Part shown: positions 1-64,000 of the stretch, piece by piece
Position numbering within the stretch: position 1 is the stretch's first letter
Layout: every line of letters starts with the position of its first letter
IMG/VR virus record: IMGVR_UViG_3300025133_008097
Span: 52,841 to 116,840 of that record
DNA length: 64,000 bases
Strand: one strand, 5' to 3'
From: a virus
Position numbers and translations under genes: made by a program
The notes under the pieces: model-generated
Databases searched by the model: none
Seen by the model: only the letters and a program-made list of their open reading frames with translations
Told to the model about the DNA's origin: nothing

Positions 1-1860
1 GCAAGCTTCTCCTCTAGTATGGCAATGAGCGTTTACTTTAATGGAGTACTCGCCAATGACAATCAGAACAAGATTCGCTGGCCTGGACAAATGAGCAGCC
101 CGCTTTACGAACTGGCCATTGACAATTTCTTGTGTGAGACACTAAACTTCTTCCAAGATGGTCTAACAAGTTTCGTGTCAGCAGAGGAGACGGAGTTTAA
201 CCCAGTTAAGAAAAATCACTATTATGGCATGAGGGTGAATCTATATCGTACTACCGATGATGAAGGTAATCCAAATTTTGGTATGTATAGTCGGGCCAGT
301 GCATTTGGCGCGCCCCTTAAGGCCTCGGGTTCCCGCGGCGGAAACATTACTTATTCTCATTTAACGCCCCCATACTACAATGGAGGAGCAACCGCAGATA
401 TCATTTATAAAGCCAGCTATAGCGATCGTCCGGCCCTGCAGGACATTATCTCACAGGTGGTTATTGAATACAATCGAGACGTCGAAACAAACTTAGTGGC
501 CGGGACGTTTGGTTCAGATGGCCCGAATGGTTATCTAAGCAGCTCTTATATTGGCAACGTTACCGGTGCACTTCACACCGATTATGTTCACAATCAGATG
601 CAAATTAGTGCCAGTGTTAATTTGTTGGATAAGATCTTGGCCGTCCCTGCAGGTCCGGGCGCAACAGCCAAGCCTCGATGGCTCATCCAATCTAAATTTG
701 AAACCCCGGTTCTCAACTTTTATGATACCCCCTCACTGCCACATGGTACCTCTTCAATGGGAGACGCCGGAGGCCAGAGCGGAGTAGGGTGTATTAATGT
801 GACTTCATCAACCGCCCCATTCCAAATTCGCGGGATGTGGCACCAGTACGGCCAAATACCAAGTGGCTCAGAAGGACTATTTTTGGGGGTTCAAGATCTT
901 CCGACGAAATACTCATCATCTTATTATAGCGGCTCGATTGAACTCAAGTCTCTCAGATCGGTGGTAGGGTTTCAAAACGCCGGCGACCAAAGAGTTGGTC
1001 AACTAGCAGAAGCAAAAACTGTTAGAGAAGCAGTTATATGTGTGCCCTTTACTGTTAAGAACAACCGGCGCCAATTTTTTAGTCTTCCTCCAACTCGAAT
1101 GCTACACCGCGCCCGAGCATTCGCAACGCGTTCCCGGAACCGCCAAATCCCGGCACAACGAAGTTCTCGCTTCGATAGCCTAAGGAACAGAGCCGCAGTC
1201 TCTGCCCAGAAGTGGGATCAATATGGTGATGCATATGATAGGCAGCTTTCTATTTTAACAAGTTATGTGTTGCCCCCAACCTTGGACTTTTTTACCAACC
1301 CAAGTGTGCGCCCAGTTTATTTTACTGCTTTTGAATTTAGCGACACCTTTAGCCAAAAAGATCTTCAAAACATGTGGCAAAATCTACCGCCGGAGAGCAA
1401 CCAGAAATTTAAAAAATTGGAAAGCTCAGTTCATATTTCAGAATTTTGGACAAGCCGATTCTTTGGCCCGGAGAACGGCGGCAATGTTCAGTGGATGGTT
1501 TTCAAGGTTAAACAAAGGGCTGCAAAAGATTATGATATTTTCTCCAAACAGGGGCTCACGCAGGACACTCCTATCACTTCGCCGTCGATTCGATCGCCAT
1601 ATACGTTCAACTGGCCTTATGATTATTTCTCCTTAGTTGAACTACTTAAAATTGATGAAAATATGGAATATGTTTCGGGAGAACTTCAAGATAGCATAGG
1701 GGCCTGGGAAGAAATGCCCCCTCAGCCACTACTTGGTGCATCCCCCGATGAGCCGCGGTCGGCTAGAGGAAGCCGAGAGGGCGAAGCTAGCGCCGGTGAA
1801 GAGGTCGCGCTCCTTAATGAAGAGGCCTCCGAAGGCACATCCCGACGACGGAGAAAGTAG
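1..1860 (+). CDS. large virion structural protein, 5' end cut by window
   Basis: The frame is open from base 1. The first ATG codons (19 and 25) have no ribosome binding site, so the true start probably lies upstream of the window. About 619 residues are visible. I do not recognise a named family. The body is rich in Ser, Gly, Asn and Tyr, as in virion proteins. Residues around 360-390 are Arg-rich, and the C-terminal 60 residues are low-complexity (Glu, Ala, Ser) ending in a basic RRRRK tail. It is the first of eight consecutive large structural-type genes ending at 13337, so a tail or baseplate role is likely. Function is inferred from context only. Confidence 0.6.
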   Translation, partial: ASFSSSMAMSVYFNGVLANDNQNKIRWPGQMSSPLYELAIDNFLCETLNFFQDGLTSFVSAEETEFNPVKKNHYYGMRVNLYRTTDDEGNPNFGMYSRASAFGAPLKASGSRGGNITYSHLTPPYYNGGATADIIYKASYSDRPALQDIISQVVIEYNRDVETNLVAGTFGSDGPNGYLSSSYIGNVTGALHTDYVHNQMQISASVNLLDKILAVPAGPGATAKPRWLIQSKFETPVLNFYDTPSLPHGTSSMGDAGGQSGVGCINVTSSTAPFQIRGMWHQYGQIPSGSEGLFLGVQDLPTKYSSSYYSGSIELKSLRSVVGFQNAGDQRVGQLAEAKTVREAVICVPFTVKNNRRQFFSLPPTRMLHRARAFATRSRNRQIPAQRSSRFDSLRNRAAVSAQKWDQYGDAYDRQLSILTSYVLPPTLDFFTNPSVRPVYFTAFEFSDTFSQKDLQNMWQNLPPESNQKFKKLESSVHISEFWTSRFFGPENGGNVQWMVFKVKQRAAKDYDIFSKQGLTQDTPITSPSIRSPYTFNWPYDYFSLVELLKIDENMEYVSGELQDSIGAWEEMPPQPLLGASPDEPRSARGSREGEASAGEEVALLNEEASEGTSRRRRK

Positions 1861-1869
1861 AGGCATAAG

Positions 1870-2907
1870 ATGGAGTTTTTCAATAAAAAAGAAGACGTCC
1901 TAGATGTTCAACTCACCGAGTATGGAAAATACCTCTTATCTCAGGGGAGGATGAAGCCGGCCTATTATGCTTTTTTTGACGATGAGGTGTTATATGATCT
2001 CTCGGCTAGTGGAGACCAGAACGAAGCGCAGAAAGATGTAGATCGAAGAATCCGCTATGAAACTCCTAATTTACGACCGCAAAGTAATACAACGGGAGTG
2101 GAAACCCGCGTAAGGCAATTTCAAAAAGCAGTACAAAAGAATGCCAACAAGAAGGCGCTAACAGTCAATTCTATCGACTTTGCCGATGCTTTCGAAAACG
2201 TTCCCCACTTTGATCAGAAGTTTTTTGTGGCCACAGACCCCTTAGGAAGCAGTGATCTCAAGTCGACGTATGACCCGGCATGGGGAGTAAACCTTCTTCA
2301 TAACGAGATATCTTCTAGCACCGATTATTATACTGTTAATTTAACGAGTAGTGCAGCAACGTTGAATAACGGCGTGATTAAGGAAATCCCTCAGATCAAT
2401 ATTACGTTGGACTATAAGACTTTTTATACAAAGAACACCATGGCCGGCCCAGACTTTGAGATTCTAGCTTCTTTGAATGCAGAAGGAATTAATTTAGCGT
2501 TGGAAAAAAATTATATCTTAATAGACGTCCAAGAGCACAATACAAATTATGAAAAAGAAAATTTTTATATAGAGGTATTTGAGTCGGGAAGCGATGATAT
2601 GCTTAAGCAGATGTGCTTTACTAAAGGGTTTAAAAAGCCAGACGCCGATAGTGCAGACAGTTATCTAGATCTTAGCACAGATTGGGAAATCCCCGGACCA
2701 TCGATTACTCGCCAGTTCTGTATCGACGAAAATACTATTAACAATAATGGTCCTACTTGTCAAGATCCTTATGGCGACAGCTCGGCTGGCTTCGCCGCCA
2801 CGCGCGGTGGCGGTGGCGACGACGATCAACGCTTTGAAATTGAGACCGGCCCGCAGATCTATTCTACTGAAGAGGATAGTACCAAGGATGAGGAGCCCTG
2901 CGACTAA
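1870..2907 (+). CDS. virion protein with N-terminal LT..G..L..G module
   Basis: A 345-residue protein. Residues about 10-45 carry a pattern (VLDVQLTEYGKYLLSQG, then A-F-F-D-D-E-V-L-Y) that I associate with conserved proteins of marine myovirus structural clusters; biochemical function is unknown. The same pattern recurs at the N-terminus of the gene at 9952. The C-terminus is acidic with a short Gly/Asp-rich stretch. The stop overlaps the next start (TAATG at 2905-2909), which points to translational coupling. A structural role is inferred from its neighbours. Confidence 0.65.
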   Translation: MEFFNKKEDVLDVQLTEYGKYLLSQGRMKPAYYAFFDDEVLYDLSASGDQNEAQKDVDRRIRYETPNLRPQSNTTGVETRVRQFQKAVQKNANKKALTVNSIDFADAFENVPHFDQKFFVATDPLGSSDLKSTYDPAWGVNLLHNEISSSTDYYTVNLTSSAATLNNGVIKEIPQINITLDYKTFYTKNTMAGPDFEILASLNAEGINLALEKNYILIDVQEHNTNYEKENFYIEVFESGSDDMLKQMCFTKGFKKPDADSADSYLDLSTDWEIPGPSITRQFCIDENTINNNGPTCQDPYGDSSAGFAATRGGGGDDDQRFEIETGPQIYSTEEDSTKDEEPCD

Positions 2908-5888
2908 TGGGAAATATTTCATCCACAATATTTAATAATCCGTTACCCGCGGTATTGGTAAAAGAGGTTCTGCTAAGAGGGGATCAAACCAACCGAGCGA
3001 TAACGAAGATAGATATCAAGCTCACACTTCAAAATATGAAGCTGGAAGATGGTGAACCGTTTTCTTTGTTTGTCGCTCTGGTAACCGACCGAGATGCATT
3101 AGCAGCGCTGCAAAAGAATCCGTCAGCTCTTCAATATGAAATATCTACACCGAACTCCCCAAGTGTAAAAACCGGTCGTATGCTGAAGAAATATATTGGC
3201 GTAGAAGACTTTTTCGTAGATAAAAAAATAAGACACCTACTCAATACTCGCGATGGCGCCGGCGTGACCACCAAAGAAATTTCAGTTGGGATGGATATTT
3301 TTGCCACCCAAAACCAAGATCTGTGGATTTATTGCATCCCCTATCAATCAAGTAAGGGAGCCGATGATAAGGTCAAACAAGTTATCGGCAAGCACAGATT
3401 CCAATTCGGCGCGCATGTAGTCGAGCCCATATTTGCGGGAGGCGCCCCCCCCACAACCACATATTTGTATACACTAGCCCAAGGAGGTAGACATTTCGGC
3501 CAGAAAGGCGACGTGTGGCCCGGAGCGGTTACTTTTCATAAGAACTCTTATTATGTCAAACCTGTTTTCCGCGCACTTGGCCCCAAGCTCAAACGATCCC
3601 AGGTAAGTAATCAAAAAATTAAAGATCTTAGAGTGCTAGAAATTATTGATGGCCTCGATTTAGATAATTTTGTATTTAACACCAATAATATTAATCGCAG
3701 TAATGTTAAAAAATATGAGAAAGTAAAGGGCCTCTTGGGGAAGAAATATTTTTCTCCATTCCAGTATTGTCGCGACAGCAAGGGTGCCTTTAAGCTATTT
3801 TTAGGGATGGACTACAACACTTACATTCAGGATAATGCGCGCCTGGCGAATCTATTTGCCAACAAGGGATCTCTTAAGTCCTGTTTTACGATAAACGAAG
3901 TATCGGTTTATCGGGAAAGGAAAAATGAAATTTCTGAGGGGAGCAAACTGACCGCACAACCGATTGCCCCATCTTCGGACTTCTTCGTCGAGCCGCCTAA
4001 GTTTGTTGGGGATTTGAGTTCTGCAGTAGCGACAATTGATATGGGTTTAGGCGATTTCTTAAATTTTGTTATTACAGACAAAGCGATGAAGAAGGAAGAA
4101 ATATCTAATTTTGAATATACCATTACTTTTGAATTTGTAGATTCAACTGCTCAAGCTGTTAAAAATATTGTTGATAGATTAGAAATGATCTTCACTGAAT
4201 TCCAATCATTTATGTCTAAGTTTGAGGGCCTCGGAAAAAAGAATTACGATATAGAAGAATATTTGAGAGTAAATGCTGACACTATTAAGTCGGACGACTC
4301 ATGGGTTCGCTTAATTGATGAATTTTTGGCTTCAATTTTATTTATATTTGGGCCCGAGACTTTCGGAAACGAGACCCCTCTCGTATGGAAAAAAAATCTA
4401 ACAACCATGATAAATCCAATGTGTGCCACAGACGAAACTTTTCGGGAATTTACCGAGACCATAAAAGGATATATTGGAGATCTGCGTAATATTGTGTCTC
4501 TCCCTGTCGTGGGCAGAAGCGATAAAAAGTTTAGTACTCGGTCCAAAGTAGCTCAAACCCAAGAGATGGTCCGGAAGATTAAGTATACGTATAAATCTCA
4601 GAAGGTTAAAAAAACCACGGATGCGGACGTTGGCTTTGATTACTTGGGTATAGCTAAGTTTTTAAAGGAGAGTGGCACTGGCCTCTCGGGGATTGAGCTT
4701 GATGATTTTGAAAAAAGAATGAACTTAGAGATCAATAAGTATAAGGTAGCCAATCCTAATGTCACCTCTATTAATAGGTATGGGTTCTTATCTCCTTATC
4801 GCATATACACTCCCTACGAAACTCAGGATACCTTTGGGGACCACCTAGAGCTAGCCGATGGTCTTATAATTTTAGAAAATAATAAGAATCCCTCTATTTC
4901 ACAGTTCATAGCTGATGGATCCCCGCAGGAAGTAGATCTTAAAATCTCCACGATGATGTCGATTCTGGGCACCAGCGGCATTTATATGGAGCCATTATTT
5001 ACTGGACTGACAGAGCATGTCGCCGCTAAGCTGTCACTAAGAGACGAAGAACAATCTGATTCTGATGATTATTTTGATGTAGACGCCTTTACTCTAGAAG
5101 GCCAAAGTGCAGAAGACCACGTTAGTGGCAGTAGCGGTGTTAGATTTAGAGATCTCCAAGGCCAAAAAAGTAAGATGTTGATGTTAGAATCCGACTTAGC
5201 CGAGAAAATGGTCGATGGTATCGCTCAGAATTTTACTGATTTTAAACTTCTTCCAAGACCCGGATCGGCGGGCTCCTTGGCGCATGCGCGGATACATCAA
5301 AACCTTGAAGAGTTTAGGGATACTAACTCATTTGAAAGAGACATTTTTTATAATTCTTTGAAAAAGATAGAAACATTGACGGGATATTTTAACGATAATA
5401 TTCGTCGTCCTAAATGGGAAGTCCTAACCGCAGGCCAGCTTGCGCAGCTTAAAGAGACTGACAGATCAATACTTTGTCGTTTGTCGCCGTGCCCTCCGGT
5501 AACGAGTGCTCCCACTCGTTATAATCTGGGTGCTTATAACCATTTATTTGTTTTGGGCGACGGCTTTGCCGGCCAGAAACAAATGCGCGCTAACTATCTT
5601 AAAAGGTATAAGGGCTACCTCACTCGAATGACAGCTCTTAACCAGAGTGTCGCAGCCAACATTGCTCGCCCCGAAGCAAACTATGGACCAGAATATTATG
5701 TTGCGTCCGCGCCGTCATCCGCGGCCAATAAGGGAGTCGGGAAAAAAGTAGAAAAGGATAAAAAGGCTGCCTCTAAGAAAGGAAAAACATCTAAGCTCAC
5801 ACAACGAAGGGCACAATCAATGGCGGCACTTGAAAACACAGACGCAGCTAAGAACACCGGCAAAAAAGGTCGTCGAGGAGGATATTAA
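2907..5888 (+). CDS. large virion structural protein, 993 aa
   Basis: Family not recognised. The start ATG overlaps the previous stop by one base and has GAGGAG upstream. The N-terminal 200 residues look globular and beta-rich. The centre has predicted helical stretches, for example around residues 400-470 and 540-600. The last 60 residues are Lys/Ala/Arg-rich and probably disordered. There is no signal peptide or membrane segment. Its size, its neighbours and the lack of enzyme motifs suggest a tail or baseplate component. Confidence 0.6.
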   Translation: MGNISSTIFNNPLPAVLVKEVLLRGDQTNRAITKIDIKLTLQNMKLEDGEPFSLFVALVTDRDALAALQKNPSALQYEISTPNSPSVKTGRMLKKYIGVEDFFVDKKIRHLLNTRDGAGVTTKEISVGMDIFATQNQDLWIYCIPYQSSKGADDKVKQVIGKHRFQFGAHVVEPIFAGGAPPTTTYLYTLAQGGRHFGQKGDVWPGAVTFHKNSYYVKPVFRALGPKLKRSQVSNQKIKDLRVLEIIDGLDLDNFVFNTNNINRSNVKKYEKVKGLLGKKYFSPFQYCRDSKGAFKLFLGMDYNTYIQDNARLANLFANKGSLKSCFTINEVSVYRERKNEISEGSKLTAQPIAPSSDFFVEPPKFVGDLSSAVATIDMGLGDFLNFVITDKAMKKEEISNFEYTITFEFVDSTAQAVKNIVDRLEMIFTEFQSFMSKFEGLGKKNYDIEEYLRVNADTIKSDDSWVRLIDEFLASILFIFGPETFGNETPLVWKKNLTTMINPMCATDETFREFTETIKGYIGDLRNIVSLPVVGRSDKKFSTRSKVAQTQEMVRKIKYTYKSQKVKKTTDADVGFDYLGIAKFLKESGTGLSGIELDDFEKRMNLEINKYKVANPNVTSINRYGFLSPYRIYTPYETQDTFGDHLELADGLIILENNKNPSISQFIADGSPQEVDLKISTMMSILGTSGIYMEPLFTGLTEHVAAKLSLRDEEQSDSDDYFDVDAFTLEGQSAEDHVSGSSGVRFRDLQGQKSKMLMLESDLAEKMVDGIAQNFTDFKLLPRPGSAGSLAHARIHQNLEEFRDTNSFERDIFYNSLKKIETLTGYFNDNIRRPKWEVLTAGQLAQLKETDRSILCRLSPCPPVTSAPTRYNLGAYNHLFVLGDGFAGQKQMRANYLKRYKGYLTRMTALNQSVAANIARPEANYGPEYYVASAPSSAANKGVGKKVEKDKKAASKKGKTSKLTQRRAQSMAALENTDAAKNTGKKGRRGGY

Positions 5889-5890
5889 TT

Positions 5891-8581
5891 ATGGGGGCAT
5901 ATTCTAACTTCTCTTTATTAGTTGAAGAGGACAACATAGGCATCAAACTAAGAGCATCCAAGAAACAATCGCCTTACTTTTTACATCCTCTGGTGCGCAA
6001 TAGGTGGGGCACAAAAGACCTCCTCCGCGGCGCCCAAGGATATTATTTTGCCAAAGGGAGCTATAAGGGGCAGCCGCGGCTATTTGATTTTGTTAATCAC
6101 CCATGGTACGGCCCCCGTATTAATCGCCCTCTGCAAGTTCCTGGCGGAGGAAGGTTTACTGATTCATATTTTACACTGTATGCCAACGACACGCCCTGGA
6201 ATCAGGCGCCCACCAAAAAAGTGAAGAGTCAACTTGAAGATTATCTCTCAAAGCCTCAAACGTCTGCACGAAAGGGTGATCCAAACTTTTATCAGTATTT
6301 GGCAGGAAATATTAGTGAGACGACATACTATAAGAGTAAACAACAGCCTATAGTTTCGCCCCTCTTAAAATTAGATACAAACTTTACCGATCACCATACG
6401 CACTACTATTATCCGCCCACCTCCAAAAGAGTGCTAGAAAAAAGTGATTATAATTTACAAGTAAATTCTTATTATAATTTTTATCTTGATACCTCTCCTC
6501 CCTATGAAACGGTAACGTCCAACGCCGGCGCCGGCGCAGAACTAGTGCTCCCCAATTTGTACATGCTGGAATCTGACATACATAACACCGCTAGTGTAAA
6601 CTACAGCGAGCAACTTACTTTAAACAATGCTAGTAATTTTTATGATGGACCGCAACTGGATGTGTGGTTCTTAAAGCAAAACCAAACGAGTGCTGAGGGT
6701 AGCCAGTCGTATTATCAGCAGTTTTCTGAGACGCTAGGGCAATTGAACCGCTCTGGAGCCATAAAAAAGGTCAAAGGGGCGTTTAAAAGAAAGTTTCGAA
6801 ATGTTGTAGTTCTCTATCCTGATCTGGATATACTTAAAAAGTACATCATCAGGGATGACAAGGGCACACCAGGCGATACATCTGACGATGTGAAATCTAC
6901 TTCTTTTTGTCCTTTTTATAATGAAGTTGTTGTTGGCTTTGACAAGAACGATGTTTTGGGGATTGGGGGTAAGCCTGGAGCACAGTCCTTTTTTACTTCG
7001 TTGTTTGCCTCCAAACTTGGCGCCGATGAGGTAAGAAGCTTTATAGTGATCCTACAATTGTATATCGTGGAGATGATGAGCGCCGGAAAGGTCGACCGCT
7101 TTCGGGGACAAAAATGGAGTCGGGAAGTAATTTCTCCCACCGGCGCCTGGCGCGCCTCCTTAACCAAGCTCGATGATAAGAGTGATGTGGTCTTTAAAAT
7201 GCATGAGTTCCTCTATCGGTTAAGAAATAAGGAGTTGGACTATTTGTTGGATGTTTATAATAAGTCTAAAGAAGAGGCGTCTCCAAATTCAAATTATACT
7301 ATTCTGCGAGAGTGGGAAAAGGGAGGAGAGCTATTTCAGCTAAATATAAAAGATGCGATTAAAGTTGCAAACAGTGATGAGTTTGAAGAACTTCTAGAAG
7401 ATAGAAAAAGAAATCTTGTTCAAGTATATAGGAATGCCGCAGCCCCCAGTGAGACGCTAATGTATCTCATTGAAAAAAGAGTAAAGCCCACGGCAAAAGG
7501 TCTTCACGGCCCTCTTCTGCAGACAATGATTCTTTCAAAGGATGTTGTTTTTAGTGAACTGTTAAGATATATTGATACCCAAGTTAAATATGGAATAAGA
7601 TATAAATATGAAATAAAACAAGTACGGGTAGTATTCGGAAATGAATATAGCTATGATAGTGTGGGCTTTGACTTCGGCCCCTCTAGGACAGGGGAAGGTC
7701 GTGCCGTAGGAAACGCTCTAGGATTTTATAAGCCGCCCGGGAACGCAACGGTTAACAACGAAGCTCCGAGTCTGCAATATGCATATCAGACACGCGGCAA
7801 TCCTCAACGACGAGGAAAGTCTCAAGCAGGGAATTTTATATTTAGTCTTCCGAAGGCCACGGTACAAAAATTAAAAAAGGAAAAGGTGTTGCCATCCTCT
7901 GTAAAAGGCGGAGTTACTTCTCCTGCAATTCAATACTATCGGGCAATACAAAAGGGAGTAGCCGATTTTTCTGGCTTGGTGGTAGAGCTGCATGCCGGCA
8001 CCACCGCGAACAGCGGAATGACTGCACACACCATAGAGATCCCGTCAGACCTACAAGGCTCGTCGCGAAGGCTAACCAAGGCATTCAATGCCGACGACGA
8101 GCCTAATACTAACGCCAGTCCAATGCCCAATTACAAATATGCAATCGATCTTTTAAGTGGCGATGCTGTGGGAAGCCAGACAGAATTAGACCAAACAGTT
8201 AGAGAAATAGAGATTTATTTCCGAGGCATTATAGAGAGAAATGACCGCCAAAAGGTTAACAAACTCTTGGAGTCTATGAGGAATATCCGCGATAATTTTG
8301 CACAGCCATTACCGGGGACACCCTCAGTGGTGGTAAGTGATGTTAGGTTTAATGCAGCCACCACAATATATAATATGGTAGACAACAAGGTGCGAGACTT
8401 ACTGAGTGTTGTTCCATCGGAGTCAGATATGAAAGAGGTGCCGACTCGCATGCCCCCCATCCTGAAAGAGATTTTGGAGTCGGAGGGCGACGATCCGGCA
8501 CAGCAAAGATCTATGGCCACCACATTTGGGGGCCCTAGAGGAAATAAGCGCAATACTCGGATGAAGTTGAGGAAGATGTAA
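5891..8581 (+). CDS. large virion structural protein, 896 aa
   Basis: The start is two bases after the previous stop, behind GAGGAGGA. The protein is rich in Tyr, Asn and Ser in its first 300 residues, becomes more helical and charged between about 430 and 580, and ends in a short basic tail. I recognise no enzymatic motif. It belongs to the block of large structural genes at 1-13337, probably translated from one message. A baseplate or tail peripheral role is likely but not shown by the sequence. Confidence 0.6.
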   Translation: MGAYSNFSLLVEEDNIGIKLRASKKQSPYFLHPLVRNRWGTKDLLRGAQGYYFAKGSYKGQPRLFDFVNHPWYGPRINRPLQVPGGGRFTDSYFTLYANDTPWNQAPTKKVKSQLEDYLSKPQTSARKGDPNFYQYLAGNISETTYYKSKQQPIVSPLLKLDTNFTDHHTHYYYPPTSKRVLEKSDYNLQVNSYYNFYLDTSPPYETVTSNAGAGAELVLPNLYMLESDIHNTASVNYSEQLTLNNASNFYDGPQLDVWFLKQNQTSAEGSQSYYQQFSETLGQLNRSGAIKKVKGAFKRKFRNVVVLYPDLDILKKYIIRDDKGTPGDTSDDVKSTSFCPFYNEVVVGFDKNDVLGIGGKPGAQSFFTSLFASKLGADEVRSFIVILQLYIVEMMSAGKVDRFRGQKWSREVISPTGAWRASLTKLDDKSDVVFKMHEFLYRLRNKELDYLLDVYNKSKEEASPNSNYTILREWEKGGELFQLNIKDAIKVANSDEFEELLEDRKRNLVQVYRNAAAPSETLMYLIEKRVKPTAKGLHGPLLQTMILSKDVVFSELLRYIDTQVKYGIRYKYEIKQVRVVFGNEYSYDSVGFDFGPSRTGEGRAVGNALGFYKPPGNATVNNEAPSLQYAYQTRGNPQRRGKSQAGNFIFSLPKATVQKLKKEKVLPSSVKGGVTSPAIQYYRAIQKGVADFSGLVVELHAGTTANSGMTAHTIEIPSDLQGSSRRLTKAFNADDEPNTNASPMPNYKYAIDLLSGDAVGSQTELDQTVREIEIYFRGIIERNDRQKVNKLLESMRNIRDNFAQPLPGTPSVVVSDVRFNAATTIYNMVDNKVRDLLSVVPSESDMKEVPTRMPPILKEILESEGDDPAQQRSMATTFGGPRGNKRNTRMKLRKM

Positions 8582-8584
8582 AAT

Positions 8585-9907
8585 ATGGCAATCAAATCAA
8601 TTAATTGGTGGCTAGACATCGAAGAGTATGAGGGAAATGCTCTGGCCAACTCCTTTTCTGCAGGCCCAATCGTAAGATCTTGGGACGAAACAAATGCGGC
8701 AGATCCTCAGAAGTTCATGACAATTCAGGAACTGGTCGATGAGATAAATGAATTGTTTGTGCACGCCTGGGACGAGGGCAATGGCGACACTCAAAACCTA
8801 TATGAAGTTATTCCCACCTTGGTTTCCACTAGCGAGACTGTGCAAGGCAGCACCGCCGGGCAAGCTACCATTCGGTTTGAGTTTATTCGGAAGTATCCCA
8901 TTTATGCCCCCGGCGCCGCGGCCCAGAAAACATTTAAAATAGCTCTAGAGAGCGGCCCTCACGGAGCTGCCACGCTGCAGCCCCAATCCCCTAAGCTTCC
9001 CGCTGCTAGAGTAGCATATACCAACGAAGAAAGCGTGCAAGGACTCACGCTCCCCTATTGGTCTGAGAATACCGTAATAACAGATAAACCTCCTATCGCT
9101 CCTGATGTGGTTTTTGTACCCTTCTTGGGAGTGAGCAATAAGATTTTATTGTTGCTTGATGGCAATATGGGAGACTTGAATCTGAAGCCCATAATAATAA
9201 AGGATACTGATAGCTCTTTTATGGTCGAGGAACTTTTTTCCCAACTTAAATTGTCTGTACCCCAATCTGATGTGCGCAATTATGTAAAAACTAAAGATGT
9301 TGAACTAAACTATCGCAGCGACGATCCTATAAGAAGCTATCAAATCTTTAGACTGCGGAAAAAGCCCACTTCATACGAGGACTTTAATACCCCTAGAAAC
9401 CCGATCGCGACAATCTCGGAAGTCATAGCGCCCAACAAACCATCTACACCAGCGACACACTTAAGCACCATCCGGCCCAACACTAAATATTATTATTGTG
9501 TGAGAGGGATCGATATCCATAATAACATTTCTAACCCTACAGAGGTGTTTGAAGTAGAAATGGTGGACAATAATGGTCAAATTTTTTATACTATGAAGAC
9601 CTACGATATGGTTCCTGCACCCCCGGATAACTGCACCATGACGGGCCGGCGCTTCATTTATATTGCACCGGCACCACAACAGGCGGTCTTCGACAGAGAG
9701 ACATTTATGAGTTCGAACGCTATAAAAGATAAACCAGAGAATATAAAAATAACTGATTTACCGCCGGAAAATGTGTTAGGATATCTACCAGAAGATGCTT
9801 CACCGGTGTGGGATAAAAAATTCAAGGTTAGAGTAACCAGCTCAAAAACTGGTAAGAAATTTGATTTGAACATTACTGTTAAAAACAGTGGAGTTAATAA
9901 TCCATAG
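8585..9907 (+). CDS. virion protein with fibronectin III-like region
   Basis: A 440-residue protein. Residues about 235-330 read like a fibronectin type III fold: alternating hydrophobic strands, a Tyr-x-Ile-Phe-Arg strand near the start, and a PNTKYYYCVRGID strand followed by N-N-I-S-N-P-T. FN3-like domains are common in phage tail and baseplate proteins, where they are thought to bind surfaces. The N-terminal 200 residues are unrecognised. It follows the upstream gene after only three bases and is separated from the next gene by 44 bases that hold a good ribosome binding site. Confidence 0.6.
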   Translation: MAIKSINWWLDIEEYEGNALANSFSAGPIVRSWDETNAADPQKFMTIQELVDEINELFVHAWDEGNGDTQNLYEVIPTLVSTSETVQGSTAGQATIRFEFIRKYPIYAPGAAAQKTFKIALESGPHGAATLQPQSPKLPAARVAYTNEESVQGLTLPYWSENTVITDKPPIAPDVVFVPFLGVSNKILLLLDGNMGDLNLKPIIIKDTDSSFMVEELFSQLKLSVPQSDVRNYVKTKDVELNYRSDDPIRSYQIFRLRKKPTSYEDFNTPRNPIATISEVIAPNKPSTPATHLSTIRPNTKYYYCVRGIDIHNNISNPTEVFEVEMVDNNGQIFYTMKTYDMVPAPPDNCTMTGRRFIYIAPAPQQAVFDRETFMSSNAIKDKPENIKITDLPPENVLGYLPEDASPVWDKKFKVRVTSSKTGKKFDLNITVKNSGVNNP

Positions 9908-9951
9908 GAATAATTGCTATTTTGTAACTATTTAAGAGGAGAGGAAAAAAT

Positions 9952-10905
9952 ATGGGATTCTTGCAAAACGATGGCGACATCATCTTAGATGCCGTCTTAA
10001 CTGATACCGGAAGGATGAGGCTCGCCAAAGGCGATGGGAGCTTCAAAATTTCTAAGTTCGCCTTGGGCGACGACGAAATTAATTATAGCTTGTATGATAA
10101 GAACAACACTAGCGGTTCGGCATACTATGATTTAACAATTTTACAAACGCCAGTGTTGGAGGCATTTACGAACAATACCTCAACCATGAAGTCGAAATTA
10201 GTTTCAATTAATAGAAATGATATTTTATATCTTCCTGTGTTGGAACTTTATACTACTGCAGGGAAGGGTTCTGCTAAGAATGCGAACGGCACCTTCAATG
10301 TCGCTGTTGATAAAAACACCGTGGATACTCTCGTGACGCCAGGTACCGGTATCCTAAATGGATTTAAGCCCAACGATGATGCTTCCCGAATAGAAGTCCA
10401 CCAGGGGCTCGATACAACCGAACTCTCCAACGAAGAGCCTCTCTCTCGTGACTTGGTCGAGGTTGCCTACATTGTTGAAATTGACAATAGGTTTGGAGCT
10501 ATTTTTCCACCGCCTGGCGGAGTCTCTAGTAATGTGCTAGAAACAGACACCCAAAGCCCTGCGGCAACACCATCATTTATTGATGATGATAACATTGCGT
10601 CTTATTATTTTACTTTACGCAACACCAATGGCTTTGTATCTAACCTAGGCGGCACCGAAGACTCCTCCATCGCCGGTCCCCGCGGCACAAAACTAGGATT
10701 GAGAATTATGTCGAGTCTCGAATTGCGAACCAGTGACTATTTGTTTACCCAGCTTGGTACACTAGCAACATCGGCTCTCACCAACGATGCCGGGACGAAT
10801 CTCAGTTCCGCCAATTATCGATTCATTGACACAAGCGTTCGTATAACGGGCGTTAACACAGGGTATAGGATTGACATTCCAGTTCGGTTTGTAAGATCGG
10901 TATAG
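9952..10905 (+). CDS. virion protein with N-terminal LT..GR..LA.G module
   Basis: A 317-residue protein behind a strong Shine-Dalgarno (AGAGGAGAGG). The first 45 residues contain ILDAVLTDTGRMRLAKGDG followed by A-L-G-D-D-E-I-N-Y, a module widespread in phage structural clusters and also present, diverged, in the 1870 gene. The remainder is Ser/Thr/Asn-rich and beta-like. It is placed between an FN3-like protein and a paralogous pair of beta-rich proteins, so it is probably a tail or baseplate surface component. Confidence 0.65.
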   Translation: MGFLQNDGDIILDAVLTDTGRMRLAKGDGSFKISKFALGDDEINYSLYDKNNTSGSAYYDLTILQTPVLEAFTNNTSTMKSKLVSINRNDILYLPVLELYTTAGKGSAKNANGTFNVAVDKNTVDTLVTPGTGILNGFKPNDDASRIEVHQGLDTTELSNEEPLSRDLVEVAYIVEIDNRFGAIFPPPGGVSSNVLETDTQSPAATPSFIDDDNIASYYFTLRNTNGFVSNLGGTEDSSIAGPRGTKLGLRIMSSLELRTSDYLFTQLGTLATSALTNDAGTNLSSANYRFIDTSVRITGVNTGYRIDIPVRFVRSV

Positions 10906-10920
10906 GAAGAAGGATAAACC

Positions 10921-12066
10921 ATGGCCACCACATTTAAATCTCTACGTTCGAAAGACGTTGTTTCCACTCGGACGATGCTTCACGAAGCGATCCCGGTTAC
11001 GGGAACGATTGTTTCCGGAACGTACAATGATCTAAACATCAAAAACTATGCTCACGGAATATTCCAGTCAGTTTTTGATTACCCATACTTAAGTTCGTCG
11101 GCGAATCATATTTTTGATATCACCGCTGGCTACTCGAATGGCTCCGCGTGTTCTGCCTCGAACAACACTCAGAATTCTAAAAAGGTTAATATTTATAATG
11201 AGTTGGCCCAGATTTTAGTCGGGTTTGACGAAACCGGATCTGTGAGAAAGTTTGATGAAGATGGTGATCTTACTGGCGGCACGAAGCTCCGCGAGTGTTA
11301 CTTTCTTAATTTTTCGCGGCTTCTTCAAAAAGATGAGATCAAGAAAGGAAGTTTTACTCTGGAGCTGGGAACAAGCGCCTCAGCTAATTCCTTTGCAACG
11401 CGTATCATGTTGCAAGATGTGAGTGCGTCCGATCAATATAAAGTTAACTCCCCCGCCGGCGAATACGGAATTCTTTATGCCAACAACTCTGCCGGATCTA
11501 CATTGAAGAATCCTGCTGCCACGACTACATCTATCAAGGCCGGCCTGATTTTTTATCAAGCCGGAATCGTGGCAATTACCGCTTCCCTGTTTTCAGGCTC
11601 TGTAGAAGGTAGCGCGCATGCGACCGGCCTGGACGATCCGGGCCTGTTATCTCAGTCTCTTACTGGTGTACACCTATCTCCAAACTATACGGCGGACGAT
11701 CTTCCTTTAGTGAGTGGCTCCAACCCGATCCAGTCAGTTTTAAGTGGCGCTGCCATCTCAGGCAATTGTGATGTTCTGCGTCGCAGGATTTACAACATTC
11801 AGTTTAATAATACTACAGAGCTTAATTCAACCATTTACTTCTGTCGTGCAAATCATAATGAGTTCAACTATTCGGCGAATCCTACATATTTAAGCGCCAG
11901 TAAATTGGTTGTTAAGAATAACTCTCAAGACACCCCGGTTTCTTATGCTACTTCGGTTGGGCTTTATTCGCCCGATAACGAGTTAATGGCAGTTGCAAAA
12001 CTGTCGGAACCAATGAAGAAGGACCCGTCTAATGAATTCACGGTTCGGGTACGGTTGGATTATTAG
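10921..12066 (+). CDS. beta-rich virion protein, paralogue of next gene
   Basis: A 381-residue Ser/Ala/Asn-rich protein. Its last 90 residues match those of the following gene in pattern: an F-N-Y-S-A-N-P-T-Y-L motif, a strand ending in V-G-L-Y-S-P-D-N-E-L-M-A-V-A-K, then P-M-K-K-D and a final R-V-R-L-D-Y. This C-terminal pattern is one I associate with virion proteins of large marine myoviruses. The start at 10921 lies behind GAAGAAGGAT. Likely a peripheral tail or baseplate component; the exact role is unknown. Confidence 0.6.
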   Translation: MATTFKSLRSKDVVSTRTMLHEAIPVTGTIVSGTYNDLNIKNYAHGIFQSVFDYPYLSSSANHIFDITAGYSNGSACSASNNTQNSKKVNIYNELAQILVGFDETGSVRKFDEDGDLTGGTKLRECYFLNFSRLLQKDEIKKGSFTLELGTSASANSFATRIMLQDVSASDQYKVNSPAGEYGILYANNSAGSTLKNPAATTTSIKAGLIFYQAGIVAITASLFSGSVEGSAHATGLDDPGLLSQSLTGVHLSPNYTADDLPLVSGSNPIQSVLSGAAISGNCDVLRRRIYNIQFNNTTELNSTIYFCRANHNEFNYSANPTYLSASKLVVKNNSQDTPVSYATSVGLYSPDNELMAVAKLSEPMKKDPSNEFTVRVRLDY

Positions 12067-12074
12067 GACATGGC

Positions 12075-13337
12075 ATGCCCCACTTCTTTCGTAAGTTTCG
12101 CCGTAGCGATGTTTACATTAATACGATAAAGACTTACCCTGAAGTAAAGTTTTCAATTTATGGGGGAGCCGCTTATTACAATAATGCACCCATAGTCTCG
12201 GGGGCCTTCACAGGGTCGGTGTTATTAAGCAACCCTTCCGGCGCAATCAGCCTCTACGAAATGAATGTAGATCGTTTTGAGACCGAAGGTCAGGCGTTTG
12301 GTCCCAACAATGTAGAAAATAATAATTTAGTTCGACCATGGGTTTCTAAGGACGGCTCTAGAATGGCCTTCCGAACTACTACGAAAGCTGGTTTTAATGC
12401 CGCAAGCGTGGGGGACATTATGTATTCCACTTTTCCTCTTACTGCTTCTATTAAAAAAGACTTTTATGCCTCCTCTGATGCGAGAAGCGTCGCGCCGTCA
12501 TTTACCAAGAGCGGCGGAACCGGAATCGCGGTTTCTGCTAATGGGTCCGTTACTCGAATCCTAGCCCTTAAAAATACGATTAATTATTACAACTATGTTA
12601 ATCCTGAATTCACTTACTCCAATACAGCACGAAATTTCGATAGTGTAGATGTTGGCCTCATTAGTGTTCCAAGTATTTTTTATGGCAGCAGGTTTAAGAA
12701 AGGCACTATAAATCTTAAGTTTTATTATACGGGCTCTTTGTTTGCTCAAGCCCGCGATACTGCGCAAAATGGAGTGTTGTATGAAACAATGGGCCCCCGG
12801 ACGGGAAGCCCAATTGGTTTGGTTCTCTATCGTGAGGGAATGATTATATTGACAGGAGCATATGACCTGGCCTCAGGCGGCGAGACAGATCTTTACCAAG
12901 GCGCCACCGCCGGCCAGAAGAGTCCCAAGTGGGTTTACTTTGGGGCAGGCGCCCAACAAGCCGGCGTCTCTCCTCCCTACTCTTCTTTCTTAATGGAAAT
13001 GAGCGGTACGGCGGATGTGCAGACCGTTACAATGTTCGCGACAGCACCCAAAGGACAGCTAAATCACTCAAATAATCCTAGTTATGTTCAGTTTTCAACC
13101 GCGAGTCATGTTACTACTGGGTCGCATGCTTATCTTCAAGACCAGAAAAGAGTCATTAAAAATATTGTGTCCTCCTCCTATATCACCCCAACCGCCTCCT
13201 TTCAAAAAACAACGTATATTTCAAAAATTGGAATTTACGACGAGAACGAAAACTTGATCGCAATTGCAAAGCCGGCCACCCCGATTAAAAAAGAAGCAGA
13301 CCGCGATTTTACGTTTAAGCTAAAAATAGATATATAA
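12075..13337 (+). CDS. beta-rich virion protein, paralogue of previous gene
   Basis: A 420-residue protein whose C-terminus mirrors the upstream gene (N-H-S-N-N-P-S-Y, then I-G-I-Y-D-E-N-E-N-L-I-A-I-A-K, P-I-K-K, and a final K-L-K-I-D-I). The central regions differ more, with A-G-I-V-A-I-T in the upstream protein against E-G-M-I-I-L-T here in the same context. An old tandem duplication is the simplest explanation. It is the last structural gene of the first block; a promoter-like element and a switch to DNA metabolism genes follow. Confidence 0.6.
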   Translation: MPHFFRKFRRSDVYINTIKTYPEVKFSIYGGAAYYNNAPIVSGAFTGSVLLSNPSGAISLYEMNVDRFETEGQAFGPNNVENNNLVRPWVSKDGSRMAFRTTTKAGFNAASVGDIMYSTFPLTASIKKDFYASSDARSVAPSFTKSGGTGIAVSANGSVTRILALKNTINYYNYVNPEFTYSNTARNFDSVDVGLISVPSIFYGSRFKKGTINLKFYYTGSLFAQARDTAQNGVLYETMGPRTGSPIGLVLYREGMIILTGAYDLASGGETDLYQGATAGQKSPKWVYFGAGAQQAGVSPPYSSFLMEMSGTADVQTVTMFATAPKGQLNHSNNPSYVQFSTASHVTTGSHAYLQDQKRVIKNIVSSSYITPTASFQKTTYISKIGIYDENENLIAIAKPATPIKKEADRDFTFKLKIDI

Positions 13338-13352
13338 ACCTTGTCGTAGTTT

Positions 13353-13361
13353 TGGTACAAT
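13353..13361 (+). promoter_or_regulatory. extended -10 promoter element (TGgTACAAT)
   Basis: TGgTACAAT lies in the 30-base gap between the structural block and the RuvC-like gene. There is no convincing -35 hexamer, as expected for extended -10 promoters. The predicted start of transcription falls at about 13368, which is the A of the RuvC ATG, so the message would be leaderless. The call rests on sequence pattern only. Confidence 0.4.
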
Positions 13362-13367
13362 GACTCT

Positions 13368-13901
13368 ATGATTTTAGGACTCGACATATCCACTAGTATA
13401 ACTGGTTACACCATATTAGACCATGAAGGCAACATCGTCGCCTGTGATCACATTGATTTACGCAAAGAGAAGAATTTCTTTAAGAAGGTGCGGACTATAA
13501 ATTCACGCCTAGAGACGATAGCCCATGCATATGAGGTAGAACAGGTCTACATTGAGCAATCGCTCCAGTCTTTCCGCTCCGGTTTTTCATCAGCCCAAAC
13601 CCTCTCCTTGCTTTCAAAAATTAATGGCATTGTCTCGTGGTTATGTTATAATATGTTTTATGGCGAACCCAAGTACTTAGCCGCCACTTCTGCTCGCAAA
13701 CTATGTGGGATCAAAATCCCTCGCGGCCAGAAAGCAAAAAAGGTTTCATTACAGTTTGTACTTGACAACGTGCCTGGTTTTGAGATAGAATATACAAGAC
13801 ATGGAAATCCAAAGGCTGGTTATGCCGACCGGTCGGATAGCTATGTTATTGCAAGGGCAGGCTGGATCCGTGAAAGAGAAGAAGCTAAAGATACTGACTA
13901 A
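13368..13901 (+). CDS. RuvC-like Holliday junction resolvase
   Basis: A 177-residue protein with the RNase H-like fold of RuvC nucleases. The first strand MILGLDISTSITGYT carries the first catalytic aspartate (D6). The second acid is in VYIEQSL (E63), and the C-terminal acidic pair is in GYADRSDSYVIA (D154, D157). RuvC-family enzymes cut four-way DNA junctions with two metal ions; in phages they resolve replication and recombination intermediates before packaging. T4 itself uses the unrelated endonuclease VII. The gene opens the DNA metabolism block and overlaps the primase gene by 32 bases. Confidence 0.85.
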   Translation: MILGLDISTSITGYTILDHEGNIVACDHIDLRKEKNFFKKVRTINSRLETIAHAYEVEQVYIEQSLQSFRSGFSSAQTLSLLSKINGIVSWLCYNMFYGEPKYLAATSARKLCGIKIPRGQKAKKVSLQFVLDNVPGFEIEYTRHGNPKAGYADRSDSYVIARAGWIREREEAKDTD

Positions 13902-14805
13902 TGTGTTGGGGACCGGCTACCGGACCAACAATGAATATCTTTTTAAATGCCCCTACTGCGAACATCACAAGCGCAAATTCTCTGTAAATCTAGATAAGGG
14001 CTACTATAAATGCTGGGTGTGCGACACCCGTGGCAAGAATATCTATCGTGTTGTTCGCCGTTTTGGCACGAACCACGACAAGTCGCAATGGCGAGATTTC
14101 ACTTCTGAGATTGATTTTGATCAACTCGAAGATTTATTCGGCGAGAAAATAGAAGAAAAACAGATACTTGAGATGCCCGAAGGGTTTATCTCTCTCGCAA
14201 ACAGAGAGATGCCACCTACCGGCTTTGCTGCAATGAACTACCTACGCCATCGCGGCATCACTAAGCAAGACATTGTTTGGTGGAAGATGGGATACTGCAC
14301 CAAGGGAGAATACGAGGGCAGAATCATAATTCCATCGTTCGATGATGAAGGAGACTTGAGCTATTTTGTATCCCGATCTTATGATCGATCCTATTATCCT
14401 AAGTATAAGAACCCTCCGGCAAGCCGTAATATTATATTCAACGATTTGTTTGTGGATTGGAGTTCGGACATTATCCTGGTCGAAGGGATTTTTGATGCGA
14501 TTAATGCAGGCCGTAATGCGGTCCCTATTCTTGGCTCTACATTAAATCAGAACTCTGTCCTGCTTCGTAAGATCGTTAAAGAGGACGCTGGAGTGTATGT
14601 TGCACTCGATCCCGACGCCACAAAGAAAGAGCTTGAGATTATAAAGACTTTGTTGGATTTTGATATTGAGGTTTGGAAGGTAAATATCGGCGACAACGAG
14701 GATGTTGGCTCGATGAAAAAGGAACAATTCCAGAAATGCTTGGAAAATGCGACCCTTATCACTCCAGACAACTATTTATTGTTGACACTTGCCATGTCTG
14801 TCTAG
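13870..14805 (+). CDS. DNA primase, zinc-ribbon plus TOPRIM
   Basis: I chose the GTG at 13870 (311 residues) because homology-like sequence begins there; the frame is open back to an ATG at 13801 inside the RuvC gene, but that extension looks non-coding. The N-terminal zinc ribbon has C27-x2-C30 and C48-x2-C51. The TOPRIM part shows DIILVEGIFDAINAG (E205) and ALDPDA (D247, D249), the metal-binding acids of DnaG-type primases. There is no helicase domain, so it should make RNA primers and need a separate helicase. It is translationally coupled to the resolvase. The zinc-binding and TOPRIM residues look intact. Confidence 0.85.
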   Translation: MKEKKLKILTNVLGTGYRTNNEYLFKCPYCEHHKRKFSVNLDKGYYKCWVCDTRGKNIYRVVRRFGTNHDKSQWRDFTSEIDFDQLEDLFGEKIEEKQILEMPEGFISLANREMPPTGFAAMNYLRHRGITKQDIVWWKMGYCTKGEYEGRIIIPSFDDEGDLSYFVSRSYDRSYYPKYKNPPASRNIIFNDLFVDWSSDIILVEGIFDAINAGRNAVPILGSTLNQNSVLLRKIVKEDAGVYVALDPDATKKELEIIKTLLDFDIEVWKVNIGDNEDVGSMKKEQFQKCLENATLITPDNYLLLTLAMSV

Positions 14806-14812
14806 GAGCCCA

Positions 14813-15178
14813 ATGAAACTAATAATGGAAAACTGGAAGAAGTTTTTGTCTGAGAGAGTAGAATTAGAAGATCTGCCCATCGGACCACAGCCTCTTCGGT
14901 TGCACAAAGAAGCCAATGCCCAGATTATTTTGGCTAAGGATAATCCGGGTCTTTTTGACCGGTCAAACGATCAATTTTGGTCCGAGGATCCCGGGAAGAT
15001 CGAGTACTATAAAGAAAGGGGCCGGGACATCACCCAAGACGACATCGACCGCGGCTTCTTCCGCGGGTGGAATGACGAACTAACGGTTGTAAATCAGGAT
15101 GGCGAGATAGTGGTGGGTAGCATCGAAAGCGAGTATGCTGACCTCGACCTCATCGTCGTAGCGCCGGCGCCCCAGTAA
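14813..15178 (+). CDS. small protein with putative capsid-targeting N-terminus
   Basis: The ATG at 14813 follows TAGGAGccca; an in-frame ATG at 14789 lies inside the primase gene and lacks a binding site. The product is 121 residues and starts MKLIMENWKKFLSE. This resembles the capsid-targeting sequence of T4 internal proteins (MKTYQEFIAE) and ends in L-x-E at residue 14, a consensus cut site for gp21-type prohead proteases. The remainder is acidic, with no known domain. It is the first of five consecutive small genes of this type. Internal head protein is an inference. Confidence 0.6.
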   Translation: MKLIMENWKKFLSERVELEDLPIGPQPLRLHKEANAQIILAKDNPGLFDRSNDQFWSEDPGKIEYYKERGRDITQDDIDRGFFRGWNDELTVVNQDGEIVVGSIESEYADLDLIVVAPAPQ

Positions 15179-15180
15179 AA

Positions 15181-15675
15181 ATGAAAATCTCAACTGCCCG
15201 CTTAAAGCAAATCATCCACGAGGAACTCTTTTATCGAGAGTTTCATCGCAAGACAGAACAACTCACGGAAGTAGAGTCAGAAAAACAGCGCCGTTATATG
15301 TGCGCAATGAAGGATTCGGACGACCGCCCGGAAGGCCTCTCGAAAGCAGAAGCAGAAGAAATGTGCACCGGACCAATGAAAGAAGCCAACCCGGCCCATC
15401 CGCGGGGATGGGAGCCACTCCCTCGTGGAGGCGACCCCGCGGCAAAGTTCCTTCAGAAGCTCAAGGCGGAAAAAGCAGCGATTGCGGCTGCAGCTGAGAG
15501 AAAAAAAAGAGGAGAAGCCTCGACACCAGCTAGCACCACCAATCTCAAGCGCTTTGATCGCGCCGCTCCTGAAGAAAAAGATCCGGAAAATGTTGGACTT
15601 GATACGCTGGAGATGACGGAAAAAGAGTATGAACAGTGGCGCGCCCGAGGATTCTTCGATAAGGATAAGTTTTAA
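15181..15675 (+). CDS. small protein with shared 14-residue N-terminus
   Basis: A 164-residue protein beginning MKISTARLKQIIHEEL; I-H-E at 12-14 fits the [L/I]-x-E prohead protease consensus. Residues about 38-65 (R-R-Y-M-C-A-M-K, then R-P-E-G-L-S-K-A-E-A-E-E-M-C) hold two cysteines in a motif I associate with small marine phage proteins of unknown function. The rest is charged and probably disordered or helical. It lies two bases after the previous stop with no clear binding site of its own, so it is probably coupled. Inferred to be a packaged internal protein. Confidence 0.6.
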   Translation: MKISTARLKQIIHEELFYREFHRKTEQLTEVESEKQRRYMCAMKDSDDRPEGLSKAEAEEMCTGPMKEANPAHPRGWEPLPRGGDPAAKFLQKLKAEKAAIAAAAERKKRGEASTPASTTNLKRFDRAAPEEKDPENVGLDTLEMTEKEYEQWRARGFFDKDKF

Positions 15676-15689
15676 AAGGAACAAATAAA

Positions 15690-16037
15690 ATGAAAATCAC
15701 CAAACAAAGACTAAAAGAGATTATCAAGGAAGAGCTTAATGAAGCCTCCAACCCGGAATGGGAGTCGGCCGACAAGATCCTCAGAGGTCTAGTATATCTG
15801 GCACAGGACCTAGAGGACAGCTCCAACGCTGACCCAGCAGGGCTTGCATTCGCAATCGTCGGAAAACTCCGCGAAGCCGTTGATGCTATGGAGCGACGCT
15901 TAAACGAGAAGTTTGCAGAGGTAGAAGACGAGGTTTCGGACGAAGAGGCTCTGGTACTCAAAGGGCCCCAGTTCGATCCACTTGGAGACTCTCTCCCTGC
16001 GCGCCGCCAGCGAGCATCAGTCCGGGGTCGGAAATAA
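15690..16037 (+). CDS. small protein with shared 14-residue N-terminus
   Basis: A 115-residue protein beginning MKITKQRLKEIIKEEL, with I-K-E at 12-14, behind an AAGGA binding site. After the N-terminus comes an unrelated helical region (residues 20-80) that includes A-M-E-R-R-L-N-E-K. The first 48 bases are almost identical to those of the next gene (three mismatches), although the rest of the two genes is unrelated. The stop and the next start overlap (TAATGA). No known domain. Inferred internal head protein. Confidence 0.6.
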   Translation: MKITKQRLKEIIKEELNEASNPEWESADKILRGLVYLAQDLEDSSNADPAGLAFAIVGKLREAVDAMERRLNEKFAEVEDEVSDEEALVLKGPQFDPLGDSLPARRQRASVRGRK

Positions 16038-16084
16038 TGAAAATCACCAAGCAAAGACTTAAAGAGATCATCAAGGAAGAGCTT
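15690..16084 (+). repeat. duplicated 48-bp 5' coding module (two copies)
   Basis: Bases 15690-15737 and 16037-16084 are 45 of 48 identical and encode the same 16 residues. Identity stops where the mature parts of the two proteins begin. This looks like recent duplication or exchange of a 5' module rather than duplication of whole genes. Confidence 0.8.
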
Positions 16085-16507
16085 TCCACAGTTCGCGAGA
16101 GCGACTGGTATGATGACGAAAACGAGACCCGCGCCGACAGGAAGTATGCCGACCGCGACGCCGGATTGGGAGATCTCCAGTCGGACGAAAAGTTCACAGG
16201 CGGTTCCCCCGAAGAACGGCTGCTCACGCTTATGAGAGCAAGAGAGGTTCTTGCGGCAATGAGTGAGGAAGATTTGGAAGAACTCAGTCTTAGCCTCGAC
16301 GGCGAAACTACCAGATGGCTTCAACACCTCCTCGCCAACCCGATGTATGCCCCCATGGAGGAGAAGTTCGAACGAAGGCGCTACGGCCAGTCCGCGAAAA
16401 AACCAAAGCCGAAGACCCCACGTGACGAGAAAAATCTGTCACAGCGTGAAAAAGATGCGCTCAATAGCGCCACCGGCAAGAAGAACCAAGGCCGCGGAGG
16501 CTACTAA
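16037..16507 (+). CDS. small protein with shared 14-residue N-terminus
   Basis: A 156-residue protein with the same first 16 residues as the preceding gene, MKITKQRLKEIIKEEL. The following region is acidic and disordered-looking, then comes a helical stretch (residues 60-95) and a Lys-rich tail ending in GRGGY. The start overlaps the previous stop. A 260-codon open frame on the opposite strand covers much of this and the previous gene but is a composition shadow. No enzymatic motif. The N-terminus suggests targeting to the prohead. Confidence 0.6.
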   Translation: MKITKQRLKEIIKEELSTVRESDWYDDENETRADRKYADRDAGLGDLQSDEKFTGGSPEERLLTLMRAREVLAAMSEEDLEELSLSLDGETTRWLQHLLANPMYAPMEEKFERRRYGQSAKKPKPKTPRDEKNLSQREKDALNSATGKKNQGRGGY

Positions 16508-16508
16508 A

Positions 16509-16787
16509 ATGAAGATTTCAAAAGCAAAGCTACGACAGATCATCAAGGAAGAGTTGGGAACTCTGCGGGAGGAAGACCCAGCGGAGGAAACAGCGCTTAA
16601 TAGTCCGCGGCAGGCTGGTAGGGAGTGGGCTATTAAGAATCTTCGCGTCGCCATCAACCGCGCTGCGGGAGCCGGACTGAGCAATGACGAAATCCGCAAG
16701 GTCATAGAGGATAAGATAGAGAGCGGCACCGAGCACGGACGCTTCACATCTACCGGACCTTGGGCTCCGGAATATAGGGATAAATAA
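16509..16787 (+). CDS. small protein with shared 14-residue N-terminus
   Basis: A 92-residue protein beginning MKISKAKLRQIIKEEL, with I-K-E at 12-14. The ATG at 16509 is one base after the previous stop; the longer open frame from 16263 overlaps the upstream gene and is not used. The rest is a short helical domain (W-A-I-K-N-L-R-V-A-I-N, then N-D-E-I-R-K-V-I-E-D-K-I) that could bind nucleic acid or protein; nothing in it is diagnostic. It is the last of the five tandem genes and ends just before a sigma-70 promoter. Confidence 0.6.
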   Translation: MKISKAKLRQIIKEELGTLREEDPAEETALNSPRQAGREWAIKNLRVAINRAAGAGLSNDEIRKVIEDKIESGTEHGRFTSTGPWAPEYRDK

Positions 16788-16796
16788 AAATAACAC

Positions 16797-16839
16797 TTGA
16801 CACCACCTCCCCATCCTGTATACTAGTATCATAGACTAG
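16797..16839 (+). promoter_or_regulatory. sigma-70 promoter with overlapping inverted repeat
   Basis: TTGACA (16797-16802), a 16-base spacer, and TATACT (16819-16824). The spacer is one base shorter than the usual 17; otherwise this is a near-consensus host promoter. Transcription should start near 16831. The inverted repeat CTAGT (16823-16827) / ACTAG (16835-16839) overlaps the -10 end and the start point, where an operator would lie. It drives the Mre11-Rad50 fusion gene, whose GTG start is 20 bases downstream of the predicted start point. Confidence 0.75.
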
Positions 16840-16850
16840 GGGATAACTAC

Positions 16851-19800
16851 GTGTATAAAATAGCACACCTTGCGGACACGCATATAAAGAATTTAAAATT
16901 TCATTACGAATACAAGAAGGTATTCGAACAACTTTACGAAACACTACGAAAAGAAAACGTAGATTACATCGTACACTGCGGCGACATCGCCCACACCAAG
17001 ACACAGATTTCACCAGAGTTCGTTGAGCTTTGCTCCGACTTCTTCGCAAATCTAGCGAAAATCGCGCCAACCTACATCATCTTGGGCAATCACGACGGCA
17101 ACTTAAAGAATAGCACCCGTCAGGACGCCCTGTCGCCAATTGTGAAGGCTTTAAACCTACCGGACCTACATCTGCTCAAGGAAGCCGGAGAAGTCCTTGT
17201 AGGGCCGCACATCGCCCTTAACGTGCTATCCGTCTTTGACGAGGATAATTGGGTGATGCCGACCGACCCGGAACGAATCAACATCGCACTTTATCACGGC
17301 TCTGTATCTGGCGTCAAAACCGACACCGGCTGGGTGATGACTCATGGCGATCACGACGTAGGAATTTTCGGTGGTCACGACTATGCTATGCTTGGCGACA
17401 TTCACAAGACAAATCAAATCCTCGACACCGAAGGTCGCGTGAGGTATTGCGGCTCAACCGTCCAGCAGAATCACGGCGAGACAAATGACAAGGGATTTTT
17501 GATTTGGGAAATTGAAGACAAAGACAAGTTTCGCGTGAGTCACCATGTTTTGCTCAACCCCAAGCCATTCGTAACAATCGAACTCACGCCAAAGGGGCGT
17601 ATGCCTAAGGGCACTAAGATCCCTCCCACGGCTCGACTTCGCCTCGTGAGCAATAATAATCTACCGCTTGATGTTATGCGTAAAGCTGTAGAGGTCGCTA
17701 AGCATCGTTTTAAGCCCGAGAGTATTGCGTTTCTTAATCGTGCAGCCGGCGAACGCGGTACAGTTGAGATCGGTACTGGCTTTAAGGTAGAAAATCTGCG
17801 AGACAAGGGCGTACAAGAGAATCTAATCCGTGAGTATCTCGTTGAATATCAGCCGAGCGAGAACATGCTTGAGAGAGTCTTCGAACTAAATCGGAAGTAC
17901 AACTCACAGATTGAAGAGACAGAAGAAGTCGCACGAAACGTTAATTGGAATATTAACAAGTTTGAGTGGGATAATCTCTTTAACTATGGTGAAGACAATA
18001 GTGTAGACTTTACTAAGCTAAATGGTATTGTGGGGATTTTTGGCAAGAACTATTCCGGAAAGTCTAGTATTATTGACGGAATGCTTTATACGATGTTTAA
18101 TACCACCTCCAAGAATGAGCGTAAAAACTACAACATCATCAACCAGAATAAAAAAGACTGCCGCGGCTGCGTGGAGTTACAAGTAGGTGATAAAGTATAT
18201 ACGATTGAGCGCAAGTCGGAGAAGTATGTTAAAAAGTTAAAAGGCGAAGTCACCAACGAGGCGAGGACCTTCTTAGATTTCTCGGGCCTCGATGCGGTAA
18301 TGGGAGAAGAATCGAGTCTTAACGGTACCACCCGTACCGAAACAGATGCACATATTCGTAAGCGTTTTGGCACAGTAGAGGACTTCTTACTAACTTCGAT
18401 GTCAAGTCAGCTCGATAGTTTATCTTTTATTAAGGAGGGATCCACGCGCCGCAAAGAAATTCTTGCTAAGTTCTTGGATTTAGACATTTTTGAGAAAAAG
18501 TTTAAGTTGGCTCACGAGGACGGCTCGGACTTAAAAGCCGTTCTGCGACGCGTGGGAGATACAGATTATAGTAATGACATAGCATTAGCCGAGGTCCAGC
18601 ACCTCGAAGCCAATCGCGCACTAGATAATGAAGTTGCGGCATGCGATCAACTCAGAGAGGGCCTGAGCGTGGCAGAGAAGGAATATGCAACACTCACAGT
18701 GCAGATCGATTCCATTCCCGCTGAGCGCTTGGATATTAAAAATCTCTTGGAAACTCGCTCTTCTCTGGAAAAGAAGGTTGAAGGGACTGATGTTAGCATT
18801 GTAGAACTTAAGTCGCAGAATCTTGACTATAACGAAAAGCTAAAAGACTACGACGACTTTTTGACAACTATCGATATCGAAGATCTTTTGGCTCAAAAGC
18901 AAGAGTTTGATGAGTTCAAGCAAAAATATGATGATACCCTTAATAAGGCGCGCCTCTTAGATAATGATTATAAGTCTATGAGCAAAAAACTAGACTTGTT
19001 GGATGAAGTACCATGCGGGGATAAATATCCCACGTGCCAGTTTATCCGGGACGCTCACTTGGCCGCGGTTGAACTGCCCTCCTTGGAGGTTGAAATTGTT
19101 GACAAGATTGAAGAGGCCAAAGGATATAAAAATATGACAATCTCTGTGGACTCGTTTCAAATGATTGAGCTTATTGAGCGTTATAATAATACCATTATTA
19201 AAAAGAACAATATTGAGATTGAGAAGCGCGATAACAAAGTCTCTATCGAGAAGCTATATGCGAAGATAAAAAGCTATCGAGACGCTCTTCGAACAACGAG
19301 TGAAAAGATTGAGTTATATGAAGAAAAGAAAGATTTAATTAAGAACATAGAAAGTCTTATTAACTCTCGTGACACGGTGGAAAGAAAAATAAAAGAGATG
19401 AGAGGAGAGCTTCTCGATGTCGAAGACTCGATTAATCTACACCACCGACAGCTTGGATCTATGGAACAAAAGGTTGAAGACCTTAAGGAAAAAAAGTTAG
19501 AGTTAGATGAAATACGGGAGGAATACGCAGCCTATGATTTGTTCATGCGCTGCACTCATTCTAATGGGATTGCTTACGATATTATCAAAAAGCGCCTACC
19601 AGTTATTAATGCTGAAATAGCGAAGGTATTGTCAAACATTGTTGACTTCGATGTCTTCTTCCAGGAAGACGGCCGCAAGCTCGACATCCTGCTCAAGCAT
19701 CCAAAGCACGACCCGCGGCCGATTGAGATGGGCTCCGGCGCCGAGAAAACTGTTACCGCGATGGCTATTCGCCTGGCTCTGCTCTCCGTGTCATCACTAC

Positions 19801-20003
19801 CTAAGGGAAATATTTTTATTCTCGATGAGCCTGGAACTGCCCTAGATGCAGACAACATGGAGGGGTTCATTCGAATCCTTCAGCTTATTAAGATGTATTT
19901 TAAAACTGTCATTCTTGTCTCTCATTTAGATTCTCTTAAAGATATCGTAGATGTGGAAATTACCATTGATAAGACAAATGGTTATGCCCGGGTCAGTCAG
20001 TGA
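16851..20003 (+). CDS. single-chain Mre11-Rad50 (gp47-gp46) nuclease-ATPase
   Basis: A 1050-residue fusion starting at GTG 16851 behind AGGGGAT. The N-terminal part is an Mre11/SbcD/gp47 phosphoesterase: LADTH (D9, H11), HCGDIAH, LGNHDG, and later histidine motifs in GDHD and GGHD. The C-terminal part is Rad50/SbcC/gp46: Walker A GKNYSGKSS (398-406), long coiled coils around a zinc hook (C722 and C729), ABC signature GSGAEKT (961-967) and Walker B FILDEPG (D992, E993). In T4 the two subunits are separate and process DNA ends for recombination-dependent replication. Here they are one chain. The hook cysteines are six residues apart rather than the usual two. The gene abuts the convergent J-domain gene with no gap. 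Confidence 0.93.
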   Translation: MYKIAHLADTHIKNLKFHYEYKKVFEQLYETLRKENVDYIVHCGDIAHTKTQISPEFVELCSDFFANLAKIAPTYIILGNHDGNLKNSTRQDALSPIVKALNLPDLHLLKEAGEVLVGPHIALNVLSVFDEDNWVMPTDPERINIALYHGSVSGVKTDTGWVMTHGDHDVGIFGGHDYAMLGDIHKTNQILDTEGRVRYCGSTVQQNHGETNDKGFLIWEIEDKDKFRVSHHVLLNPKPFVTIELTPKGRMPKGTKIPPTARLRLVSNNNLPLDVMRKAVEVAKHRFKPESIAFLNRAAGERGTVEIGTGFKVENLRDKGVQENLIREYLVEYQPSENMLERVFELNRKYNSQIEETEEVARNVNWNINKFEWDNLFNYGEDNSVDFTKLNGIVGIFGKNYSGKSSIIDGMLYTMFNTTSKNERKNYNIINQNKKDCRGCVELQVGDKVYTIERKSEKYVKKLKGEVTNEARTFLDFSGLDAVMGEESSLNGTTRTETDAHIRKRFGTVEDFLLTSMSSQLDSLSFIKEGSTRRKEILAKFLDLDIFEKKFKLAHEDGSDLKAVLRRVGDTDYSNDIALAEVQHLEANRALDNEVAACDQLREGLSVAEKEYATLTVQIDSIPAERLDIKNLLETRSSLEKKVEGTDVSIVELKSQNLDYNEKLKDYDDFLTTIDIEDLLAQKQEFDEFKQKYDDTLNKARLLDNDYKSMSKKLDLLDEVPCGDKYPTCQFIRDAHLAAVELPSLEVEIVDKIEEAKGYKNMTISVDSFQMIELIERYNNTIIKKNNIEIEKRDNKVSIEKLYAKIKSYRDALRTTSEKIELYEEKKDLIKNIESLINSRDTVERKIKEMRGELLDVEDSINLHHRQLGSMEQKVEDLKEKKLELDEIREEYAAYDLFMRCTHSNGIAYDIIKKRLPVINAEIAKVLSNIVDFDVFFQEDGRKLDILLKHPKHDPRPIEMGSGAEKTVTAMAIRLALLSVSSLPKGNIFILDEPGTALDADNMEGFIRILQLIKMYFKTVILVSHLDSLKDIVDVEITIDKTNGYARVSQ

Positions 20004-20705
20004 CTACAATCCAGGATATTCGAATCCGTAAATCTGTAAGAAGTAAAATTTAAGAGCACGGTTTTTAGCGTCGTCATCGCCCACATACCAGTGCCAAGCA
20101 GTAAGGTTGGCAATGCCGGCAATTGCTGCCAAGGTTCTTTTGATGTCTTCTTCGATCCATTCAATTTGCTCATCAGTGGGATCGTCGACAGACAAGTCTA
20201 GATCAATGGCTATGGAATATAATACGTACCAATTTTGATTGTCATACGCCTCTTTAGCTCGCATAAAGATTCGTTCTAGTCTAAGGATCTCCTTCTCAGA
20301 GAACCCGCTGGCCCGGACCTTATCTGGGTGCGTCTCGGCAGCTATGCGTCGAAACAACTTTTTAAGTTCCACCTCTTTTTTTATCTTGGGAACAGCCTCT
20401 TCGTCTTCGTCTTCTGGCTCGCTGTCCGTTGGCACAAGATCCGTACAGTCGGATTCGTTGCTTTCTTCTATAAGTTGTGGGGGCTCTTCTTCTGCTGGCT
20501 GCGGGGGCGCCTGAGGGGTGACGGCAACCTGTTCGGCTAATCTGGTTTGTTCTTCCTCCGGGAGTTCTCTCACTAGTCGCGAAACCTCCTCCTGGAATTC
20601 CAGGATGGCGTCCTTAGAGAGTTCTTGATGATACTCTAAATCAGCATGCACAAACTCTGCATTTTTGAGGGTTTTTTTCAATTTGTACTTAAGTTGTTTA
20701 GACAT
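20004..20705 (-). CDS. J-domain (DnaJ-like) protein
   Basis: A 233-residue protein and the only minus-strand gene in the window. Residues about 112-165 form a J domain: a basic helix II (L-K-K-L-F-R-R-I-A-A-E-T), the diagnostic H126-P127-D128 loop, then helix III with A-K-E-A-Y-D. J domains stimulate the ATPase of Hsp70/DnaK, so this protein may recruit the host chaperone, as DnaJ does in lambda replication. The first 50 residues are helical and residues 60-105 are acidic and Pro-rich. There is no Gly/Phe region or zinc domain. A GGGGAG binding site precedes the start. Its stop directly abuts the stop of the Mre11-Rad50 gene. Confidence 0.85.
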   Translation of the reverse strand: MSKQLKYKLKKTLKNAEFVHADLEYHQELSKDAILEFQEEVSRLVRELPEEEQTRLAEQVAVTPQAPPQPAEEEPPQLIEESNESDCTDLVPTDSEPEDEDEEAVPKIKKEVELKKLFRRIAAETHPDKVRASGFSEKEILRLERIFMRAKEAYDNQNWYVLYSIAIDLDLSVDDPTDEQIEWIEEDIKRTLAAIAGIANLTAWHWYVGDDDAKNRALKFYFLQIYGFEYPGL

Positions 20706-20744
20706 ACTTCTCCCCTCTGTCTAATTAGTGTAAAGGAGTAGAGC

Positions 20745-20930
20745 ATGAGACACATTATAGATAAGGGACTAGAGAAACTAGTTTCCCGAAAGTTGTTAGC
20801 GTGGACAACGGCCACGAGCTTGTTGTTGTTTTCTGATCTGACATCCAGCGATTGGGTAATCATTACTACAGTTTATATTGGAGGCCAGACCATCATCGAT
20901 GCAGTTGCGAAGCTTAAAGGTTATAAATAA
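20745..20930 (+). CDS. small two-span membrane protein, holin candidate
   Basis: A 61-residue protein behind AAAGGAG. Two hydrophobic segments (about residues 17-33 and 37-52) are separated by a short polar turn, with a Lys-rich C-terminus. Size and topology fit a class II holin, but such small membrane proteins also have other roles. It heads three consecutive membrane protein genes (20745-21801), an arrangement typical of a lysis cassette. No endolysin is recognised nearby. It diverges from the J-domain gene across a 39-base gap that must hold both translation signals. Confidence 0.5.
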   Translation: MRHIIDKGLEKLVSRKLLAWTTATSLLLFSDLTSSDWVIITTVYIGGQTIIDAVAKLKGYK

Positions 20931-21340
20931 TGACCTGGATAAAATTTAGAACGGGTGCAAAAAAAGCGTGGCTTTGGGCGAAGAAGTTTTGGTGGGTGAT
21001 AGTTATCGGCCTCCTCTTCTTATGCGCGTGTTTTCTAGGGGCGCTTACTCGAAACGGCGCATTGCTCGCCGGAGTCCTAGATTTAATGGAAGCGAAGAGA
21101 GACCAGCACGACCAGGAGATGGAGACTCTCACCCAGATCCACAACGAGGAAGTCTCTGCGAAAAATGCGCGCCTTGAAGAACACCTTAAAAGGCGCGCCG
21201 AACTAGAAGCAGAATTTGCCAAAAGAGGCGAAACCCTCGATAAACAAAAAGAAGCGGAGCTTAAAAGACTGATTGACGAGAGTTATAATGATCCCGAGAA
21301 GCTAGCTAAAGAGTTGGCGGAAGCTTTTGGATTGAAATAA
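20930..21340 (+). CDS. membrane-anchored coiled-coil protein, i-spanin-like
   Basis: A 136-residue protein. One transmembrane segment (about residues 21-41, WWVIVIGLLFLCACF) follows a short basic N-terminus. A long charged helix (residues 55-125) is probably a coiled coil. This layout matches inner-membrane spanins (Rz type), which span the periplasm in the last step of lysis. I see no outer-membrane lipoprotein partner with a lipobox. The start overlaps the upstream stop (TAATG) and the stop overlaps the next start. The lysis role is inferred. Confidence 0.45.
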   Translation: MTWIKFRTGAKKAWLWAKKFWWVIVIGLLFLCACFLGALTRNGALLAGVLDLMEAKRDQHDQEMETLTQIHNEEVSAKNARLEEHLKRRAELEAEFAKRGETLDKQKEAELKRLIDESYNDPEKLAKELAEAFGLK

Positions 21341-21801
21341 TGATTAGAAAAATATTATCCCTTTACTTAATAGTCTTTTTGGCCTTCCCGGTGGTAGCCT
21401 TCGCAGAGGAAGAGTCTTCTCCGGATTATGTAGTTCTCCCCATAGAGGCGGGCGACATCGTGCCATTCGATGGAGTTCTTTTATCTCTCGATGCTGCAGC
21501 AAAGATTGTAACCGAGAAAAAGTTCGAGGGAGCCGAGTGCGATCTGCGCATCAGCTATGAGCTTCACATGCAAGGAGAGAGATTTCAGCTGCAGCTTGAT
21601 TACAAAGATATTGAAATTCACTCCTGGAAGGATAAATACGAGTCCATGATGATTCTCAAAGTCGCTGAAAACGATCGCCTAACAGAGCTAGTTTTAAAGC
21701 AGAAGCCTGCCCAAGGTCCGCTTCTTGTGGCATTGGGTTTTGGCATCGGTACACTTACATCTTTGGGAATCTTTGCTTTATCTACCGAAATAGTTAAATG
21801 A
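21340..21801 (+). CDS. signal peptide protein with C-terminal membrane anchor
   Basis: A 153-residue protein. Residues 1-22 are a typical signal peptide (basic start, hydrophobic core, cleavage after A-F-A). The periplasmic part is charged and helical (residues 45-115) with one cysteine, and a second hydrophobic segment lies at about 126-147. There is no lipobox, so it is not a lipoprotein spanin. I associate similar phage proteins with lysis or tail regions but know no proven function. Its stop overlaps the start of the fibre gene (ATGA). Confidence 0.5.
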   Translation: MIRKILSLYLIVFLAFPVVAFAEEESSPDYVVLPIEAGDIVPFDGVLLSLDAAAKIVTEKKFEGAECDLRISYELHMQGERFQLQLDYKDIEIHSWKDKYESMMILKVAENDRLTELVLKQKPAQGPLLVALGFGIGTLTSLGIFALSTEIVK

Positions 21802-24008
21802 CAATCTCGCAAGCCGATTCCCGCGGAAGGCTTTTGCGCTTTCTTATCGATAACCTGGGACAGGAAATATCGAGCGGGAGCCTTGCGGGTTCCGGTAGTT
21901 TTGTTGCGGTAAACTCGGACGATGAGCTTGTCTTAGCGCGGCCTTTAACCGGCGCCGGTATTTCGTGGGACGGTTCAACCGCAAACGGCGTTGCTACCTA
22001 TAAGGATGCCGACGAGGCAACTGTTGAATCAAACCTCACTTTTGACGGATCCACCCTTACTGTTACGGGCGATGCTAGTATCTCGGGCGACGTGCACATT
22101 GGCCAATACATCTATCACATTGACGATACTGACACCAAAATCGGCTTCGGTACCAATACTCAAATCTATACTTGCCAGAACAGCGAACGCCTTAAATTAA
22201 ACTCCACCGGCGTTGGTATGATGGGAGCCACACCGATTGCGGGACTAGCTATCACAGGAGATTTAACTATCTCGGGAGATACCACACTTGGAGACGCGTC
22301 GGGAGATTCGCTTACCATCAATGCTCAAACTATCAATCCAGCTAATATTGACACCGGCACCGACAACTCGGTTGTAGTCTATAACGGCAGCAGTCTGGTG
22401 ACGGACGAAATCGATTCTCGCGTCTGGGGGTCCACTCTTGTCGATGCTTCTGGAACCCCTGCAGATAATCAGGTGGGAATCTGGACGGATGCCAACACCA
22501 TGGAAGGCAGTTCAAACCTGACTTTTGATGGCACTGATCTTACGGTTGCGAACGATTTGATATTAGGCAGCGACATTATTCACTCTGGTGATACTGACAC
22601 CAAAATCGGCTTCGGTGCCAATACTCAAACCTATACTTGCCAGAACAGCGAACGTCTTAAGTTAAACTCCACCGGCGTTGGTATGATGGGAGCCACACCG
22701 ATTGCGGGACTAGCTGTCACAGGAGATTTAACTATCTCGGGAGATACCACTGCCACCTCCGGGTCCTTTAGCGATGTCACCCTCACCAGCCACACTGGTA
22801 TTATAGGAACGAATTCCCACAGAACCATAATCCACAACAACAACGGAGGCTACCTAGAGGCTAAAACAGGTCATGCTACTTATGGTTTTATAATTAGGGA
22901 CTACAACAGCGAAGGCTGGGCTAATATAACTACCAACAATGGGCTGCTTCAGCTAGCTTATAACAATAACAGCACAACTGATGGCATTTTTCTTAACGAT
23001 TCCGACAACGTTGGTATCGGAGACAGCTCCCCCTCCTATAAGCTGGATGTGAATGGAACACTTAGAGCTACAGGAGATATGTATGCAGATGGCGAGCTGA
23101 CCGTCACCTCCGACCTCGACGTCCGCGGCGACACCTTCCTCGACGGAGCGATCATCCTCGGAGGGCAATCGTCCCTCGGTACCGGGATGCGAGCAGAGTT
23201 TCGAAACACCGGAGGCCAGACATATTCAAGCTTCAATGGTGTCTACTGGGAATCCTGCATAGCGAACAACTCCCATGCCCGGACTGTCTTAACGAATGAG
23301 GCGTACGAAGACAACGACGTAGTTGGACCCGGGATCTATTCGAGTAATATTTATTGGTTTTGGAAGTACACGGCCGCCGCCACCACATATCGCGTGATCA
23401 CCTCGGGAACTTCTTTTACTTTTACAGGACAGCACTTAACAGTTCCAATGGATTCAGCCATTAGTTCGTCATTGTCTGATTACGTGGGACTTATAGCGGT
23501 GTCGTCAGGCAATCAGATGCGGTGGGATGAGATAAAAGAAGAGTGGGTTACTGGATCAGAAGCTGTGACTATTAATGAAACACTTCCTCGCATTGAATTA
23601 GCTACGAGCCGTGCCGATAAAAGAGTGTTTGGAGTTATAAGCAATCGTCCTGATAATTATGTTGTCAACAGCGAGACAAACGAAATCGAAGAGGACCAGG
23701 ACGGCATGGCTTATTCCTGGAACGATTTAAAGCAAACTCAGATTCGAGTCAACTCTTTAGGAGAAGGCGCTATCTGGGTATGCAACATCAATGGCAATCT
23801 AGAAAATGGCGATTATATTACAAGCTGCGAAGTTCCGGGATTGGGAATGAAACAAGACGACGACCTACTTCACAACTATACAGTGGCCAAGATTACGCAG
23901 GCTTGCGATTTTAGGATTAACGCCTCTAACTATAATGTGGTAGAATTTGAACATAGCGGCAGCACCTACAGAAAAGCATTTGTCGGCTGCACCTATCACT
24001 GTGGATAA
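21798..24008 (+). CDS. tail fibre-like protein, 736 aa
   Basis: The N-terminal two thirds is a repetitive beta-structured shaft with phrases such as NLTFDGSTLTVTGD, DLTISGDTT and VGIGDSSPSYKLDVNGTLR, typical of trimeric phage fibres. A 155-residue block occurs twice with near-identical DNA. The C-terminal 200 residues form a separate domain containing cysteines near its end (C-T-Y-H-C-G). The start overlaps the upstream membrane gene (ATGA). It is a likely receptor-binding or peripheral tail protein; the host receptor cannot be inferred. Confidence 0.75.
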   Translation: MTISQADSRGRLLRFLIDNLGQEISSGSLAGSGSFVAVNSDDELVLARPLTGAGISWDGSTANGVATYKDADEATVESNLTFDGSTLTVTGDASISGDVHIGQYIYHIDDTDTKIGFGTNTQIYTCQNSERLKLNSTGVGMMGATPIAGLAITGDLTISGDTTLGDASGDSLTINAQTINPANIDTGTDNSVVVYNGSSLVTDEIDSRVWGSTLVDASGTPADNQVGIWTDANTMEGSSNLTFDGTDLTVANDLILGSDIIHSGDTDTKIGFGANTQTYTCQNSERLKLNSTGVGMMGATPIAGLAVTGDLTISGDTTATSGSFSDVTLTSHTGIIGTNSHRTIIHNNNGGYLEAKTGHATYGFIIRDYNSEGWANITTNNGLLQLAYNNNSTTDGIFLNDSDNVGIGDSSPSYKLDVNGTLRATGDMYADGELTVTSDLDVRGDTFLDGAIILGGQSSLGTGMRAEFRNTGGQTYSSFNGVYWESCIANNSHARTVLTNEAYEDNDVVGPGIYSSNIYWFWKYTAAATTYRVITSGTSFTFTGQHLTVPMDSAISSSLSDYVGLIAVSSGNQMRWDEIKEEWVTGSEAVTINETLPRIELATSRADKRVFGVISNRPDNYVVNSETNEIEEDQDGMAYSWNDLKQTQIRVNSLGEGAIWVCNINGNLENGDYITSCEVPGLGMKQDDDLLHNYTVAKITQACDFRINASNYNVVEFEHSGSTYRKAFVGCTYHCG
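22125..22750 (+). repeat. 161-bp direct repeat inside fibre gene (two copies)
   Basis: Bases 22125-22285 and 22590-22750 differ at five positions over 161 bases, offset by 465 bases (155 codons). They encode the same segment around G-F-G-T/A-N-T-Q and N-S-E-R-L-K-L. Such repeats can lengthen or shorten the shaft by in-frame recombination. Confidence 0.9.
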
Positions 24009-24009
24009 A

Positions 24010-24393
24010 ATGAGTAAAGACCAAGATTACATAGCCAAACTAGAGCGCGCCATCTCCCAGAAATATGGTGATGAGACAGTGAACAATCCTAAAAGATTTT
24101 GGGATGACCAAAAAGAAAAAGAATACCTCGCACAGTCTCAAGAGGAGCACCGTAAATTTTCTAAGATTGCCGAAACCAAAGACAAAGTCGAACAAGATGG
24201 ATTTTTAATAAATAAAAAACTACTTAATAGAGATGCAAATCGAAGCTGTCCTGTTTGTAAAACATATTCTTTTCATCCCCAAGATGATTTGTATATGAAT
24301 AAGTTTGAATGTTGTCAGACTTGTTATATAGCATGGGTTGAAGGACGAGAAGAGAGATGGCTAGGTGGCTGGAGGCCAAGCGGTGAGAATTAG
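24010..24393 (+). CDS. small zinc-ribbon protein
   Basis: A 127-residue protein from the ATG at 24010, one base after the fibre stop; the in-frame ATG at 23947 lies within the fibre gene and is not favoured. The N-terminal half is a charged helix that includes K-Y-G-D-E-T-V-N-N-P. The C-terminal half has a four-cysteine ribbon: CPVC, then C-C-Q-T-C, likely binding one zinc ion. I associate this arrangement with small conserved marine phage proteins of unknown function. The end overlaps the next gene by 11 bases. Confidence 0.65.
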   Translation: MSKDQDYIAKLERAISQKYGDETVNNPKRFWDDQKEKEYLAQSQEEHRKFSKIAETKDKVEQDGFLINKKLLNRDANRSCPVCKTYSFHPQDDLYMNKFECCQTCYIAWVEGREERWLGGWRPSGEN

Positions 24394-24640
24394 CAATACA
24401 GAATTAGAGAAGATCATCAAAGAAGAAATTAACGAGGGCTTGAGGACTTCAATGAGGCGCGCCCGTTCTGCGCAAGAAATAGCCGATGCTCTGAAACAAC
24501 TTGAAAAAATAATGATTCACCTTCTTGACCAAAAGAGGCGTTCCGATCCTGGAACCCCCGAACACGATGGCGCCAAAGAGCAGATGGCCCGCATTGCGGA
24601 ACTGGCTCAAGAATATGCATATAGGAACGAGATGCAATGA
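24383..24640 (+). CDS. small protein with shared 14-residue N-terminus
   Basis: The GTG at 24383 is chosen because GGAGG lies eight bases upstream and because the product then begins MRISNTELEKIIKEEI, aligning with the family at 15181-16787; I-K-E again falls at 12-14. An upstream GTG at 24365 gives a longer frame without this fit. The product is 85 residues, mostly one charged helix. The stop overlaps the next start (ATGA). Likely a packaged internal protein by analogy with its relatives. Confidence 0.6.
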   Translation: MRISNTELEKIIKEEINEGLRTSMRRARSAQEIADALKQLEKIMIHLLDQKRRSDPGTPEHDGAKEQMARIAELAQEYAYRNEMQ

Positions 24641-24912
24641 GAATTTCTAAATCCCGTTTGCGCGAGATCATTTTGGAGGAGCTGGAGGAAACCCCAACTC
24701 CAGAGCTCATCGAATCAGAGATTCTGTCGGAGAACATGTTAGCTACGTTAGCCCCCAAGATAATGGAGTTTATCATTAAGAATCCAAAAATGCTGCAGCT
24801 GCTTTCTAATGCAATGCTGCCAGCAATTATGAAGGCTATGGGTGGCGACGAGAAGACAGGCGGGGCATCTGATATGCAGTCGATGATGGCTAGCTTAACA
24901 CAAGAGGAGTAG
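24637..24912 (+). CDS. small protein with shared 14-residue N-terminus
   Basis: A 91-residue protein beginning MRISKSRLREIILEEL, with I-L-E at 12-14. The rest is acidic, then a Met/Leu-rich helical stretch (about residues 30-70) that includes K-I-M-E-F-I-I-K-N-P-K-M-L-Q-L-L, then a flexible tail with repeated Met. The hydrophobic helix could bind membrane or protein. It is coupled to the gene before it. With 24383 it forms a second group of the N-terminal family, next to the terminase and portal genes. Confidence 0.6.
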   Translation: MRISKSRLREIILEELEETPTPELIESEILSENMLATLAPKIMEFIIKNPKMLQLLSNAMLPAIMKAMGGDEKTGGASDMQSMMASLTQEE

Positions 24913-24916
24913 AACA

Positions 24917-25435
24917 ATGGCAACAGTATATGAAATCATACAGGGAATCAATCAGGCGGCAGCAAATGCCTATGATGGGTCCGAAGCCGAAGTCGGCCTA
25001 CAGCGAGAGAAAGGCGACCCCATCCTAGACCGCCGCGTAATGGATGGCTTCACCGTACGGTTCATTGGGCCTATCCTGCGAATCTCTTACCAATCAGAAG
25101 TCCGACTCCGGGATGTGAAAGAAAAGGGATTTGAGAACGATATCCTTGCACACCTAAAAGATATTGTTAAGTTTCTTAAAAAAGAGTATAAAGCTATCAC
25201 CGGGAATGCCCTTACTTTAACTAAAGAAGGGGAGCACAACATTCTAGTCCAGCGTATGTCTAACTATCGCACAGATGTCCAGGCCCAGTGTGATTATCGC
25301 ATCGGTGGCCTCACCGACACAGATGAGGTGAAAGCTGGCGATAAAGATAAGAAGCTCGACACCGCAATCAAGGATTGGTTGTCCCTCGGCCCTAAAGGTA
25401 AGCGACCCAGTAACGATACTCGTAAAGGAAAGTAA
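24917..25435 (+). CDS. conserved protein upstream of terminase
   Basis: A 172-residue protein with an alpha/beta pattern (F-T-V-R-F-I-G-P-I-L-R-I-S-Y-Q-S-E-V, then I-V-K-F-L-K-K-E-Y) and a Lys-rich C-terminus. I cannot assign a function. It sits immediately before the large terminase, where many phages place the small terminase, but it shows no clear DNA-binding domain or oligomerisation helix pair, so that role is only a positional suggestion. It has a start four bases after the previous stop. Confidence 0.6.
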   Translation: MATVYEIIQGINQAAANAYDGSEAEVGLQREKGDPILDRRVMDGFTVRFIGPILRISYQSEVRLRDVKEKGFENDILAHLKDIVKFLKKEYKAITGNALTLTKEGEHNILVQRMSNYRTDVQAQCDYRIGGLTDTDEVKAGDKDKKLDTAIKDWLSLGPKGKRPSNDTRKGK

Positions 25436-25443
25436 GGGGTGCC

Positions 25444-27030
25444 ATGGCTAATGCCCTTACAAAAGAGGAGATATTAAAAGAAGTTGTAAAATCGGGCAAA
25501 AACCCAGTACATTTTACGACCAACTATTGTCGCATCTCTCACCCTCAAAGGGGCCTCATTCCGTTTAAGGCTTTTGACTATCAGCAGCAGCTCCTTACAG
25601 ATTATAATGATTATCGCTTTAACGTCATCCTTAAAGCACGCCAATTAGGAATCTCTACCATCACAGCTGCCTATGTTGGGTGGCTGATGCTTTTTCACCG
25701 TGACAAGAACATCTTAGTTGTGGCCACGAAGCTTCAAACTGCGACAAACTTGGTGCGCAAAGTTAAAGCCATTATTAAGAACTTACCAGATTGGCTGCAA
25801 ATCTCTCCGATTATGGTAGATAATCGAACTTCTTTCGAACTAAACAATGGATCTCAAATTAAGGCAGCCTCCACCTCCGGGGATGTGGGTCGCTCAGAAG
25901 CACTCTCTTTGTTGGTTATAGACGAGGCCGCCCATGTTGAAAAACTAGGAGAATTGTGGACCGCTCTCTACCCTACCCTGTCCACGGGCGGTCGTTGTAT
26001 CGCCCTCTCTACTCCCAATGGCGTTGGCAACTGGTTTCATCAAACTTGTGTTGAAGCTGAGAGCGGCACCAATGATTTCTTTATGACCACTTTAATGTGG
26101 GACGTACACCCTGATCGTGATAAGACCTGGTTTGAAAAAGAGACCATGAATATGTCGCGACGCCAGATAGCTCAGGAGCTTGAGTGCAATTTCAATGTGT
26201 CGGGCGAAACGGTGATACACCCAGATGATCTCCATTGGTATATGGAGCGCGCCACGGCACCCGAATATCGGACAGGGTTTGATCGCAACTATTGGATTTG
26301 GAAACGATTCGACCCAGAAAAGCCGCACCTCATCGTCGCCGATGTCGCTCGGGGTGATGGGAAGGATAATAGCGCATTTCATATTTTTGAACTGGAGTCG
26401 ATGGAAATAGTGGCCGAATATATTGGGAAGCCCACCCCTGATGATTTTGCCGACATTCTTTATAATGTGGGCGGTGAGTATGGGAATCCGATGTTAGTAA
26501 TAGAAAACAACAATATTGGATATGCAGTACTTAAAAAGTTATTAGATAAAGGGTATCCTAATCTATACCATTCTAGTAAGGGAGATCACCAATACGTCGA
26601 TCCAATAACAGCTCAATGGCACTCAAGCGCCATTCCGGGCTTTACAACTTCCTCGAAAACGCGACCCCTCATCGTTGCCAAGATGGAAGAGTTTATGAGA
26701 AACAAACTAATTAAGATTAATTCGAATCGTCTTTTGTCGGAAATGAAAACTTTTATTTGGCACAATGGGCGGCCAGAAGCAATGAGGAGTTATAACGACG
26801 ATCTAGTTATGTCATTTGCAATCGGTTGTTGGGTGAGAGATACAGTAATTGTGGAGAGTCAGAGAAGTGTTGAATATAGCAAACAGTTTTTGTCTTCGAT
26901 ATCTACATCGGACACACAGATTTCTACAACCATTCCCGGTATGAAGGGGCATAAAACAATAAAAGAAAAGGATAGGGCTGCTCACGCGAATATATTCAAT
27001 GAGCAATATATAGCCCTTATTAAAGGATAA
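25444..27030 (+). CDS. terL: terminase large subunit (gp17-like)
   Basis: A 528-residue packaging motor with both domains intact. The ATPase part has the variant Walker A ARQLGIST (65-72), Walker B LLVIDEA (D160, E161) and coupling motif ALSTPNG (187-193). The nuclease part is RNase H-like: VADVARGDG (D299), LVIENNNIGY (E353) and YNDDLVMSFAIG (D451, D452). It cuts concatemeric DNA and pumps it through the portal. The length is normal for the family. The portal gene follows after three bases. Confidence 0.95.
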   Translation: MANALTKEEILKEVVKSGKNPVHFTTNYCRISHPQRGLIPFKAFDYQQQLLTDYNDYRFNVILKARQLGISTITAAYVGWLMLFHRDKNILVVATKLQTATNLVRKVKAIIKNLPDWLQISPIMVDNRTSFELNNGSQIKAASTSGDVGRSEALSLLVIDEAAHVEKLGELWTALYPTLSTGGRCIALSTPNGVGNWFHQTCVEAESGTNDFFMTTLMWDVHPDRDKTWFEKETMNMSRRQIAQELECNFNVSGETVIHPDDLHWYMERATAPEYRTGFDRNYWIWKRFDPEKPHLIVADVARGDGKDNSAFHIFELESMEIVAEYIGKPTPDDFADILYNVGGEYGNPMLVIENNNIGYAVLKKLLDKGYPNLYHSSKGDHQYVDPITAQWHSSAIPGFTTSSKTRPLIVAKMEEFMRNKLIKINSNRLLSEMKTFIWHNGRPEAMRSYNDDLVMSFAIGCWVRDTVIVESQRSVEYSKQFLSSISTSDTQISTTIPGMKGHKTIKEKDRAAHANIFNEQYIALIKG

Positions 27031-27033
27031 CCC

Positions 27034-28995
27034 ATGGCAGGCAAAAACGGAAGTAACCCGAGAAATCCAGATTCTCCATTATTTAAGAGATTAACTAGAT
27101 TATTCTCGGGCCCCATTGTAAACTATCGAGCTCAAATCGCTCGACAAGAACGCCGTAATGATTTAGATAAGTATCGATATCGTTTCCGTTCACTGAGCGG
27201 TCAAGAGTTCAAGCGCGCCACAGACAATCTTTCCAAGAATTATAATCTCTTGTCATCGCATGCGATGCGCAACCAGAACCGCGGGGAGAGATACCAAGAC
27301 TTTGATCAGATGGAGTATATGCCAGAGATCGCTTCAGCAATGGATATCTATGCCGACGAGATGACGACGTCTAATGAGTTTGACCAGCTTCTTACAATAG
27401 ACTGTCTTAATCTTGAAATTAAGACCATTTTAGAAACTCTTTTTTATGATGCATTAAACATCGAGTTTAATGCTTTTGGTTGGGCCCGCTCAATGGTTAA
27501 GTTTGGAGATTTCTTTTTATATTTGGATGTCGACGAGCAGATCGGCGTCAAATCAGTTATCGGATTACCCAGTTCTGAATTAGAGAGACTAGAAGGACAG
27601 GACCCGACAAATCCAAATTATGTACAGTTCCAGTGGAACGGCGCTGGTATGACCTTTGAAGATTGGCAGGTCGCTCATTTTCGTATTTTAGGTAATGATA
27701 AGTATAGTCCTTATGGGACATCAGTCCTGGACTCCGCCCGCCGCATCTGGCGCCAGCTTGTGTTAATTGAGGATGCCATGATAGCATACCGCGTAGTGCG
27801 TGCCCCCGAACGTCGGGTCTTTAAGATTGACGTAGGAAATATTCCACCGCAGGATGTCCCCCAATACATGGAGAAGGTGAAGACCGAGATGAAGCGTAAC
27901 CAAATGGTGAACGCTTCTACTGGTCGCGTAGATTTGCGTTACAATCCTCTATCTCTAGAAGAGGACTATTTCATTCCGATGCGGGGCGGGGTGGGCTCCG
28001 ATATTACTTCGCTACCTGGCGCCAAATCTTTGGATGATATTGAGGATGTTAAGTATTTGAGAGACAAGCTGTTCGCAGCCCTTAAGGTGCCGCAGTCTTA
28101 CCTCACCAACCTAGACGGAGACAACGAAGACAAAACTACGTTAGCTCAAAAGGACATTCGGTTTGCCCGAACCATCCAGCGCCTTCAGAGAGCCCTGATT
28201 TCTGAACTAGAAAAAATCGCAGTTGTTCATCTTTATACTATTGGCTTCCGGGGCGAGGACCTGGTGAGTTTTAAATTAGCTCTCAACAATCCCTCCCGGC
28301 TTGCGGAATTACAGCAACTGGAGTATATGCGTACCAAGTTTGATATTGCAAACTCGGTTCCCGAAGGGGTCTATAGCAAGCGTTGGCTTTCCAAAAACAT
28401 TTTGGGAATGTCGGACGAAGAATTCTTGCGCAATCAACGAGAGTCCTTTTATGATAAGAAATATCAGCAAGCTCTCGAAGGAGTACAAGAACAAGCGGCC
28501 GCAGACGAGATGGGCGGGGGTCTAGGCGGCGATCTTGGAGGCGACCTCGGAGGAGACCTCGGAGGAGATCTCGGTGGCGAAGACCTTGGAGGCGCCGCAG
28601 GAGGCGAAGAAGGGGGCGCCGAAGGAGGTGAAGACTCTGCACTTCTGACAGCTCCTGCTCGCCGCGAGGATCGACCTGGCCCGGCCCAAGATAGAATCTC
28701 GCGCCGACCAGACGGCCGTCGCGCTGGCGGCCCTTCGCGTCGCCATCTTCGAAGTCTTGTGGCCCCCGAAGTTCCCACTGGTCGAGCAGAGAAACGACGC
28801 GTCGGCCATTCCATTGGTCGCGTTGGTGTACCCGATCTTCGAGCCTTAGTTAGTCTACAAGAGAATGATGCATCTATTTATACTAAGGACGAGGCAGTAT
28901 TAATGGAAAGTACCACCAACATCCAGCGACTTATAGCTCAACTGGAGAGCAAAGAGAAAGAGGCGGAACAGGATGAAACACAACAAGAAACGTAA
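27034..28995 (+). CDS. portal protein (gp20-like)
   Basis: A 653-residue protein with the features of T4-type portals: Y-M-P-E-I-A-S-A-M-D-I-Y-A-D-E near residue 105, the W-x-V-A-H-F-R-I-L-G strand, V-R-A-P-E-R-R-V-F-K-I-D-V-G-N, and K-V-P-Q-S-Y-L. Twelve copies form the packaging vertex and later connect to the neck. From about residue 492 there is a Gly-Gly-Asp-Leu tandem repeat, then an Arg/Pro-rich stretch that looks odd but starts with ALLTAPARRED, which I recall from related portals. The end overlaps the next gene by 23 bases. Confidence 0.92.
   Translation: MAGKNGSNPRNPDSPLFKRLTRLFSGPIVNYRAQIARQERRNDLDKYRYRFRSLSGQEFKRATDNLSKNYNLLSSHAMRNQNRGERYQDFDQMEYMPEIASAMDIYADEMTTSNEFDQLLTIDCLNLEIKTILETLFYDALNIEFNAFGWARSMVKFGDFFLYLDVDEQIGVKSVIGLPSSELERLEGQDPTNPNYVQFQWNGAGMTFEDWQVAHFRILGNDKYSPYGTSVLDSARRIWRQLVLIEDAMIAYRVVRAPERRVFKIDVGNIPPQDVPQYMEKVKTEMKRNQMVNASTGRVDLRYNPLSLEEDYFIPMRGGVGSDITSLPGAKSLDDIEDVKYLRDKLFAALKVPQSYLTNLDGDNEDKTTLAQKDIRFARTIQRLQRALISELEKIAVVHLYTIGFRGEDLVSFKLALNNPSRLAELQQLEYMRTKFDIANSVPEGVYSKRWLSKNILGMSDEEFLRNQRESFYDKKYQQALEGVQEQAAADEMGGGLGGDLGGDLGGDLGGDLGGEDLGGAAGGEEGGAEGGEDSALLTAPARREDRPGPAQDRISRRPDGRRAGGPSRRHLRSLVAPEVPTGRAEKRRVGHSIGRVGVPDLRALVSLQENDASIYTKDEAVLMESTTNIQRLIAQLESKEKEAEQDETQQET
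28512..28590 (+). repeat. tandem GGDL-coding repeat in portal gene
   Basis: At least four near-identical 12-base units encode Gly-Gly-Asp-Leu in the portal C-terminal tail, followed by a further Gly/Glu/Ala-rich run. It is likely a flexible acidic linker whose length could vary by replication slippage. Confidence 0.75.
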
Positions 28996-29785
28996 TACTG
29001 CATTTATTTATGAAGCTCTTGTTAAAGAGTTTACAAAGGCGGTGCTAGAGACCAATCTTCCCCGTAAAGATATAGCCATGGCAATTCTTAAGGAACATTT
29101 TTCGAAGGGCACTCTTTTGGCTGAAGAACTGCAGTTGTACCAGACTTTACTCGAAACTAAAAATGTGAAGAGTGATTTGGCGGAGCGTCTTCTTAGTGAG
29201 ACCCGGGCCGCACGAAAGGCTCTCAACGAGGCAACCCTTTTTGATGCTCAGTCTAAAGTGATTGCTGCAATTAATAAAAATCTAGGCTCTGAAGTTTGGG
29301 CAAATTTTGTTCCCAACTTTAAAACCTTGGCGTCTATTAGTTCGATTTTTAATACCAAAGCTACCGTTAAACAGAAGGTATTGTTTGAACAAGCACTTAT
29401 AGATCGTATGACGCGCCGCCATGAACCCCACACAGAAGATCTGAAATCGATAGATAATTTGACTTATCGATCCTTTATTAAAAAATTTAATAATAAATAT
29501 AGTGGACTTTTAGAGGAACAAAAAGATTTTCTTAATAGATATATTACCTCATTCGCGGATGAGGGGTTTGAGCTGCGTGTCTATCTCAACGAGGAAATTG
29601 CAAGACTTAAAAGTCTAATTAGTAAAACGGTTGAGGATAGCACTGCTGATACGCTCATTCGCGAAAAGTCACAAAGTGTGGTGACGTATTTAGAAAATAT
29701 TAGAAAGCGCGAGTTTGTGCCGGATGATATTACTAAGCTGCTGAAGACTCAGGCCTTGGCAAAGGAACTGGTAAACAATGATTAA
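28973..29785 (+). CDS. conserved helical protein after portal
   Basis: A 270-residue, almost entirely helical charged protein starting M-K-H-N-K-K-R-N-T-A-F-I-Y-E-A-L. I associate such proteins with the region between portal and protease in marine T4-like viruses, without a known function. There is no membrane segment or enzyme motif. Overlaps with both neighbours (23 and 8 bases) suggest coupled translation with the portal. A head assembly or core role is plausible from position. Confidence 0.6.
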   Translation: MKHNKKRNTAFIYEALVKEFTKAVLETNLPRKDIAMAILKEHFSKGTLLAEELQLYQTLLETKNVKSDLAERLLSETRAARKALNEATLFDAQSKVIAAINKNLGSEVWANFVPNFKTLASISSIFNTKATVKQKVLFEQALIDRMTRRHEPHTEDLKSIDNLTYRSFIKKFNNKYSGLLEEQKDFLNRYITSFADEGFELRVYLNEEIARLKSLISKTVEDSTADTLIREKSQSVVTYLENIRKREFVPDDITKLLKTQALAKELVNND

Positions 29786-30284
29786 GATCAAGGTCGGCGG
29801 CCCCCAAGCAACAGTTGAACTCAACGCGCGAAAGGCGCTGGATGGGTCGCTGCTGGTTATGGATCATAAAAAGATTGATATCGCCGTTATACCAGAAAAG
29901 ATGAAAGTAGTCACCTTCCCTAAGACCACGGCTACGGAAGATGTGTATGATTACCAAAATCGCCTACTGGAATTGTTGGCCGACAAAGGAATTATCGATC
30001 GCGGAAGCATTCAGGGGGGGAATGTATTTCGATCCCTTGAGGGGGCTGTATTTCCTAATGAAGAGGTTAACTCATTGCAGGCCGCAGTTTATGTGATTGC
30101 GGAATTCATCAATTATGAAGCCAGTATCGAGAAGGTAGCAGATCAGTACGAGCAAGAACTCGAAGATATGTACACCCATCCGTCCGACCGAGATTCGACG
30201 GAGTACGGCGAAGTCCCGCAATATGCGGAGAAAGGGTCTATGCGTCCTGGGTATTATTACTATCCGTTACGCTACCGATATTAA
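29778..30284 (+). CDS. conserved protein, head gene region
   Basis: A 168-residue protein. The N-terminal 60 residues are beta-like with a hydrophobic M-D-H-K-K-I-D-I-A-V-I-P strand. Residues 60-130 are helical. The C-terminus is striking in Tyr: Y-Y-Y-Y-P-L-R-Y-R-Y at the very end. I recognise no family with a known function. It overlaps the previous gene and is immediately followed by a membrane protein gene. Confidence 0.55.
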   Translation: MIKIKVGGPQATVELNARKALDGSLLVMDHKKIDIAVIPEKMKVVTFPKTTATEDVYDYQNRLLELLADKGIIDRGSIQGGNVFRSLEGAVFPNEEVNSLQAAVYVIAEFINYEASIEKVADQYEQELEDMYTHPSDRDSTEYGEVPQYAEKGSMRPGYYYYPLRYRY

Positions 30285-30605
30285 ATGGAATTAATACATT
30301 TTATACTTGCCGCTTACGGCATGACATTCATCCTTATACACGGACATATCTTTAATAAGATCCGGCCACCTTGCAAATCGATGTGGGGCTTCGGCCGTTT
30401 GTTCCATTGTCATTTGTGTATGGGATTCTGGGTTGGAGTGTTTCTTTGGGGCGTAAGTCCATATACAGAACTATTTAGTTTTAGCAATCAGCCCATGACA
30501 GCATTCATGTGCGGTTGCATTAGTGCTGGAACATCATACTTCTTAAGTATGTTGGTCGAGGACTACGGGATCCGAGTGGTCCATAAAGGAGGTGAGCAAT
30601 CATGA
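30285..30605 (+). CDS. small membrane protein with CHLC-GFWVG motif
   Basis: A 106-residue protein with three or four hydrophobic segments. The motif F-H-C-H-L-C-M-G-F-W-V-G resembles the C-x2-C-x2-FW-x-G signature of small inner-membrane phage proteins of the DUF1360 type, whose function is unknown. The gene starts directly after the previous stop. Its last codons contain a very strong ribosome binding site (AAAGGAGGTGA) serving the tiny ORF that starts within its stop. Confidence 0.65.
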   Translation: MELIHFILAAYGMTFILIHGHIFNKIRPPCKSMWGFGRLFHCHLCMGFWVGVFLWGVSPYTELFSFSNQPMTAFMCGCISAGTSYFLSMLVEDYGIRVVHKGGEQS

Positions 30606-30652
30606 AAAAATGGATGATCCAACCAGTTCGACGTTGCTGCTCCGGCAGTTGA
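30602..30652 (+). CDS. possible 16-residue peptide gene
   Basis: ATGA overlap with the stop of the preceding membrane gene, and AAAGGAGGTGA ending six bases before the ATG; this matches the anti-Shine-Dalgarno over its full core. The peptide is MKKWMIQPVRRCCSGS, basic with a Cys-Cys pair. It is too short for domain analysis. It could be a real microprotein, a coupling device, or a remnant of a longer gene. The binding site is unusually good for something accidental. Confidence 0.4.
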   Translation: MKKWMIQPVRRCCSGS

Positions 30653-30673
30653 CTACTTTAAAGGAATAATATA

Positions 30674-31426
30674 ATGGCACGCAGAAAAAATGTAAAACGA
30701 ATAGACCCAAGATACTTCTTGCACGAGACAGTTAATCGTGAGGAAGAACCCTTAGAGGAGTTTTTGGGCTTCTCGAAGAAAGAGAAGCTCGCGAAGAAGG
30801 TTAAGAAAATCCTTGCGATGATCGACAAGGCCGGGGGAAAGTACAACAACCGGCCAGTCCACGACTTCATCAAAGAACCTTTTGCTATAGCTATAGCCAA
30901 GGGCGCCAATCCGCGCACCGCAAAGATGAGCTACCCGGAGGCTCTGGATGCCTTCGACCTTGAGCAAGAAGAACTTCAAGCTTTGAAACAAGTTTATGTG
31001 GACGAAGTGGGGGCAGCGAAAGAGCGAGAGGCAGCGCGCGCCAAGGACAAGCGTATGTCTGCCCAAAGAGACCAGCGAAATATCGATGCAATCAGTCAGC
31101 GAGACAAGGACGCCCGGGCCACAGCACAAGGCGCCGAAGACCTTAAAGATGTCTTCAGAAGTTTTGACAGGGCTCGCGGTTCACTCAAAAAGAATATGAA
31201 ATCGGGTCAGCCCGGTCTTGCCAAAGAGCTTTTAAGAAATGCAGAGATGGTTCAGAAGTACGCTCAGGGTCGCGACAAGCAGGAGCTTGCCAAGGTAATG
31301 CAGGCTCTGGAGAAGTTTGCCGGCGAGGCTGGGATTGAACAACGCCACCGCGATCGTCCGAGCACTTCTAGAACGGGCGGCTATGGTTCCTCAGCCACCG
31401 ACAAGTATCGGTGGCATAAGGAATAA
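30674..31426 (+). CDS. charged helical protein, possible prohead core protein
   Basis: A 250-residue Lys/Arg/Glu/Ala-rich helical protein. The N-terminus MARRKNVKRIDPRYFLHE contains L-H-E (16-18), fitting the prohead protease consensus and distantly recalling the shared N-terminus of the small genes at 14813-16787. The centre is coiled-coil-like with many Arg and Asp residues, and the tail is Gly/Ser-rich. It lies directly before the prohead protease gene, so an internal or core role is reasonable. It is unrelated by eye to the gp22-like scaffold at 42591. Confidence 0.5.
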   Translation: MARRKNVKRIDPRYFLHETVNREEEPLEEFLGFSKKEKLAKKVKKILAMIDKAGGKYNNRPVHDFIKEPFAIAIAKGANPRTAKMSYPEALDAFDLEQEELQALKQVYVDEVGAAKEREAARAKDKRMSAQRDQRNIDAISQRDKDARATAQGAEDLKDVFRSFDRARGSLKKNMKSGQPGLAKELLRNAEMVQKYAQGRDKQELAKVMQALEKFAGEAGIEQRHRDRPSTSRTGGYGSSATDKYRWHKE

Positions 31427-31429
31427 ACA

Positions 31430-32035
31430 GTGGCACAACTCCTACGAGAATACTATGAACTATGCGAAGGCGGTATCTGTCAGGATCTGCTGACGGAAGC
31501 CGAAAAGCGTTTCGTCAAAGAAGGCGGAATGATGCTCACCGGCAAACTTCAGGAGTGTGATGTTCAGAACGGTAACGGTCGAGTATACCCGGCGCCGATT
31601 CTCACTCGGGAAGTGAAGAAGTATGCGGGGATAGTGCAAGACAATCGGGCCCTAGGAGAACTAGATCATCCTGAGTCTTCTATTATTAACCTCACCAACG
31701 TTTCTCACATGATGACGGAAGTTTGGATGGACGGCCCGAGCGTGATGGGGAAGGCTAAAGTTCTCAATACACCATCAGGTCAGATACTCCGTTCTCTGGT
31801 GGAGTCAGGCGTTAAGATCGGAATCTCTTCTCGTGGTATGGGCTCGGTTACTGAACAGCAGGGCAAAACGATGGTAGAGGATGACTTTCAATTGATCTGT
31901 TTTGATATTGTATCAGAACCGTCGACGCCCAACGCCTTTATGGGACTTTCTGAAAGTAAGTTAATGAATGAAAATGTGGCGCGCAACAACCGGATCGTAG
32001 CGCTACTCAACGATATTATTGGAGAAGGGTCATGA
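31430..32035 (+). CDS. prohead core protease (gp21-like)
   Basis: A 201-residue serine protease of the T4 gp21 type. It begins at GTG 31430 behind AAGGA. The conserved blocks are NGNGRVYP, ALGELDHPES (H80) and GVKIGISSRGMGS (S133 or S134), the last two holding the probable catalytic His and Ser; a third catalytic residue is likely in the following strand. In T4 this enzyme cuts head proteins after [L/I]-x-E during maturation. That consensus fits the capsid protein site proposed at E59 and the small proteins with the shared N-terminus. The stop overlaps the next start. Confidence 0.9.
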   Translation: MAQLLREYYELCEGGICQDLLTEAEKRFVKEGGMMLTGKLQECDVQNGNGRVYPAPILTREVKKYAGIVQDNRALGELDHPESSIINLTNVSHMMTEVWMDGPSVMGKAKVLNTPSGQILRSLVESGVKIGISSRGMGSVTEQQGKTMVEDDFQLICFDIVSEPSTPNAFMGLSESKLMNENVARNNRIVALLNDIIGEGS

Positions 32036-33183
32036 TGACTGAAGAAGAGATTGCAGTTTTTGAGGGGAAGATAGCGAATTGGTTTTCGGGAGCTTTTAGT
32101 CAAGGCCGCCGCAAAGGATCACCCCCGGCAATGCCTAAGGCTTCCGGCGGAGCACCCTCTCCCACGACACCAGATCCCGATCCGGGCCCCGGCCCGGGCA
32201 CTGATCCAGGTCCAGACCCCGACCCCGGGCCAGAGCCCGGGCCAGAGCCCGGGACCACCGAATTAAGTAAAGATGCTCCTCTTTCTATAACTAAGCGCCA
32301 GCCGCAACTTCGCGTGGGCCCCGGTAATAACCCCCAACAACAAGCTGCCGGCGGACAAAAAGAGGCGCCCCTGGTGATGCAGCTGCAAAAGCTTGGCCTA
32401 TCACAGCCCGTCGCCCAGCAGCTTGCTAAGACAATAGCGCAGTACTTTAAGCGGCGCACTGATATATCAGTTCCTGTCGCTGAAGAAATTGCGGCTTTGA
32501 TGATGCCGGTGCTGGTGGAGCAGTTAGTTAAGGGTCTCATGAATGAGGCGCGCCCCGAATATCGAAAGCGATTTGACAGCTCTTTAAGAGGAATCAAAGC
32601 CGCTAAAGCAAGACTTACGAAGGCGGAGAAAGAACATGAGGCCTCAGCAGACAAACGCTTTACTCGTGATGAACTTCGTGCCGCTAAAGCTAATTTTGAA
32701 ACGGCCGCGGCAGGATATGAGGCTATTGAGAAAGATTTAGAGGGACTTAAGCACTCCGAAAAAGGCGCCAAAGCTGCAAAAGCTTTGGACAAGCAGCGTC
32801 AAGGCGCACGCATTCGTGGGATGGGTGGCAAGGATACTGGCCATGCGGGTTCATCTCGGGCTAAAGGTATCATCGACAAAATTCTCACCCGTTTCGTTGC
32901 GGACAACCAGCAGCTTCTGGCGAAGGATGAAAAACTACAGGCCATTTTCTCGGGTGACGACGATGGTCGCGCACTCAATGCGTTGCGCAAATCTATCATT
33001 AATTTGCTTCGACGTCAAATGAAGCGCCGCGGCTACGATGCCGCTGAGATTAAAAAGTTAGTAAACGAATCTGTTTTAATGGTGGGCAGGTTTATACTAG
33101 AAGAGATGACAACTAACGAAAAAATCCGAATGCTGGAAGAGAATCGACTAAATCGATGGAAAGTATTATCAGGCATTAAATGA
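32032..33183 (+). CDS. core-like protein with Pro-Gly-Asp repeat
   Basis: A 383-residue protein starting at ATG 32032 (ATGA overlap) or ATG 32035. Residues about 43-77 are a repetitive run of Pro, Gly, Asp and Glu. The remainder is helical: L-G-L-S-Q-P-V-A-Q-Q-L-A-K, then long Ala/Lys/Glu helices from 170 to 260 that look like coiled coil, then a basic region near G-I-I-D-K-I-L. I know of no proven function. Its place after the protease suggests a head core or internal role. The main scaffold candidate is the gene at 42591. Confidence 0.5.
   Translation: MMTEEEIAVFEGKIANWFSGAFSQGRRKGSPPAMPKASGGAPSPTTPDPDPGPGPGTDPGPDPDPGPEPGPEPGTTELSKDAPLSITKRQPQLRVGPGNNPQQQAAGGQKEAPLVMQLQKLGLSQPVAQQLAKTIAQYFKRRTDISVPVAEEIAALMMPVLVEQLVKGLMNEARPEYRKRFDSSLRGIKAAKARLTKAEKEHEASADKRFTRDELRAAKANFETAAAGYEAIEKDLEGLKHSEKGAKAAKALDKQRQGARIRGMGGKDTGHAGSSRAKGIIDKILTRFVADNQQLLAKDEKLQAIFSGDDDGRALNALRKSIINLLRRQMKRRGYDAAEIKKLVNESVLMVGRFILEEMTTNEKIRMLEENRLNRWKVLSGIK
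32158..32265 (+). repeat. Pro-Gly-Asp/Glu coding repeat
   Basis: An imperfect short repeat of CCx-GGx and CCx-GAx codons encodes alternating Pro-Gly, Pro-Asp and Pro-Glu. It is GC-rich against its surroundings and creates a long spurious open frame on the minus strand. It is probably an extended linker. Confidence 0.75.
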
Positions 33184-33614
33184 AAAAATCAGACCTAAAA
33201 AGAATCCTCAAGCCTCTTATTCGAGAGTGTGTAAAAGAGGTGATTTTGGATGAGGGAGTTCTTGCCGGAGTAATTTCAGAGGTGGCCGTGGGCCTAACTG
33301 CCACCCACTCAACTGCCCCACCCATTGTGGAACAGGCAGACCCGGTCCGGGAGCGACTGCAGCAGAATGCTTTTTCCAACAAACAGAATAGCACATTAAA
33401 ACAGCAAAAACAGCAGTTAATGCAAGCGGTGGGAAGGCAAGCCTATAACGGCGTCGATCTCTTTGAGGGGACCACCCCGGCTCCTGCGCAGGGAAGTGTG
33501 ACTCAGCCCGGAGGGGACCCTTCGCATGCGGGGGTAGATATTAGCAGCTTGTTTGGGTCAGTCGGAAAAAATTGGAATGCTCACATGGACAATGTGAAGG
33601 AAGATACACAATAG
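33180..33614 (+). CDS. conserved small head-region protein
   Basis: A 144-residue protein starting within the previous stop (ATGA). The N-terminal helix MKKSDLKRILKPLIRECVK continues into E-V-I-L-D-E-G-V-L, a pattern I associate with marine myovirus head clusters; function unknown. It has [I/L]-x-E at residues 14-16, so it may be processed by the prohead protease. The middle is Gln-rich (Q-Q-K-Q-Q-L-M-Q) and the C-terminal third is Gly/Pro-rich with a hydrophobic S-S-L-F-G-S-V-G end. Confidence 0.55.
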   Translation: MKKSDLKRILKPLIRECVKEVILDEGVLAGVISEVAVGLTATHSTAPPIVEQADPVRERLQQNAFSNKQNSTLKQQKQQLMQAVGRQAYNGVDLFEGTTPAPAQGSVTQPGGDPSHAGVDISSLFGSVGKNWNAHMDNVKEDTQ

Positions 33615-33618
33615 AATT

Positions 33619-33840
33619 ATGGCCACCAATGTTAGCGTCCAACAGCGACGCAATGAAACATCTGAGCGATTAATCAGGCGATTTATTAAAAAAGTTAAAA
33701 ACGAGAAGATTCTCGAAACCTATCGGGATCGAACAGCTCACTATATTAAACCATCAGTTAAGCGAAAGCTGAAACAGAAGAAGGCCCGGAAGGCTCAGGA
33801 GAAGCTCGAAAGGCGTAAACAACAAAAAATGTTTCGTTAA
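33619..33840 (+). CDS. bS21-like ribosomal protein homologue
   Basis: A 73-residue, extremely basic protein. The layout follows bacterial ribosomal protein bS21: a short beta start, then E-R-L-I-R-R-F-I-K-K-V, then Y-R-D-R-T-A-H-Y-I-K-P-S, then a continuous Lys/Arg helix to the end. bS21 sits near the 3' end of 16S rRNA and affects initiation. Phage-encoded bS21 homologues are known from marine and very large phages, where they may replace the host protein on ribosomes. The start follows the previous stop by four bases, inside the head gene block. Confidence 0.75.
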   Translation: MATNVSVQQRRNETSERLIRRFIKKVKNEKILETYRDRTAHYIKPSVKRKLKQKKARKAQEKLERRKQQKMFR

Positions 33841-33880
33841 AGGGCGGCCCTACGACTAATTAATTACGGAGAGATTTATA

Positions 33881-34318
33881 ATGCCACCATTTCAATATAA
33901 AGCCGGACTTCATAACGTAGGGTCCTATCAGGTGTCGGGCCGCCCATGGGCAACCGGCAGCATCAACTGTCGCAAAGATACGATGGAGATCGCCCAACTT
34001 GATTTTCCTACTGTTACATCCTTTGTTGTTATTTCTAATATGGACAGCGCCAACAATAATGTTCGCGTTGGATTTTCAAGTGGAGGCGTCGCCGGGTTAG
34101 GCGCCGCCGGGAACAATAACAATTACTTGGAACTCCCCCCCACGAGTGGGTCGGGACCCCTGCACTTGGATCTTAAGTTGACTCAACTGTTTTTAAGTGG
34201 ATCCGATAATGTTTCGGTGATCGCTGGCCTGACGGGTATTGAAAGTGGATCAATTGATACCAATCCCAATAATTCTCCAAATGGCCCCAATTGGTCTGGC
34301 TCTGCCGGTATTGGCTAA
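33881..34318 (+). CDS. small surface-type virion protein
   Basis: A 145-residue beta-rich protein (Gly, Asn, Ser, few charges) with no enzyme motif. F-Q-Y-K-A-G-L-H-N-V-G near the start resembles the M-A-Y-K-F/V-x-x-G starts of the downstream fibre genes. Likely a head decoration or fibre base protein. After its TAA stop the same frame stays open for 33 codons with a protein-like composition, described under findings. A binding site (CGGAGAG) precedes the start. Confidence 0.6.
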   Translation: MPPFQYKAGLHNVGSYQVSGRPWATGSINCRKDTMEIAQLDFPTVTSFVVISNMDSANNNVRVGFSSGGVAGLGAAGNNNNYLELPPTSGSGPLHLDLKLTQLFLSGSDNVSVIAGLTGIESGSIDTNPNNSPNGPNWSGSAGIG

Positions 34319-34420
34319 TGGGAACGTTGGGGCTATGGTAAAAGATGGTATGCGACACGAACGTTACTCAATCAGGGAGGCACGTATCTTACAGACTATC
34401 TAGTTATCATGAGCAACTAA
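34319..34420 (+). other. in-frame open extension after stop codon
   Basis: This 116-base gap before the next gene (34319-34433) contains 33 sense codons in the frame of the upstream gene, starting with Trp-Glu-Arg-Trp directly after TAA and ending in TAA at 34418-34420. There is no ATG, GTG or TTG near its beginning, so it could be translated only by readthrough. It may be a functional extension or a remnant of a longer C-terminus. Confidence 0.4.
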
Positions 34421-34433
34421 GCGGGGTAACTGA

Positions 34434-37340
34434 ATGTCTGATCCGGTAAATAAGTGGGACCAACCTGAATCTGCGCCCCCTCCCATGTTCTTTGGGAAAA
34501 AAGAGCGCGACTTAGTAAAGCAGGTAAACGACGAACTCGCGGAACGCGTTGTAGGCCAAACTATAGCCTACTACTCAGTGAGTCTCGAAGACTCTGAATT
34601 TCATCCCATTTATGGCGAAGCAATTGATAAGGTTACATTACCGCCCGTTCGTGTTTATGCGTACGTTACAGTTGAAAACGAACAAAGTAATGAGCGCTAT
34701 GGTTATGAGTATCAAACGAAGCTCACCGTCAACTTTAATCGCAAGCGCCTAACAGAAGATCAAAACCTTTTCGTCCGGGTTGGTGATTTCGTTCAGTACG
34801 GCGACGAATTCTATGAGGTTGTTAAAACGTATAATGACACTCGTTATTATTTTGGCCAGATAGAGCATAAGTTTCAAATTTCGGCAGAATGTATAAAAGC
34901 CCGCGAGGGTGTTTTCCGCATTCGGGGTTCAATGAAGCCCCAACTTGTCACTACTGCGCCGGGAGTAAAGGCCGCGGTCGAGCCAGCCGCAGCCCCCCCA
35001 CCCGTCGTTCCTCGCGCTCCTAATAATGCTGAGTATCTGGTGCTTACAGCCGATTCGGGCCTTACCAAAGAGCGTATTCTCACAGCCGGGGACAACATCA
35101 CCTTTACTGATGGTGGCGCAGGTGGAGCCCTTACAATTGCGGCAACGGGCGACCTAGCTGTTTCGTCTTCGGCTCTGGTCTATTCGGCCGTGGGACTTCA
35201 AAGTTCGGGATATCTCAAAGTTACCGGATCAACGACCCTAGCTGGCCTTCTTTCTTCTTCTGCCGCCGCGCGACTTGTTGGCTCTTTGTCCTCTTCCGGA
35301 GACATTGCCACTACGGGCGCCATCCATGCGACCACTTATTATGGTGACGGCTCCAACCTAGCGGGAGTGGGGTCCAATGCATCGGGCTCAGCGCGCCAAT
35401 ATTCCGCAACTGGAATAGAAACCTCTGGGTATCTGAAAGTTACTGGTTCCGTTACTCTTGCCGGCTCGCTCTCCTCGTCCACAGGGGCGACTTGGGCCTC
35501 TTCGGTTTCCTCCTCTGGGGATGTCGCCATTACGGGCGCCCTACACGCGGCTACCCTATACGGCGATGGTTCGGGTCTCAGTGGGATCATTACCTCTGTG
35601 TCCGGAACTGCTCGTCAGTATTCCGTCACCGGTGTAGAAACCTCAGGTTATCTGAAGGTAACTGGTTCTAGCACATTGGCTGGTGCTCTATCTTCCTCAG
35701 CCGGCGTCGAGATTGTGGGCGCCACTATGGTGGGCGGCGCTCTCAATGTTTCGGGTACGGTTACGGCAGCGAGCATTGCTAGCGGCTCCCTGGCGGGAAG
35801 TGGGAGCTTCATTGGACTCAACAGCTCCAATCAGCTTGTGCTTACTGGGGCCGGCGAGCCTGTCTCTGGAACGATACGACACTATTCCGCCACGGGGCTA
35901 GAAACCTCAGGATATTTGAGGGTGACGGGTTCAACTACATTTGGGGGGGCTCTTTCTTCTTCTGCCGGCGCCGCCTTGGTTGGATCTCTCTCTTCATCGG
36001 GTGATATGGCGGCTAGTGGAAACATTCATGCGGCCGCCTATTATGGTGATGGTTCTAATTTGGCTGGCGTCAGCAATGCTTCCGGGTCAGCCAGACACTA
36101 TTCTTCGACAGGACTCGAAACATCGGGTTATTTGAAGGTTTCGGGCTCCTCCACTTTAGCCGGCACCCTGTCATCGTCCGCGACCGCTGTATGGGCCGGT
36201 TCGGTTTCCTCCTCCGGCGATCTTGCTGTTACTGGCAATGTGCACGCGACAGCTTATTATGGTGACGGCTCTAATTTAGCAGGAGTCAGTGATGCGTCGG
36301 GCTCCGCTCGACATTATTCCTCTACTGGGTTCGAAACATCGGGCTACCTGAAGGTAACCGGGTCCAGCACTCTTGGGGGCGCCATCTCATCCTCTGCTGG
36401 TGCGGTCCTGGTGGGGTCAATTTCTTCGTCTAACGATCTTGCTGTTACTGGCAATGTGCACGCAGCGGTTTATTACGGCGACGGGTCCAACTTGAGCGGC
36501 ATTGCAGGGACAGCTTCCGGCTCCGCTCGACACTACTCTTCTACCGGGGTAGAGACTTCGGGATATTTGAAGGTCTCGGGGTCCACAACTTTGGGGGACT
36601 CTCTTTCTTCCTCTGCGGGGGCAGTTTTCGTACAATCCCTCTCGTCTTCCGGCGACGTCGCCATCACTGGCAATATGCATGCTGCGGTCTACTATGGTGA
36701 TGGTTCTAACTTAAGCGGTATTGCGGGAACCGCGTCCGGATCGGCGCGCCATTATTCTGCGACCGGTCTTGAAACCTCGGGATACCTCAGGGTGACGGGA
36801 TCGACCACGTTGGGAGGAGCCATCAGTGCATCCGCTGCAGCCCGTTTGGTCGGGTCCCTCTCTTCATCAGCCAATGTAGCCGTGACAGGAAATGTTCATG
36901 CGACAACCTATTATGGCGATGGCTCTCAGTTGACAGGAATCGGCGCTGCGTCGTTCTCAGGCTCTGCTCGAATATATTCTGCAACTGGGCTCGAAACGTC
37001 AGGGTTCATGAAAGTGTCGGGCAGCGCCGAATATGGCGGGGGCATAATGCATAATCTTACGGCAGTTACGGCGCCGACTTATAGCATATTAGCTACCGAC
37101 TATTATATAACGGCAGACACATCGGCCAACACAATTACGTTAACGCTGCCAAACACCAATACCGATGAGACCGGCCGCACCTTTATAATCAAAGATGTCG
37201 GCGGAAATGTTGCAACAAATCCTATTACCATAGACGGCTACCAACTAGAGACAATTGATGGTCAAGCATCTTTTGAACTCAGTTCACCATATGGAGCGGT
37301 GAGCCTTTTTACCGATGGCGCGAGTTGGTTTATTTACTAG
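34434..37340 (+). CDS. fibre protein with neck-like N-terminal domain
   Basis: A 968-residue protein. The N-terminal 165 residues form a compact domain (FFGKKERDLVKQVNDELAER, then G-E-A-I, R-R/K-L-T-E-D-Q, V-G-D-F-V-Q-Y-G-D) that I recall as a stand-alone neck-region protein in marine myoviruses. It is followed by a Pro/Ala linker and about nine repeats of a Ser/Thr/Gly-rich unit centred on YSATGxETSGYLKVTGS and Y-Y-G-D-G-S-N-L. The last 100 residues are a beta-rich tip shared with the next three genes. The domain order suggests a fibre anchored at the head or neck, comparable in position to T4 whiskers. That placement is inference. Confidence 0.7.
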   Translation: MSDPVNKWDQPESAPPPMFFGKKERDLVKQVNDELAERVVGQTIAYYSVSLEDSEFHPIYGEAIDKVTLPPVRVYAYVTVENEQSNERYGYEYQTKLTVNFNRKRLTEDQNLFVRVGDFVQYGDEFYEVVKTYNDTRYYFGQIEHKFQISAECIKAREGVFRIRGSMKPQLVTTAPGVKAAVEPAAAPPPVVPRAPNNAEYLVLTADSGLTKERILTAGDNITFTDGGAGGALTIAATGDLAVSSSALVYSAVGLQSSGYLKVTGSTTLAGLLSSSAAARLVGSLSSSGDIATTGAIHATTYYGDGSNLAGVGSNASGSARQYSATGIETSGYLKVTGSVTLAGSLSSSTGATWASSVSSSGDVAITGALHAATLYGDGSGLSGIITSVSGTARQYSVTGVETSGYLKVTGSSTLAGALSSSAGVEIVGATMVGGALNVSGTVTAASIASGSLAGSGSFIGLNSSNQLVLTGAGEPVSGTIRHYSATGLETSGYLRVTGSTTFGGALSSSAGAALVGSLSSSGDMAASGNIHAAAYYGDGSNLAGVSNASGSARHYSSTGLETSGYLKVSGSSTLAGTLSSSATAVWAGSVSSSGDLAVTGNVHATAYYGDGSNLAGVSDASGSARHYSSTGFETSGYLKVTGSSTLGGAISSSAGAVLVGSISSSNDLAVTGNVHAAVYYGDGSNLSGIAGTASGSARHYSSTGVETSGYLKVSGSTTLGDSLSSSAGAVFVQSLSSSGDVAITGNMHAAVYYGDGSNLSGIAGTASGSARHYSATGLETSGYLRVTGSTTLGGAISASAAARLVGSLSSSANVAVTGNVHATTYYGDGSQLTGIGAASFSGSARIYSATGLETSGFMKVSGSAEYGGGIMHNLTAVTAPTYSILATDYYITADTSANTITLTLPNTNTDETGRTFIIKDVGGNVATNPITIDGYQLETIDGQASFELSSPYGAVSLFTDGASWFIY
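35180..37035 (+). repeat. nine-copy fibre shaft repeat
   Basis: Nine units of roughly 65-75 codons encode Y-S-x-x-G-x-E/Q-T/S-S-G-Y-L-K/R-V followed by S-S-S/A-x-x and V-H-A-x-x-Y-Y-G-D-G-S. DNA identity between units is clear but not perfect. One unit recurs in the 40147 gene, linking the two by descent. Confidence 0.8.
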
Positions 37341-37525
37341 ATCCAAAAAGATACATATAAATATGTTTTGTTGAGGTCTTTTGGTACGGCCATTACTATA
37401 TGTTATAGAAAACGGAAGTGGCTACTCGTATATCTGTTATGTTTTGCTTCTTCAGATTGTGATTACAATCTATTGATTTTATGACTTTTTCACCCGTTTG
37501 CCATTAACATAGGAGGATTTTTCCA
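37341..37525 (+). promoter_or_regulatory. intergenic region with T4 late-promoter octamer
   Basis: The longest non-coding gap in the window. TATAAATA at 37356-37363 is the exact T4 late-promoter sequence recognised by gp55-type sigma factors; transcription would start near 37370, leaving a leader of about 155 bases. A 7-bp hairpin (37454-37471, loop GATT) lies in the leader. The next gene has TAGGAGGAT upstream of its ATG. No other element is evident. Confidence 0.5.
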
Positions 37526-40045
37526 ATGGCTTACAAATTTCAAAAGGGCGCGTTCCACGCGGACGGCCTTATTTCAGGCTCATCGACGGTAAAAGCCGTT
37601 GGGTCTCTTTCATCTTCTGGCGATATTGCCGTTACAGGGGCGGTCCATGCTGCCCAGCTGTACGGTGGTGGCGCTGGTATCACTGGCATCTCTTCTGATG
37701 CTGTGGATGTTACCTCGTCTACTGGTGACCTTGCTTATCCGATCGTCTTCACTGAAGGTGCTCAGACCGCTGGTACTTTGGGACTTGGTCTAAACACAGC
37801 ACTGAACTACAATCCAAGCGACGGGGTAGTTTCATCTTCAGCCAAGGCACAATTTGTTGGTAACTCCATCTTTGGTGGAACACTTGGCGTGTCGGGCGCA
37901 ATGACTCTCGCCGGCGGCCTCTCCAGCTCTAATAATGCACAATTCGTTGGCTCTGGCATGTTCAATTCAACTCTTGCTGTGTCGGGCGCAATGACCATTG
38001 CGGGCATTTCCGGCTCCGGCCACGCTGAATTCGTTACTGGTGTTCGCACTGCAGGAGGCCTTGCTGTCTCCGGGTCAACGACACTGGCAGCTGGCGTGTC
38101 TAGCTCTGCTGATGCACGATTCGTTGGCAATGTTGAGTCGAGTGGTCAAATTGAAGCATCCGGTTCGGTCCTCGGCTCGGAATTCAAGACTAACGATGTT
38201 ACCTATGGTGACTCGGGTATCACCATGGACACTGATGGCGGCAATCTCTTGTTTATTAACAATGATGCAGACCAGCAGATTTACCTGAAAGTTGGTTCAG
38301 ACACGGCTGCCACTAGTGTGACATTTATTAATGCAAGTAGCACCCCCCTCTTCGGAGTTGACGGCACGGGGCAGATGCAGGCCGCGGCCATATCTGGCTC
38401 CGGCGTGCTGCAAGTGGTTGGTAACTCCATCTTTGGTGGAACACTTGGTGTGACCGGCGCTGTGGTGGCCAAGTCTACTGTAAGTGCTTCTTCAACCTTA
38501 CAGGTTGTCGGCACTGTTAATTCGATCGGTGCAATGGCGTCCAGCGGTTCCATTACTGCTGGTTCTTCGTTCATCATCGGTTCTGCCGATTTGAACGAAG
38601 CCGACATGGAGAAGCTTGACGGTATTACGAATGGTGCCGGCGCAGCCAACAAGGCTCTTGTCCTTGATGCCAATGCGGATGTTGCTTCCGGTCTTCGATC
38701 TGTGACAGCTTCTGCTGACCTGAGGGCTGCAAACGTTCACGCTACGCAATTCTATGGTGGTGGTGCTGGAATTACAGGCATTACTTCTGATGCTGTTGAT
38801 GTTACTGCGTCTCTTGGCGCAAGTCTGGTTTACGGCATTGTTGGAACCCAGGGAGTTCAGAGCGATGGAACACTTGGTCTAATCACCACGGTTTCGGGAG
38901 CTTCTTTCAATCCGTTGGATGCTACGTGGGGAAGCAAGCTGCGTCTCTCCGGTAATGTAGGCGGTTACCAGACTAGTGACATTCAGTTTGGTGAAAAAGC
39001 TGGAATAGGATTTAAGAATGATGAGGGTCTTCTATTCCAGATTACTTCCTCGGAAGCAGGGATCGATATTTCCTCTTCCCAGGACGCCGGCATCGCCCTA
39101 TATGGTGGAGATGGCGAGCAAGCAGGGGTCGGTATTTATGGAAGCTTTTTCTCTGTCTGGAACTCCGACGACGACGAGGTGTATAAATTCGCTGTCGAGA
39201 GCAATGACGGCGCTGTCTCTGGCGCTGCTGGTGCTCAGTTTGTTGGCAACTCTATTTTTGGGGGGGCCCTGTCGGTAAGTGGTGCGACTACCTTATCTGG
39301 CAAGCTTTCGAGTTCTGCTGCGATGGAAATCGTTGGTCAGGTCGACGTAGTTGGTAGCCTTAATGTGACCGGCTCGTCCGTTCTCAACGGCGGTATCGAC
39401 GTCAACGGTAGCAACTTTACTGTTAGCACCGCTGGTGCAGTGACTGCTGCGTCTACTATTCGGATGTCGCAGGGCAATTCGCTCTCCTTCAACGGTGCAA
39501 CTAACACTGCGAAGATTACCAATCAAGGGCAAAACCTAGATATTAACGCCCCCGGTGCAATTGTTCTCAATGCCGGGACGTTTGTGTCCAGTTCGGATGG
39601 TGCTCAGTTTGTTGGCAACTCTATTTTTGGGGGGACCCTGTCGGTAAGTGGTGCGACTACCTTAGCTGGTAACCTTTCGAGTTCGGCTGGACTACAGTAT
39701 GTCGGTGCAGCGCTTCTCGGAAGTACACTTGGTGTCTCCGGAGCTGTTAGTATGGATGGAGGTGCAAACCTCAAGGTGAAGACATACACGGGAGCTGCCA
39801 GTATTGGAACGGCAGCTATCGTTCACGTTGTGAGTGGCGGAACTGCCGCGCTTACTATGACCCTCCCGGCCATTGGCACGTCCGGCCGTTGGTATGCGGT
39901 TAAGCGTCACAACAACATGAGCGGAAACGTGGTTGTTGATGGTAATGGTGGCGAGTTGATTGATGGAAATACAAGCATTACTTTGAGTACTGCTGGTGCA
40001 TCAGTCTACCTCGTAGATGACGGAACGCAATGGACAATTCTCTAA
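37526..40045 (+). CDS. fibre-like virion protein, 839 aa
   Basis: Starts MAYKFQKGAFHADGLISGSS, nearly the same as the next gene, suggesting a common attachment domain. The shaft is made of beta repeats with phrases such as A-Q-F-V-G-N-S-I-F-G-G-T-L and S-V-S-G-A-T-T-L. A segment near residues 360-390 (L-N-E-A-D-M-E-K-L-D-G-I-T-N-G) is typical of phage fibres. The C-terminal 90 residues form the shared tip ending in D-D-G-T-Q-W-T-I-L. It appears to be its own transcription unit between a late-type promoter and a strong terminator. Confidence 0.75.
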   Translation: MAYKFQKGAFHADGLISGSSTVKAVGSLSSSGDIAVTGAVHAAQLYGGGAGITGISSDAVDVTSSTGDLAYPIVFTEGAQTAGTLGLGLNTALNYNPSDGVVSSSAKAQFVGNSIFGGTLGVSGAMTLAGGLSSSNNAQFVGSGMFNSTLAVSGAMTIAGISGSGHAEFVTGVRTAGGLAVSGSTTLAAGVSSSADARFVGNVESSGQIEASGSVLGSEFKTNDVTYGDSGITMDTDGGNLLFINNDADQQIYLKVGSDTAATSVTFINASSTPLFGVDGTGQMQAAAISGSGVLQVVGNSIFGGTLGVTGAVVAKSTVSASSTLQVVGTVNSIGAMASSGSITAGSSFIIGSADLNEADMEKLDGITNGAGAANKALVLDANADVASGLRSVTASADLRAANVHATQFYGGGAGITGITSDAVDVTASLGASLVYGIVGTQGVQSDGTLGLITTVSGASFNPLDATWGSKLRLSGNVGGYQTSDIQFGEKAGIGFKNDEGLLFQITSSEAGIDISSSQDAGIALYGGDGEQAGVGIYGSFFSVWNSDDDEVYKFAVESNDGAVSGAAGAQFVGNSIFGGALSVSGATTLSGKLSSSAAMEIVGQVDVVGSLNVTGSSVLNGGIDVNGSNFTVSTAGAVTAASTIRMSQGNSLSFNGATNTAKITNQGQNLDINAPGAIVLNAGTFVSSSDGAQFVGNSIFGGTLSVSGATTLAGNLSSSAGLQYVGAALLGSTLGVSGAVSMDGGANLKVKTYTGAASIGTAAIVHVVSGGTAALTMTLPAIGTSGRWYAVKRHNNMSGNVVVDGNGGELIDGNTSITLSTAGASVYLVDDGTQWTIL
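39230..39670 (+). repeat. direct repeat in fibre gene (offset 369 bp)
   Basis: The segment starting at 39230 and the one starting at 39599 are almost identical for about 70 bases, encoding G-A-Q-F-V-G-N-S-I-F-G-G and the following strand. The offset is 123 codons, so recombination between copies would stay in frame. Confidence 0.8.
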
Positions 40046-40068
40046 GATAAAACTTAGATACAAAACTC

Positions 40069-40102
40069 AAGGGCGTCTATTCTTCGGAATAGACGCCCTT
40101 TT
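40069..40102 (+). terminator. rho-independent terminator with UUCG loop
   Basis: A perfect 14-bp stem (40069-40082 with 40087-40100) is closed by a C-UUCG-G tetraloop, one of the most stable RNA loops, and followed by a short T run. It lies 23 bases after the stop of the 839-residue fibre gene and separates it from the next fibre gene. Confidence 0.9.
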
Positions 40103-40146
40103 GTATTTAGGAAGCTATTTATTGATGTACATTTGGAGACAAGATC

Positions 40147-41271
40147 ATGGCATACAAGGTTCAATTAGGCGCCGCACATCTAGACGGGCTCGTATCAGGC
40201 TCGTCTACTATTAGAGCAGTCGGCTCTCTATCATCCTCAGGGGATATAGCGGTAACTGGCAATCTTCACGCAGCAATGCTGTATGGGGACGGTTCGGGCC
40301 TCAGCAATATCTCCGCCGATGGAATTGATGTTACCAGTTCTGCTGGAAACTTAGCTTATAACCTTGTTTTTACTGAGGGAGCCCAGACTGATGGTTCATT
40401 GGGCCTTGGTCTAAATACCAATCTTAATTACAATCCTGGCACTGGTCTTATTTCTAGCTCTGCTGGGGCTCAGTTTGTGCAAGAGGCTATCTTTGGTGGT
40501 ACGCTCCATGCTACAGGGGCGATCTCCGGAGCCGTAGGCCTGCAGGGACAAAGTCTCACTGTAGGCAATGGTGGACTCCAGGTTTCCGACGATGCAGATC
40601 TTTCTAGTTCGGCGGGAATGGAAATTGTTGGAAATACCGTTTTAGTCGGCACTCTCAATGTGACGGGTGCGCAGACCTTAGGGGGGGCAGTCTCTAGTTC
40701 TGCTGGTGCGGTATTTGTTCAATCCTTGTCTTCCTCTGCGAATGTCGCCGTTACAGGAAATGTTCATGCGGCGACTTACTATGGTGACGGCTCCAACCTA
40801 ACCGGTGTCGATTCGGCGTCCGGCTCCGCTCGCCAATACTCTGCCACCGGCATGGAAACGTCAGGATATCTTAAGGTATCGGGATCTACTACCTTAGCTG
40901 GCGCCCTCTCTAGTTCAGCCGGAGCACAGGTGGTGGGCAACGTCCTCCTCGGCGGCCAGTTGGGAATTAGCGGAGGCATTCAGTTTCAGGTTACCACGGT
41001 CACTACTAACACTCACCTCACGGCCTCGACTGCGACTACCTATCAGGTGGTGAGCGGAGGCACTGCAGCTATTACGATGATGCTGCCGTCTGCTAGCGCG
41101 GGCGAACATTATCAGTATGCCATCAAACGCCATGCACTGATGAGCGGGAATGTGGTTATTACTGGGTCTGATGTCGCAGACGTAATTGATGGTGAGGCTC
41201 GCCTCGAACTAGAGACTGCCGGCGCTTCGGTATTTCTTATTAGTGATGGCACCCAATGGAACATCTTCTAG
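40147..41271 (+). CDS. fibre-like virion protein, 374 aa
   Basis: A shorter paralogue of the 37526 product. The first 130 residues follow it closely (start MAYKVQLGAAHLDGLVSGSS, then N-L-A-Y-N-L-V-F-T-E-G-A-Q-T). The middle contains one copy of the shaft repeat of the 34434 gene (YSATGMETSGYLKV). The end is the shared tip (I-K-R-H-A-L-M-S-G-N-V-V-I-T-G, S-D-G-T-Q-W-N-I-F). It is thus a mosaic of two neighbouring fibres. The next gene starts four bases after its stop codon. Confidence 0.72.
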   Translation: MAYKVQLGAAHLDGLVSGSSTIRAVGSLSSSGDIAVTGNLHAAMLYGDGSGLSNISADGIDVTSSAGNLAYNLVFTEGAQTDGSLGLGLNTNLNYNPGTGLISSSAGAQFVQEAIFGGTLHATGAISGAVGLQGQSLTVGNGGLQVSDDADLSSSAGMEIVGNTVLVGTLNVTGAQTLGGAVSSSAGAVFVQSLSSSANVAVTGNVHAATYYGDGSNLTGVDSASGSARQYSATGMETSGYLKVSGSTTLAGALSSSAGAQVVGNVLLGGQLGISGGIQFQVTTVTTNTHLTASTATTYQVVSGGTAAITMMLPSASAGEHYQYAIKRHALMSGNVVITGSDVADVIDGEARLELETAGASVFLISDGTQWNIF

Positions 41272-41274
41272 GAT

Positions 41275-42513
41275 ATGGCTTATAAGTTTACAACGGGCTC
41301 CGTTGAGCGGGGCGACATCTATAATCAAAACGATGCCCAGCAAAACACTTATATAGACTGGAGCGAGGACGCCATCGGTCTGGTAGCCGGGGGAGCGCTG
41401 ACTCTAGCGGTGTCTGGGGCAGTCGTAAACGTGTCCGGCTCGGGTACCCCCTTGCGCGTCGATGGCGCCATCAGTTCTAGTCGTGCCCTTTATGGAACAG
41501 ATTTGGTATTAAAGACCAATGACTCCAGCGGAATTGCTACACTTTATATCGAAGGCACCAATGGCACTGAAATCATTGGTATGACCGGCGGCGGCATGAA
41601 CATTCTCGCCCAGGGCGGCGATATGCACCTCGTAGCCGGCGCCGACGGCGCGATCAACTGGGGTACCGACAATACGTATTGGAAAATGAGTTTAAGCACC
41701 GACGGTGATCTCAGCCTCCCATCCATGTCTGCCGCCAATACCAAGGGACGGATACATGTTTCCGGAAGCGACAGCGACAATCTATTCTATACCAATTCGG
41801 ACAGCAATGATGACGTTTTCGTTGTCTGCGGCGACGGCAAAGTCGGCATCGGCACGGCGTCGCCCCAAGCTCCTCTTCATATTACTGGAAACCTCGAGCC
41901 AGCCCTTCTTATTGAAGATGGCAATATTCATTTAAGTGGTACCCATCCGTATCACCATCCAGAAATTCAGTTTATTGACAATGCCCATATTGGTGTTGCT
42001 GGTCTTAAAATAAGATATAACAATAGCAACGGTAGTAGTTACTTTGAAAATATGTTTAACAACACAAATGCCGGTATCTTTTTCACCACTCGCGAAGCTG
42101 GAACCGCTGATAACGTTTTGTCCCTGGTTGCAGGACAGGTTGGTATAGGTACAACAACACCCAACTCCACCTTTCAAGTTAGTGGCTCGCAGGCCGGAAA
42201 TTATACAGCCATTACTGATGACATAACGTTAAATGAAACCCACTACACAGTAGATCTTACTGACACCGATGATGCAACCGTAACTCTTCCAGCTGCTAGC
42301 GGAGTTACTGGAAGAACATATCACATTTTGACTACCGGCAATGGCGAGCAGACACTTACGATTACCGGCTCTGGCGGTCAGTTTATGGGTTCCAACCAGG
42401 ATTCGGGCCCAGAGGATTCAATCGAAATCGACGGCGGCGCGCAGAGCGTTACACTTCTGAGTACCGGTACGTATTGGTTTATTTTAACAGATAACAGGCA
42501 GCAGGGACACTAG
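41275..42513 (+). CDS. fibre-like virion protein, 412 aa
   Basis: Begins M-A-Y-K-F-T-T-G like its neighbours but then diverges. The shaft contains VGIGTASPQAPLHITG and VGIGTTTPNSTFQVSG, phrases typical of trimeric fibre and S74-type proteins, though no S74 peptidase domain follows. The last 80 residues are the shared tip in diverged form (T-L-P-A-A-S-G-V-T-G-R-T-Y-H-I, ending Y-W-F-I-L). Likely translated with the 40147 gene. Confidence 0.72.
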   Translation: MAYKFTTGSVERGDIYNQNDAQQNTYIDWSEDAIGLVAGGALTLAVSGAVVNVSGSGTPLRVDGAISSSRALYGTDLVLKTNDSSGIATLYIEGTNGTEIIGMTGGGMNILAQGGDMHLVAGADGAINWGTDNTYWKMSLSTDGDLSLPSMSAANTKGRIHVSGSDSDNLFYTNSDSNDDVFVVCGDGKVGIGTASPQAPLHITGNLEPALLIEDGNIHLSGTHPYHHPEIQFIDNAHIGVAGLKIRYNNSNGSSYFENMFNNTNAGIFFTTREAGTADNVLSLVAGQVGIGTTTPNSTFQVSGSQAGNYTAITDDITLNETHYTVDLTDTDDATVTLPAASGVTGRTYHILTTGNGEQTLTITGSGGQFMGSNQDSGPEDSIEIDGGAQSVTLLSTGTYWFILTDNRQQGH

Positions 42514-42590
42514 AAATCACATCTATTAGTCATTTCCTCATCTTACACACTAATTACATTTGATTACGTATCAGAATTTGGAGTAATTCT

Positions 42591-43700
42591 ATGTCTTCGT
42601 TGTTAGAAGAAGCTATTGTTGACGCTAAAGCGCTTAAGGAAGCGGCATTAAAAAATGCCGAAACTGCTGTATTGGAAAAGTATTCAAGCGATGTAAAGCG
42701 CGCCCTAAACACTTTGTTAGAGCAGGAGGAAGACCCAACGGATATGGGCGACCTCGGTGGCGACTTGGACATGGGCCTTGGAGGCGGCGATGTTGCGCCC
42801 CCCACTGAACCGGGTGATGCATCCTTTTTAGAGGAAACTCCCTACGCATTTCAAACTGAGGAGCTTGATGCTCCTGCAGCGGATGAAATTGTAGAAATCG
42901 ATTTTGATGAATTGAAGACCCGTCTCGAAGAAGAAGAGGCCGAAGGAGAAATGGGATCCCCGGATGACATACTCGGGTCCGAAGACGTTGCAATGGAACT
43001 TCAGGAAGATGGGTATATTACGCCCCGCGAACTCGAAGATGACAGCGATGAAGATGTGGCGTCAGAGTTAGCCGAAGACGAAGATATTGAACTTTCGGAA
43101 GAGATGATTGATTCTTTGGTCAGCGAACTTCTTAATGTTGATATGAATCCAGAACTTCAGGGATGGTCCTCCCTAGGCTCCGCTTATAATAGTACGGAGC
43201 AGGCCAATAATGATGAAATGGCTGCAGCCGCAGCGGCCCACCTCGACGAAGACGAGGAATTAGAAGAGAAAGCAGAGACGGTTTCAACACCGGACGATGT
43301 CGATCTTTATGAGGCAAAAATCAAGAATCTTAATGTTTCTGTTAGAGAGCTACACGCTCTGTTACAAGAGGCCAAGGTCCAACTGAAAAGTTTGAACTTG
43401 GCAAATGCCAAACTTGTTTACCAAAACAAGGCATTAGGCAGCACCTCCTTGAATGAGCGACAAAAAACTAAAATTGTCGAAGCTGTTAGTCGTGCCAATT
43501 CGGCTCAAGAAGCGAAAATCTTGTTTGAAACCATTCAAAACGCAGTGAGCGTCTCGAACTCTACGAATAGTTCTAGGCCACAAACACTTCGTGAAGCAGT
43601 TTCCAAGCATACATCTTTGCTCCTGAGTGCTCAGAAAGAAAGTAAGGCAACCCCAGATCCTAGAATGGATCGAATGCTGCGTTTAGCAGGATTAGACTAA
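42591..43700 (+). CDS. prohead scaffold / core protein (gp22-like)
   Basis: A 369-residue, very acidic protein directly before the major capsid gene, where T4 places gp22. The N-terminus is helical (L-L-E-E-A-I-V-D-A-K-A), the middle is an Asp/Glu/Gly-rich region, and the C-terminal part from about residue 246 is a coiled coil with A-K-L-V-Y-Q-N-K-A-L followed by L-N-E-R-Q-K-T-K-I-V-E-A-V, a pattern typical of gp22-type core proteins. Such scaffolds fill the prohead and are degraded by the gp21-type protease; several [L/I]-x-E sites are present. Confidence 0.8.
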   Translation: MSSLLEEAIVDAKALKEAALKNAETAVLEKYSSDVKRALNTLLEQEEDPTDMGDLGGDLDMGLGGGDVAPPTEPGDASFLEETPYAFQTEELDAPAADEIVEIDFDELKTRLEEEEAEGEMGSPDDILGSEDVAMELQEDGYITPRELEDDSDEDVASELAEDEDIELSEEMIDSLVSELLNVDMNPELQGWSSLGSAYNSTEQANNDEMAAAAAAHLDEDEELEEKAETVSTPDDVDLYEAKIKNLNVSVRELHALLQEAKVQLKSLNLANAKLVYQNKALGSTSLNERQKTKIVEAVSRANSAQEAKILFETIQNAVSVSNSTNSSRPQTLREAVSKHTSLLLSAQKESKATPDPRMDRMLRLAGLD

Positions 43701-43724
43701 ATTATACTATAGGAGGTTAAAAAA

Positions 43725-45563
43725 ATGTCTATCGTACAAAAATTAACCGAAGGTATCGTTAACCGCGATCTCTCTACGGAAGGCGCCGCTCTCATTGCAA
43801 AATGGGAGAATACGGGTCTTCTTGAGGGTATCGGCGATGATGCCGCTCGGAACGGGATGGCCCGATTGCTTGAGAACCAGGCAAAAGAGTTACTCCGTGA
43901 GTCGTCCAGCATGGCTGCTGGCGACGTTGAGGGCTTTGCGGCTGTCGCATTTCCCCTCGTTCGCCGCGTTTTCGGTGGCTTAATTGCCAACGATCTCGTA
44001 AGCGTACAACCGATGAGCTTGCCCTCGGGCCTCATCTTCTTCCTGGACTTTGTGTATTCACCTGATGTTGGTGATCGCTCATCCACTAACGGCCGCCTTG
44101 GCGCCGAGCCCAACAAATCCATCTATGGTGGTGGAATTGTCGGTTCGCAGATCACTGGTGGTATCAACCTAGCTTCCGGATCAAATCCAGAAGTTGGTCC
44201 GTATGCCCTTAACAACGGTTATGCGTCCCCGACTGGTTCGGCAACTTTGGCCGGCACTAGCTGGACGATCGTTGCTTCCGGTACTGCGGGTGATTACTAC
44301 GCTACTGGTGGTTTTGGAGCCAGTAAGCACGTCACGCTTGGTTCGCTTTGCGACTTTGATGTGGATCTGTCGGGATCCCCCGTCCTCGTCGCTGAAGTGG
44401 CCCTGTCCTCGTTCAACTTTGAGGGCGAAGAGCTTAACAAGGATGACTTTGTGGCAGTTCAGGTTTCCGGTTCTGGTGGATCTGGTGGCGTTGGTGGTTT
44501 CAACTTCCTCGCCGGTTCAGGTTCTGCGAACAATGGTTCCGCTGGTGGTCACATTCGACTTGTTCGACGTCTCACCCAGTACAGCTCTGCTTCGCAGGGT
44601 GGCCCAATTGGCGACCGCGCTTCGAGCAACGTGCTCCTGGTCTTCGAGGGAACTTCTACCCTTACGCAAGCGATGATTGCTAAGTCGCTTACGGGTTCAC
44701 AAGCTGCCGCGAACACCTGGTCATGGCCCGAGACTGACGACTTCGACAATGGCGGAGCCCTTGGTTCTGTTATTGGTGGAGCGGAATGGGGACTTGAGAA
44801 TAGTCCGAACATTCCGGAGATCGACATCAAGGTCGACAGTGTAGCCGTCACCGCGGTTACCAAGAAGCTCAAGGCTAAGTGGACCCCGGAGTTAGGACAA
44901 GATCTTAACGCCTACCACAACCTTGACGCTGAGGTCGAGCTTACTCAGATTCTGTCTGAGCAGATCGCTCTTGAAATTGATCGCGAGATCCTTGAGGACC
45001 TCGTTCGTGGCTCAACCGCTGGCATCCGCCACTGGTCCCGTGCTGCTGGTCGTTTCGTCAACCGCGAAACTGGTGTGGAAATGGGTGCCTCTACGACGCC
45101 TGACTTCACTGGTAACGTTAGTGAGTGGTATGAGACCCTCGTTGAGACCATCAACGATGTTTCTGCCCAGATCCACCGCAAGACTCTGCGCGGTGCTGCC
45201 AACTTCGTCGTCTGCGGACCTGAAGTTGCCAACATCCTTGAGTTCACCGCTGGCTTCCGCGCTAACGTGACTGCTGATAGTGATCGTGGCGATATTGGAA
45301 CCGTGAAGGTTGGTTCACTTTCGAAGAAGTTCGACATTTATGTCGATCCGTACTTCCCGCGTACTTTGGTCCTCGTTGGCCGACGCGGAGGTAGCTTCCT
45401 AGAGAGTGGCTATGTTTACGCTCCGTACGTGCCACTGCAGACTACGCCTACAATCTTCGGTGTTGAAGATTTCGTGCCCCGTAAGGGAGTCATGACTCGA
45501 TACGCCAAGAAGATGGTGCGTCCTGACATGTACGGTCTTGTGATTGTACAAGATCTAGTCTAG
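43725..45563 (+). CDS. major capsid protein (gp23-like)
   Basis: A 612-residue protein behind a strong TAGGAGGTTA site. The N-terminus (KWENTGLLEG, M-A-R-L-L-E-N-Q) and the block P-L-V-R-R-V-F-G-G-L-I-A-N-D-L-V-S-V-Q-P-M, P-S-G are characteristic of T4-type capsid proteins. L57-R58-E59 lies just before an S-S-S-M-A-A stretch and fits the prohead protease consensus; T4 gp23 is cut after E65 in the same context, so the mature protein probably starts at S60. Residues about 120-350 hold a Gly/Ser-rich insertion. A strong terminator follows the gene. Confidence 0.93.
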   Translation: MSIVQKLTEGIVNRDLSTEGAALIAKWENTGLLEGIGDDAARNGMARLLENQAKELLRESSSMAAGDVEGFAAVAFPLVRRVFGGLIANDLVSVQPMSLPSGLIFFLDFVYSPDVGDRSSTNGRLGAEPNKSIYGGGIVGSQITGGINLASGSNPEVGPYALNNGYASPTGSATLAGTSWTIVASGTAGDYYATGGFGASKHVTLGSLCDFDVDLSGSPVLVAEVALSSFNFEGEELNKDDFVAVQVSGSGGSGGVGGFNFLAGSGSANNGSAGGHIRLVRRLTQYSSASQGGPIGDRASSNVLLVFEGTSTLTQAMIAKSLTGSQAAANTWSWPETDDFDNGGALGSVIGGAEWGLENSPNIPEIDIKVDSVAVTAVTKKLKAKWTPELGQDLNAYHNLDAEVELTQILSEQIALEIDREILEDLVRGSTAGIRHWSRAAGRFVNRETGVEMGASTTPDFTGNVSEWYETLVETINDVSAQIHRKTLRGAANFVVCGPEVANILEFTAGFRANVTADSDRGDIGTVKVGSLSKKFDIYVDPYFPRTLVLVGRRGGSFLESGYVYAPYVPLQTTPTIFGVEDFVPRKGVMTRYAKKMVRPDMYGLVIVQDLV

Positions 45564-45586
45564 AGCTGACTTCGGTCAACTTTTCT

Positions 45587-45622
45587 GAAAGCCCCGGCTC
45601 GAAAGAGCCGGGGCTTTCTATT
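45587..45622 (+). terminator. rho-independent terminator with GAAA loop
   Basis: A perfect 14-bp GC-rich stem (45587-45600 with 45605-45618) is closed by a GAAA tetraloop and followed by TATTTA. It lies 23 bases after the major capsid gene stop and should end transcripts that carry the capsid gene at high level. Confidence 0.88.
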
Positions 45623-45649
45623 TAGTAATGAACAAAAGAGGTATTATCA

Positions 45650-46918
45650 ATGGCAATCCCTAATTTACAACCCGCCTCCACGAGTAATTCTAATATTTTA
45701 CCCGTTACGGGAGCGATTGCAAATGTATCTAGCTCGTTGCCATTTGGAATATATGTAGAGTCCGGTCCCTTTTTGTCTGGCGCCGTCGATCAGGTGGCTT
45801 ATACCTACAAGAAGTTAGGCGGAGATGTACTCGATATTGAGTTAAGCGAAGGAAATGTATATGCTGCTTACGAAGAAGCTGTATTAGAGTATTCCTATCT
45901 TATTAATCTTCATCAGACAAAAAATTCGCTATCGAATTATTTAGGCGCAGCAACAGCCTCTTTTAATCAAGATGGACAGATTGAATCAGGGTCAGCTCTT
46001 TCGGGATCGGACATCGAGCTACGCTACCCCAGGTTCGACTATGGTTACGTCCGCCGGATATCCGAAGGTTTAGCCACCGAGACGGGATTCGGCGGCCTCA
46101 CCCCTATTTATTCAGCTTCATTCTCCACTATTCCACAACGACAAGATTATGATCTTCAGACCTTAATTTCTTCGTCGTCCTCTGCTGATACGACGGTGCC
46201 ATATTATGGTGCAGTACAAGATAAGAGAATTATAGTTCGTAAAGTATTTTTTAAGAGCCCGCGTGCCATGTGGAGATTTTATGGTTATTACGGGGGCTTC
46301 TCCGTTGTGGGAAATATGAGAACCTATGGGCAGTTTGCGGATGACTCCACGTTTGACATTATACCGGTGTGGCAGAACAAACTACAGGCTATGGCCTATG
46401 AAGATGCTATATATACACGGACCTCTCATTATTCTTATGAGATTAAAGACAACATGCTCAGGCTTTTCCCCACCCCTGATGACACAAGTCCCAAAAGCTT
46501 TTGGATCCAGTTCACAATTGATAATCAATACGAACCATGGGACGACACTGGCCGCGGCTCCACGGGATCAAAGGGCATAAATAATCTTAACACCGTTCCC
46601 TTTAATAATCTGCCATACTCCAGTATCAATTCTATTGGAAAACAGTGGATCAGGCGCTTTGCACTAGCGCTCACTAAGGAAATGCTGGGGCAAATTCGGG
46701 GCAAGTTTGCCTCCATTCCAATCCCAGGTGAAAGTGTTACACTCAATGCATCGGATCTTTTAAGTCAAGCTGCCGCCGAACAGAGTGCTCTGCGGGATGA
46801 GCTAAAGGCGATTCTGGATATGATTACTTACGATAAGCTGGCTGAGGTTGATTCAAGTATGCAAGACTCAGCCGAAAAAGTTCTTTCCAATGTGCCGACT
46901 GGCATCTACGTAGGCTAG
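45650..46918 (+). CDS. putative neck / head-tail adaptor protein
   Basis: A 422-residue protein. Residues about 55-100 (L-D-I-E-L-S-E-G-N-V-Y-A-A-Y-E-E-A-V-L-E-Y) match the helical start of adaptor-type proteins I associate with marine myoviruses. Later blocks such as Y-G-G-F-S-V-V-G-N-M and F-D-I-I-P-V-W-Q-N-K-L-Q-A-M also look conserved. Its place between capsid and tail terminator genes fits a gp13-like neck role. The assignment is by pattern and order; T4 gp13 similarity cannot be shown by eye. Confidence 0.55.
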   Translation: MAIPNLQPASTSNSNILPVTGAIANVSSSLPFGIYVESGPFLSGAVDQVAYTYKKLGGDVLDIELSEGNVYAAYEEAVLEYSYLINLHQTKNSLSNYLGAATASFNQDGQIESGSALSGSDIELRYPRFDYGYVRRISEGLATETGFGGLTPIYSASFSTIPQRQDYDLQTLISSSSSADTTVPYYGAVQDKRIIVRKVFFKSPRAMWRFYGYYGGFSVVGNMRTYGQFADDSTFDIIPVWQNKLQAMAYEDAIYTRTSHYSYEIKDNMLRLFPTPDDTSPKSFWIQFTIDNQYEPWDDTGRGSTGSKGINNLNTVPFNNLPYSSINSIGKQWIRRFALALTKEMLGQIRGKFASIPIPGESVTLNASDLLSQAAAEQSALRDELKAILDMITYDKLAEVDSSMQDSAEKVLSNVPTGIYVG

Positions 46919-46931
46919 GGGGACCTGGACT

Positions 46932-47891
46932 ATGGCTCGGAGTAAGCGCACACAAGAAGAAATTCAAAAAAAGACAAGAGACAAAAGGTATGCTTATATT
47001 GGCGACAAGGAAATTGAGGATAAGCTTGAAGAAATAACACTCCAGCCATCGGGCTTGGAAACTATCGATCGTGCGGTCTTAGACTTTGTAAATGCGGACC
47101 TTGACCTCCAGCTTGTTTCTAATGAAGGGTTTAAAAAAGTGCCCGTGTTATGGACGACCACAGAGCGCGCCTACCAAGTCAAAGACGATAAAGAACTTAG
47201 AGACAAAGACGGCACCCTTATCTTGCCCCTCATTACTATCGCACGCACAGGTGTTAATAAAGAACCTAACCGCCGCGGCCTGCCTTATGCCAACCTTTAC
47301 CCGGTTCCCGACGCCCGCGGAGGTACTATTACAATTGCTCGCGGAATTAATCAACAGAAAACTGCTCAATTCCAAAATGCCTATGCGAATCGGCGCTACG
47401 GCGTAAATTCTCAAGTCCGCTCTGCACGCTATAGCGTAAACAAGCGGCTGATGAGCACGCAACGTGTGGTTTATGAAACTGTTACAATTCCTCTCCCAGT
47501 CTGGGTGACCGTTACATATGAAATTGCGTTGCGCTGTGAGTATCAACAACAAATGAATGAACTTATAAGACCGTTTTTTACAATTGCGGGCAATTCCCGG
47601 ATGCCTAGGCGCATAAAAGCACAGGGGCATGCCTATGAAGTCTTCATTAATGGCTCTTTTGCCGACAACTCTAATCAAACCAATTTGGGGATGGAGCAGC
47701 GCAATTATGAAACCATTGTTACCATGGAGGTGTTGGGGTACTTGATTGGGGAAGGTGAAAACCAAGAACCTCCTTCAATTGTTAGACGGGAAAACGCAGT
47801 GGAATATCGTATTGGCCGCGAGCGCACCGTCTTTGACGACGCACCAGTTACTCGCAAAGGACAAGAGGAGGGATGGTATCGTAAGTCCTAA
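46932..47891 (+). CDS. tail terminator / sheath stabiliser (gp15-like)
   Basis: A 319-residue protein. The core pattern matches T4 gp15: a V-P-V-L-W-T-T-T strand, then L-P-L-I-T-I-A-R, then W-V-T-V-T-Y-E-I-A-L-R with a following helix N-E-L-I-R-P-F-F, and Y-E-T-I-V-T-M-E-V-L-G-Y-L-I. Gp15 caps the finished tail and joins it to the neck. The position directly before the sheath gene agrees. The N-terminal 45 residues are charged and extra compared with T4. Confidence 0.72.
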   Translation: MARSKRTQEEIQKKTRDKRYAYIGDKEIEDKLEEITLQPSGLETIDRAVLDFVNADLDLQLVSNEGFKKVPVLWTTTERAYQVKDDKELRDKDGTLILPLITIARTGVNKEPNRRGLPYANLYPVPDARGGTITIARGINQQKTAQFQNAYANRRYGVNSQVRSARYSVNKRLMSTQRVVYETVTIPLPVWVTVTYEIALRCEYQQQMNELIRPFFTIAGNSRMPRRIKAQGHAYEVFINGSFADNSNQTNLGMEQRNYETIVTMEVLGYLIGEGENQEPPSIVRRENAVEYRIGRERTVFDDAPVTRKGQEEGWYRKS

Positions 47892-47996
47892 CTGCGATAC
47901 TGGAATCGTGAATTTATCCACTTTAGAAGAGAATAAGTCTGTTACCATTATAAGATACTATTTAATAAGACCATTCAGTCATAGGAGAGCTAACTA
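47892..47996 (+). other. 105-base gap before sheath gene
   Basis: It contains a good ribosome binding site (TAGGAGAG) for the sheath gene and an AT-rich stretch. I see no convincing promoter or terminator. Confidence 0.5.
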
Positions 47997-50900
47997 ATGT
48001 CAGTTAAAAACTTTAGATTTGTTTCGCCGGGAGTTTTTGTTGATGAAATCGACAATTCGCAGCTTCCTGCATCGCCCGCAGGCATCGGGCCTGTCATCAT
48101 CGGCCGCGCAGCCAAAGGCCCGGGCCTTCGCCCGGTTTCCGTCAATTCTTTTGAAGATTTTGTGAACGTCTTCGGTGCCCCGAGCCCCGGCAGAGGAGGT
48201 TCGGATGTTTGGCGCACCGGCGCCAATACTACGGCCCCCACATATGGTGCGTACGCGGCGCAGGCTTATCTTAAAAACAGTTCTCCCCTTACTTATGTGC
48301 GACTTCTAGGCGCCGAAGGCGAAGGTTCTCTCTCCGGCGAAGGAAACTCCGGTTGGACCGGGACTCAGGCCTGGGGCTTAGTAGTTTTTGAGGCACTTCC
48401 TTGGTCAGGCGATTTTACCACCTCCGGCTCTAATGCGACGGGATCTTTTGAAGGAGCCCTCGCCGCCATTTTCTATAGCACCGGCTCAAGCCCGGCCCTT
48501 CTTCAGATGTCGGGGAACATTGTGGCGGCTACCGGCTCCACAGCTACCACTGGTATTGCTTCTTCGGGCTCGTCGGTTATCGTTAAGGACACCGGCGTAC
48601 CTTATGAGTTTAATATGCTCATTAAAAGCTATGATGGGACGAACGACCTGAAAACGGTTTTTAATTTTACCAACTCCGATTCCAAATATATTCGTAAGGT
48701 TTTTAATACCAATCCTCAAAAAACCAATAGCGCGATAAACACTGATACGGATAATTACTGGCTTGGGGAGACTTTTGATCGCCACATGAAGGCCAACATT
48801 CCTTCAACAGCAACAACTTACGCCGCTATTGTTCCCCTTACAAACGCGAGCAACGGAACTGCAGCCGGACACCGAGACCCCCTCCAGGCTGCGCAATCTC
48901 CACTTATTTTAGGCTGCGATGTTTTACAGCGTGGTACTTCGACTAACAGCTATAACGTGGAATTAATGCCCGGTCTTTTCACCGTGCATGCTCTAGAAGA
49001 GCCCGGCTCTTGGACTAATAAGAACCTCAAGGTCTCCATTCAGAGCATCAAGAGTTCTACTAACGAGTCCACGGCCTATGGTAGTTTCTCGGTCGTTGTA
49101 AGAAAGTTGGATGACAGTGATAATGTTGTTAAGGTTGTCGAGCAGTTCGATAATTGCAACCTCAATCCGGATTCTCTGGACTATGTCGCGCGCAAGATCG
49201 GAGATCGCCGCCGCGAATGGGTGGCGGCCGAACGTCGATACCGCGTCGAGGGACAGTACGACAGCCGATCAGACTACATTCGTGTGGCCATGGCAGACGA
49301 TGTGGAGAGCTATGCGATTGACGCAGCGACTCTTCCTTTCGGTTTCCGCGGCATTATCAAGTACCTAGACGACAGCACCCTCACGATTAATGAAAGCAAA
49401 GGTAACTGGGTCAGTGCATCCTCTACTATCGGTGGCGATTATCGCTACAGTGCTTCCACAGCTGTGGGAGGCTTCGCCGGAGACGAGAATAGCAACACTT
49501 CGGTTTTCTCTATCAGTGGATCAGCCCTCACGGCGTCTGTGCTAAATCCGGCACCTGAATTCCGCGTAAGCGCTTCGGCTGGCAATCTTGCTAGCCCCAC
49601 GGATGCCTACTTCGGAATGCAAACCACCCGAACTGCTGGCGGTACCACTTTTGATGACTCCAACGTGGACCTCTATATGGCCCGCGGCGGACTTGTTACT
49701 TCAATGTTCGGCGGCCCAGCAGCCAACATCTCTGAACGCTCCACGTGGTTTACTTTGGATGATATTACGGGCTCTGGTGGCTTTGCTTACTGGGTATCTG
49801 GTTCTCACGCAGCGGGTACTTCGCTCACCTGTCAGTCGGGCGCAGTCTCTGGCGTCCTGGGCGCCGGCTTCGACCGCTTTACGGTACCGTTGTACGGCGG
49901 CTTTGATGGTCTCGATATCACCGAGATGAATCCTTTCCGGAATTCGTTACTCAACGGTATTAGCAGTATCTCTGATCAGAACAGCTATCAGTTTAACAGT
50001 ATCAAGAGAGCTATGGACTCTGTTTCGGACCCTGAGGTTGTCGAGATGAACCTTGCCTCTATGCCTGGTCTTACACACGAAGGTCTTACAAACCACTTAC
50101 TCAACATTTGTGAAGATCGCGCTGATGCCCTAGCGGTTATTGACTTGAAGGGCGGTTTCGCTCCTCGCGCCGATAGCACAAGTATCAGCCGAAACAACAC
50201 CGCGAGTGCCCTGAAGACAGTTATCAATAACTTGAGGGACCGAGCGCTTAACTCTTCGTATGGTTGTGCTTTCTATCCTTGGGTTCGCTCCCGCGACACC
50301 ATCGCTGGAAACATGGTTTGGCTGCCGCCTTCCATTGCTGCCCTTGGTACTTTCTCAAGTTCCCAGCGTAAAACGCAGGTGTGGTTCGCTCCCGCCGGCT
50401 TTAATCGCGGCGGACTCACAGAAGGATCAGCTGGTATTCCAGTCCTTGACGTGTCGCACCAGCTGCGACGCAAGGACCGTGACGACTTGTATGAGGCGAA
50501 CATTAACCCGATCGCCAAGTTCCCGGCAGAAGGCATTGTAATCTTTGGTCAGAAGACCCTGCAGGTTACCCCCTCCGCCCTCGATCGGATTAACGTGCGG
50601 CGCCTGATGATTTTCGTCAAGAAGCGCATCTCGCAAATGTCTTCGCGACTCCTCTTCGATCCTAACGTACAGATCACTTGGGATCGGTTCATCGGAATGG
50701 TGAAGCCTTTCTTAGGCGAAGTGCAGGGTAACTTTGGACTTAGCGATTTTAGGGTGGTTTTAGATGAGACGACAACCACTCCCGAGTTAGTCGATAGGAA
50801 CATCTTATATGCCCAGATTTTCTTGAAGCCCACCCGCGCCATCGAGTTCATTGCCATTGATTTCAATATTAGTCGCACGGGAGCATCTTTCGATGACTAA
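47997..50900 (+). CDS. tail sheath protein (gp18-like)
   Basis: A 967-residue protein. The start is typical of contractile sheaths: F-V-S-P-G-V-F-V-D-E-I-D, then G-P-V-I-I-G-R-A, then a P-L-T-Y-V-R-L-L strand. The C-terminal 300 residues are the conserved polymerising domain, with C-A-F-Y-P-W-V-R, W-L-P-P-S, A-P-A-G-F-N-R-G, and L-M-I-F-V-K-K-R-I-S. Length is about 300 residues more than T4 gp18, the extra being a Ser/Gly/Thr-rich surface region in the middle. It contracts to drive the tube through the host envelope. Confidence 0.93.
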   Translation: MSVKNFRFVSPGVFVDEIDNSQLPASPAGIGPVIIGRAAKGPGLRPVSVNSFEDFVNVFGAPSPGRGGSDVWRTGANTTAPTYGAYAAQAYLKNSSPLTYVRLLGAEGEGSLSGEGNSGWTGTQAWGLVVFEALPWSGDFTTSGSNATGSFEGALAAIFYSTGSSPALLQMSGNIVAATGSTATTGIASSGSSVIVKDTGVPYEFNMLIKSYDGTNDLKTVFNFTNSDSKYIRKVFNTNPQKTNSAINTDTDNYWLGETFDRHMKANIPSTATTYAAIVPLTNASNGTAAGHRDPLQAAQSPLILGCDVLQRGTSTNSYNVELMPGLFTVHALEEPGSWTNKNLKVSIQSIKSSTNESTAYGSFSVVVRKLDDSDNVVKVVEQFDNCNLNPDSLDYVARKIGDRRREWVAAERRYRVEGQYDSRSDYIRVAMADDVESYAIDAATLPFGFRGIIKYLDDSTLTINESKGNWVSASSTIGGDYRYSASTAVGGFAGDENSNTSVFSISGSALTASVLNPAPEFRVSASAGNLASPTDAYFGMQTTRTAGGTTFDDSNVDLYMARGGLVTSMFGGPAANISERSTWFTLDDITGSGGFAYWVSGSHAAGTSLTCQSGAVSGVLGAGFDRFTVPLYGGFDGLDITEMNPFRNSLLNGISSISDQNSYQFNSIKRAMDSVSDPEVVEMNLASMPGLTHEGLTNHLLNICEDRADALAVIDLKGGFAPRADSTSISRNNTASALKTVINNLRDRALNSSYGCAFYPWVRSRDTIAGNMVWLPPSIAALGTFSSSQRKTQVWFAPAGFNRGGLTEGSAGIPVLDVSHQLRRKDRDDLYEANINPIAKFPAEGIVIFGQKTLQVTPSALDRINVRRLMIFVKKRISQMSSRLLFDPNVQITWDRFIGMVKPFLGEVQGNFGLSDFRVVLDETTTTPELVDRNILYAQIFLKPTRAIEFIAIDFNISRTGASFDD

Positions 50901-50968
50901 AAAGAGAAATGAAAGGATTTTTCAAGGAGCGTATCTAGTTAATACAGCCCTTCTAGGAGATTATTAAA

Positions 50969-51523
50969 ATGCCATTTTGGACACTACCCGGCTCAGAGCC
51001 GAAAAGACAACATCGATTTACGGTTAACTTTTCCGGGATCGGTATGTATAAGCTCTATTTAGCCAAATCAGCGACGAAGCCTTCTTTTGAAGTAAGCGAA
51101 ACCGAGCACAAATTCTTAGGAAATACCTATTACTATCCCGGGTCCGTAACATGGAATGAAGTTACGGTGACCTTGGTTAACTCAGTTGACCCTGATGGCC
51201 AGGCCCTTCTCCTTAGGGCCCTCGAAGGATCGGGCTACCTTGTCCCCCCGGAACAGCGCAAGAAGCTAGGGACCACGCCGGGAACCATTAATAAGAAAGA
51301 CTCACAGCAGGCTTTGGGTACCGTTACCATTAAGGAACTTGATGGCGATGGTAGTAAGATTGCCGAGTGGACGCTCCGCAATGCTTTCATTAAGTCTGCC
51401 ACTTTTGGTGATTTGGACTATGATGGTGATGATTTACTTAATATTGAGATCGGAATGCGGTATGATTGGGCAGAGTATGATGGCCGTCAGATACCAACCA
51501 CCAACTTCGGCGCCGGTACTTAG
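50969..51523 (+). CDS. tail tube protein (gp19-like)
   Basis: A 184-residue protein with the gp19 pattern: P-K-R-Q-H-R-F-T-V-N-F near the start, A-T-K-P-S-F-E-V-S-E-T-E-H, a Y-Y-Y-P-G-S-V-T-W-N-E-V-T-V-T-L strand, and a C-terminal A-T-F-G-D-L-D-Y-D-G-D-D-L segment. Tube and sheath genes are adjacent, as in T4. A binding site TAGGAG precedes the ATG. Confidence 0.92.
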   Translation: MPFWTLPGSEPKRQHRFTVNFSGIGMYKLYLAKSATKPSFEVSETEHKFLGNTYYYPGSVTWNEVTVTLVNSVDPDGQALLLRALEGSGYLVPPEQRKKLGTTPGTINKKDSQQALGTVTIKELDGDGSKIAEWTLRNAFIKSATFGDLDYDGDDLLNIEIGMRYDWAEYDGRQIPTTNFGAGT

Positions 51524-51542
51524 AAAAGAAAGAAGGTAATGA

Positions 51543-52415
51543 ATGGCACAAAGAAACAATCTGGAGCGCGCTCTTGGAGGCAATCCAGTTAACCCGGACC
51601 AAGGAAGTCCGGCCCCTGCCGTTGAGGATAATTCTACAACAGCGTTTTCGTTTGTAACACCAACTGATTTTGTAGACCTCCCCAGCAAAGGCAGATTTTA
51701 TGGTGAAGGTCACCCTCTTCACGGCTCCGACACCGTTGAGATCCGTCATATGACGGCCAAAGAAGAAGATATTTTGACCTCTGAGTCTTTTCTTAAGAAA
51801 GGCGTCGCAGTCGATCGACTTCTTCAATCAGTAATCGTTAATAAACAAATCAAAGTAACCGACCTTTTGTTGGGAGATAAGAATGCGCTTATTATGGCGA
51901 CACGTATCACCGGCTTCGGCGCCGGCTATGAGACTCGCATAAAGTGCCCGGGCTGTGATGACATTTGCAACCACACCTTTAACCTACAAGAATTAGAATT
52001 GGACACTGCACAAGAGTTGCCCGAGAGCGCTACTCTTCTGCCTTCGGGCCACTTCGAGGTGGCACTAGAGATTGGGACAACAACTGTCACAGTCGAACTT
52101 AAACTTTTGACTGGCGCTGATGAGAACTCATGGACCGCCCGCAAGGCTAAACAAAAGAAGATGAACCTTCCCGAGTCGCCCATCACCAATCAACTCCATA
52201 TGATCATTCAGGGAGTTAATGGAATGTCGGACCCCAACTCTATCGCACAATTTATCGATGTGCTTCCGGCAAGCGCTTCCCGCAAATTGCGAGCCACTTA
52301 TGATAAGGTGGTACCTGACGTAGATTTAACTCAAGAGTTTACTTGTGACAATTGTCTGCATGAGGGGAGGATCGGCGTACCTTTGGGCGTCGACTTTTTT
52401 TGGCCTAACGTCTAA
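51543..52415 (+). CDS. baseplate protein with zinc-binding cysteines (gp26-type)
   Basis: A 290-residue member of the T4 baseplate gp26-type family: D-L-P-S-K-G-R-F-Y, then E-I-R-H-M-T-A-K-E-E-D-I-L, S-F-L-K-K-G-V-A-V-D-R-L-L. Two cysteine pairs (CPGCDD, then C at the following turn, and C-D-N-C near the end) suggest a zinc site, as in related contractile injection systems. The last codons read through a run of seven T (52395-52401). A +1 or -2 shift there would continue into the overlapping 89-codon frame, as discussed under findings. Confidence 0.82.
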   Translation: MAQRNNLERALGGNPVNPDQGSPAPAVEDNSTTAFSFVTPTDFVDLPSKGRFYGEGHPLHGSDTVEIRHMTAKEEDILTSESFLKKGVAVDRLLQSVIVNKQIKVTDLLLGDKNALIMATRITGFGAGYETRIKCPGCDDICNHTFNLQELELDTAQELPESATLLPSGHFEVALEIGTTTVTVELKLLTGADENSWTARKAKQKKMNLPESPITNQLHMIIQGVNGMSDPNSIAQFIDVLPASASRKLRATYDKVVPDVDLTQEFTCDNCLHEGRIGVPLGVDFFWPNV

Positions 52416-52614
52416 ATACCAAGAGGGCGTCTATGAAGAACTGTTCGTTCTCAAACATCATGGGGGCTGGTCCTTCTTTGAAGCATACAACTTACCGATT
52501 CAGCTGCGTCGATGGTTTGTTAATCGATTGATTGATGAATTTGAAAAAGAGTCCAAAGCTATGAAGGAAAGCTCAGCTAAGTCCAAATCCTCCAAGAAGA
52601 GCCGTTCATATTAA
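52345..52614 (+). CDS. small tail assembly protein, possibly made by frameshift
   Basis: An open frame of 89 codons, overlapping the gp26-type gene by 71 bases in the +1 frame. The possible starts (GTG 52345, ATG 52360) have no ribosome binding site. The meaningful part begins after the overlap: Y-E-E-L-F-V-L-K-H-H, W-S-F-F-E-A-Y-N-L-P, R-R-W-F-V-N-R-L. This resembles the short proteins that follow gp26-type genes in contractile systems (DUF6760-like). It is either an independent product or, more likely in my view, the C-terminal part of a shifted fusion. Confidence 0.65.
   Translation: MTIVCMRGGSAYLWASTFFGLTSKYQEGVYEELFVLKHHGGWSFFEAYNLPIQLRRWFVNRLIDEFEKESKAMKESSAKSKSSKKSRSY
52395..52401 (+). 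promoter_or_regulatory. 7-T run, candidate frameshift site
   Basis: GAC TTT TTT TGG in the gp26-type frame, 14 bases before its stop. A net +1 (or -2) shift on this run enters the overlapping open frame. A plain -1 shift meets TAA within three codons and is excluded. Confidence 0.45.
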
Positions 52615-52628
52615 TGTGCGGCTTTTTT
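52600..52628 (+). terminator. possible rho-independent terminator
   Basis: AGCCG (52600-52604) pairs with CGGCT (52619-52623), with an inner CAT/ATG pairing, and is followed by six T. It overlaps the stop codon of the 89-codon frame. Stem strength is moderate, and the T run makes it plausible. Confidence 0.5.
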
Positions 52629-52661
52629 GGTTTAAACTAATTACTTACGAGAGGGCCCCCC

Positions 52662-52985
52662 ATGGATGAATTAGTACCGGATGTAATCGACCTAAACGTT
52701 GACCCCAGCAGTATAGATGAAAGCTGGCTGCGTTCGTTTGGTTTTCTTACTACCAAACTGCTCCAGCATATGTTTGCTGGTCATCCTGCGCCTTTCAAAG
52801 TACGCGGTACATCTAGCCAAGTAGCCGCATTTGCTACGGCCTTAGGAAATGAGAAGCGGTATATGGACTCCTTCCTGAAATACGGCCTTAATGATGAACA
52901 CACTTTGCGCAGCCGTTCTCGTCTGATGGGCGCCGTGAGCAAGTTTGAGAAAGAGACAGGGCTCCGCTGGCCGTATAACAGTTAA
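52662..52985 (+). CDS. small conserved tail-region protein
   Basis: A 107-residue helical protein (S-W-L-R-S-F-G-F-L-T-T-K-L-L-Q-H-M-F, then V-R-G-T-S-S-Q-V-A-A-F-A-T-A-L). It lies between the chaperone-like frame and the tape measure gene, where many phages encode tail assembly factors. No family with known function is recognised. Translation starts behind GAGAGGG. Confidence 0.55.
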   Translation: MDELVPDVIDLNVDPSSIDESWLRSFGFLTTKLLQHMFAGHPAPFKVRGTSSQVAAFATALGNEKRYMDSFLKYGLNDEHTLRSRSRLMGAVSKFEKETGLRWPYNS

Positions 52986-52996
52986 GGTACGGGTTT

Positions 52997-55900
52997 ATGG
53001 CGGACGAAAAAGACCTACCTGAAGAGTTACAAGCCGAGAACATCAAAGACGCGGCACGCAACCTCGACGTCGACGAAGAAAAGCATCGCCGCGAAATTGA
53101 TTTAATCAACCAACGTAATGCAGCATTTAAAGAAACTTTAGGTGTCATTGCTCAGGTAAAATCCGCGGAAGTTGATCTTTTTATCAAACGCCTCGGTCCG
53201 GACCGAATGGCAGCCTATCGTCAGGCTCAACAAGAAATCGTCCAGGCAGAGGAGACGCTCGACGCCATTGAGAAGGAAAAGATAGCCTACCTTGAGTCTT
53301 GGGCCCTCAGGAAGGCCGCCAACAGAGAGCTCTCAGACGCTGAAAAGAAAGAGCACAAGGACAAGATGAAGGCCTTCGAGACCACAACGAAGGTAGCTAA
53401 GGAAGCCGGCTCCGTAGCCGTCAAGCAAGCCCGAATTGTCAGGGAGGCGCTGGAAGGCGTCCACGATACCCTTGAAGACCTAGAAAACCAAGGCCACAGC
53501 ACTGTGGAAAGTATGTTGGGGATTGATAGCGGCATGAAGGGTATGGCAAAAACCCTGCTCAGTACCAAGGGAGGATTTAAAGCCTGGACAACAGGCATCA
53601 TGCGGGCACTCAACCCTCTTAATCTTTTCATAAGCCTTGTTGGGTCCGTGATAGCTTCCACCATCAAGGTGGCAAAGGAGATAGACGAGGCATCTGCAGC
53701 ATATCGCAAAAGCACAGGCGCCAGTTATGCCTTTACTAAGTCGATAGAGGTACAAGCGGACGCAATGAAGACAACCGGCATCAATGCCGGCGAACTGTTT
53801 AAAGCGCAGGAATCTCTCCAGCGGGGAATGGCAGATTTTACCAAGCAAAGCACGACAGACCAAGCATCACTGAGAGCCACTGCAGCCTATTTGCAAGAAT
53901 TGGGAATTAGTGCAGACACCACTGCTGACATTGCCAACGAAGCCACAAAGAGCTTGGGGTATGGGTTTGGAGAAGTTGAGGGCGTCATGTTACAGGTGGC
54001 CGGTGTGGCTGAAGGCCTCAAGATGCCCTTCGATATGGTGGCCAAAGACTTTGCAACGGTTTCTAAGAAGCTTGCATTCTATGGAAAGGGCGTAATGGGA
54101 GTTTTTAAGAAGCTTTCAATGCAGTCGAAGAGCACGGGCCTGTCGGTTGACCAATTGCTGGGCGTCGTTGAGCAGTTTGATACATTTGAGGGCGCAGGCA
54201 AAGCAGTCGGTAAACTCAACTCCATCATGGGCGGCCCGTATTTGAACTCTATTGACATGTTGAACGCCTCAGAGGAGAAACGTGTTGAAATTCTCAAGCA
54301 GTCGATGAAACAATCGGGCATGAATTTCAAACAAATGGGCAAGTATGAGCAAAAGATGATTGCTTCGGCCCTAGGCGTTGATGTTGCAGAAGCTCGCAAA
54401 CTCTTCGGCGCAGAAACCGAAGAAGAAAAGCTAGAAGCGCTTACAAAGACTCAAGTCCAAGACAGGGCAAAGCAAGCGCAAAGTACCCGGGAACTGATGC
54501 TCCTGGCCATCAACGCCATGGCCGCCGATGTGACAAAATACCTGAAAGATATCCGCGATATGATCCAGTGGGTCACCGGCTGGGTTGAGAAAGGGATGGA
54601 AAAATTTGATGACCTTTCCACTGGCGGCAAAGTGGCGGTTGTTGGGGGTGGCCTCGCGGCCTCGGCCGGCGCCACTGCTTTGGGGAGGAGTGCCGCAAGA
54701 GGCGCCGCCTCCCGCGTTACGACGTCAATGCTGGGCAACCGCCTGGGCCAAGGGCTAATTAATATGCGCCGAAGTATGCCCAAGCTGCGAATGAGTAATT
54801 TGCTCAAGGGTCAAAACCCCCTGCAGATGAAAAAGCCAGCAAGCCGGGCCGCCATGGAAAGGCTCGCTAAAATGCGCCGAGCCGGCGTACGTCCCGGTCA
54901 GGGCCCAGCCCAGCCCGGGCGCATGCGTAGAGCGTGGGACGCTACACGGAGAGGCGCCGGCCGACTACGGAGAGGCGGCCGCAGCGCCTGGGAAGCCTCC
55001 AGGAGGGGCGCGGGGCACCTCCGACAAGGCGGCCGGAGCGCCTTGGAGATGGGCAAGCGAGGCGCCTCTCGCGCCGCCTCTCGCGCCGGTAGCGCTTGGA
55101 AATGGGTCCGCAAGGGCAAGACAGCCGTCCAAGCCGCTAATGTGGCTCGAACAGGAGCTGCCGCCTCGACCGCACTGACTTCCACGGCCGCCGCTGGAGC
55201 AGCAGGAGCGGGAGCAGCAGGAGCGGGCGGCGGTGCCGCGGCAGTCCTCGCCCCGGCAGCCGCAATCGCCAGCGCCGCGTATACGGGTTATGAAATTGGT
55301 AAGGGAATTTCTAAACTAGGAGGCGACTGGTTAAACATTGATAAGAATCTCGCCGGCAAGGGAATAACAGATATTGATTGGGGCTTCGACGCGATGGGCG
55401 AGACCTTTACCTATATGTGGGACGAGACACTGAAATGGTTCCATGATGCCCTCGTCCAACCTTGGAAGGATGTTTGGCCGGAAATCAAAGGCATGTGGAA
55501 TGATGGGTTGCAATGGGTTAAAGATAGGGGGGGCGACACAATGAAATGGTTCCATGATGCCCTCGTCCAACCTTGGAAGGATGTTTGGCCGGAAATCAAA
55601 GGCATGTGGAATGATGGGTTGCAATGGGTTACAGACAAGGTGACCGGCTGGCTCCACAAAACGTTCGTACAACCGTGGAAAGATGTTTGGCCGGAAATCA
55701 AAGGAATGTGGGGCGACATTACCCAACCTTTCCTTGATGCATGGGATTCCTTAAAGACTGTCTGGTCCGGAGACCGTCTGGGAGAAGTATGGGATTCCTT
55801 AAAGACAGCCCTGATGAATGCAGCGCCTGGCCTGAAGGACTGGATGCTGTCTCCCTTTACAGCGGTGTGGGAAAAGGTTCAAGAGATTATACAAAAGATT

Positions 55901-56392
55901 AAGGACGGTTGGGAAGATATCAAAAACATGCCCGGCGACACGGTTGATTACGTGAAAGACCAAGCCGCAGGCGTGGCCGACTCAGTAGCCGGAGGAGTGG
56001 AAAAGATTCCACTGGTGGGAGGCATAGCTGGAGGTCTGATAAGAAAAGTGGGCGGTGTAGATGACTTTGTTTATGAGGGGGACGCTGCCGGAGGCACCAT
56101 AACGCCCATTCACCGCGGCGATGAGTTCTTGGGAATGAAGCCCGGAGGCGCTGCGGCCGATTTCTTGGACCGCCTTGCTGATGCCAATCCCGCCCAACAC
56201 TTGATGAAGATGGTGGGGCAGATTGGATCGGCCAGCGGGAAGCAAGAGCCCCCCACTATCATCAATAAAGTATTTGTTGGCAACGAGGAGTTCAAAAACT
56301 ATGTGGCCGAAACTACGGCGAAAACGGTCGGCGGCGAAGGCAAATGGGGCAGACGCCTGTCCGATGAAATATCCCCCTTTAGGAGCGCATAA
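52997..56392 (+). CDS. tape measure protein
   Basis: A 1131-residue protein, the length and composition expected of a tail length ruler. Residues 1-180 are charged coiled coil. A helical core with L-S-T-G-G-type turns follows (200-530). Residues about 630-700 are repetitive and Arg/Gly-rich (R-R-G-A-G-x-L-R repeats). Residues 715-760 are Ala/Gly-rich and hydrophobic, a probable membrane-active segment. Residues 810-920 carry three copies of a Trp-rich unit (VQPWKDVWPEIKGMWND). The C-terminus holds T-P-I-H-R-G-D-E-F-L. It follows the tube and chaperone-like genes as usual. Confidence 0.87.
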   Translation: MADEKDLPEELQAENIKDAARNLDVDEEKHRREIDLINQRNAAFKETLGVIAQVKSAEVDLFIKRLGPDRMAAYRQAQQEIVQAEETLDAIEKEKIAYLESWALRKAANRELSDAEKKEHKDKMKAFETTTKVAKEAGSVAVKQARIVREALEGVHDTLEDLENQGHSTVESMLGIDSGMKGMAKTLLSTKGGFKAWTTGIMRALNPLNLFISLVGSVIASTIKVAKEIDEASAAYRKSTGASYAFTKSIEVQADAMKTTGINAGELFKAQESLQRGMADFTKQSTTDQASLRATAAYLQELGISADTTADIANEATKSLGYGFGEVEGVMLQVAGVAEGLKMPFDMVAKDFATVSKKLAFYGKGVMGVFKKLSMQSKSTGLSVDQLLGVVEQFDTFEGAGKAVGKLNSIMGGPYLNSIDMLNASEEKRVEILKQSMKQSGMNFKQMGKYEQKMIASALGVDVAEARKLFGAETEEEKLEALTKTQVQDRAKQAQSTRELMLLAINAMAADVTKYLKDIRDMIQWVTGWVEKGMEKFDDLSTGGKVAVVGGGLAASAGATALGRSAARGAASRVTTSMLGNRLGQGLINMRRSMPKLRMSNLLKGQNPLQMKKPASRAAMERLAKMRRAGVRPGQGPAQPGRMRRAWDATRRGAGRLRRGGRSAWEASRRGAGHLRQGGRSALEMGKRGASRAASRAGSAWKWVRKGKTAVQAANVARTGAAASTALTSTAAAGAAGAGAAGAGGGAAAVLAPAAAIASAAYTGYEIGKGISKLGGDWLNIDKNLAGKGITDIDWGFDAMGETFTYMWDETLKWFHDALVQPWKDVWPEIKGMWNDGLQWVKDRGGDTMKWFHDALVQPWKDVWPEIKGMWNDGLQWVTDKVTGWLHKTFVQPWKDVWPEIKGMWGDITQPFLDAWDSLKTVWSGDRLGEVWDSLKTALMNAAPGLKDWMLSPFTAVWEKVQEIIQKIKDGWEDIKNMPGDTVDYVKDQAAGVADSVAGGVEKIPLVGGIAGGLIRKVGGVDDFVYEGDAAGGTITPIHRGDEFLGMKPGGAAADFLDRLADANPAQHLMKMVGQIGSASGKQEPPTIINKVFVGNEEFKNYVAETTAKTVGGEGKWGRRLSDEISPFRSA
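55431..55631 (+). repeat. 111-bp tandem repeat with 90-bp perfect identity
   Basis: Bases 55431-55520 and 55542-55631 are identical over 90 bases; the period is 111 bases, or 37 codons. A third, diverged copy starts near 55665. Each unit adds a Trp-rich helical segment to the tape measure protein, so gain or loss would change the predicted tail length by one unit. Confidence 0.95.
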
Positions 56393-56394
56393 AC

Positions 56395-57225
56395 ATGTAC
56401 ACCCCCAATGACCGCACTTTTGCAATTCACATCGAACACTTACCCACCAGTGAACAGATTACATTTCGAGGGTGGGTGAAATCCTTCAGCGACTCATTCA
56501 GTTCCAACTGGTCCACCACACAAGTCTACGGCCGTATGGATCCCTTGGCAACTTTCCAATCCACCGGCCGTGTCATCTCTTTAGAGTTTGATGTGGTCGC
56601 TGGGAGTAAAGCCGAAGCCATCGATAATGATTTAAATATAAATCGCCTTATACAATTTCTTTATCCGGTGTATGATAAGGGAGAAGGTACTACTGGTGCG
56701 CCCGCCGATCAGGCGATTGTGGCAGCGGCCCCCTTGTTACGAATGCGGTATACTAATATGATTCAAAACAATGTGGACCAAGAGGGTCTCCTCGGTTATT
56801 TAGCCGGAGTTGATTATTCTCCCGATTTAGAAGCGGGTCAATTTTTCGGATCCCAAAGCTCATTCGATAAGGATACTGCTCCCATGTCGAGCGGCAAGTT
56901 TCTTGGAAATCCTAACATAGCCGACACCATCTTTTATCAACAACTCTCTATTAATTTGCAATTTACGGTGCTTCATTCTCACCTTACCGGGTGGGTGAAG
57001 GGGGCCGATAACAGCTTTTATTTTGGCAAAGATGCTCGTGCGGGCGCCAAGTATGTGGGCAACTTCCCCCATGGGGGGACGAACTCTTTCATCGACAAAG
57101 GCCGAGACCCCGCGCGCACCCTCCCACCGGACTCGGCCGTTGATGTTACTGACGAGAGTCAGGGGGATGGTAATAATGCCGATATCGAACAGGGCAAGGT
57201 TGGCAATGTCTTGGGGGGGACTTAA
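56395..57225 (+). CDS. baseplate tube initiator/cap-like protein
   Basis: A 276-residue protein. The pattern F-R-G-W-V-K-S-F-S-D-S-F-S-S-N-W, Y-G-R-M-D-P-L-A-T-F, L-L-R-M-R-Y-T-N-M-I, and L-L-G-Y-L-A-G-V-D-Y-S-P-D fits proteins at the base of the tail tube in myoviruses, comparable in role to T4 gp48 or gp54. It follows the tape measure gene with a two-base gap. The assignment is by pattern and position. Confidence 0.6.
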   Translation: MYTPNDRTFAIHIEHLPTSEQITFRGWVKSFSDSFSSNWSTTQVYGRMDPLATFQSTGRVISLEFDVVAGSKAEAIDNDLNINRLIQFLYPVYDKGEGTTGAPADQAIVAAAPLLRMRYTNMIQNNVDQEGLLGYLAGVDYSPDLEAGQFFGSQSSFDKDTAPMSSGKFLGNPNIADTIFYQQLSINLQFTVLHSHLTGWVKGADNSFYFGKDARAGAKYVGNFPHGGTNSFIDKGRDPARTLPPDSAVDVTDESQGDGNNADIEQGKVGNVLGGT

Positions 57226-57228
57226 AAT

Positions 57229-57567
57229 ATGTCAAATCGTTATGATGACCGGAAAATCTTTAAGAACGCCAATGAGATGTATGAACAAATTTTGGATCAA
57301 CGAGATCGAAAGTTCATCCGCCACTGGGATACACCACATATGGTTTCACCCACGGTAAGTCAAATTAGAGAACTCAATAGCATTCAGCATGTGTGGACGA
57401 CCGGCGACCGGTACTATAAACTTGCCACCCAATACTATAATTCGCCTAGGTACTGGTGGGTTATTGCTCAGTACAATAAGCGCCCCACTGAAGCACACGT
57501 TAGCGTGGGAGATGTCATTTATATTCCCCTGCCTCTGGAGACAGTGCTTGGAATATACTTGAGGTAA
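57229..57567 (+). CDS. baseplate wedge protein with LysM-like end (gp53-like)
   Basis: A 112-residue protein. The second half, W-T-T-G-D-R-Y-Y-K-L-A-T-Q-Y-Y, then W-W-V-I-A-Q-Y-N, then V-G-D-V-I-Y-I-P, has the LysM pattern seen in T4 gp53 and related small baseplate proteins. In T4 gp53 joins neighbouring wedges. The start lies three bases after the previous stop. Confidence 0.72.
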   Translation: MSNRYDDRKIFKNANEMYEQILDQRDRKFIRHWDTPHMVSPTVSQIRELNSIQHVWTTGDRYYKLATQYYNSPRYWWVIAQYNKRPTEAHVSVGDVIYIPLPLETVLGIYLR

Positions 57568-57573
57568 GAGAGC

Positions 57574-60500
57574 ATGTCGGTTACTAATAAAGAGGCAGCT
57601 TTTTCGGCGTGGTTCGACGCCTTTGCCGAACAGTGTGGTCACTATTTGGTGATGCACGAACTGACAGATCTCTCTAAGTCTACTCAAACTATTGCCCAAC
57701 TAGAGTCAGAGATGACAAGCGAACTCCCCAACGGCGGGGTATTTCAGGCCGCTGTTGACCCTTCCAACGGCTACAAACCTAAGATCTCCGCGACGGATAC
57801 GGAAGGTTCGAATAAGAACCTCAAACTATTTAAAGACGCTCGTAACGCGTTTGCAGCAGTGGTCGGCGTCGAGGTGAAGTCCCCCGGCGACGTCACAGCA
57901 GCAAGCTTCCAGGATGGTACCGCCTTATCCCAGTACCGTGGCGCCGCAGTCGGCGATTTTGATGCTCTAAAGAATGCCTCAATTAATGATTTTGGGCGCG
58001 CCTTGATGGAGGGAAAAAATATAGGTGCGTGCAAAGCTTTTGATAGCAAGGCTGAAGAAGGTGAGGGCCCTTATTACGTCGCTCAATGTCATAATTTCTT
58101 TGGAAAACCCACTGGTGTTGATCCTCTTTTGTTTAACGTTGTGATGAGTACACTTTTTGTGGATGAGCTACGCACAGATGGGTTGTCGGGACCCTTTACT
58201 CCTTCAGGTGGCGCCACGGATACGTGGTATGTGCGCAAGCCTACAATTGGCGCGCCCATCGTAGCCGCGTTTTATACTCTTCCCGAGAAAGATGATGAGT
58301 ACACTATGTCTCCCCTCCCCCAGGAGGAGTTAGATGATGATTATAGTTTCCACCCCCAGGCCATCGCTCCATATAAGAAGTCTACTAAAGGGGGGAACAT
58401 TGACCTAACGAGCCCCCTCATTTCTAAAGTCAAGGATAGTTTTCCCACGGGCGATGTACCATGGGGGGAAAAAGTCCTCGGTGTGAGCTATAGCGCGAAG
58501 CGCGCTAAAGGAGCAGACACCCCGGAAAAGATTCCAGATCTGCATGATTCTTATAACAAGGGATATGGAGCAGCCCGTCCGGACCTTCTTTATATTGATG
58601 CGGTTTCGCTTATGGACGCGTATCGAGCTATCCTTGTTAGAATCGGTTCGACGGCCGGCCAAGCCGCCTACAAGACCAAAGCCAAAGAAATCATCTTGGC
58701 TCTTAACAATGATAACAATAGTCTCCCCAAGGAGAAGATTCAAGTTCCTGGTGTAGCTGGCACCCCAGGAAACCCTCAGGCGGCACCCCCCCAGAACGTA
58801 GGAAAGACGGCCCTTAATCCTGGCGAGATCCACGCCTACGATGTGCAGTGCTATCTTCTTGAGAACATTGCATCCCTGGCGACCGCCCGCGAGCGTGCTT
58901 CTTATAAAAGAGTGGGGAAGATCAGCAGCGCAATGCCGGGCAATATTGTATCGCGCATTCACCACGGGATAGCGCTGGATAGCGAAACGGGCGGAAACCG
59001 CTGGCCCCCCGAAGGTACGGGCCCCAACTCTGAGGCTTATTGGCTTCAAAATATGTGCCCCGATCTGTGGGCGATGATGACCCCCCACATTGAATTGTTC
59101 CGCGCGGATTATAAGAAGGACGATAAGGGACACCTATCGGAAATGGGAGAAAAGAGAATCCCATTCAGTAATTTTGTAGACCCCAGCGACATTGAACAGA
59201 TTACGAGCCAACGCTATGGGCGTCTAGGTGGGGCAGGCATCAAATCTTTCACCTGGTCCTTGGATGGAGTGCAACCTGCCGAAGTAGACAATGTTATATC
59301 TGCAAACCTCACCATGCACTTCCAGAGTGTTTATGATCTGTTCCGCCATAATGAGATTCATGATAATAATGGAAACCCTACTGGAGAATATGCTGCTGGC
59401 CAGCCAACGGCCGGCTATCTGGACTTGATCATTGGATCGGGTACAACCGTCACCCAGAAAGAGCGCGAAGACCTAGCAATAGATCAAGAAGACCCCTCCG
59501 AGAAGCCAAACCCTTTCGCGAGCCCCTGTGGAGTTTCGGGTGAGATTTATGAGGGGGCTGCTTACCGTATAAAAGCCGTTGTCGGGTGGGCAACTCCTCC
59601 TAACTTCTTGGAACTCAACATTCCGGGCTACAATACTTCCCAACTAGAATCCATCAAACGCGCTGTCGACTCCTCCCGCAAGGCATTGTACCTACAGATT
59701 GTCAGTCATGCTATTAACTTTGCGCAGGACGGTACTTTAGAGCTAGCTATTCAATATCAGGCGTCACTTTCTGGTATCGCTCGTTCTCCGGACGCGGACA
59801 TCTTTATAGCCAAAGAACTCCACAGCGAAGAGTTGAAGAGTCTTGAAGAAGAATATTCCAACCTTCCCCATAAGACAGATGTCGATACTTTTAAGACGCT
59901 CCCCAAGAATGAACAAGATTCTCATACTGCGAGAGAAAAAGAAATTTTGGAAGAGCAGCTCGCCTTAATGCAACGTAACCGACTCAACAAGTATAGTGTG
60001 TTTCTTAATATGCTATCGGAAAAAAGTAAAATGTACGGAGTGCGAGTCCCCCGCCAACGATTACTTAACCCTCTGGGTAGCATGAGTCCAGAAGATCGTG
60101 CCAAGGCGGCCAAGCAGCGCCAATCGGAAAACATCGCCGGCACCGTTCTCTCCGACGCCGACACCTATACAAAGGGTGACAAGTCCATGGATGAGTTCGT
60201 GCGGATTAGTTCATTGGTCGCCAGTACTGCCGGCGACGATGAAGCTCACGATGCGGCCAAATCGGACGCCGACCGTATTCTCGAAGACATGTCGAGAAAT
60301 GTTGGGATTTTCGACACGGGCAATCAGGATACGACTCTAATTCCTTTCTTTTATTTGGGCGATCTTATAGACATACTTTTTGATCAGAGGCTAGCCCACC
60401 TTGTGGAGACCCAAGGGAAGACCACTCCTCTTCAGATGCTATTGGGTACCGTGGAGATGGTCGACCCGCTGCGGGCCTACCAGGTAGAGTCTGTTAAATT

Positions 60501-61872
60501 TGATTGCGGCAATGGCAAGACAGGGGTTAAGAGAATAGCGGAACTTGATCCTCTTCGTTTTCGAAAGGTGACAGGCATCACACAGTATATGAACATAGGA
60601 AGCATTCCTATATCCTTGGATGCTTTTAATGATTGGTTTATGACCAACGTTATAAATACGAATAAAGATAGCTACTTTCTTCTTAACTTCATTAAAGACG
60701 TCTGCGCCGGACTGATCAGCGCGGCGTACGGAGACGTTTGCTTTAAAGGATTGTTTAATTTTAATGTACGCTTTGACACAGCCACGTTTAGATTAGCAGA
60801 TAGATTCGGTGGCAAGACCAACGTTACCCTAGAGCAGCTGGGGAAGTCCAGCCGCCGCGCCCAGAAGCGCGATGTGCTTCGGCAGCGCGCCGACTCTACT
60901 CACTCTCCAAGTATCCCTACTTTGGTGGTTTACAGTGTTGACTCTCGTCCCAATGTGGGCGACCGTCATAGCGACATGAGCGAGGGGATCTATCACTATT
61001 TCTTGGGCGGCCGATGCGGGCTGGCTAAAAGTATTAATTTTAATAGGCAGGATATGCCTTTTTACCGCGAAGCGCGGATTAGCAAAGATGGCTCTTTGGG
61101 CGCCCAGCAGCTTAAGGAGTTGTATACTGTTGATCTGAGCATGATAGGCAATGGTCTTCAGAAGAACGGGACGTTTGTGTATATTGATCCCATAGCAATC
61201 GGCGCCGGCTCGGCGCGGGCTATTGGGGGAATTCCTAATATCGCGCGCCTCATTGGACTGGGCGGCTATTTCTTAGTTACCAAGGTGGGTCATGAAGTAA
61301 GCACCTCTGGCTATGAGACATCCGTTAATGCTATTCAGCAGATGTCTGCGTTTGATATGACAATGAACGAGTCGATATCGAATATTAATTACTATGGCTC
61401 ACCCGTGGCTGAAGACCCTCCACCGGATGAGGGCCCCACGGGAGGGGACGACGATGCTGACGAGGGAGAGGAGTCCGGGGACCCCTTTGAGAGCATCGCA
61501 GGAGACACGACGGGAGTTACCGACGACGGTCCGGCACTCACCCCGCGGACCGTCGCTGAGCGCAAGCTAGCGGCATGGGAAGATCTAGAGGAATATCATG
61601 CTCTCGACGAGGAAGACGCCCGGGAGGAGCTGGAAACTGCGCAGCTGGAAAGGAAGGCCTATCAAGGTGCTGGCGTGACACCGAGAGATACTCCCGAAGC
61701 AGTCGCGGAGAAGCTGGATGCCATGGGCGCAGTTCGCCCCCCAGCCGGAGTCAGTGTCTACGCCCCGCCACCCGGGTGGAATTACCTTTGGAACTCTAGA
61801 TTAGGCCGCGCGGTATGGTATCCGGACGCCCCCAGCCCCTCCGTCGCCGGCCCCGGGCCCGAGGAACTCTAA
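57574..61872 (+). CDS. giant baseplate hub-like structural protein, 1432 aa
   Basis: The largest gene in the window. Residues about 1110-1270 contain a segment ending in A-R-L-I-G-L-G-G-Y-F-L-V-T-K-V-G-H-E with Y-E-T-S-V-N-A, which resembles the closing strands of hub proteins of the gp27/VgrG D type. The upstream 1000 residues are mixed and unrecognised. The tail from about 1290 is acidic and Pro-rich, then a coiled coil (E-E-L-E-T-A-Q-L-E-R-K), ending in a Pro-rich segment. No lysozyme motif was found. The baseplate setting is clear from its neighbours; the exact part is inferred. Confidence 0.6.
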   Translation: MSVTNKEAAFSAWFDAFAEQCGHYLVMHELTDLSKSTQTIAQLESEMTSELPNGGVFQAAVDPSNGYKPKISATDTEGSNKNLKLFKDARNAFAAVVGVEVKSPGDVTAASFQDGTALSQYRGAAVGDFDALKNASINDFGRALMEGKNIGACKAFDSKAEEGEGPYYVAQCHNFFGKPTGVDPLLFNVVMSTLFVDELRTDGLSGPFTPSGGATDTWYVRKPTIGAPIVAAFYTLPEKDDEYTMSPLPQEELDDDYSFHPQAIAPYKKSTKGGNIDLTSPLISKVKDSFPTGDVPWGEKVLGVSYSAKRAKGADTPEKIPDLHDSYNKGYGAARPDLLYIDAVSLMDAYRAILVRIGSTAGQAAYKTKAKEIILALNNDNNSLPKEKIQVPGVAGTPGNPQAAPPQNVGKTALNPGEIHAYDVQCYLLENIASLATARERASYKRVGKISSAMPGNIVSRIHHGIALDSETGGNRWPPEGTGPNSEAYWLQNMCPDLWAMMTPHIELFRADYKKDDKGHLSEMGEKRIPFSNFVDPSDIEQITSQRYGRLGGAGIKSFTWSLDGVQPAEVDNVISANLTMHFQSVYDLFRHNEIHDNNGNPTGEYAAGQPTAGYLDLIIGSGTTVTQKEREDLAIDQEDPSEKPNPFASPCGVSGEIYEGAAYRIKAVVGWATPPNFLELNIPGYNTSQLESIKRAVDSSRKALYLQIVSHAINFAQDGTLELAIQYQASLSGIARSPDADIFIAKELHSEELKSLEEEYSNLPHKTDVDTFKTLPKNEQDSHTAREKEILEEQLALMQRNRLNKYSVFLNMLSEKSKMYGVRVPRQRLLNPLGSMSPEDRAKAAKQRQSENIAGTVLSDADTYTKGDKSMDEFVRISSLVASTAGDDEAHDAAKSDADRILEDMSRNVGIFDTGNQDTTLIPFFYLGDLIDILFDQRLAHLVETQGKTTPLQMLLGTVEMVDPLRAYQVESVKFDCGNGKTGVKRIAELDPLRFRKVTGITQYMNIGSIPISLDAFNDWFMTNVINTNKDSYFLLNFIKDVCAGLISAAYGDVCFKGLFNFNVRFDTATFRLADRFGGKTNVTLEQLGKSSRRAQKRDVLRQRADSTHSPSIPTLVVYSVDSRPNVGDRHSDMSEGIYHYFLGGRCGLAKSINFNRQDMPFYREARISKDGSLGAQQLKELYTVDLSMIGNGLQKNGTFVYIDPIAIGAGSARAIGGIPNIARLIGLGGYFLVTKVGHEVSTSGYETSVNAIQQMSAFDMTMNESISNINYYGSPVAEDPPPDEGPTGGDDDADEGEESGDPFESIAGDTTGVTDDGPALTPRTVAERKLAAWEDLEEYHALDEEDAREELETAQLERKAYQGAGVTPRDTPEAVAEKLDAMGAVRPPAGVSVYAPPPGWNYLWNSRLGRAVWYPDAPSPSVAGPGPEEL

Positions 61873-61892
61873 GCATGGGATATGTATAAACG

Positions 61893-63200
61893 ATGGCACT
61901 ACAAATAAGTAACGCAAATGGTTTTATTTTTACAGTTGAAGATCTTCAAGATCCTCTTGGCAAGAATAATCTCACAGCTTTTGCAGCCTCCTTTCAGCGC
62001 ACCCTCTACAAAGACGAAGTATACCCTCAGCCTTCGTCCGGAGTGCCGTCAGGTTTAGATACGTGGTACAATCGAGCTTTTTATGGACGGATTGACCGCG
62101 ACAAAAATAGTCTTATTCTCAAGACTTCTTTTCTTAAGCAGATAGCAGGCTCAACTAAGCCTCTTTTTGTATTTGATTTTGTGGCGGATGGGTTTAAAAG
62201 ATTTGGTACTCATATGGCTAATGCCTATATGGCGGGGGCCGTCTCCAAGACCGGCAACGCAGTGCTGCTTGCCCCGACAGCCATGCGAGGATACGAGGAC
62301 CCCACCAGGGCCTATAGAACCTTTCATCAAAATCTGGCACAGTCATTTCTTTTGAGTTTTCTCCCCCCCGCAGAGCGCCCCATTGATGGGTTTGAAACCT
62401 TTGTTTCTTATTATGGCCCATTCTTGAAAGGTCTGTCTCATTTTATGCCTATAACCAAAAGTACCTATATGCTCTCCTATCGCCTTGACCCCATGTCAAC
62501 TGGCCTTTCAGTTGCCATTTCCAATCACGATGCCGCAGATGATGCTGTCAAGTATAATGAATTTATTAGTGACGCTAACTATCGGTATTATGTAAATGCC
62601 GCCAAGCGCTTTGGGTTTCTGGTGGATGAGAATAAACCGTGGGTGCTCACGGCAGATCTTTTTACAAAGGCTCTTGCTAAATTTTTATATACATATTTAA
62701 ATCCGTTAACGTATGAGCCCATCACGCAGCACAACTTTTTCCCCACCTACTACACCCCCACTTATATGACAGACCTGGAAGACCTTCAGGAGACTTTATT
62801 GTCAGCATATCGTTATGCAGTACTGGGGTCGCCTCTCTATCGGCGCCGAACCCAGCGTCCAGATGGAACGTTTGAACACTCCTCTCACCCCCGGGAACCC
62901 TATAATGCTGAGCAATTGCGCTCTCAGTTGAGTCCTCAATTCTTAATCGATCTATATCTAGATATCCGACAGGCGGAGAGCGACGCTCCCTATGAGGATC
63001 ATGAGGTAGAGCGCCTTCGTCGTGCAGCGTACCAAGCATATTGGACCCCAACCCCTCTTCCAATCAGTGCATACCAGCGAGCCGCCGGCGTCATCAACAA
63101 CCATTACCGGCGTTATTCCTATCCTGTCACCCTCACGCAACTTACAGGACGCTCTCTTGGGGACATTCGTAAAAATGGCCTCGTCCCCCCTAAAAAATAA
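61893..63200 (+). CDS. conserved virion-cluster protein, 435 aa
   Basis: A globular, aromatic-rich protein with phrases such as L-F-V-F-D-F-V-A-D-G-F-K-R-F-G and S-Y-Y-G-P-F-L-K-G-L-S-H-F. I associate this family with the baseplate gene end of marine myoviruses, function unknown. No enzyme motif or membrane segment is evident. It is the last structural-type gene; a promoter and a DNA polymerase gene follow. Confidence 0.55.
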   Translation: MALQISNANGFIFTVEDLQDPLGKNNLTAFAASFQRTLYKDEVYPQPSSGVPSGLDTWYNRAFYGRIDRDKNSLILKTSFLKQIAGSTKPLFVFDFVADGFKRFGTHMANAYMAGAVSKTGNAVLLAPTAMRGYEDPTRAYRTFHQNLAQSFLLSFLPPAERPIDGFETFVSYYGPFLKGLSHFMPITKSTYMLSYRLDPMSTGLSVAISNHDAADDAVKYNEFISDANYRYYVNAAKRFGFLVDENKPWVLTADLFTKALAKFLYTYLNPLTYEPITQHNFFPTYYTPTYMTDLEDLQETLLSAYRYAVLGSPLYRRRTQRPDGTFEHSSHPREPYNAEQLRSQLSPQFLIDLYLDIRQAESDAPYEDHEVERLRRAAYQAYWTPTPLPISAYQRAAGVINNHYRRYSYPVTLTQLTGRSLGDIRKNGLVPPKK

Positions 63201-63209
63201 TAAAGCTCC

Positions 63210-63237
63210 TTGACATTGAGTGGGGATATGATACCAT
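63210..63237 (+). promoter_or_regulatory. sigma-70 promoter for DNA polymerase gene
   Basis: TTGACA (63210-63215), a 16-base spacer, and extended TGaTACCAT (-10 at 63232-63237). Predicted transcription start is about 63244, next to the ATG at 63245, so the message would be nearly leaderless. The spacer length equals that of the 16797 promoter. Confidence 0.65.
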
Positions 63238-63244
63238 TAAGAAG

Positions 63245-64000
63245 ATGAATCATCCTCTCTTTCAAATTCTCGACCACAAGAAAGATTGTGTAGGATACTT
63301 TACCAACAACTTACTCAAGCCAGGAGCACCGCCGCCGTTAGAGGGCGCAACCTGGGAGTACTCTTCTCATCTACCTGGTTCCAACTATGATTTGGGTCGT
63401 ATATATGCGGAAGGCAAAAAACTAACAGACGTTTGTCCCCCTGAGTTGAAAGAGGAATGGGGGACAATCAAGAGTACGCTTCGCGCGTGCCTCAAGTCTT
63501 TTCAGACGGCACGGCTCTCACTAGAGGATAACTGTTTTTATGATACTGTGCCCGAATATTTTCTTTACCAATACTTAAACACTAAAAATAAAATAACGGA
63601 ACACGTTCTTCGTTCTTTTCCTCGGCCGGCTAACTATGACCATCTATATAATTTGATAGAGGTGTTAGAGGATATTCGGTCGCGACCTCTTAATTTAGAC
63701 GTCGCTCCCATTGGGCACCTGCTCGCTTCGGTGCGAGGCCAGAACTTTCATCGCACGATTCAGTCCGTTAAACCTGTCTGCGACTATAATCCGTGGGGGA
63801 CGATCACTGGCCGACTGGCCACCAACCCCAACAGCTTCCCAATTCTCACGATGAACAAAGAGTTCCGCGCGTGTATTAAACCAAAGAACGACTGGCTGGT
63901 GGAGCTTGACTTCAATGCGGCCGAACTGCGGACGCTGTTGGCTCTCGCAGGTGTCGAGCAGCCCAAGAACGACATTCATAACTGGAATGTCAAGAACATT
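63245..64000 (+). CDS. family A DNA polymerase, 3' end cut by window
   Basis: The frame runs open from ATG 63245 to the window end, 252 residues. The last 75 residues are the start of the polymerase palm of family A enzymes: T-G-R-L-A-T-N-P-N-S-F-P, then a fingers-side R-A-C-I, then motif A, VELDFNAAELRTLLALAG, where D and E correspond to the D-x-x-x-x-E-L-R signature, followed by D-I-H. The upstream 180 residues show no clear 3'-5' exonuclease motif. It should replicate the genome together with the primase at 13870. T4 itself uses a family B polymerase. Confidence 0.88.
   Translation, partial: MNHPLFQILDHKKDCVGYFTNNLLKPGAPPPLEGATWEYSSHLPGSNYDLGRIYAEGKKLTDVCPPELKEEWGTIKSTLRACLKSFQTARLSLEDNCFYDTVPEYFLYQYLNTKNKITEHVLRSFPRPANYDHLYNLIEVLEDIRSRPLNLDVAPIGHLLASVRGQNFHRTIQSVKPVCDYNPWGTITGRLATNPNSFPILTMNKEFRACIKPKNDWLVELDFNAAELRTLLALAGVEQPKNDIHNWNVKNI

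Follow-up and report, generated by a model that had tools for sequence, protein, structure and literature searches.

The closest described counterparts of the proteins considered here are the internal proteins of phage T4, which act against type IV restriction enzymes as injected inhibitors with no homology to one another; in relatives of T4, the signal sequence has revealed ten or more such proteins (PMC12373910). T4 internal-protein propeptides are 10–19 residues long; residues 4 and 7 of the leader matter for targeting, residues 8 and 10 for processing, and the protease gp21 cleaves after L/I-X-E (PMC9026906). In the T4 genome, the IPII and IPIII genes encode this leader as MKTYQEFIAE. In the giant phage SPN3US, too, many head-internal proteins are cut by the prohead protease (gp245) and ejected into the host; the abstracts of these reports describe no comparable shared short leader, a contrast drawn from the descriptions (PMC7411985, PMC10052503).

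We analyzed a window of 64,000 nucleotides, bases 52,841–116,840 of the 116,840-base IMG/VR record IMGVR_UViG_3300025133_008097. As in the case of T4 IPI, IPII and IPIII, it encodes unrelated small proteins with a short N-terminal leader ending in [LI]xE, together with a gp21-type protease. A sequence-only reading had assigned a single shared N-terminus to seven such genes. All seven start positions were borne out, [IL]xE does end at residue 14 in every protein, and the bodies (residue 15 on) proved mutually unrelated, the best pairwise E value being 1.3. The leaders, however, fall into two families rather than one, six being of a type that we call class B and one of class A, and this coexistence of two classes in one genome is itself unlike T4.

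The class A gene (14813..15178, plus strand; leader 14813–14854) starts with MKLIMENWKKFLSE, that is, MKLI-MENWKKFLSE, the final ten residues of which line up with MKTYQEFIAE. The match covers all four functional positions of the T4 leader (aromatic 4, F7, I/L 8 and E10): counted from Met5, positions 4, 7, 8 and 10 are W, F, L and E, with four extra residues, MKLI, ahead. MENWxxFxxE occurs in at least 119 IMG/VR stretches and, among the matches listed, is nearly always preceded by KL[IL]. Met5 was considered as the true start of 14813 and rejected, because KL[IL] is conserved before MENW in most class A genes; the upstream start is thus the right one. A pattern scan of cultured phages for T4-type leaders found both T4 genes. 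It is plausible that class A leaders are of the T4 type. The protein encoded at 14813 is predicted to be cut after E14, and its body suggests no function from sequence.

The six class B genes, all on the plus strand, conform to the pattern M[KR]I[ST]x3Lx2IIxEE (first residue taken as M). They are 15181..15675 (leader 15181–15222), beginning MKISTARLKQIIHE and followed by a body with a shuffled ESEKQRRYMCAMKD...EMCTGPMKE module; 15690..16037 (leader 15690–15731) and 16037..16507 (leader 16037–16078), which share an identical leader, MKITKQRLKEIIKE, written in partly different codons; 16509..16787 (leader 16509–16550), beginning MKISKAKLRQIIKE; 24383..24640 (leader 24383–24424), with a GTG start and the sequence (M)RISNTELEKIIKE; and 24637..24912 (leader 24637–24678), beginning MRISKSRLREIILE. 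When the whole 116,840-base record was scanned on both strands, the strict motif followed 6 of 10,861 ATG, GTG or TTG triplets, with no further start outside the window; it appeared in none of 123,160 residue-shuffled N-termini. None of the seven bodies reached the Pfam cut-off. We also noted a lone reverse-strand gene at 20004–20705 (minus strand) that resembles the DnaJ domain weakly (PF00226, E = 0.003, under the cut-off).

The class B consensus, MKITKxxLKxIIKEE, differs from the T4 leader in sequence and spacing, lacks an aromatic residue and has 14 residues instead of 10. Proteins bearing it are consequently treated here as functional analogues of the T4 internal proteins and not as members of that group. 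The pattern is found in at least 120 IMG/VR stretches, compared with none for the same codons in scrambled order. Across 28 motif-bearing records (the window's own included), the strict pattern gave 1–16 class B genes per record, many more at the upper end than in T4; the reversed control pattern gave one match in 42 records. Class B was absent from 14 random records, including two with both an S77 (gp21-type) protease and a gp23-type capsid protein. A 288-kb record (G007) had 16 class B genes, 12 of them in one tight array (G007:C1:52581-58201), and locus L361 contains a leader copy that is internal and in frame, apparently through fusion.

Outside viral records, 257 billion bases of prokaryote genomes gave only nine class B stretches, all in metagenome-assembled bins. 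NHDW01000006.1 (L278/L282/L284; Methylococcaceae TMED69 bin) and PBIO01000025.1 (L279/L281; Halobacteriovorax bin) each have several class B genes; these two bins also hold an S77 gene, so the contigs look like misbinned phage. The pattern scan detected no class B leader in T4, Flavobacterium phage immuto, RM378, Mel-JY01, two cyanophages or Melnitz, and gave ten matches in an uncultured 484-kb phage. A tblastn search of cultured phages with the leader peptides returned nothing, a result probably blunted in part by short queries and low-complexity filtering, and pattern scans therefore replaced tblastn for leader detection. The literature searched, which had most subscription journals and bioRxiv outside its scope, contains no printed mention of either motif, and priority is not established.

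To avoid circularity, conservation was scored on residues other than those used for selection. E was found at position 14 in 437 of 447 ORFs picked on residues 1–12 only, and K2, I3, T4 and L8 were each kept in 93–99% of 322 ORFs picked only on Met1 and residues 11–16. Leaders on unrelated bodies were more similar within a locus (0.64) than between loci (0.55; permutation maximum 0.575). In 36% of within-locus comparisons, identical leader residues were encoded by different codons, indicating that conservation acts on the protein sequence. Each phage therefore has its own class B dialect, maintained at the protein level, as expected if one recipient must accept all the cargo of a phage. Amphipathicity of the presumed helix was weak (0.35 at 100 degrees vs 0.31 when shuffled) and supports no claim.

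Genome-specific dialects would also be expected if the genes were simply duplicated copies with fast-diverging bodies, or a DNA-level recombination cassette, the 5' end being kept for translation or recombination and not for targeting. Mosaic genes with exchanged leaders and bodies (L351, L353, L357 and L388) fit that account: L351 couples the 16037 body with a leader of the 16509 type, and in L353 the N-terminal part of 16037 is followed by the C-terminal part of 16509. The codon differences, however, speak against conservation of the DNA, and leaders are still present on distant homologous bodies. In addition, two unrelated leader sequences serve homologous bodies: an AAA_33 kinase has a class A leader at L168 and a class B leader at L088 (pairwise E = 2e-21), and a GNAT domain has class A at L175 and class B at L027 (E = 7e-23). 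We give this explanation almost no credence.

The bodies themselves, 323 from class B and 98 from class A proteins of the fetched loci, formed 308 clusters, of which 258 were singletons. For 15181, 15690, 16037 and 16509, all complete homologous bodies that were found had a class B or class-B-like leader, in a homologue set that came partly from leader-based scans and is biased towards finding leaders. Thirteen relatives of 16037 had invariant leader residues M1, I3, L8, I12, E14 and E15, an indel-rich linker and a conserved helical body (approximately residues 58–103). A low-confidence structure model of 16037 (mean pLDDT 58, usable for layout only) has a helix at residues 5–18, disorder at 19–57 and helices from 58 onward; no solved structural relative was found at E ≤ 0.1. 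We further observed that the ESEKQRRYMCAMKD...GLSKAEAEEMCTGPMKE module of 15181 (residues ~28–70) recurs with 55–77% identity in about ten otherwise different leader-bearing proteins and looks like a shuffled domain, and that another domain, GEGSMARSQL...EEWVESKITKA, occurs in bodies under both leader classes (L170, L092, L046, L055 and L213).

Among 140 longer bodies there were four GNAT, three AAA_33 and two Zeta_toxin domains, and one each of protein kinase, sigma-70 region 2 and cytidylyltransferase; most bodies matched nothing, and PADLOC gave few matches, all weak. The sigma-70 region 2 (PF04542, E = 9e-11) follows a class B leader in L112:2124-3272, whose product is a possible head-carried sigma factor.

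The record has a T4-like head module comprising portal, terminase and gp23-type capsid genes. In the window, the portal gene is at 27034..28995 (plus strand; phrog_213, 4e-75) and the major capsid gene at 43725..45563 (plus strand; PF07068, 1.5e-71). The protease that the sequence-only reading had placed at 31430 is indeed of the gp21 type (31430..32035, plus strand; PF03420, E = 1.7e-30; phrog_207, E = 3e-55), and its N-terminus holds a motif, DLLTE23↓A (the arrow marks a presumed cut), that is conserved in relatives and is a possible self-cleavage site. The gene directly before the capsid gene (42591..43700, plus strand) occupies the position of T4 gp22 and recurs in relatives; on these grounds it is a scaffold candidate, with no family match, and its product might be the docking partner of the leaders. 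Separately, the gene before the protease (30674–31426) starts with MARRKNVKRIDPRYFLHE↓T, its counterpart at L310 having RIDPRYFLNE↓T, possibly a third kind of cleavable N-terminus.

Of 27 class B records, 23 had an S77 protease gene, compared with 2 of 14 random ones (p = 1.6e-5). The four exceptions also lack gp23 and are most likely fragments missing the head module. Of 24 class A records, 14 have S77; nine of the other ten lack gp23, and the tenth has it at a contig edge. Occurrence of the motif without the protease, named beforehand as evidence against head loading, was thus found in no record holding an intact head module. However, S77 was present in two of the six random records of at least 49 kb, and in that comparison p rises to 0.02, indicating that the co-occurrence is confounded by lineage. 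Gene position is less affected: of 140 class B genes, 69 are found in the 18 kb upstream of S77, where 20.6 are expected and 5,000 random shifts gave at most 60.

The presumed cut after residue 14 could be compared with the processing sites of structural proteins. Capsid proteins of the gp23 type keep ENQAK[EQ]LL[RK]E↓[AST], or a close form of it, at the expected end of the propeptide, which in the window is predicted to be QAKELLRE59↓SSS. The stretch KELLRE↓S resembles the class B end, KEIIKE↓E, and comes 18th among the 37,208 positions scored with the class B profile. Similar in form are the T4 gp22 start, MLKEQLIAE↓AQ, and the gp24 N-terminus, MAKINELLRE↓ST, which we take to be cut after E10. 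On account of these resemblances, the IIKE that ends at residue 14 appears to be a genuine site. The T4 propeptides sit on single shell or core proteins and not on a family of unrelated bodies.

The residue after E14, on the other hand, is E in 89% of class B proteins, unlike at class A sites, and the leaders usually carry a second site in register, which the T4 internal proteins do not. A second hydrophobic-x-E is present in six of the seven window proteins: LNE18↓AS in 15690, VRE21↓SD in 16037, LRE21↓ED in 16509, INE18↓GL in 24383, LEE18 in 24637 (with LIE26 and LSE32 beyond it) and, in 15181, only LTE30; 14813 has none. Within the family, 57% of class B leaders have [LI]xE ending at residues 16–26, compared with 7–13% in stretches further along. 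Residue 22 is E in 77 of 106 cases when residue 20 is L or I, and in 43 of 211 otherwise (p = 1.5e-19), an association that is absent for D or K/R at position 22. The residues following the second sites are small (G, A or S), as at known sites. Consequently, the cut after residue 14 proposed at the outset stands as one candidate, a second selected site at residues 18–22 in most class B proteins being another; cleavage may occur at E14, at the second site or at both.

Five of the seven genes lie, as the sequence-only reading had pointed out, beside replication genes, between a primase-like gene and a fused metallophosphatase/SMC-type gene (gp47/46 type). This setting would suit an N-terminal helix that docks onto a different phage structure or complex, such as the replication machinery, and the lineage-confounded association with S77 would then reflect only a shared T4-like ancestry. 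Such a role is hard to reconcile with in-register, E-specific sites of the protease type, with the resemblance of the leader to the capsid propeptide end, with the exchange of T4-like class A for class B leaders on homologous bodies and with the clustering of leader genes towards the head module. We regard it as improbable.

A closer competitor accepts that the leaders target the prohead but makes the proteins accessory core or scaffold parts, akin to T4 gp67, that would be chopped up and gone before or during DNA packaging instead of being injected. The mature parts of the seven window proteins have pI values of 4.3–6.1 (family median 4.75); T4 gp67 has a pI of 4.05, whereas IPII and IPIII are basic (pI ~9.6). 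The acidic bodies leave room for a core-protein role, a basic body being a possible hallmark of the T4 internal-protein family. Several proteins also contain more than one [LI]xE, 24637 having three more. In relatives, a class A or class B gene lies between portal and protease, the slot of gp67 and gp68 in T4, in 11 of 41 head modules, and this slot is used by both classes. Given the leader density, this count may not be far above chance, so that the 18-kb test is the stronger one. Finally, the small gene just after the protease (33180..33614, plus strand), which recurs in most of the 41 modules, has the best class-B-like N-terminus of any non-member by profile, MKKSDLKRILKPLIRECVKEVILDE↓G (presumed cut after E25), and may encode a core protein or represent the ancestral form of the leader.

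Unlike the leader-bearing proteins, gp67 and gp68 share no leader, and leader genes are also found in arrays elsewhere, with changing bodies. None of the seven window genes lies between portal and protease, and the bodies in that slot differ among relatives instead of being conserved across the clade. Against a core or scaffold role, the hypervariability of the bodies is unlike conserved core proteins, and the folded enzymes or sigma-like factor among them fit better as cargo. We consider this alternative unlikely, though less so than the two discussed above.

Overall, the shared N-termini are, with good probability, prohead-targeting leaders of a system like that of the T4 internal proteins. 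Leader conservation on unrelated bodies, interchange of the two classes, co-occurrence with S77, proximity to the head module, use of the portal–protease slot by both classes, E-specific sites in register, resemblance to the capsid propeptide, dialects and the T4 alignment all support this reading; the lineage confounding, with two records that have S77 and gp23 but no class B, the acidic bodies, E as the residue after E14, the failure to detect a T4-like late promoter (TATAAATA) near the leader genes and the absence of class B from the cultured phages scanned count against it. The original idea of prohead loading and gp21-type cleavage of diverse proteins is thus independently supported, except in its details of one family and a cut at E14. 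We infer that, late in assembly, the class A or the longer class B leader would dock the protein on the prohead core through a binding partner, and that the S77 protease would then cut after [IL]xE (E14 or the site at residues 18–22), releasing the body into the head interior. Surviving bodies would then be packaged alongside the DNA, retained in the virion and probably delivered to the host as early-acting effectors. Judging from the sequences, loading into the head is likely, whereas injection together with the DNA is plausible.

In our best reading, class B represents a form of the T4 internal-protein system that uncultured T4-like phages employ, with a leader distinct from that of T4. If so, the T4 targeting principle would be exploited to a much greater extent than T4 itself exploits it, through two or more types of leader and frequent shuffling of leaders and bodies. 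More tentatively, and with slightly less than even confidence, the two interchangeable leaders may act as cassettes that recombination sets in front of new domains. Each phage would in this way assemble its own collection of head-loaded proteins, numbering up to 16 or more; enzymes would be among them, as would a sigma-70-like factor able to influence host transcription when the DNA enters. If the best reading is right, a 14-residue motif, readable from sequence alone, would flag phage proteins in their hundreds, so far without annotation, as cargo of the head and allow candidate injected host-takeover and counter-defence proteins of uncultured phages to be listed directly, and the leader would provide a compact tag for probing what the prohead core recognizes.
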